Source of the DNA: Thalassiosira profunda
Taxonomy: Eukaryota > Bacillariophyta > Thalassiosirophyceae > Thalassiosirales > Thalassiosiraceae
Direction of reading: 5' to 3'
Assembly (NCBI GenBank): GCA_036939355.1
Contig: JALLAP010000410.1
Location: forward strand, 1-30,211
DNA: 30,211 bases
In this document: one piece after another, positions 1 to 30,211 of the stretch
How the letters are laid out: the number at the start of each line of letters is the position of its first letter
Position numbering within the stretch: the stretch's first letter is position 1
The notes under the pieces: model-generated
Told to the model about the DNA's origin: nothing
What the model saw: the letters and a program-made list of their open reading frames with translations, nothing else
The model's database searches: none
Program-made: the position numbers and the translations under genes

Positions 1-1186
1 ATTCAGGAGTGGGCGACTTCGACCGCGTGTTGGTCTGGTCGACGCCCGGCGGATCGGTCGAGTCCCTCCGCCCATACTTCGTCGTGCGGTACGCTTTGCC
101 TTTCTGCGCGAGGTTCGTCTTCAGCGACGACGCCTCCTTCTGCTTGGGCAACTCCTCCGCCGTTTGCAATTTCTCCTGGTTGATATTCTGCATGAACGGC
201 AGCAACTCCCGTATGTCCACGTACTCCGTCTCGGCCGACGGTACGCTCTCCCCGCACTCCTCCGTCTCGACGCTGCAAAGCGTGGCGCTGGTGGTTTTGA
301 TGGTGTCGCTATCCCCCGGGCCGACCAGGGGACCGACCAGGCCCGTCAGCATGGCCTCGTGGGAGGCCACGGCGTCCTCCAAGCTCGTATAATCGGACGG
401 AGGCAGTTGCCTGGGCAAGGAGGGCGGGCCCTGCCTCTGCTCGGCGCCCTCGTCGGCGATCAGCGAGTACTTGTCGGTGTCGTCGCTCCCGGCTTGGTCC
501 AAGCCAAACGCAACATTATTCTCTGTGGCTCCTTGAGTGAGGCCAGATTTCGGCGCAATGTCGTGCCCCCCAAGGCCGCCCAGCACGTCGTACCGATCCT
601 GGGTCGACTCGTACCTGTCCTTGTCGTAGTCTTTGCTCGTATCGGAATGGGACTTGCTGTAGTGGGCCGGAGCGCGCATCAGGGAAGCCGGAGAGGCACT
701 CCGCGGCGAGATGACGAACTTGGGCGCGGCGTGGCGGCCATCTCCCCCCGGCGACGGCCGCGGCACGCTCACCCCGTCGACGTGCGACACCGGCGCGGCC
801 GTCAGGGATCTGTTCGACCTTGGACTTGAAATGCCCTCGGATATCTTGGGCAGGGCGTTCTCCTTCCGGCTCCGGTCGTTGGCCCTCCTGCCCCCCACCC
901 GGCCCCGCCGGTTCTTGTACTTCCGGCAGGTGTCCATGTCGATGGGGCCGTGGTCCCGCGCGGAGCTGCACAGGCTGTCGGCCTCGGAGACGGTGGAGGG
1001 CGGGGATTGCAAGCATGCCCGGACCTCCTCCGCGAGGGCGTCCTCGAAGGCGTCGGGGGGGTTGCGGGCCTCGTCGTCGGCCTGCCGGGCCCGGACGCCG
1101 GCGTTGGGGTCGACGAGCGGCGCGACCGCGGCCGAGTCGGACTTGCTCCGGCGGAAGGAGCGCTTGAGCCGCGCGCCGAGCTTCAT
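1..1186 (-). CDS. Hypothetical disordered protein, partial (3' end beyond left edge)
   Basis: An open minus-strand frame runs from an ATG at 1186 to the left edge without a stop, giving about 395 residues. The frame is closed upstream by a TGA at 1316-1318 and holds no earlier ATG, so 1186 is the natural start. The protein begins MKLGARLKRSFRRSKSDS, a basic N-terminus with no signal peptide. It is otherwise rich in S, R, P, D and A with no hydrophobic core, as expected of an intrinsically disordered region. There is a Y/D/K-rich stretch near 590-660 (DKDRYESTQDRYD) and a more ordered, possibly helical stretch near 130-240 (VDIRELLPFMQNINQEKLQ). GC-rich third codon positions support this frame over the overlapping ones. 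I do not recognise a family. It could be the disordered head of a signalling or scaffold protein whose folded domain lies outside the window. Confidence 0.6.
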   Translation of the reverse strand, partial: MKLGARLKRSFRRSKSDSAAVAPLVDPNAGVRARQADDEARNPPDAFEDALAEEVRACLQSPPSTVSEADSLCSSARDHGPIDMDTCRKYKNRRGRVGGRRANDRSRKENALPKISEGISSPRSNRSLTAAPVSHVDGVSVPRPSPGGDGRHAAPKFVISPRSASPASLMRAPAHYSKSHSDTSKDYDKDRYESTQDRYDVLGGLGGHDIAPKSGLTQGATENNVAFGLDQAGSDDTDKYSLIADEGAEQRQGPPSLPRQLPPSDYTSLEDAVASHEAMLTGLVGPLVGPGDSDTIKTTSATLCSVETEECGESVPSAETEYVDIRELLPFMQNINQEKLQTAEELPKQKEASSLKTNLAQKGKAYRTTKYGRRDSTDPPGVDQTNTRSKSPTPE

Positions 1187-1928
1187 CCTGTTGGTGTATG
1201 TCCGGGCCGCGCCGAAGGAAGGGCGCGACGCCCGATGGGAAGCGAGGATGCTCCGTTCCACCGCGCTCCGAGGATGCGGCCCCTCTCGTTCAAGCTCTAT
1301 GTAGTGCACGCTCAATCAATAATGGCCGGGGTCTCGGCCTCCTCCCATCCGCGGCCCAACGGCGTGTGTATTGCAAAGCGAAGCAGATGATGAGGAGAAC
1401 CTCTTGGGCGTTGGGCCAGCTAACCCTCGACGGATGAGGCGACGAGAGTGCAGGCTTCTATTCTCGCTCTGCGAGTGATACTGCAGGCAGCGAGGGGTGC
1501 GAACTTGTTGCAGTTGAGGGTGTTGTGCGCAAAGCAGGCAAAGAGGCGAACACAAAGGTGGAGGCAAAATCGTTTCGCAATTCTGTCATAATGGCGATGC
1601 ACCGTCTCAAACATTAACGTAGGACTTCGTAATAACAGTACCGGGGTCGCAAGAGGACATTATCGCCAACATCGTGCAAGCAGTCACGAATAGAGGCTCT
1701 ACTAGTGACTGACATATACCAGGTCCTTCGTGGGCAATACCTCAGGGATCTTGTTGAAAAAAGTGCCTCCAACAGACGGATCTTGCCAAAATGGTGAAGG
1801 TCAAGCCCTCCGCGCAGCCAACACAAGCGGCGGATCGGTCGTCCCAGTAGCGTGGGCGCGGGCGCCATTGATCGGCTCGCAAACCGCAGCGGCGGCCACC
1901 GCGCCGATTTAGCGCGCGAGCACATCAC
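1187..1928. promoter_or_regulatory. Divergent intergenic region between the left-edge gene and the SBBP membrane protein
   Basis: This 742-bp stretch separates two genes that point away from each other, so both promoters should lie here. No convincing coding frame is present; the open frames are short and lack the local codon bias. At 1616-1624 there is AACGTAGGA, related to the ACGTAGGAAT word seen upstream of other genes in the window. I see no tRNA or repeat. Confidence 0.4.
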
Positions 1929-4900
1929 ATGCACAAACGCAGCAGGATGCATCCACCGTCCGCCCCCGCGGGGCTCGTCTGCGCCGCCGCGGCCCTCCTC
2001 GCCACGCCGCCGCCGGCCCGCGCGCACACCCCCTTCGGCTACCAATCCAACTCCGCCCAATCCTGGGAATTTCGCAACGGCGACCCCACCAGCGGCGGGG
2101 ACGATCCGTCCACCTACGCCGGCGCCGTCCACTACGATCCCCTCCACCACGCCTTGTACGTGACGGGGAGCACCTTCGCCACGAGTGTCTTTGACGGGGT
2201 CGACGTCTACGGATTGACCAATACGGAGCAGGAGGAGAAGGGGGACGAGAATCCCAACAACGACGGGTACTGGTGGGACGATATGATGACCGGATTGCGG
2301 CCGCACCTGATGGATCTGGGGATCCCGGATCATTCTCCCGCCAAGGGGGATTGCTTCTACGCCGTGCTGGGGTTGCCGCGGGAGGCGCACGCGGGGAAGG
2401 CGGGGGCGCCGCCCGCGGGGTCTCCGACAGGCGCAGGAGATGAAGCTAGCAGTCGGGTGAAATTGGTGCACTCACGGAGGTTTGGGAGCGGGAACACCCA
2501 GGAGGCGTGTTCCGCGATGGATGTGCTGTTCACGTCTCCGTTGGAGGGAGCGGTGGGAGGATACGCCCACGCGTTCGAGCACGGCACGGGGAAGGACGGC
2601 AGCGACACCACGCCCAATTTTCCACCAAGCCCGACCGGGCCGTTTGGGCCGGACGGTCCGCCGCAGAATGCGCCGGCACAGAGTCCCAGCGGGATGACCA
2701 AGCCCCCGACCGAGGTGCAGACCCATTCCCCGCACCTGCTGACGCACGCCCCGCATCCGGCGATGGATTTCATGGAGAACTTCGCGCCCACGTACCCGCC
2801 CACCGTGACTAACGCGCCCACCACCGAAACCCATGCGCCCACGAAAACGATGCATCCCAGCCCGGCGGGGGGATGGCCGACCTTCGCTCCCACGAGCGAC
2901 ATTCCCACGATCGATTTCGATGGCGGCGGATTGCCCAAGAAGCGAGAGCTGCAATTTCAGACGGGCCTGCCGGAGGGAGGGGCCACACACTCGGAGTCGA
3001 AGGGGGATGGGATGGTGGCCGTAACGATGGAGCAAAATCAAGAAGAGGCGTTGAGCGGGCAGGTGCAACCTTCGAGCGGGCAGCTGCAGACATCGCCGGG
3101 ATCAATGGGCGCTGCTGCCGGGGCAGTGCCGTTAACGCAGACGCGCTCAGTGAGATTGTTGATGGCGGGGCACGTGGAAAGTCCCCAAAAGACGGCCGGC
3201 TACGCCGTGGAAGACTTGCCTCCGGGAATGTTCGACGAGGCGACCGTCTATGGGTTCGCGCAGCAGGTCGACGTCCGATTGCCGGCGGGCGACTTGCAAA
3301 AGCTTGAAGTGACCGTCGACATCGAAGACATCCTCAACGAAAACGAGGAGGAGCTGGATTACAATCTGCACAGCACTGCAAAAGAGGAGGACGAATTGGC
3401 GCAGGAGCTGGATCCGGAGTGGAAGGTCAATCTGCCCCATGCTGACTTTGCGAGAATCGTCACTTCCGGGGTGGAAAGCCGGGCGCTGCTGAACGATCGC
3501 GTGCCGGAGAACCAGGAAGCAATGTACCCCGTGGCGCTGGTGGCCGATCCCACGAGCAAGAAGCATTATTACGTGGCGGCGCTGGCGAGCAACAACGCGG
3601 GCATCAACAAGGACGTGGCCGACAAACTGAATACGGATCCGACCATCGGGCAGGGATCGAGCCAGAAGGCGCGGACCGAGTTTCCCCCGGCATTCGAGAC
3701 AGAGTTCGAGGAGCCCCTCGAGACGGACGAATTCGGGGGTAGGAAGGGCCGGCCGAATTACGGCAACGATTACAGAATCATCGTGAAGCGGATGGCCATC
3801 GACGCGGTGGAGGAGGCGGAGCTGGACACGGCCGAGAAGGCGCTGGCGGCGACGAGCTACGACAGTGGGAAGTTGATCGCGATGCGTCCGGAGTGGATGC
3901 AGCCGTTCGAGCCCGATTCGGGGGAGGATGTGAGACCCGCTGGGCTGCTCTTTGCACCCTCTGGCGATGCCCACGGCATTGATGACGTGTTGATCATGGT
4001 GGGCACCACCTCTGGCAGAGGATCCGCCTTTGGCACCACCAGCGCGAAGGAATCGGCCACCGCGCAGGACCGACCCGAGGAACGGGACCTGGACGGGTTC
4101 GTCACGAAGATTCGCGCGGACACGGGAGCCTTTGCTGGGCGCAACAAGTTTGATACCAACAGCAATACATTCCTGAACATGCACAGCCTGCGGATCAAGA
4201 GCAACCCGGGGCAGGATGAGATGGTGGCTGGAGTGTGTGCCAAGCCATTGAGGGCGGCGGGGATGCAGAGGAAGATGACTCACGTCTATGTCGTTGGGTC
4301 GACGTCGGCAGTGTTGCCCGGGATACCCTCCAACACCAGGAACCAAGATTTTCTCAGCAAGTATCCCGTCATGCCCAGAATCGAGGCTTCCTACGAAGCA
4401 TTCCTGATGAAGGTCGACCTTCAAACGATGGACATCGTCTGGAGTGTCCAGATAGGGGCGTTCGAGCATGGAGAGGGACAGAAAAACTACAAAGGAAACG
4501 CCTTTGGGTATGGCTGTGCCGTGACACGAGATGGGCAGGACGTTTACTTGACTGGATTGGTGAAGGAAGACGGTGCAGCAACTGACTTCTCAGACGACGA
4601 TTATCAACAAGAGCCGGATAGGCCAATCGGTGGAAGTGATGTGTTCCTGGCAAGTTTCAAGACCTCCGATGGATCTCGGAATTATGTGAGGCAGGTGGGC
4701 TCGGACAGGGACGATTTCCCCTCAAGGGGCAATGGAGGCATCACCACCGATCGATTTGGCAATGCGATCCTCACCGGCAATACTAGAGGAAGCCTGATGC
4801 GGAAACGGGCGGAGGACGAATTCAAGTACGGTCCATTGCAGGCGGATGCGGCGTTCGACGTGTTCGTCATGTCCTTCGATCGCGCTTCGGGAGATCATGC

Positions 4901-5630
4901 TCCTATGCAAAGTGCGGGAGCGAGGCCGCCGGTGGCGCCGCACGTGTCCCTTCCCGTTGCACCGCCAACGTCTGCGTCCCAACCGACACAACCGGCACCG
5001 GTCCCGCCACTTTCCATCGAAGAAGATACGAAGAACGCCGCGCTAGTTAGCGTTGTGGCCATTGCCCTGGCCTTTATATTGATTTCGGTCGCAGCCTCTA
5101 TCTTTGTGGCGCACAGGGTACGAAAGAAGAGGAGCAAGGAACGGGAAGTGCTGTTCCAGAATGGCGACAATCTGCACGACAGTCGGAGTGGGGGACGCAA
5201 CCTGCACGGCCGGAGGAGAAGCACGTGGGGCAAGCACAAGGCCCAGGCCGAGTTGAAGGACTTCAATGATCTTAACATTATGGTCGAGGTGAGAAACAGC
5301 GCCTCCGGGGGCTGGCACGGCGTCTACGACGACGAGCAACTGCAGGCCATCGACTTTGGCATTCCTAGCGGGGACACCGATAATAACGACGTCGTGGAGC
5401 AGTCCCTGTTTATGGAGGACGGGTTGAAGGAGATCGAAGATAGTATGGGCAATTTTGACGTTGGAGATATGCCCAATATGGACGAGGCATCGGACGAGGA
5501 CCTCATCAAAGCGTACAATGACGCCATGGCTCTTGACATCGAGCCCGAAAACCCCGACGTGGAGTTCGCGATGGCAGGGCTTGGAAGCGGTATTCTGGAT
5601 GACGAAGGAGATCACCGCCAGATAACATAA
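1929..5630 (+). CDS. Type I membrane protein with SBBP-like beta-propeller repeats and P/T-rich stalk
   Basis: A single open frame of 1233 residues. Residues 1-33 form a signal peptide (LVCAAAALLATPPPARA), so the N-terminal part enters the secretory path. Residues about 230-325 are a P/T-rich, mucin-like linker with repeated APT and HAPT units. Short repeats of the type 'D..G.....YVTGST' (ALYVTGSTF near residue 78, HVYVVGSTSA, DVYLTGLV, NAILTGNTRGS) match SBBP beta-propeller repeats, which usually form extracellular propellers. A second P-rich linker precedes one transmembrane helix at about 1037-1062 (VSVVAIALAFILISVAASIF), followed by a basic stop-transfer RVRKKRSK. The cytoplasmic tail of about 170 residues is acidic and contains GGWHGVYDDEQLQAIDFG. 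A surface adhesion or receptor-like role is inference. The ATG at 1929 is used; Met7 is also possible. It ends 34 bp from the convergent J-protein gene. Confidence 0.85.
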   Translation: MHKRSRMHPPSAPAGLVCAAAALLATPPPARAHTPFGYQSNSAQSWEFRNGDPTSGGDDPSTYAGAVHYDPLHHALYVTGSTFATSVFDGVDVYGLTNTEQEEKGDENPNNDGYWWDDMMTGLRPHLMDLGIPDHSPAKGDCFYAVLGLPREAHAGKAGAPPAGSPTGAGDEASSRVKLVHSRRFGSGNTQEACSAMDVLFTSPLEGAVGGYAHAFEHGTGKDGSDTTPNFPPSPTGPFGPDGPPQNAPAQSPSGMTKPPTEVQTHSPHLLTHAPHPAMDFMENFAPTYPPTVTNAPTTETHAPTKTMHPSPAGGWPTFAPTSDIPTIDFDGGGLPKKRELQFQTGLPEGGATHSESKGDGMVAVTMEQNQEEALSGQVQPSSGQLQTSPGSMGAAAGAVPLTQTRSVRLLMAGHVESPQKTAGYAVEDLPPGMFDEATVYGFAQQVDVRLPAGDLQKLEVTVDIEDILNENEEELDYNLHSTAKEEDELAQELDPEWKVNLPHADFARIVTSGVESRALLNDRVPENQEAMYPVALVADPTSKKHYYVAALASNNAGINKDVADKLNTDPTIGQGSSQKARTEFPPAFETEFEEPLETDEFGGRKGRPNYGNDYRIIVKRMAIDAVEEAELDTAEKALAATSYDSGKLIAMRPEWMQPFEPDSGEDVRPAGLLFAPSGDAHGIDDVLIMVGTTSGRGSAFGTTSAKESATAQDRPEERDLDGFVTKIRADTGAFAGRNKFDTNSNTFLNMHSLRIKSNPGQDEMVAGVCAKPLRAAGMQRKMTHVYVVGSTSAVLPGIPSNTRNQDFLSKYPVMPRIEASYEAFLMKVDLQTMDIVWSVQIGAFEHGEGQKNYKGNAFGYGCAVTRDGQDVYLTGLVKEDGAATDFSDDDYQQEPDRPIGGSDVFLASFKTSDGSRNYVRQVGSDRDDFPSRGNGGITTDRFGNAILTGNTRGSLMRKRAEDEFKYGPLQADAAFDVFVMSFDRASGDHAPMQSAGARPPVAPHVSLPVAPPTSASQPTQPAPVPPLSIEEDTKNAALVSVVAIALAFILISVAASIFVAHRVRKKRSKEREVLFQNGDNLHDSRSGGRNLHGRRRSTWGKHKAQAELKDFNDLNIMVEVRNSASGGWHGVYDDEQLQAIDFGIPSGDTDNNDVVEQSLFMEDGLKEIEDSMGNFDVGDMPNMDEASDEDLIKAYNDAMALDIEPENPDVEFAMAGLGSGILDDEGDHRQIT

Positions 5631-5664
5631 ACAAACACTTATTGTACAGTTATGTGTATTGTAT

Positions 5665-7302
5665 TCAACGCGAGGCATTTCGAGCCTTTCCGAAGGCCTC
5701 ACTGCTCGCAGCAATCATCTCCCGCGCCAAGAGCCGAATCGCCTCCGCCTTCTTGGCCTTCTGGTACCGCATCATCGAAGGGGTTTGTACAAACGCTAGA
5801 CTCGCATCTTGCGTTCCTCGATCGGCAAAGACCTTCTCGCATGCCTCTCGCAAAGTAGATACTGTGTCGTTCACGACGTACTGCCAGAGGAGATCGAGTC
5901 CTGCGTCCTGATCGACCGGCTCCCTCTTAGACTGTCGACCGTAGCAACCATCTGTTTCGTCGTCGTTCTTCTTGTCGAATGCGCCCAGCACCAGCCCCTC
6001 GAGCGCCGCCCGAAAGTAGATGGGTGCGTAAACTCGAGCGCCAGCGATCGAGGATTTGACCCTCCGACTCGATTCCGAGATTGTCCTCCTCACAAATGGC
6101 AGAAGATGCCCCGTGCGCTGATCTGCCTCCTCAAGCAATGTCTTTCCAATCATCCGCAGGAAAGGTGCTGACTCTCCTCCGCCTCGTAAGTTAAACTGCG
6201 CCTCCTTTCGGCAGGACAGAGTATATTCCTCAACGGACATTGCCCCGAGAACGTAGGCGCTAGATCTGTCTCTGAGGTGCTTGGCAATGTCCACAACCCG
6301 ACGTCGTTGTCTCAGGTCAGTTACCTCCGCGCTTTTTTCCACCGTGGCATGCTCTGAGAATCCAAACATCTCGTTCACAATGGGGGCGATCTGGATGCGA
6401 CCCACAAACTCTGCCACGGCACCTACACCAAACAGCTCGTCGATAAGATCGACGTAGTCGTGGTTGCCCTCTTCCGGCAGCAAAGTCTCCTCCCGAAAGC
6501 ACAAGCCGTGCTGGTCGTACGCCTCCCGCGAGGCATCGTTGCTGAGTATCCGATACGCCTCGGTCAAATCGAGAAACCCTTCAATCTGGGGATCGTCTGG
6601 AAATGCACTGCTCGTTGATGGCTCCGCCTGCTTGTCAGGATGGCGCTTCAAAGCTTCCTTTCGGTACGCCTTCTTGATTTCTCTCGAGCTGGCATCGGGC
6701 GCCACTCCCAGTATATCGTAGAACTTGCTATCCTTCACAGCCACGCCGTGCCGCCTTCTAACATTTCGTCTTGGCTCCTCCCTCTTCTCCGCTTCAAGCG
6801 GCTGAAAATCTGTGGTACGCTCTTGCATTCTCTGCTCTTCCAATCTAATCTCTCGGTCCTCATAATCAAGTGAATAGTAAGCCCACACTGCCACCTCTTG
6901 CTTCGGTTCTTCAAGTTGAGCATTTGCATTCTGCCGCTTCCCCCGGGGATAGTACAACATCCCCAGCCGATATGCTCGCCACGCTTTTGGGGCCCGATAA
7001 AGGCCCACCATCAAATTTCTCGTTCCTACTACCGCCCCTGCTGCGAACAAATGCAATCCATCCGCGGCGTGGGCGGCTCCCTGGCGTAACCCGTACGCCA
7101 GCTCTGATAGAAATGCAAACGAGAGCGGATTGTCGTCGTTCATTCTCCCTCCGGTGAACAGAGAAATGCACGCGGATATGGTCCCATATCCGATTTCATA
7201 TGCACCGTCAATAATGGAGCGCACTCCGCCCACATATCCCGTCCTCAGCGCTGCCAGCGCGGATACAAAGCCCTCCCACGCATCCTTCGGTTCGCTGAGC
7301 AT
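5665..7302 (-). CDS. J-domain (DnaJ/Hsp40) co-chaperone; N-terminus unresolved
   Basis: The main open frame encodes 545 residues from an ATG at 7302. A J-domain lies at about 192-265: FYDILGVAPDASSREIKKAY, then the essential HPD at 221-223, then FLDLTEAYRILSN and YDQHG. J-proteins stimulate the ATPase of Hsp70 through HPD. The N-terminal 120 residues contain long, weakly hydrophobic helices; the C-terminal half is helical and unrecognised. No zinc-finger (CxxCxGxG) repeats are present, so it is a class C J-protein. The frame stays open upstream to a TGA at 7378-7380 with coding-like sequence (SAYALFRRTQWKD). In other frames a signal peptide begins at 7655 (MAARRPLVLLLLCAWPSVLDA) and a coding-like segment occupies about 7360-7560 (RRHISKYYSFIYGAECARWL). 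The real gene probably begins at 7655 and reaches this frame through one or two small introns or indels. If so, it is an ER or secretory-path J-protein. Confidence 0.85.
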   Translation of the reverse strand: MLSEPKDAWEGFVSALAALRTGYVGGVRSIIDGAYEIGYGTISACISLFTGGRMNDDNPLSFAFLSELAYGLRQGAAHAADGLHLFAAGAVVGTRNLMVGLYRAPKAWRAYRLGMLYYPRGKRQNANAQLEEPKQEVAVWAYYSLDYEDREIRLEEQRMQERTTDFQPLEAEKREEPRRNVRRRHGVAVKDSKFYDILGVAPDASSREIKKAYRKEALKRHPDKQAEPSTSSAFPDDPQIEGFLDLTEAYRILSNDASREAYDQHGLCFREETLLPEEGNHDYVDLIDELFGVGAVAEFVGRIQIAPIVNEMFGFSEHATVEKSAEVTDLRQRRRVVDIAKHLRDRSSAYVLGAMSVEEYTLSCRKEAQFNLRGGGESAPFLRMIGKTLLEEADQRTGHLLPFVRRTISESSRRVKSSIAGARVYAPIYFRAALEGLVLGAFDKKNDDETDGCYGRQSKREPVDQDAGLDLLWQYVVNDTVSTLREACEKVFADRGTQDASLAFVQTPSMMRYQKAKKAEAIRLLAREMIAASSEAFGKARNASR

Positions 7303-7359
7303 GTCCTTCCACTGCGTCCTGCGAAACAGTGCATATGCAGATCTGCTTTTGGAGGAGTC

Positions 7360-7655
7360 ATCCGAGGAGTACGGTATTCAGCCATCTCGCGCATTCCGCC
7401 CCGTAGATAAAGGAATAATATTTCGAGATATGCCGTCGGATTAGCAGCATGTTTTCCCCGCTCCGCGGCGGCAGGTGGTTGATTGTTCTGCCAACGATCC
7501 AATCGTTCGCGGAACGAGCTCTCATCTCCTGATATGCAGTCTGTGGATGCGGGGGAAGTATCATTTTGTAGCGGCGACCAGAGGAGGAGCTTGGCGTCGA
7601 GGACGGAGGGCCACGCGCAGAGGAGAAGGAGGACGAGGGGGCGGCGGGCCGCCAT
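7360..7655 (-). CDS. Probable 5' exon(s) of the J-domain gene with signal peptide
   Basis: An ATG at 7655 opens a frame with a clear signal peptide (MAARRPLVLLLLCAWPSVLDA, cleavage likely after DA), followed by KLLLWSPLQNDTS. A different frame between about 7560 and 7360 has the better codon bias and reads WIVGRTINHLPPRSG and RRHISKYYSFIYGAECARWL before meeting TGA. The J-domain frame takes over below about 7378. I could not find a GT..AG pair that joins all three frames cleanly: the obvious pairs give introns of only 31-44 nt or the wrong phase. The exon structure is therefore open, and an assembly indel is as likely as a missed intron. Confidence 0.45.
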
Positions 7656-8023
7656 CTCCTTCGGGGGTCTGCCCTGGCCGTCAACAACGTCCAACCTCGT
7701 CACCGTCCAAGCACGGGAATCTAGTCCAAGAACGAAGAACAGAGAACAACTTTGCTCGAAAGGGGGCGCCCGCCAGCTCGCCCGCTAAAAAGAGAACCTT
7801 GAAGATACAGCAAAGAGACGACCAGCGGCCGGCGGCCCAGCCAGCCCGCCCGACCCCCGACCCCGACCTCTGCTCCACCCGGACCCCTCTCCGAGCTGGT
7901 AATACGGCGGCGCAAGCCGGAAAATAGCGGGATAATACACGGCGGTGTTCCCCCTCGAGGGCGGTCGACACATCATAGGCGCGTCATTTTTCACCGTGCA
8001 ATCTCCTGCCGCGATATCCGAAC
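7656..8023. promoter_or_regulatory. Divergent promoter region, J-protein / MATH-BTB-SAP
   Basis: This 368-bp stretch separates the putative J-protein start at 7655 (minus) and the BTB gene start at 8024 (plus). It is GC-rich, with short open frames but no coding bias that continues into either gene. I see no TATA box, repeat or RNA gene that I can support. Confidence 0.35.
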
Positions 8024-9331
8024 ATGAATGCCCAAACGCACGCCTTCACAGTCAGCTGCGAGACGTTCGAGATTCATTTCGATGACTTTGACGAACTTCC
8101 CGCAGTGAAGGGGAGAGACTGGACTGATTCGGCCCAGTTCGATTGCTTTGGGCACCAGTGGTGCGTGAGGATCTACCCGGGCGGACAAACGAACTCAGAT
8201 GATGGCATGGTTTCGGTCTTTCTCCGCCAGTGTTCGTCTGGAAGCATTAGGGTTCAGCCCACCTTCATTGTTCACGATCACAGGACGACACCTGCCGCAT
8301 ACTATCAACCACCGTATTTGTCTGCGCGCCGGGGAACACCAAACTTTGCTGACAGATCCGCGATCCTCGACAGCTTGCCCGACAATAATGGCGCGCTGGT
8401 CATTGAACTGCAACTGAAGCAGACCGGTCCGTCCACATTGTCACCTCCTCCCTTCGTGCCTACCAACCCGCTCCTCAAGAACATTCTCAAGAAATTTATG
8501 GACGAGGAATCGTCGGACGTCATTTTTGAGGTCAGCAGCGACGAGGTGGAGGAGGGGGGACGGGTGGTGGAGGGGGGGAGCAGGAAGAGAAAGAGAGACG
8601 AGGTTCCACCCACCACATTCCACGCTCATCGGTTCGTTCTCCTGGCCAATGCTCCTGCGCTGGCGGAAGCTTGCCAGTCGAGCAGCGATCTGACTCCAAT
8701 TCCAATCACCGGCGTGAGCCCTAAAATCTTCCGCTATGTCCTCTATTGTGTCTACGGAGGAGACGTGACTGATGACGATTATTATGCGGATGACCCTTCA
8801 TATGACGTCAATGCGGTGTTGAAGTACCATGCTAGGGACATCATCGATGCGGCCGACAAGTTTGGGGTTGTGGGTCTGAAGTTGAAGGCGGAGGCTTACT
8901 GGGTTGAGAATACTACCATCTCCATCGACAATGCCGTCGACAACTTGCTCTACGCGGATGCAAAGAATTGTCCACTCATGAAAGAGGCTGTGATGGATTT
9001 CCTCGTTCAGAATGGGAAAGAGGCTGAGCAGCTGTCCTTCGACAATCTTCCTGGTGGCCTCATGAAAGATCTGTTGACAGCCATGAATAGCCGGGACAAT
9101 AGGTTGCCTGAATCAGAAATCCTCGCCGATGGCGTATCCTTCCATGACCACATGCCCGGCATCGCTGTCGATTTTCGCACCATGGGGGTCAGCGAACTTC
9201 GCAAGGAGCTCGACGAAAAGGGGCTGGAGGTGGACGGATCGAGGGAGGCGATGATTGCTGCTCTGGAAGCATACAAGCCTCGCCGAAGCAGCTTCCTTTC
9301 CTCTTCCTCTTCTGACGAGGAGGAGGGATAA
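8024..9331 (+). CDS. MATH-BTB-SAP domain protein (likely CUL3 adaptor)
   Basis: Single exon, 435 residues, ATG at 8024. Residues about 6-135 resemble a MATH/TRAF substrate-binding domain (FTVSCETFEIHFDDF, HQWCVRIYPGG, VSVFLRQCSSGSIRVQPTF). Residues 160-290 are a BTB/POZ domain (SSDVIFEV, then FHAHRFVLLANAPALAEA). It is followed by a BACK-like helical region (AKNCPLMKEAVMDFLVQNG). A loop inside the BTB fold carries SRKRKRD (about 186-192), a candidate nuclear signal. Residues 387-420 are a SAP motif (MGVSELRKELDEKGLEVDGS), usually a DNA/chromatin-binding helix pair, and the tail is SSSSSDEEEG. MATH-BTB proteins present substrates to CUL3 ubiquitin ligases. The added SAP motif suggests chromatin-associated substrates (inference). 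The gene converges on the ApaG-repeat gene. Confidence 0.85.
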   Translation: MNAQTHAFTVSCETFEIHFDDFDELPAVKGRDWTDSAQFDCFGHQWCVRIYPGGQTNSDDGMVSVFLRQCSSGSIRVQPTFIVHDHRTTPAAYYQPPYLSARRGTPNFADRSAILDSLPDNNGALVIELQLKQTGPSTLSPPPFVPTNPLLKNILKKFMDEESSDVIFEVSSDEVEEGGRVVEGGSRKRKRDEVPPTTFHAHRFVLLANAPALAEACQSSSDLTPIPITGVSPKIFRYVLYCVYGGDVTDDDYYADDPSYDVNAVLKYHARDIIDAADKFGVVGLKLKAEAYWVENTTISIDNAVDNLLYADAKNCPLMKEAVMDFLVQNGKEAEQLSFDNLPGGLMKDLLTAMNSRDNRLPESEILADGVSFHDHMPGIAVDFRTMGVSELRKELDEKGLEVDGSREAMIAALEAYKPRRSSFLSSSSSDEEEG

Positions 9332-9680
9332 AGCCGGTTGTTGGATTCACTCCAGCTTTTTATGTCTTTGGGGGCAAGCAAACATGCCCTGCTGCTTCGA
9401 TAGGTAGCCTAAGCGTTGGATGCGAGGTAGCCCTGGAGGGAGGAGGAACATTCTTGAGGAGGAACATTCTTGAGGAGACGCTCCTAATGCAAGGGACTAC
9501 ACTAGCGAGGGTTTCTGATCGAAGGGATCCGATTTTGTTCAGACTATCTAATGCATTTACAACTCTAAACCCCCCAATCTTTGCACACAGAACCCGCCCA
9601 TCGGCCCGATTCGCTCCACGTCAAATGTCACATCCTCCCACGTACTCCGTCCCATCTCCATCCCCACTCTCATTCTCGGT
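9332..9680. other. Convergent 3' intergenic region
   Basis: This 349-bp stretch lies between the stops of the BTB gene (plus) and the ApaG gene (minus), so it holds two 3' UTRs. It contains a 16-bp tandem duplication (listed separately). No supported gene. Confidence 0.5.
9441..9472. repeat. 16-bp tandem direct repeat (two copies)
   Basis: AGGAGGAACATTCTTG occurs twice back to back at 9441-9456 and 9457-9472, followed by AGGAG, the start of a third partial copy. It lies in the non-coding stretch between two convergent genes, consistent with replication slippage. Confidence 0.9.
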
Positions 9681-12161
9681 TCATTCGGGAAGGATGAAGT
9701 GGAAGGCGCCCAGCTCGGCCTTCAAGGGCGTGGAGCTGATCGGGGTCTTTCCATCCTCGCCGAGCCGGACAAAGTTGTACTCCCCGCTCATCCGCGCCAC
9801 GACCTTCGTCTTGTCCAGCATGGGACGCACGCTCAACGGCGCCGTGGACGTGTACTCGAAGCTCTCGCCGGGCTTCAACACGGGCTGGCGTCCCGTCACC
9901 CCCGGACCCTGGACCACGTCCTTCGTCGCCGATCCGACCGTCTGGATCTCGAACCGACGGCTCACAAGCTGGATGGAGTTCTCCGATCCCTCGTTCGTGA
10001 TCCGGACGTTGTACGCGAAGCAGTGCTTGTCCAGCGCGGCGTCCGAGCGCTCGGGCCGGTACGTGCTGGTGACGGCCACGCGGCAGTCGGACGTGAGGGT
10101 GTCGCTCGAGTCGTTGGGGCTGGGCGACGTGGGGATGTTTCCGGAGGTCATGTCCGGATCGCCGGGGAGGCTCGAGGCGGGGCTCGAGGAGGAGGTGGAG
10201 GGGGCGGTGGTTGCGTCCGTGGCAGCGGGAGGCGTCGACGCCGCGGTGCCCGACGAAGCAACCGTGGTGGTCTTGACGGCGTCGTCCTCGTCCTCGTCTT
10301 CGTCGTCGTCATCGTCCGAGGGCCTCACAGGCTTGACCCTCTGCTCCTCCGGGAAGACGAAGTGGAACGTGGCCAACTCGGCACCGGCCTCGCCCTGTCC
10401 CCCATTGGCCTGCTCGTCGGTGGCAGTCTCCTGCCCCTCGCCCAGAATGCAGTACCGGTACTCGCCAGACATCCGGGCAGCAATCTGCGTGGTGCCAATG
10501 GGGCGCACACTGAGCGGCGCCGTGGAGGTGTACTCGAAGACCTCGCCCGGCTTGAGCACCGGCTGCCTTCCCGTCACGCCCTCGCCCTGGACCACATCCT
10601 TCATGGAGCTGCCCACCGTCTGGATCTCAAACCTCCTACTGAGCAGCTGCACCGTGTCCGTGGGGGAGTCGTTGGTGATGCGCACCGTGTACTGGAAGCA
10701 GTGCTTCCGCATGGGAGGATCGGAGTTCTCGCTGTTGTACGCCGAGGTAACCTCCACGGTCAGAGGTCCCGTGGTCGAAGTGGACCCCTCGTTGATCTCC
10801 ACGCCGTCGTCGATCTCGCCGCGCGTCACGTCGGCATCGCCGGGGAGGCGGGGACGGCCGCTCCCGTCGTTCTTCATGGCCTCGGCCCGCGCCTGGGCGG
10901 CCTTGGACATGGGACGGCCCTCGGACTCCTCGGCCGGCGGGGCCTCCTCCCCCGCCAACGCCAGGTCGTCCTCCTCGTCGTCCTCGAACAAATTGGACAT
11001 CCGCTTCAGATCGGTCACAAAGTCCTTCATCGTGTTGTCGACGAACTCCGACTGCTTGTCCATGTACCCCACCTCGTCCTCGCTCGTCGCCCCCAGCCGT
11101 TTCATCAGCTCCTCCCGCTTCTTCTCGTACTCTTTGGTGTCCTCCTTCATCATCTCGGCGTACTGCGCGTTCCGGGCGTCCTGGTCCATGATCCCCCGGA
11201 GGTAGGCCTCCTCCCTCTGCCGGGCGATCTCGGCAATCTCGGCCAGGTCCGACTCCTGCTTCATGGGCGAGTCGAGCTTGGCCATCTCCTTCCGCACGGC
11301 CTCCTTTCGGAATTCCTCCTTGGCCTCGTCCTCCATCGCCGCCTGCCGGTCGATCATCTTCTCGAGGCGGTCGTTGGAGAGGTTCATCCCGATGACCTCC
11401 GTGCGGAGGACGTACCCCCGGGGATGGTCGGCGAACTTGACCAGCTGGGGAGGAGGGCCGCCCACCTTGGCAATCAGGGCCTTGACGGTATCGACCTCCT
11501 CCGTCTCGTACTTGATGGCGTCCCCCAGCCGCTCGTTGAGGGAAAACCACGGATCCGAGTTCTCCCGCGCCTCGGCCTCGGCCGCCGCCTCCGCGGCCGC
11601 GAGCAAATCCCCCTGCCTCCGGAGGGTGGGCACGTCGTTCTGGCGCAGCCGGCGGATGACGTTCAAGTTCTCCTCCCGTTCGGTCTCGCTCATCGTCTGC
11701 CCCCGCGCGGCAATGTCCTCGTCGCTCAGGAGCTTCGCCTCGGCCAGCTGCTCCTGCACCGGGGCCTTCCCCGCGTCCCACCCGTACTTTCCCGGCCGCG
11801 GCTTGATGTACGGGTTGGGATCCCACGGGTCGATGTCGATGTCCCGTCCGATCTTGGCCATGAATTTCTCCTTCTCGGCCGCGTAGGCGGCGTAGGGATC
11901 GAGGCCGGAGCCGGCGGGGGCGGGCGCCTCCTCCTCCGCGTCTCCTGCACCGGACTCGCCGCCGCTAGAGTCGTCGCCGGGGGGACGCTCGATCATGCCC
12001 CCGCCGACCATGGAGAGGCAGGTGCCGCCGGTGACGGTGCATGCAGTATTTTGGGATGCAGCAGATGGAGCGGCAGTGCGGTGCAGGTGCGCCGTCGGGG
12101 CGAAGGCGTGCACCGCCGGGGTGGAGGAGAGGGCGGCGCCGAGGGCGAGGGAGAGCTTCAT
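9681..12161 (-). CDS. Plastid-targeted protein with two tandem ApaG (DUF525) domains
   Basis: Single exon; 826 residues from the ATG at 12161. An in-frame ATG 13 codons upstream exists, but the presequence is only sensible from 12161. The N-terminus MKLSLALGAALSSTPAVHA then FAPTAHLH is a diatom plastid presequence with cleavage just before the Phe. Residues about 60-430 are charged, helical and coiled-coil-like (EEFRKEAVRKEMAKLDS, KEYEKKREELMKRLG). Two ApaG domains follow, at about 467-605 and 692-823. Each has HCF.Y.VRITN, SRRFEIQTVGS, VTGRQPVLKPGE and FEYTSTAPLSVRP, then MSGEY. They are joined by an acidic linker (D/E run encoded at about 10280-10320) and a T/S/A-rich stretch. ApaG folds are immunoglobulin-like, occur in bacterial ApaG and in FBXO3 and POLDIP2, and are thought to bind proteins or nucleotides. 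The stromal function is unknown. A perfect TGACGTCA lies about 260 bp upstream. Confidence 0.85.
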   Translation of the reverse strand: MKLSLALGAALSSTPAVHAFAPTAHLHRTAAPSAASQNTACTVTGGTCLSMVGGGMIERPPGDDSSGGESGAGDAEEEAPAPAGSGLDPYAAYAAEKEKFMAKIGRDIDIDPWDPNPYIKPRPGKYGWDAGKAPVQEQLAEAKLLSDEDIAARGQTMSETEREENLNVIRRLRQNDVPTLRRQGDLLAAAEAAAEAEARENSDPWFSLNERLGDAIKYETEEVDTVKALIAKVGGPPPQLVKFADHPRGYVLRTEVIGMNLSNDRLEKMIDRQAAMEDEAKEEFRKEAVRKEMAKLDSPMKQESDLAEIAEIARQREEAYLRGIMDQDARNAQYAEMMKEDTKEYEKKREELMKRLGATSEDEVGYMDKQSEFVDNTMKDFVTDLKRMSNLFEDDEEDDLALAGEEAPPAEESEGRPMSKAAQARAEAMKNDGSGRPRLPGDADVTRGEIDDGVEINEGSTSTTGPLTVEVTSAYNSENSDPPMRKHCFQYTVRITNDSPTDTVQLLSRRFEIQTVGSSMKDVVQGEGVTGRQPVLKPGEVFEYTSTAPLSVRPIGTTQIAARMSGEYRYCILGEGQETATDEQANGGQGEAGAELATFHFVFPEEQRVKPVRPSDDDDDEDEDEDDAVKTTTVASSGTAASTPPAATDATTAPSTSSSSPASSLPGDPDMTSGNIPTSPSPNDSSDTLTSDCRVAVTSTYRPERSDAALDKHCFAYNVRITNEGSENSIQLVSRRFEIQTVGSATKDVVQGPGVTGRQPVLKPGESFEYTSTAPLSVRPMLDKTKVVARMSGEYNFVRLGEDGKTPISSTPLKAELGAFHFILPE

Positions 12162-12943
12162 TTTTTTGCAATGCACCGTTTTGGTAGGCAAATTGGACAC
12201 AAGATGTGCACCGACAGGTCAGTGGATGGATCCGCCGCGCTGCAAATATTATGGGGCTGCTTGGGTTGCTCCGATCAATGGATGTTTGTCATTGGCCGCC
12301 AGAATTTATGGGAGCGGCCGGCACGCCATGTTGTCGTCGCGGGGGGGACTGCTTTTTGCGGTGACGAGGAGAGATTTCAGAAGATCTTTTCGGGTTCCTA
12401 CGTAGAAATATACTACGTGACGTCAGCAGTGCCGAACAGGCCGAATTCTGGTGACACAGCACAGCTGTTGCAAAAGCAAGCAAGCCGAGGAGATCGAGAG
12501 AGTGTTGTTGTCTTCACCGTACAATATCTACCGCACCAGCCCCTCCAGTCCAAGCCTTTGTGCAGCCAATGCTACTTGCTATCTCTAATTGTGCTGGCAG
12601 TCAAGAGGTAGTATGAATCCAGGGCAGGTTGGTGCATGTGACTTGCGGTGGTGCGGTGTGACAAAAAGCCTCAGTTGATACTGCCCGAGCAAAGCCAAAC
12701 CAGGCATCGGAATCTTCTCCATTGAGTTTTAGATTACCGCTAGCCTCGATGCAAGTGAATTGGCCTCTGGCGGCAGTGTATCACTCCTCTTCCACATGGT
12801 TGCCCGTAATCTACATGCATCAGAAGTGATGCACATAGCCTCTCTGACACCTTTCCCCGCATACTATCACAGAGTGTCTCAGTTCAAACCTCAACTCATT
12901 TGGGGATTGTCCAAAGCTCCATGCGATACCCAAACACCCGTGC
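12162..12943. promoter_or_regulatory. Promoter region of the ApaG gene and 3' region of the FKBP gene
   Basis: This 782-bp non-coding stretch lies between two minus-strand genes: 5' of the ApaG-repeat gene and 3' of the FKBP gene. The half near the ApaG start contains TTCCTACGTAG at 12395-12405 and a full CRE palindrome at 12418-12425. No coding frame with local codon bias is seen. Confidence 0.5.
12395..12425 (-). promoter_or_regulatory. CRE palindrome plus ACGTAG-word cluster upstream of the ApaG gene
   Basis: TTCCTACGTAG (12395-12405) is the reverse of the CTACGTAGGAA word found elsewhere in the window. CTACG at 12414-12417 leads into TGACGTCA (12418-12425), a perfect bZIP/CRE palindrome. 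In diatoms, TGACGT-type elements are known to drive CO2/cAMP- and light-responsive genes through bZIP factors. The position, about 230-265 bp before the ATG of a plastid protein gene, fits a regulatory site. Function here is inferred. Confidence 0.5.
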
Positions 12944-13633
12944 TTAGTCGCCAATTATGTCGATCAGTTCCTGCTCCTTTCCGGGCAGACCCACCATCTC
13001 CACGTCGAACGTTATCTCAGCATTGCTCGGGATACGCGGCTTTCCGGCGGACGCGGGGCGGCCCTTGGGTCCAAAGGCAAGGTTTCCCTGCAAAGTTGGA
13101 ACAATCATCGATTGGTTTGCAAGGAACACGAGGTTAGATTGCCAGCTCAATATCAAAAGAGTAGGTAGCACACATGATATGCTCCAACTGCAAACTCCAC
13201 TCACCGGCACGGTCAGCACCCATCGATCTCCCACCCGCATTTTCGGCAGCACCTCCTCGACCCCCTTGATCAAGCCCCCGCTCCCCACGCGGGTGTAGTA
13301 CGGCTCGGGCGTGTCGAAGATGTCGTCGATCTTGTTCTCGCCGGCGAAGGCCGCGAAGCGGATGGCCGCCAGCTCGCCGACCTGGGGCGCGGGGCCCTTG
13401 CCGGCTTTGGTCACCTTGATGCCTACGCCCGACGGGGTCACCTCGTCGGCGAACGCCGGGAGGGTGACGCTGGCGGCGGACGCCGCGGCGATGCCGACGG
13501 CGGCGACGTCGCGGAGGAAGTCTGATCGGGAGGATTGCGCCGCGAGGGCGGTGGTGCGCGGCCGTTGGGACGGGGCGACGAACGCCGCGACGGGCGCCGC
13601 CAGGGCGGCAACGAGGAGGCAGGTCGACTTCAT
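12944..13633 (-). CDS. FKBP-type peptidyl-prolyl isomerase, plastid/thylakoid lumen; one intron
   Basis: Exons 13633-13205 and 13087-12944; intron 13204-13088 (117 nt, GTGAGT...TTTGCAG, phase 0). The spliced product is 190 residues. The ATG at 13633 opens a signal peptide (MKSTCLLVAALAAPVAA) followed by FVAPSQRP, a diatom plastid presequence. A second hydrophobic stretch, about residues 40-62 (FLRDVAAVGIAAASAAS) and ending AFADE, looks like a thylakoid-transfer signal. The FKBP domain covers about 75-180: GVGIKVTKAGKG, VGSGGLIKGVEEVLPKMRVG, then across the splice WVLTVP/GNLAFG and IPSNAEITFDVEMVGL. The pocket Trp of canonical FKBPs is Val here (LIKGVEEV), and the usual pocket Tyr of the YG pair is Phe (AFG). 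Isomerase activity may therefore be weak, as is known for many lumenal FKBPs, which act as assembly factors. The intron is read-through compatible. Confidence 0.9.
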   Translation of the reverse strand: MKSTCLLVAALAAPVAAFVAPSQRPRTTALAAQSSRSDFLRDVAAVGIAAASAASVTLPAFADEVTPSGVGIKVTKAGKGPAPQVGELAAIRFAAFAGENKIDDIFDTPEPYYTRVGSGGLIKGVEEVLPKMRVGDRWVLTVPVSGVCSWSISCVLPTLLILSWQSNLVFLANQSMIVPTLQGNLAFGPKGRPASAGKPRIPSNAEITFDVEMVGLPGKEQELIDIIGD

Positions 13634-14168
13634 CGTGTCGGGGGCGCGGGCAGGAAATTTATGCTGGCGGAGGGAAGGCATGGTGGGAGGGCGCGCGGGT
13701 GAGGTGTCACGTTCGTGGCGGCGGCAAATCTTGAGCCAGAGCAGTGTGACGTAGGTAATTACGACGTACAACCTACTCTTACCTGGGTAACTTTACTTTC
13801 ACCTTTCACTGCACTGAACACCTGAGAAGGAAGCAAGCTCAAGTGCTCTCAACACCCTCTCTTCCTTCTTCTCATCGTCCAGTCTGCTTGAGCAGTGGTA
13901 TAATAAGGCGCAGGTAGTGAGCGCTGGCTGAGCTGAGTCCAATTGCAGTGGAACTCCTACTTTTTGGGTTACGAGACGAGCTTGTTTGCAAGCCACAGTC
14001 ATTCCACGAACTTTCCCGCTATTGTTGTTATTGACGTGCAGGTAACACTTTTTAAGCATCCACGGTCACCAGGTCCCATCTATCTAGGCACAATCTCTCG
14101 CTCATTTCATCATTCTGCTGCCCAACCAAGATCTCCATCCACAAACTTTCAACACTCAAGCAAATTGT
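13634..14168. promoter_or_regulatory. FKBP promoter region and GAPDH 3' region
   Basis: This 535-bp stretch lies between the FKBP start and the GAPDH stop, both on the minus strand. TGACGTAGGTAATTACGACG begins at 13748, about 115-135 bp before the FKBP ATG. It combines a CRE half-site (TGACGT) with the ACGTAGG word. No supported gene. Confidence 0.45.
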
Positions 14169-15476
<1,308 letters not shown>

Positions 15477-15553
15477 CTACATTTTGGCTACAGCGGATCT
15501 TTGGACCGCTTTTGAGCAGCTTTTTGCTGTCACGGACGAATGTCAGACGGGTT

Positions 15554-15570
15554 CACGTAGGAATTGGTAC
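15554..15570. promoter_or_regulatory. Second CACGTAGGAATT copy
   Basis: CACGTAGGAATTGGTAC shares CACGTAGGAAT with 15465-15475. Allowing one extra T, it also shares CACGTAGGAATTTGGTA with the reverse strand at 27064-27080. It lies about 220 bp upstream of the GAPDH ATG. Confidence 0.4.
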
Positions 15571-15824
15571 CCATGAGATTCAGGAAGCGAACCCCTCTCA
15601 AAAAAGTTGCAAAGCCGCATGCAAAAGAGAGAGGAGAGCGCCGAGAGAAGAGGAAAGGAAGTTGTCAAGCCCAAGACCCCCCGCCAGCCATCCAGAACAA
15701 AGCAAGCTGACAACACGAAGACGGAGAGCTGAGGGGACACCCCGCGCTCATAATTTGCAGCAAAGGCACCAAAAAGAAGAAGCAGCAGTGCATCATCAGT
15801 AGCAGCATACACATCAACAAAAAA

Positions 15825-17252
15825 ATGAGCAGCAGCGCGGCGTCCACCCTCCTCAACGTCGCCCGGAGCCACAGCGCCAGGGACGTGATGGAATTCACGG
15901 CCGCGAAGCGGGCGAAGCAGCTCGAAAAGGCCCGCTCCTTCAGCGAGACCGAGGGGGCCAAGTCGGAGACGGTGATCGTGGTGGACTCGAAGCTTACCCC
16001 GCTGGAGGCGGCCACCCTCCTGTGGGAGAACAACATGTGAGTGTCAGCTTGTGTGGTGTTTGTTCTTGGTTGAGGATGATTTGTGCTGGTGTGCGTATGC
16101 ATAAAACTCTTTGATGGCTGGGCTCATTGCACCACAAGGTAGATGCCCGGCGAGATTTCAGAGTTGCATGCATCGTCCTCGGTTTACCCCGAGTATCTCG
16201 TTTTTTCATTGGATACTAGTTGCACATCTCGGTATCACCGCCGGATTTGTGAACGCTGCAGCTCGGAATGTTGATATGCCTTTCTACAAAGTAACTTGTG
16301 CTGATGCATCGTCTTCTTACCCTTCTTCCGCAACATACATAGCATGGGAGCACCGGTTTACGACGCAGATGCCAAAACGTACGTGGGAATGTTCGACACC
16401 CGCGACATTTTATCCTGCGTCACGGCCGCCCACCGCGAATTTCTGGCAATGGGCGGGCATCACACCCCCGGCGCTGATATCACCATACCCCACGACGTGG
16501 AGCTGCATCACAAGACGCAGAGCGAGCTGATGGCCAAGGCATTGCAGCACATCAAAATCAACACCAAGCCCCCGGCTCCGGGGGCGGTGACGGTGTCGTA
16601 TCTGGCAGCGCGGAATCCAATGTTGCCCTTTTTTACGAAGGACAGCACCCTCGTTGATATCTGCAGGGAGCTCGGAGCACGCAATAAACACAGAGTGCCC
16701 ATCACGGACTCGACGTCCGGTTCGCCCGTCTGCACTGGGATCGTCTCTCCATCGGGACTCGTGGCCTTCATTGCCAGCAAATGTCCTCCCGGATCGATGG
16801 ACGAAAAGATGAGCGACGCCGGCCTGAACTTTCGCAAGGAGGTTGTGCAGATTAACGACGAGGCGAGCGCCGCCAGCGCCTTCGAGCTGTTGGATTCCAG
16901 ACGATTGAGCGGGATTGCGGTGGTGGACGAGGATGGCAAGCTCATTGGGAACACCTCGGCCAGGGATATAAAGAATGCCGTGATGGACGCGGGACGAACG
17001 GGCATGGACATGGACATCATATCTTACCTCGCCAAGGTCCGGCAGAGCCAGATCGTAAAAGACGACAAATATCCGTCCTGCCACGTGCACGAAGACGCGA
17101 CGGTGGGTCACGTCGTGATGATGCTGGCCAAGACAGGATTCCACAGGGTGTTCGTAGTGGATGCCGGCATGAAGCCGATCGGCGTGGTGAGCTTTGCGGA
17201 TATCATCAACTTTTTCCTCGAGAAAGGTGAGGCGACAAATGGCGGAAAATAA
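15825..17252 (+). CDS. Four-CBS-domain protein (AMPK-gamma/SNF4-like); one intron
   Basis: Exons 15825-16036 and 16343-17252; intron 16037-16342 (306 nt, GTGAGT...ACATAG). The splice completes an Ile codon, reading LLWENNI/MGAPVYD inside the first CBS domain, exactly where the fold needs continuity. The product is 373 residues. The CBS motifs are: 1, VIVVDSKLTPLEAATLLWEN to YVGMFDTRDIL; 2, VSYLAARNPMLPFFTKDSTL to GIVSPSGLVAFIAS; 3, VVQINDEASAASAFELL to LIGNTSARDIKNAV; 4, SCHVHEDATVGHVVMMLAKT to PIGVVSFADIINFFL. Paired CBS domains bind adenine nucleotides, and four in a row is the arrangement of AMPK gamma. No targeting peptide is seen, so a cytosolic energy-sensing role is likely (inference). 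A stand-alone CBS protein unrelated to AMPK is the alternative. Confidence 0.9.
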
Positions 17253-17422
17253 AAACGATGCAGAGCCGTTTGGGCGCAGGTAGGCAGCTAACCAGGGGAA
17301 TGGCACAGGGTTCAGGATCATCAATGTTTAATATTATATGGCGGTTACATCACAACTAGACGTCTACCAGTTCCTACGGAGCTGAGAAAGGAGCAAGACA
17401 AACGAGATTTGGTTGAAGAATG

Positions 17423-20400
17423 CTACCGGTAGGCAGAAATGGGTAGCTCCGGGCTCAACATCAAATAGAGGATGAGTGTGGTTCCAATCGTTTGGACAGC
17501 GGCGTGAGCTCCGAATCGAACAGGTCCGATCCTGTTGTCGTCGCACAACTTTTGGGTCAACGATACTGTGCAAGCAAAGGACGTAACCATCACAACGAAC
17601 TGAACGGCATGGATGGTGCCCCAGTCAGCTGCAAATTGCGGGAGCCCGGATTTCATTTCCTCTGAAAATGGCAAATAGAAAGTCTCCGGCAGCCGAGCGA
17701 GGGTTAAGCCAAGTCTTGGGTGATGGAAAGTGTATTTGAGCGAGAGCGTGTATCAAAGAAGACCAAGTTGGAACCGAAACACTCACTCTCGCATCCCCAG
17801 TCCTAGCCAATAAGAAGTCAGCGACCCCCACGCGAGCGGGAGGTATCCGTACCCAATTTCCTGAATGCCAACCTTGACAGTCTTTCGTAGGATGCTCATG
17901 AATTCAAAGAGGTTCAACCTTCCTAGGCCGAGGACGTCGGCCTTGTCAAACAAAGCACTTGATTGCTCTTCTGTGAGAGGTCTCTTGAAATACCCGAGAT
18001 CTGACATCGTGGCGAACTCCTCCTTTGATATAAAGCCGTTTCCGTTCCGGTCTAGTCTATTGAAGATCTCCACGAATGTGAGAGACGTTTGGAGCTCGTT
18101 CTCTGCCTTGATGCTTCGATACGTTGGCCGCGACGGCTGCTCCGTCTCTTTGATGTCAAAGTACAACTCTTGTATCTCGTCAAATAGCGTTGAGACGGAT
18201 ATGTCACCACCTCCCCGCGCCAGGACATTCCTCAAAAGCTCGTGCTGTGCTTCCGGGATTCGGAGCCTCTGGAATGCTTCCTTCAGCTCCCAGTCAGCGA
18301 CAATGCCGTCTCCGTCAACATCAAACTCCTTCATTGTTTCGGCCAGATCGGTATCTTGGGCCACGAGAGACTCGTACAGATTGACGATCGCGTAGTTTTC
18401 TGCGGGTCTACGAGTCAACTCCCTCCGGAAGACATTCACAAGCGATTCCAAAGGCGCAGCGGCAGCGTCGGCCGCGTAGCTCAATGTGCCCGGAAACGCT
18501 AGTATCACAGCCGCAAGTGCTGCGTGTTGCGCGGAGGGCACATCAAAAGCAGGAGGTGCAGTTGCAATTGTTGGGTCCAGGCCCACATCTGTCAGTATCT
18601 TGGGCAGATAATGCAGAGCGACGCCGCCCTGCAGGATTGTCAAGATGCCTCCCAGCCAAAAGTTCGTCTCCACTTGCGATGGCGCTAAGAACTCCGGCTT
18701 CTGGAGCTGCTTGGGCAGAAACCATGGGAGGCCATAGTCTTGACCGAGCGGGCGCACGTTAAACTCTGGGGCTTCCCGTTCGCAGTTCTTGACGCAGCTC
18801 ATGCACATCACGCAATCGCCCATGTCTCTCAATTGGTTGTTCTTGAGGTCCATTGTGCATCCCTTAATGGCGTATGCATCGGCTGGATCCAGAGCAACCG
18901 AGCCACCCTTTTTGCACGACGTCGTTGTGCACCCGTCGCAGTTTGCTTTCCACGTCCGAACCTCGGTCATGGCGGCAGTTGCAAATATCTTATTCATTGC
19001 ACCGATGGGGCACAAGAACCGGCACCAAAGCCTCTTCTCGAATATTACGGAGTTTATGACAGCCCCAGCCGTTATGAGAAGCAAAAGGCAGGAGGACAGA
19101 ACGCCGTTCTGAGGCAGATCCCAAAGCTCCTCCCACATTAGGATGGCGTAGAAGAGACCAAAGGCGAATGCAGGGCCAGCCGTTTGGCCCCACTTGGGCC
19201 ACTTCCTCAGTTGCACGTCCATAGCAAGTGCGGCATCCTGTGCCAAGTTGCCGAATGCCATGAAGGGACAAATGGTGCACCAGATGCGCCCCAGAAACGG
19301 GAACACGAGCATGATGCCCGGCCACCAACCCGCCCAAAAGATCGTGAGTATCGCATTCTCATTTCTTGCCTGCGGTCCAAGCCAGAATAAGGTTGATCAC
19401 CACGAAGACCGGCGGCACGATGTATTTCAGCGTCTTGCCAAAGATCCAAGGAGACATGATGAACTGTCGCAGGAATGGGACATTGTAGAGCAGCCGGTTC
19501 CGTATCTTTTCATTGTTTGCGTTGATGAGCAGATGGCGCGGCTCGAGGGTGTTGGACGCGAAGGGATTCCACTTCCTTTCTGATGCGAGCAGCTTCAACG
19601 CATCAAAGAGCTCCGTGTCCAGTTCGGCATCCGCATCGATGGCCCACGAATGGTCGAGGAGGCGCTGTGTGGCTTCCTTGCTCAGCTTGACGTCGTTCAT
19701 TCCGAGGGTTTGCTCGATCTCCCGAATCTTGCACACCGAAATGTCCTTCAGATCCTTTGTTCGACTTTCGAAGGATGGCACCTTTATGAATATGGTATCA
19801 ACGGTGCCATCGTCCTGCCCACTCTTGAAGTAGTCTGGATCACGTTGCGTGCATCCGATGATGCGTGGCAGAAATGGCTTGGTTGCATTCTCAAATGTGC
19901 TGTAATACCTTCTCTGAATAAGGTCTGTCAGTGCATGCACCAACTCCTCCCGCCGATCGTAGCTCTCCCTGCTCTCCACATGCAACGACTGAAACCCCTT
20001 CAAGATGACAGTGGTATTCGCTTGCCCAGACAAATCGTCCAGCAGGCCCGGGTGGGCCTCGGTGCCGAGGACAGTGTCGATGAAATCGAGCGAGTCGTCC
20101 AGCGACAGTAGATGCACTTTGCTAGTCTGCCAGGACGGCAGGCGCGACGCGATTTCCTCCGCCAGTTCGCCCTTCCCCGATCCCCGCGGGCCGTGCAGGA
20201 TGATGGGCGCGGTGTTGTCGGGATCGTTCCAGATGGCCTGCACCTGCTTGCGAAGCTTGATCGCCTTGGGCGACGTGCCCACCATGATGGAGCAGGCATC
20301 TTGCGCTGGCAACCCTTCGCTGTTATCGTCCGCGCTGCCGACGGCTACGCTGTTGAGTGGTCGGCTTGGACGGAGAGTGGGGTAGTTCAACACCCGGCGG

Positions 20401-20465
20401 GACGGCTGGAACGCGTCCACTCCCAACGCGATGGGGCCGAGAAGGGCGGCAGCCATCAGCATCAT
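17423..20465 (-). CDS. AAA+ / NapH-type 4Fe-4S membrane protein / EF-hand fusion, plastid-targeted; frame break and one intron
   Basis: A minus-strand gene of about 990 residues. From the ATG at 20465: a diatom plastid presequence (MMLMAAALLGPIALGVDA, then FQPS). Next, at about 62-300, comes an AAA+ domain like the sigma-54 interaction domain (GTSPKAIKLRKQVQ; Walker A GPRGSGKGE at 92-100). It has no GAFTGA loop. After a helix at about 345-360 comes a NapH/NosR-like segment: LGPQARNENAILTIFWAGWW, GRIWCTICP, LWCRFLCPIGA, then Fe-S ligand sets CDGCTTTSC with KGC, and CVMCMSCVKNC. The C-terminal part has four EF-hand units, two canonical (DVDGDGIVADWE, DRNGNGFISKEE) and two degenerate, then more membrane helices. 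A 72-nt intron, 17786-17715 (GTGAGT...CCCAAG), joins GMRE to LGLTLARLPETF. The AAA+ frame ends at a TGA at 19359. The Fe-S frame overlaps it, and one extra base near 19388 separates them. Confidence 0.75.
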
Positions 20466-20767
20466 GATATTCGATGACGTCGATTGCAAGACGGACACAT
20501 TGCATGCATTATTCCAGCCCACCATGCATCATTCCAGCCCGTCCGGCTGCACCGACTACGCGCAGCAGGCTCCTCTCTAGACCCTATGCCCCAGCAGACC
20601 GCGGGGTAGATACAGGAGCTGCACAAGCGGGGCGAGGCTCGCATTCTTTCTGTCTCAAGTCTCAACTCCCGCGGCCAGCGGGCGGGAGAGCCGTGGGGAG
20701 AGGGACTGAGAGGGAGCGAGCCGCGCCAGACGCCACAAAACAAAAACTAAGAAAGCCCCCCACCATC
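20466..20767. promoter_or_regulatory. Bidirectional promoter, AAA-FeS fusion / CobW GTPase
   Basis: Only 302 bp separate the two start codons. ATGACGTCG at 20474-20482 contains a CRE half-site (TGACGT), and GCATGCA palindromes lie nearby. A near-perfect 15-bp word, GCATTATTCCAGCCC / GCATCATTCCAGCCC, is repeated at 20507 and 20526. The frame of the GTPase stays open through this stretch, but the sequence there is low-complexity and not protein-like. Confidence 0.5.
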
Positions 20768-22744
20768 ATGTGCCGCCCGATCATGGTCGCCGCCTCCCTC
20801 ACCGCCCTCCTGTGGCGGCGCGCGTCGGCCTCTTCCTCGTCGTTCGCGCCGCGGTCCTCGCTGGCGGCGGCGGGGCGTTCTCCGGCTTTTTGCAACCCAT
20901 CACGTCGACGTGGGACCGCACCTGCACTGCTGGCGTTCCAGCCCATTTCCTCCCGCCGGCCGCTGGCCACCGCCTTCTCCAACGATCCCGCGTCACGAAT
21001 TGCGGCGCGCACCCTCTCCACGTCGACGTACCTCAAGGCCACCTCCCAAGTCGAGGGCGCCCCGCCCGATGCTGCAAAACAGCGCAAGCCCATCCCCACC
21101 ATCCTCCTGGCCGGGTTCCTCGGCTCCGGCAAGACGACCACCCTCAAGCATTTGTTGGAAAACAACTCCAACATCAAGATTGGCACGATTGTCAATGATG
21201 TCGCCTCGGTGAACATCGACGCCAAACTGATCGCCAACAGCGATTCTAGGACGGAGGTCGAGTTCGGCGGGGCCGAGGGGGTGGTGGAATTGCAAAACGG
21301 GTGCGCGTGCTGCTCGCTGGCGGACGAGCTGTTCACCAGCGTGGTGCGGCTGACGCAGAACGGAGAGCGAGAGCTGGACGCAATTGTGGTGGAATTGAGC
21401 GGGGTGGCCGATCCGGTGGCCGTGCGGGACAATTGGAAACAGGCCGAGTTGATGGGGCATCCGGCCACCCGCCTCGCTTCGTTGCAGCGCACCGTCACCC
21501 TCGTCGACGCGTGCACGTTCGGGACGGACTGGATGACGTGGGACGCGGCGATGGAGCGCGAGGGGTGGACGGCGCCGGGCGACGATTGCACCGGCTTGCG
21601 AAAGGTGCCGGAACTGTTGGCCGAGCAGGTGGAGGCGGCCGATTTGCTGGTGATCAATAAAGTGGACATCGCGGGGGAGAAACAGGTGGGCGTGGCGAGC
21701 GGACTGGCGAAGGGGATGAACGACAAGGCGGAATTGCGGGAGGTGGAATTTGGGAAGGTGGGGGCGAGGGAGTTGCTGGGGGAGGTGTTGGACGAGGAGG
21801 CGAAAGAAGCAGAGGCAGCGGCGCATTCGCACGAGCACGGGCACAACCACGAGGCTTCGGCGGAGCACGATCACGGGCACGAGGCATCGGCCTGCACTGA
21901 CCCTGGCTGCACGGACGAATCCCATTCCCACTCACACGAGCGCGCGGCAGAATGCGACGATCCGTCGTGCACGGACGATTCTCATTCACACTCTCACGAG
22001 CACACGGCAGAATGCGACGATCCATCGTGCACTGATACATCGCATTCGCACTCCCACGATCACTCCGCCGCAGCGGATCACTCCACAACGGCCGCGGATC
22101 AACTGGGGATTACCAGCTTTGTTTACAAATGTTCCACGCCGTTCAACTCGGAACGTCTCCTGGCGTTGCTCAACCGGTGGCCCGTCCCCATCAAAGATTC
22201 CTTGGACTTTGGGCTCCTGATGGGAATGGGTCAGGAGGGCAAGATTGGCGAGTCGACGCCCGAGGAGAATAAAATGTTTGTGGGCGTGCTGCGCTCCAAG
22301 GGCTTTTGTTGGATGGCGCCGACCAAGTGGTCGACGGGGTCCGGAGCGACGGGTGGCGATGCCTGGCGTCACGACACGGCCATGTATTGGAGTCATGCTG
22401 GGAAGCACTTTGGCATTTCATCCGCTGGGAAGTGGTGGGGATCGCTTTCCAAAGAGCAGATGAAACCCTACTTTGCAAACAACATGAGCGAGTATGACCG
22501 GATCATGCGAGAGGACTGGATCTCGGAGGAGTGGGGCGATCGGAGGCAGGAGCTTGTATTCATCGGTGCAAATTTGGACGAGGCCGAGATCAGGGCAGCC
22601 CTGGACGCGTGCCTTTGCACTGCAGAGGAGATGGAGGTATATCGAGCACAGCTGCGGAACTACATCGATCCTACCTTCTCAAAGGCGGCGGATGGTCCAT
22701 CACTGTTTGACGCTGGCGGGACGGACCACATTGAACAGAATTGA
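20768..22744 (+). CDS. COG0523/CobW-family metal-chaperone GTPase (ZNG1-like) with His/Cys-rich repeat loop
   Basis: 658 residues from the ATG at 20768 (context CACCATCATG). An in-frame ATG at 20474 would add 98 low-complexity residues and is less likely. An organelle-type N-terminus (MVAASLTALLWRRASASSSS then FAP) precedes the G domain: Walker A GFLGSGKTT (about 116-124), switch region NDVASVNID, then EFGGAEGVVELQNGCACCS with the family metal motif CxCC (C179, C181, C182), ELSGVADP, and NKVD (about 297-300). A metal-binding loop of about 65 residues follows: HSHEHGHNHE, then three 20-residue units of the type ECDDPSCTDDSHSHSHEH. The CobW C-terminal domain contains VLRSKGFCWMAP and ELVFIGANLDEAEIRAAL. 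The family delivers Zn or Co to client metalloproteins using GTP. Whether it acts in plastid or mitochondrion is not settled by the sequence. Confidence 0.92.
   Translation: MCRPIMVAASLTALLWRRASASSSSFAPRSSLAAAGRSPAFCNPSRRRGTAPALLAFQPISSRRPLATAFSNDPASRIAARTLSTSTYLKATSQVEGAPPDAAKQRKPIPTILLAGFLGSGKTTTLKHLLENNSNIKIGTIVNDVASVNIDAKLIANSDSRTEVEFGGAEGVVELQNGCACCSLADELFTSVVRLTQNGERELDAIVVELSGVADPVAVRDNWKQAELMGHPATRLASLQRTVTLVDACTFGTDWMTWDAAMEREGWTAPGDDCTGLRKVPELLAEQVEAADLLVINKVDIAGEKQVGVASGLAKGMNDKAELREVEFGKVGARELLGEVLDEEAKEAEAAAHSHEHGHNHEASAEHDHGHEASACTDPGCTDESHSHSHERAAECDDPSCTDDSHSHSHEHTAECDDPSCTDTSHSHSHDHSAAADHSTTAADQLGITSFVYKCSTPFNSERLLALLNRWPVPIKDSLDFGLLMGMGQEGKIGESTPEENKMFVGVLRSKGFCWMAPTKWSTGSGATGGDAWRHDTAMYWSHAGKHFGISSAGKWWGSLSKEQMKPYFANNMSEYDRIMREDWISEEWGDRRQELVFIGANLDEAEIRAALDACLCTAEEMEVYRAQLRNYIDPTFSKAADGPSLFDAGGTDHIEQN
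21901..22080 (+). repeat. Three 60-bp tandem coding repeats (Cys/His metal-binding units)
   Basis: Units at 21901-21960, 21961-22020 and 22021-22080 are in frame and encode C-DP-CTD-SHSHSH repeats inside the CobW GTPase. The second and third are most alike; the first has diverged. The pattern fits duplication by slippage followed by selection on Cys and His. Confidence 0.85.
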
Positions 22745-22868
22745 ATGAAATGTCGAGACATTGACTGCTTCTCTTAATTGTAAGACATGATCACTGCATC
22801 TCATCCCCGGACGACGCTTCTCTCGGAATCTGGCCGACACAAAGACCCCCTACCAAATCTTTTCCCCA

Positions 22869-23050
22869 TTACGCAAGGAAGGCAGCGGCCGCGGTGACAA
22901 CAGCGAGCACTCCCATGCCAACACCTCCGGCAACGCCACTATTGACGGTGCACGTCGCTCCCATCGCGGCGAGCAAGTCCTTCAGTTCGGGATCTTCGTT
23001 GATGTTTGCGATATGATCGTCCCACTGGGACGCGTCGCACTTGAAGTGGG
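22869..23050 (-). pseudogene. Orphan 3' coding piece of a secreted, GPI-anchor-like protein
   Basis: A minus-strand frame of about 60 codons ends at a TAA at 22869-22871. It reads KCDASQWDDHIANINEDPEL, then KDLLAAMGATCTV, then NSGVAGGVG and a hydrophobic end, MGVLAVVTAAAAFLA. This is the usual end of a small secreted Cys protein with a GPI-attachment signal. A TGA at 23052-23054 closes the frame upstream. Possible splice acceptors are ACTGAG (exon from 23050) and TTCAAG (exon from 23039). No start codon, signal peptide or upstream exon is present before the next gene's stop at 23124. It is either the displaced last exon of the secreted protein at 27195-27668 (same strand, correct order) or a decayed copy. 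Confidence 0.55.
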
Positions 23051-23123
23051 CTCAGTAGAACGACCTAACTGCGGCTCTGTCCACTACTTTAGCACGTATG
23101 AAGCCAGCGAAGGGCCCGGATCA

Positions 23124-26100
23124 CTACTCCGAAAGGTCCAGCTCGTTCATTGCTTTCTCCTTCCTCGCATCATGGCGCGCCTTGCGCTTCTGCACGTTCT
23201 CTCTGAGGCCAGCAACAATCTCAGCCGAGGGATCCAACCACTTCTGAAACTCTTTCGGGATGGACTCCTTGATCGCCTTCTTCGTGGCGGTCATTGCGTT
23301 CGTGCTGTAGCCCACCCGCCCCTCCTCGAGCCGATCCCCAAGATTCAACAGTCTGATGATCGCTGCTCCACATATATTGTTGCCGTCTGGATCAGTGTCT
23401 CCGCCATAAAGGCCCTGGTTGAGCATCTGCCCGATGGGTAGCACTTCCGCCAAACCATTGATGTAGGCTCTCTCGAACAAAATCGACGCACTGCCACCTC
23501 TAGTCGGGCGCAAGTGGACTATCTTGTACTCCAGCAGACGGCCGGAGTTCTCCGGCCCAAAGTCGCTCAGTTCGAGACGGACGCCAACGCCATTTTCGTC
23601 CTTCTTCAACAGGATATTGTTGCGGTTTCCAATGAGGAACGCGGCGAACTCGTTGTTTTTGATGTTTCCTTTGGAGTCGATCGTGAAGTCAAACGCGTAG
23701 ACACCCTCGAAGACTCCGCTCGCCAAGATCCGTTGGGCAACTCTAACAGCATCGTCGAAGGCCTTCTCGCGAGCTCCCTCTTCGGTGACGCGAAAGAGGC
23801 GACTGTCATGCTCCATTGATTCGAGGAGCTTTGCTATGGCGAGCAATTCTTCCTCCTTCTTCCTGCGCTTACGCTCCCTATTCGCGGCTCTCCTCGAGGC
23901 GTGAAATTCAGCTGCACGTTCTTCGTCCATCGCTGCAAGGTATTTGACAGTCCTCGCACTTTTGACAGCTCTGGCGGCACCGCATTTCTCCATGACAGCG
24001 TCTCCCTCCGGTGATCCACGCATATGGAGAGCGAGGCGGAACTCAGGAGGCAATAGTGCGCCGAGTCGGAAGTTCAGAAATTGTCGCTTTCCATCAAGAT
24101 CCAGTGGGTCGACAAAGGTCCGGATGCCCTCCCCGGTTCCTATGTTGAGGAGCTTTACGGCGCACTCTGTGCTCATCAAATGAATCGTCGCCCTGTTTGT
24201 TGCGATGACATCCTTGCCACAATCAAAAGGGCAGGGGCAGGAGGAAGTTGTTGTCGACGCCCCCTCGCTCTCCCGAGTTCCTTTTTGGTACGGACGTTGC
24301 GACAGCACCAGCTTCGATTCGTCGACCGCTGGTAGCATCGATTTGCCGGTCGACGGCTGGCTCAATAAAAGAAGGATCTTCTCTCCTGCCTCCTCCCAGA
24401 CAATAGTTCCGCCGAGCTGGGGCGATTCAATCGTTTCACCGTTGCGCAGCCTGGTCATGAATGCCAGGTGATCGTGGGCAGCCTTCCACGTGCCGTCGCC
24501 GTCTTGGACAAAGAAGCTCTTGCCAAAATGCCTCTGATTGAGTCCTACTGGCGCAAGTACACCACCGTTCTTCTTCCTCGTGCGGATCTCCTCCACAGAG
24601 TATTCCTCCATACCCAGACCAAGGAGTGCCGCAGGAAGATAGGTCGTCTCCACTTCCTCGCGAGCCTCCGCAAGGTTGGTGGCCTCGCTCGTGGCCCTGA
24701 ACTCTCTGAAAAGCGTCTTCAGCATGGGCCCGAAAACATCGTTAGCCGAAGGAGGAAACAAGACCTGAATACAAAAGTGATCGCCTTTGCGTCCGGACTT
24801 CCAGCAACCGTCCATTCGCGTCTTCGGCGACTCATTCTCCTTGGACTGAACGTGGATGGTGATCGTTGAGACGCCGGACAGTTCGATGCAGAAGCGCTCG
24901 TTCGCCAGGCCCTCGTTCTTTTCGGTCCAGACCTTCCATCCAAGGCGACGGATCTCGGCAGGGAAGATGGTCTGTACCAGATCATCGATGGCTTCGTCTC
25001 TGGTCTTTGAGTTTTTGTGCTTCTTCCTGTAGGCTGTGAACGCTTTGCCCAGCGCTCCACTGGCGCCCGCTTCGGACGCGATGGAAGAAGGAGTCGCGAT
25101 AGTGAGCTTGTCTGTGTTGCTCCTCCACGCCTTCAGTTTGCGTACTGGGGCCTCGCCCCCGCCCCGCTTTGCCTTTGCCGGCAAATACCACGTCCCACTC
25201 GCCAATTGGTTGGACAGCGAATTGATATGGATCGTGTTGCCAGAGCGAACAACGCGGAAGCGCTCAGCCTTCTCCTCCTCTGCCAACTCGTCCTCATTCT
25301 CCTCTGCGACCTTCGCGCGCGACGTCGTCCCGACATTCATTCCTGTCCCGGAATCCTCGGGCGTAACGATGTTGCTGGACTTCTTCCCTGTCGACTTCGC
25401 CGGCGTGACGTGCGTGGTGCTGGCGCCGTGCTCCAGGGTGCTCTTGACGCCCAACTCTGACGAGCCCTTCTGCGCGGTGCCCATCCCGGAGAGCGATTCG
25501 TAGGCCGACGGGCCATTCTGCGCGAAGCCCGTGCCGTGGTTGTTGGCCGCGTGCATCTCGGCGTGCAACTCGTGGCCCGCATCGTTGCTGTTCTTGACGC
25601 CCAACTCGGACGAGCCCTTCTGCGCGGTGCCCATGTGGGCCGTATCATTGTTGGTTTTCGCCTCGTATTCGACAGACACGTCCTCCGGGCGGAGAGGCTG
25701 GTAGTCGTGGCGCCAACCATTGATCGCCTCGTCAAGTTGGATGTACTTCCAAATCTCTCTTGCCTCGATGTATCTTTCAAAGAAGGGCACTGGCCCCAGC
25801 TGGCATTGTTGCAAAGAGAGGGGGGTTTGGCGAGGATGTAGAGAGGATACACAAGATACCATACACACACTGGCTTACCGGCCCCTGCACCACGGAATCC
25901 GTGCCACCCACCCCGTTGCGGTTGCCCCCCTCCGCCACCACCATGTTGTTCTGCACGGCCATCGTGGGGATGGCCTTGTTCTCCTCGCCCTCGTCGCCCT
26001 CGTCGCCCCCGCCCCTGCCGTCCCCGCCCGCCATCTCGCCCTGGCGGTGCACCGCGCCCCCGTCTTTGGAACCGGTCACCGCCACGTCAAGCCGTACGCC

Positions 26101-26877
26101 CGCCCCTCCCTCCTCTCCCAACACAGCCACCTCGTCCGCGCCGTCGTGGCGGTCCTTGTCGGCGGCGGCCGTGTCGTCGTGGCCCTGCCCTCGCTCGCCC
26201 CCATCGTTGGCGTCCACGCCCTCCGCCCCCACGACAGACGTGGCCGTGGAGGAGGCGCACGCGCGCCGAGGACTGCCACTTGTCTTGAGCTTGGCACGGT
26301 CCCTTACGACGCGTCGGGGCGATCCCTGGGGCGACGCGTTGGCCGGGCGCTTCTGTGGCTGGCCACGGGTGGCGTCCGAGAGGCGTTCCTTGCCCACCGC
26401 CACGGCCGGCTCCTCCTCCGCGCCGAGCTGGGCATCCGCCTCCTCCTCTGCACCCGCCTCCTCTGCACCCGCCTCTTCCACCTCCATAGATGTCGCCTTG
26501 CCATCGTCGCCCTCCTTTGCAACCAGGGCGTTGGCGCCCTCGTCGGGAGGATGGTCTGCACCATTGTCATTGCCGCTGCCATCTTGCTTGCCCGATTCCT
26601 GAACCGCGGCGTCGTCATTGTCGTGGGCGCTGCGCCCCTGCCGATCGGCGACTGGCCCATCAGGAGGGGCGAGCTGACCATTGGCTGCGGTGGGGTCCTC
26701 TACAAATGCTCCGTGTGGTGCAGTGGACCGCGCTCTCACGTCCGCCGATCTTGTCCCATCCACACTCCTCCCTGCCGCTTCAATTGCAGGCGGTTGTTGG
26801 CTGCTCATCGGCCGCGGCTGCATGAAGAAGCAGATGGAGGCCCGGCCCTTCTTCTGGCCGGATTTCTTGTTGGCCAT
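23124..26877 (-). CDS. Large orphan protein of unknown function, two exons
   Basis: Exons 26877-25879 and 25799-23124; intron 25878-25800 (79 nt, GTAAGC...ATGCCAG). The splice joins VVQGP to LGPVPFFERYIEAREIWKYI in frame. The product is 1224 residues. The ATG at 26877 (CGGCACGATGGCC) is the first ATG of the frame. Residues 1 to about 330 are disordered, charged and A/G/E-rich with basic patches (KKSGQKKGR, SPRRVVRDRAKLK), suggesting a nuclear or nucleic-acid-binding protein. A 14-residue unit, MGTAQKGSSELGVK, occurs twice. The middle holds a Cys/His patch, CPCPFDCGKDV...HLMSTEC, that could bind zinc. A basic coiled-coil (SRRAANRERKRRKKEEELL) precedes a folded-looking C-terminal region (GVYAFDFTIDSKGNIKNNEF, YGGDTDPDGNNICGAAIIRL). 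I recognise no family, and no reverse transcriptase, integrase or helicase motif. Confidence 0.75.
25442..25634 (-). repeat. 43-bp direct repeat, two copies 150 bp apart, inside the orphan gene
   Basis: Copies at 25442-25484 and 25592-25634 differ at one base and encode the repeated MGTAQKGSSELGVK segment. The spacer encodes a diverged stretch (HAANNHGTGFAQNGPSAYES). The high identity suggests a recent duplication or ongoing conversion. Confidence 0.85.
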
Positions 26878-27194
26878 CGTGCCGCGCCACAAGTTGGGCA
26901 ACAGATCAGTGGAGAGCTGTCGAATGCCCAGGAAGTGGCAGTCTGCGGGCTGAGCCTTGGTGTTGTTTTGCTCTCCGGATTTTTTGGCCAGCAAATCTTC
27001 TCTGAAGTCTTCTCCCCCAGTGAAATGTCAGCGGCCAACCTCCTCTTTCTTGAAATAACTACATACCAAATTCCTACGTGGTATCCGGTAGCAAATAGGA
27101 CATTTTGGCACTCGACATTGGACAGCCATGTATCATAGCTGTTTTAGAGTCTCACACTGGTACTAGTTCCTCTGTTTGTATCTAAACTAACTTG
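26878..27194. promoter_or_regulatory. Upstream region of the orphan gene with CCACGTAGGAATT motif
   Basis: This 317-bp stretch lies between the orphan gene's ATG and the stop of the secreted-protein gene. On the minus strand it carries CCACGTAGGAATT (27081-27069), about 190-200 bp before the ATG, and ACATTTTGG-type sequence nearby (27103-27110). The GAPDH/CBS spacer shares both the word and ACATTTTGG (15479-15487). No separate gene is supported. Confidence 0.45.
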
Positions 27195-27668
27195 CTAGCA
27201 AATAATCAAGGTTGTTGCCTCTCTACCTATTCTAGGGAGATAGAGAGAGGAGCTCTCCAAGCACTCGGGAATGCCGTCAGTCTCAATCGTGAAGCTCTCG
27301 CCCTGGGCACTGCACGTAACGGTGAGCTTCTCCGCCTCGATGACCGTGCCGTTTACATCGTTGCAGGCATCGCGAAGGGTTTCCGCCACTTCCGGGCACA
27401 CGGTGAAGTCCATGGTAATCTTGTCGGAAGTTTCGGTGATGGCCTCGGGGCAGGCGCTTACAGCGCCTTCCGCGGCGGCAACGAAGGTGGGGTCTTCGGC
27501 AAGCGCTTCGTTGGCCGCGAGGCACTCGTCGCTGAGCTTGAGATGGCGGTGGCGGTTCGGCGCGAGCATCCTGCGCTGCACCTTCTCGAGGATGGCATCC
27601 CTATCGAAGGTGGAGACCGATGCGGCAGCTGCGGCAGAGGCGAGGAAGGCGACGGAGAAAAACTTCAT
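27195..27668 (-). CDS. Small secreted cysteine-containing protein (possibly truncated)
   Basis: Open frame of 157 residues, ATG at 27668. The signal peptide is MKFFSVAFLASAAAAA. The mature part has spaced Cys residues (DECLAANEAL, VSACPEAIT, FTVCPEVAETLRDACND, VTCSAQGES, IPECLES), a pattern expected for a small disulfide-bonded secreted protein. After IPECLESS the sequence changes to SLYLPRIGREATTLIIC, which is AT-richer and unlike the rest. That part coincides with an imperfect hairpin at 27219-27247. No GPI-like or other C-terminal end is present, whereas the orphan piece at 22869-23050 has exactly such an end. The reading may therefore be a 5' half truncated by insertion, or a complete protein with a divergent tail. 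The function is unknown. Confidence 0.7.
   Translation of the reverse strand: MKFFSVAFLASAAAAASVSTFDRDAILEKVQRRMLAPNRHRHLKLSDECLAANEALAEDPTFVAAAEGAVSACPEAITETSDKITMDFTVCPEVAETLRDACNDVNGTVIEAEKLTVTCSAQGESFTIETDGIPECLESSSLYLPRIGREATTLIIC
27219..27247. repeat. Imperfect inverted repeat (10-bp arms, 9-nt loop)
   Basis: CTCTCTACCT (27219-27228) pairs with AGATAGAGAG (27238-27247) with one mismatch around the loop ATTCTAGGG. It lies at the point where the secreted-protein reading loses its family-like character. Confidence 0.7.
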
Positions 27669-28385
27669 GTTTTGTTGTGTTGGCTCTTCGTCGAATTATG
27701 AGAGAGTCTGGAAGATCGGGAGAAGTGCTTGCAAGCACGGCTGCCACAACTTGGTCTTGAAGAGGATGCGATGATGGGGCGAGCCGAGAAGCCGGCAAAC
27801 AATCAAGAATCAAGCAAGATCTGAGCATCAAGATGTGCATCTGATACGAAGTTTTAGAGGACGGCACATTCGATGTCTCCTTCGTCACTGCAGCACTGGG
27901 TTGGCGGTGAACTCGCCTACATAGCTGGACGGGAAGCTCCTCGTCAAGCGGGAAGTCGGGCAAGAGTGGATCGGGATCCTCGGGCAAGTTTTGCAAGGGA
28001 AGTGGCGACAGGGACAGCGACGGCTGGGGCGGAAGGCATAAGCCTTCCCACCGGTTCCGCATGCCAACGCCCTCGCCTCCAGTATTTTGCTAAACAAGTC
28101 TGGTCTATTCTTATCACCTCTTGCGAATCAAGAAGTTCTATCTCTTTGTACAATTGTTGTAGAGAGGGATCTCTCTTTCTAGCAGTCCGTCAAAACAGTT
28201 CTCAAAATCATGGTAGGGCAGCAGGCGGCAAATCGGCTTTCGTCTCGTATCAGTTGGGGCGTGGACTCTCGCATCAATTCGGCAAACAATGGCAAGGGTA
28301 GAGCCACTTCCATCCAACTGGGTGCCATTTGCCAAGCAGTCTTTCACTTCTCTCAGAGTAGTAGCAAATTGTGCGGTAGCTCAGG
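27669..28385. other. Intergenic region between the secreted protein and trypsin genes
   Basis: This 717-bp stretch is 5' of the secreted-protein gene and 3' of the trypsin gene, both on the minus strand. A minus-strand open stretch from an ATG at 28062 to about 27930 reads with a regular Pro/Leu periodicity (LSLSPLPLQNLPEDPDPLLP) and could be a small exon. It has no clear signal peptide or supported splice partner, so I do not call a gene. Confidence 0.3.
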
Positions 28386-30211
28386 TCACAGTAATAACCA
28401 CGCCGCCAAGAGCCCGCACAGCAGCGACCCCACGAAGGCTCCCTGGCCTATTCCATTCGAGGAGCTCATCACATCTTCGCCCCCAGCAGCCTGGGCTGCG
28501 GCGGCATTGGTTCCAGGAATGCCCTTGGCCGCCTCGCTCGTCGAAATCATGAGAGAATTGCCGAAGAAATTGTCTATTCTGTCCGCTCTCGGTATAGTGG
28601 GCGTTCCCGACGGTCTCAAAGAGGGCTGCGTCGAGGGAGCACTGGACGACGTCGGTTGCGACGAAGTCGAGGGCATGGCAGTTGGCGCCGCCGAAGTTGT
28701 GGGCGCGGAGGTAATGGTTGGAGAGTCCGAGGGAGCGTCGGACGGGCGTTGGGATACGGAAGGCGCCGCAGAAGGTTGCATCGATGTCGAAGGAGCCTCC
28801 GACGGAGATTGGCTGGGTCCCTGAGACGCAGATGGCGAGGCAGACGGGGAGACTGTTGGTGCCGTGGACTCCGTCGGACTCGCGCTGGGACTGCTAGTCG
28901 GCATGCTGGATGTGGAAGGCGAGTCCGTCGGCGACTCTGTGGGAGATACCGTCGGCTCGGCGGTCGTTGGCGAGTCGGTCGGCGCTTCGGTGGTCGGTGC
29001 GAGCGTCGGCCTCAGCGTAGGACTCNGGCTCGGCGGTCGTTGGCGAGTCGGTCGGCGCTTCGGTGGTCGGTGCGAGCGTCGGCCTCAGCGTAGGACTCGC
29101 CGACGGCCGGTTGGTCGGTTGTCTCGTTGGAAGACGCGTTGGGTTCCGCGTCGGATTGGGTGTCGGCCTTTTTGTCGGCTCGTCAGTTGGCTCGGGCGTG
29201 CCGCAAACGGTCGTCTGCTCCTTATTGATGGTGTCGCTCCCATTGCAGATGGTGTCCTCCATCCAGTCGAATCCAGACGCGGTTCGGGCGAACACTCCGG
29301 GCAGATAGGCGCAGCCCACGCCCCAGCTAACGACGCCGAAGACCGTGTCGAGGCCGCTAGGGTCTTCCATGACGATGGGTCCGCCTGCAACATTGATTTG
29401 CAAAGGTTCGTGGTGTGAGATTAGTGTGTTGCGATGTGTTCCATAATACCCAAGTCTTTCAGTTTCCCTACTCACCCGAATCGCCCTGGCACGCATCCTG
29501 CCCCTTCGTATAGGTGCACACCATTGACGGATAAATCCAATCCTTGTAGGAATCCCCGCCCTCCTCCGCGTCTCGACACTCGTCGTTGCTTATCACCTCC
29601 AACTCCACCGCCTGCAAATCCGAGGGAAGCCGCGTGTTGGAGCCCTCGTCCGTGTCGCCCCACCCCATCGTGATGGCCCGGCTCCCCACCGACGGAAACG
29701 AGGCGTCGTCGTTGACGCGGGCGAACTCGGTCACCGTCGACACGGCCTCCTCCAGAAACACCAAGGCCAGGTCGAACTCGTCGGTGTTGGAGTTGTAGTC
29801 CGGGTGCTCGACCGTGCGGACCACGTCGAGGAGTTCCCCCTCGCCGACCTCGTCGCTCCCCACGCGGACCTTGAAGGGGTCGCCCATGCAGTGGGCCGCG
29901 GTCAGGACGACGTTCGGACCGATGAGGGCGCCGCCGCAAAAGTGGCTGCTGTCTTCGAGGGACACCGAGTAGGGATAGAGGCCCGTCGGCGCCTGAGTGG
30001 GACATCGTTTGGAGGTGAGTGCACGTGATGTGAGCATGATTTGCAAATGTGCCTCCAGGCGCTCGGCGCGGCCAATGGGCCATGCAAATCAAGCCAACGC
30101 ATGTCGAAGCAATTCAGTCACACTCACATTGTAGCCATTGATGATCCTCGGCTGCTTGTCCGCGAAGAGGTTGGCCGACGCCGTCGTCGCCAGCGCCAGC
30201 AGGGAGAGGAG
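28386..30211 (-). CDS. Trypsin-like serine protease (S1) with S/P/T-rich stalk and GPI-like tail; 5' end beyond right edge
   Basis: Three exons are visible: 30211-30128 (partial), 29992-29476 and 29384-28386. Introns are 30127-29993 (135 nt) and 29475-29385 (91 nt), both GTGAGT...CAG. Exon 1 holds the end of a signal peptide (LLALATTASA) and the activation site QPR/IINGYN. Exon 2 gives FCGGALIGPNVVLTAAHC (catalytic His) and DEFDLALVFL (catalytic Asp). The splice then builds DACQGDSGGP (catalytic Ser). The Asp six residues before that Ser, with VVSWGVGCA, predicts trypsin-type cleavage after Arg/Lys. A long PT/PS-rich stalk follows the protease domain, and the protein ends QGAFVGSLLCGLLAAWLLL, a likely GPI signal. 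It would be a surface-anchored protease made as a zymogen. An N at 29026, with a 72-bp duplication around it, breaks the stalk frame. Confidence 0.88.
28954..29098. repeat. Perfect 72-bp direct duplication separated by one N (probable assembly join)
   Basis: 28954-29025 and 29027-29098 are identical as read, with the only N of the window between them at 29026. Removing one copy and the N (73 nt) restores the trypsin stalk frame: PT-rich sequence then reads on into the frame that ends at 28386. This is what two overlapping contig ends joined without merging look like. A true minisatellite expansion is less likely. Confidence 0.85.

Follow-up and report, generated by a model that had tools for sequence, protein, structure and literature searches.

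The minus-strand gene at 20465-17423 of the Thalassiosira profunda DNA analyzed here (a stretch of 30,211 nucleotides from contig JALLAP010000410.1, hereafter the window) is a nuclear gene for a diatom protein of plastid type that joins AAA+-like, Fe-S membrane, and EF-hand parts in one chain. Judged by sequence comparison and structure modeling, it belongs to a little-known family of cyanobacteria and plastids whose members have a sigma-54-type AAA+ fold, a NapH-like membrane part carrying 12 cysteines, and additional helices at the C-terminus. The identity of the protein is well supported. As for its mechanism, we infer that the best reading is a stroma-facing, calcium-modulated membrane electron conduit, to which we assign a probability of about 0.45. 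The calcium-binding unit inserted into the protein suggests that calcium may adjust an electron-transfer step in diatoms.

The gene consists of two exons (Table 1). In the window contig (C409), exon 1 appears as two frames, ending at 19359 and 17783, with no intron between them. Contig C24 of the same assembly carries a second copy of the gene in which exon 1 is a single open frame of 917 aa, and 2 nt present in this copy are missing from the window at 19387/19386, which breaks the frame. The dN/dS ratio between the copies is 0.162 before the indel and 0.071 after it, and the coding sequence is conserved on both sides. The proposal of one protein was therefore right, but no splicing occurs at this point. 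Splicing does join the last exon: the predicted junction is spanned without interruption by P0001 ("hypothetical protein ACHAXT_007508 [Thalassiosira profunda]," 1006 aa), to which the 890-residue C24 query is 100% identical. The 2-nt gap may stem from faulty assembly, reflect an allele difference, or mark a copy that broke recently.

Table 1. Positions of the gene, its exons, and predicted protein features in the window
Feature	Positions	Strand	Basis
Exon 1, first frame: presequence and AAA+-like domain; end just past the 2-nt gap (19387/19386)	19387..20465	-	frames, copy comparison
Signal-peptide-like start with AF-type motif (DAFQP), MMLMAAALLGPIALGVDAFQPSRR	20394..20465	-	motif rule applied to sequence; location predicted
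P-loop remnant GPRGSGKG (S/T after Lys missing)	20169..20192	-	family alignment
Walker B position NTTVILKGF, without Asp-Glu	19992..20018	-	family alignment
Exon 1, second frame: membrane helices, Fe-S part, EF-hand insert	17787..19386	-	frames, profiles, copy comparison
First membrane cysteine pair, WCTICP	19265..19282	-	profile and alignment
Second membrane cysteine pair, WCRFLCP	19007..19027	-	profile and alignment
Eight ferredoxin-type cysteines (CDGCTTTSC ... GC ... CVMCMSCVKNC)	18782..18940	-	alignment
EF-hand insert, about 170 aa, limits approximate	17870..18427	-	profile, alignment, model, loop scan
EF-hand loop 1, canonical, DVDGDGIVADWE	18287..18322	-	loop scan
EF-hand loop 3, canonical, DRNGNGFISKEE	18017..18052	-	loop scan
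EF-hand loop 4, degenerate, DVLGLGRLNLFE	17903..17938	-	read from sequence
Intron, GT-AG, 72 nt	17715..17786	-	read from sequence; junction residues match P0001
Exon 2: final membrane helices and stop	17423..17714	-	sequence; P0001 comparison

The second copy extends beyond the gene. Window positions 16845-23039 and positions 1-6254 of locus L005 on C24 are two diverged copies, 89-91% identical at the DNA level, within one assembly. They may stem from two haplotypes, from DNA of a close relative that entered the assembly, or from duplication of the stretch. Window positions 1-16000 have no comparable second copy, the best matches there being short and 73-90% identical. Roughly 23040-27255 is missing from C24, where the matches at 23039 and 27256 lie nearly adjacent; the missing stretch holds a 916-aa ORF (23124-25874, minus strand) with no Pfam match. 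The head-to-head neighbor (20783-22744, plus strand), whose order is kept on C24, encodes a CobW-type GTPase (PF02492, 130.7 bits; PF07683) whose repeated linker is rich in His, and a CBS-domain protein (PF00571; 16305-17252, plus strand) lies directly downstream, facing the gene.

Presequences of diatom plastid proteins follow an AF-type motif rule. Both the window protein and P0001 have a hydrophobic start followed by such a motif, which a simple regular expression also found in 16 of the 19 diatom-type starts listed, in agreement with the diatom plastid presequence described earlier. All three parts occur in one chain in 11 diatom-type proteins (P0001, P0003-P0010, P0012, and P0013), and P0014 joins them up to its cut C-terminus. 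The idea of a single plastid-type protein was thereby upheld, since homologues that never join these domains would have spoken against it. The 1335-aa model P0002 (Discostella) carries the AAA-like and EF parts twice with an incomplete Fe-S part, and may reflect tandem copies or a faulty gene model.

The membrane segment matches PF12801 (Fer4_5) at 39.9 bits against a cut-off of 22. It had been described as NapH/NosR-like with two 4Fe-4S ligand sets; the segment itself stood, and the count was corrected to 12 conserved cysteines, which are residues 413, 416, 498, 502, 526, 529, 534, 553, 568, 571, 574, and 578 of P0001. Four of them, in CxxCP and CxxxCP pairs, lie in or adjoin the membrane, and the other eight are of ferredoxin type. 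The full set is present in 64 of 88 alignment rows, P0001 and the window frame included. The 24 incomplete rows are P0032 (N-terminally cut), P0007, P0143, P0249, and 20 short diatom-type models of 551-672 aa that stop shortly after NNQLRDMGD, which looks like translation running on into an intron. The NapH/MauN profile TIGR02163 scored 35.1 bits with the window protein and 38.1-51.6 bits with its relatives, far under its cut-off of 213.05, so the quinol activity of NapH is not transferable to the diatom protein. When the Fe-S part of P0055 was modeled alone, the mean pLDDT was 92.3; this model matched no solved structure at E <= 0.001, and no solved structure was found to resemble the membrane part. 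The further membrane helices noted in the first-pass annotation are present.

Every AAA and sigma-54 Pfam match of the window piece fell under its cut-off, so that, of the domain searches proposed at the outset, those with PF12801 and PF13499 gave matches over cut-off and these did not. The sigma-54-type (NtrC-type) AAA+ fold is nevertheless confirmed by the structure model. The Walker A box reported within it proved partial: the P-loop Gly and Lys are found in 85 of 85 rows, and the Ser or Thr expected after the Lys is missing from the window protein. Among the diatom-type rows, 11 of 32 have Ser at this position and 12 of 32 have Ser or Thr. None of the 87 rows with letters at the Walker B position has the Asp-Glu pair, and none of 340 proteins matches a GAFTGA-like motif (G[AG][FY]TG), whose absence had been noted correctly. 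Without Walker B pair and GAFTGA, the description of the protein as ATP-responsive is unsupported. Because the P-loop Lys is invariant, nucleotide binding without hydrolysis is possible, and, given the Ser that follows it in some diatom-type rows, even a functional role.

Two canonical and two degenerate EF-hands had been reported. PF13499 matches (40.5 bits, cut-off 30), and one of the degenerate hands was placed solely from its helices in the model. Rather than lying behind the membrane part, as first thought, the EF-hands lie inside it, between two C-terminal helices. In 13 diatom-type rows, 166-181 aa separate the helix at 659-699 from the helix at 886-921; the C-terminally cut P0014 has 128 aa here, the 20 short diatom-type models end before this position, and the spacing in non-diatom rows is 0-68 aa. 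Each of the 15 diatom-type proteins scanned has a canonical loop 1, and all but three of them (P0006, P0009, and P0012) also have a canonical loop 3. No such loop was found in 323 of 325 other proteins, the exceptions being P0056 and P0241 (Durusdinium type), which have one canonical loop near the N-terminus that precedes the AAA-like domain and is not shared by other dinoflagellate rows. In these alignments, the insertion is seen in diatom-type proteins only, and it was gained in the diatom lineage. If the gene models hold, P0056 and its close copy P0241, the two models concerned, would represent a second, separate gain in dinoflagellates. A search of the EF block against its own assembly returned only the two gene copies. 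Nine membrane helices were counted in the model, which places the insert on the same side as the AAA-like and ferredoxin-like parts; the loops on the opposite side contain 3 K/R in 59 residues. The side bearing the insert is, on this model, probably the stroma.

Diatom members of the family among the matches listed come from T. profunda, Discostella, Cyclotella cryptica, Cyclostephanos, Skeletonema, Seminavis, Amphora, T. exigua, and Thalassiosira sp. AJA248-18, and green-algal members from Chlamydomonas, Volvox, Gonium, Coccomyxa, Trebouxia, Klebsormidium, Micractinium, and others. Dinoflagellates, the chlorarachniophyte Amorphochlora, and cyanobacteria are also represented among these matches, in which no red alga, haptophyte, or brown alga appears by name; the diatom-, dinoflagellate-, and green-type labels of many rows were assigned by similarity. 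Among 244 genomes of the cyanobacterial phylum, 117 had a match of any kind and in 62 the match was strong (best E at or below 1.3e-233), the remaining matches being short and limited to one domain. Strong matches were found in 62 of 116 genomes with photosystem I (PsaA/B) and in none of 128 without it. The family is dispensable, since 54 of the 116 photosystem-I genomes lack it, and it is absent from all 15 such genomes smaller than 2.4 Mb. No conserved gene neighbor was seen in 48 cyanobacterial loci: immediate neighbors differ, and the widest other ORF cluster reached 11 of 48. Some cyanobacterial genomes (G062, G050, G074, G112, and G203) have two family copies.

An anaerobic or fermentative role was considered and is not favored, because neither NiFe hydrogenase nor PFOR is associated with the family in the 101 photosystem-I genomes of at least 2.4 Mb: hydrogenase occurs in 39 of 62 genomes with the family versus 28 of 39 without (p 0.39), and PFOR in 37 of 62 versus 26 of 39 (p 0.53), both uncorrected for genome kinship. 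Cyanobacterial members are named "sigma 54-interacting transcriptional regulator" or "4Fe-4S binding protein" in databases; the regulator-type names (e.g., P0069 and P0099) look misleading, given the missing GAFTGA and Walker B pair and the membrane Fe-S C-terminus. Our literature search, whose scope took in few subscription journals, found no paper on the protein or its family, and the available part of a paper on algal plastid Fe-S proteins (PMC8003979) mentions neither NapH nor polyferredoxin.

In a first tree of 87 rows, the diatoms formed one clade on a long branch beside the long branch of marine Synechococcus, about which the program warned; the P0118-type set formed a long branch of its own. 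A second tree was built from the 70 rows left once other long branches had been removed by dropping 17 rows. Here the diatoms grouped with dinoflagellate-type, chlorarachniophyte, and unnamed rows in a set of 22, with an SH-aLRT support of 71 that is not decisive. Inheritance with the plastid and one transfer at an early stage are both compatible with these results. Homologue listings, alignments, and trees are consistent with the earlier suggestion that the protein derives from a cyanobacterial AAA+/Fe-S protein and acquired its EF-hands later. Domains of the cNMP type usually carry a phosphate-binding signature. By eye, the cNMP-type domain of the cyanobacterial rows inspected does not have it, and the idea that Ca2+ replaced a cNMP was toned down; a PF00027 profile search of the T. 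profunda genome added nothing.

Fer4_5 proteins such as NapH transfer electrons between quinones and Fe-S partners. Taken with this analogy, the phototroph-only distribution and the presequence are most simply read as pointing to a conduit that links a stromal reductant with the membrane. The protein would reside in the innermost plastid membrane or the thylakoid, and its AAA-like domain, ferredoxin-like domain, and EF-hands would all face the stroma. Through the eight-cysteine and four membrane cysteine sites, electrons would be exchanged between the membrane (quinone) and a stromal carrier, for instance ferredoxin. Stromal Ca2+ would bind loops 1 and 3 and move the two long helices framing the insert, which would alter electron transfer or partner binding, while the AAA-like domain would serve as a scaffold or nucleotide-binding surface and not as a motor. 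The earlier label of a calcium-responsive redox device is plausible given the canonical loops. Counting against the conduit are the many photosystem-I genomes without the family, the lack of a conserved neighbor, the missing link to hydrogenase or PFOR, the NapH score far under its cut-off, the invariant P-loop Lys, the failure to find a solved structure like the membrane part, and the loss of loop 3 in 3 of 15 proteins.

Foremost among the alternatives, though itself unlikely, is a role as membrane reductase or assembly factor, in which the protein would provide electrons when photosynthetic complexes receive their cofactors or are repaired, and Ca2+ would act as a stress signal. CcoG and NosR supply electrons for cofactor insertion or repair of other complexes, and the Fer4_5 membrane architecture and the patchy, phototroph-only distribution suit such a role, but linked assembly genes are absent from the 48 loci. 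Next, and likewise unlikely, comes a redox and calcium sensor whose clusters sense and do not conduct, with signaling output through partner binding by the AAA-like domain. Sensor-type domains (cyanobacterial cNMP type, NtrC-type AAA+, and EF-hands) are indeed joined to the Fe-S part; against this, the GAFTGA-like motif is absent throughout, the precomputed Pfam lists of the matches listed contain no DNA-binding domain, and a known partner is lacking. We regard as more doubtful the specific proposal of a so far unrecognized ferredoxin-to-quinone route of oxygenic phototrophs, retained by many cyanobacteria and several plastid lineages, that in diatoms came under the control of stromal calcium and became a calcium-gated cyclic electron flow enzyme through EF-hands inserted between its membrane helices. 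Improbable, too, is an ATP-dependent protein whose AAA-like domain still binds ATP, forms rings, and hydrolyzes through unusual residues: the AAA+ fold, the invariant Gly and Lys, and the occasional Ser or Thr would allow it, and the universal lack of the Asp-Glu pair argues otherwise. That two separate genes or an assembly artefact underlie the offset window frames is very improbable, since the C24 copy is in one frame and the parts are joined in diatom-type proteins from several sources.

The diatom form is a candidate target for stromal Ca2+ signals, and with this single gene it becomes possible to test what senses calcium in the diatom chloroplast. Across the genomes searched, the family is confined to those with photosystem I, and it is often named as a transcription regulator despite having neither Walker B nor GAFTGA.

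The diatom protein shares its NtrC-type AAA+ fold with the sigma-54 activators NtrC1, FlrC, and PspF, whose GAFTGA and Walker B pair it lacks. Its Fer4_5 cysteine pairs and ferredoxin part align with the NapH/MauN ferredoxin-type membrane proteins (TIGR02163), which are without its AAA-like and EF-hand parts. Cyanobacterial relatives (e.g., P0099 of Nostoc and P0104 of marine Synechococcus) have the AAA-like domain, the 12 cysteines, and the C-terminal membrane helices, but are about 30% identical to the diatom protein, lack EF-hands, and in many cases carry an N-terminal cNMP-type domain (PF00027), which among the matches listed is also kept in Coccomyxa rows. The same core with 12 cysteines is found in green-algal, dinoflagellate, and chlorarachniophyte relatives (e.g., P0079 of Chlamydomonas, P0238 of Effrenium, and P0248 of Amorphochlora), without the diatom EF-hand insert.

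According to the available sections of PMC11663583, stromal Ca2+ in diatoms increases strongly in response to high light and H2O2, the plant sensor CAS is missing from diatoms, and diatom KEA3 and the PGR5-like DSP1, both tied to photoprotection or cyclic flow, have EF-hands. These are diatom plastid proteins with EF-hands like the window protein, but are an antiporter and a PGR5-like protein with the EF-hands at the C-terminus. Tic20 of ochrophytes and dinoflagellates, as described in the accessible part of PMC6720183, is likewise a cyanobacterium-derived plastid membrane protein with an added EF-hand domain, which is non-cyanobacterial and was shown to be stromal; it differs in being a protein translocon with N-terminal EF-hands. 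KEA3, DSP1, and Tic20 may serve as parallels for the addition of EF-hands to plastid proteins, not as proof. Calredoxin of Chlamydomonas, in the portion of PMC4911631 at hand, combines chloroplast EF-hands with a redox domain, as here, its redox domain being a thioredoxin.
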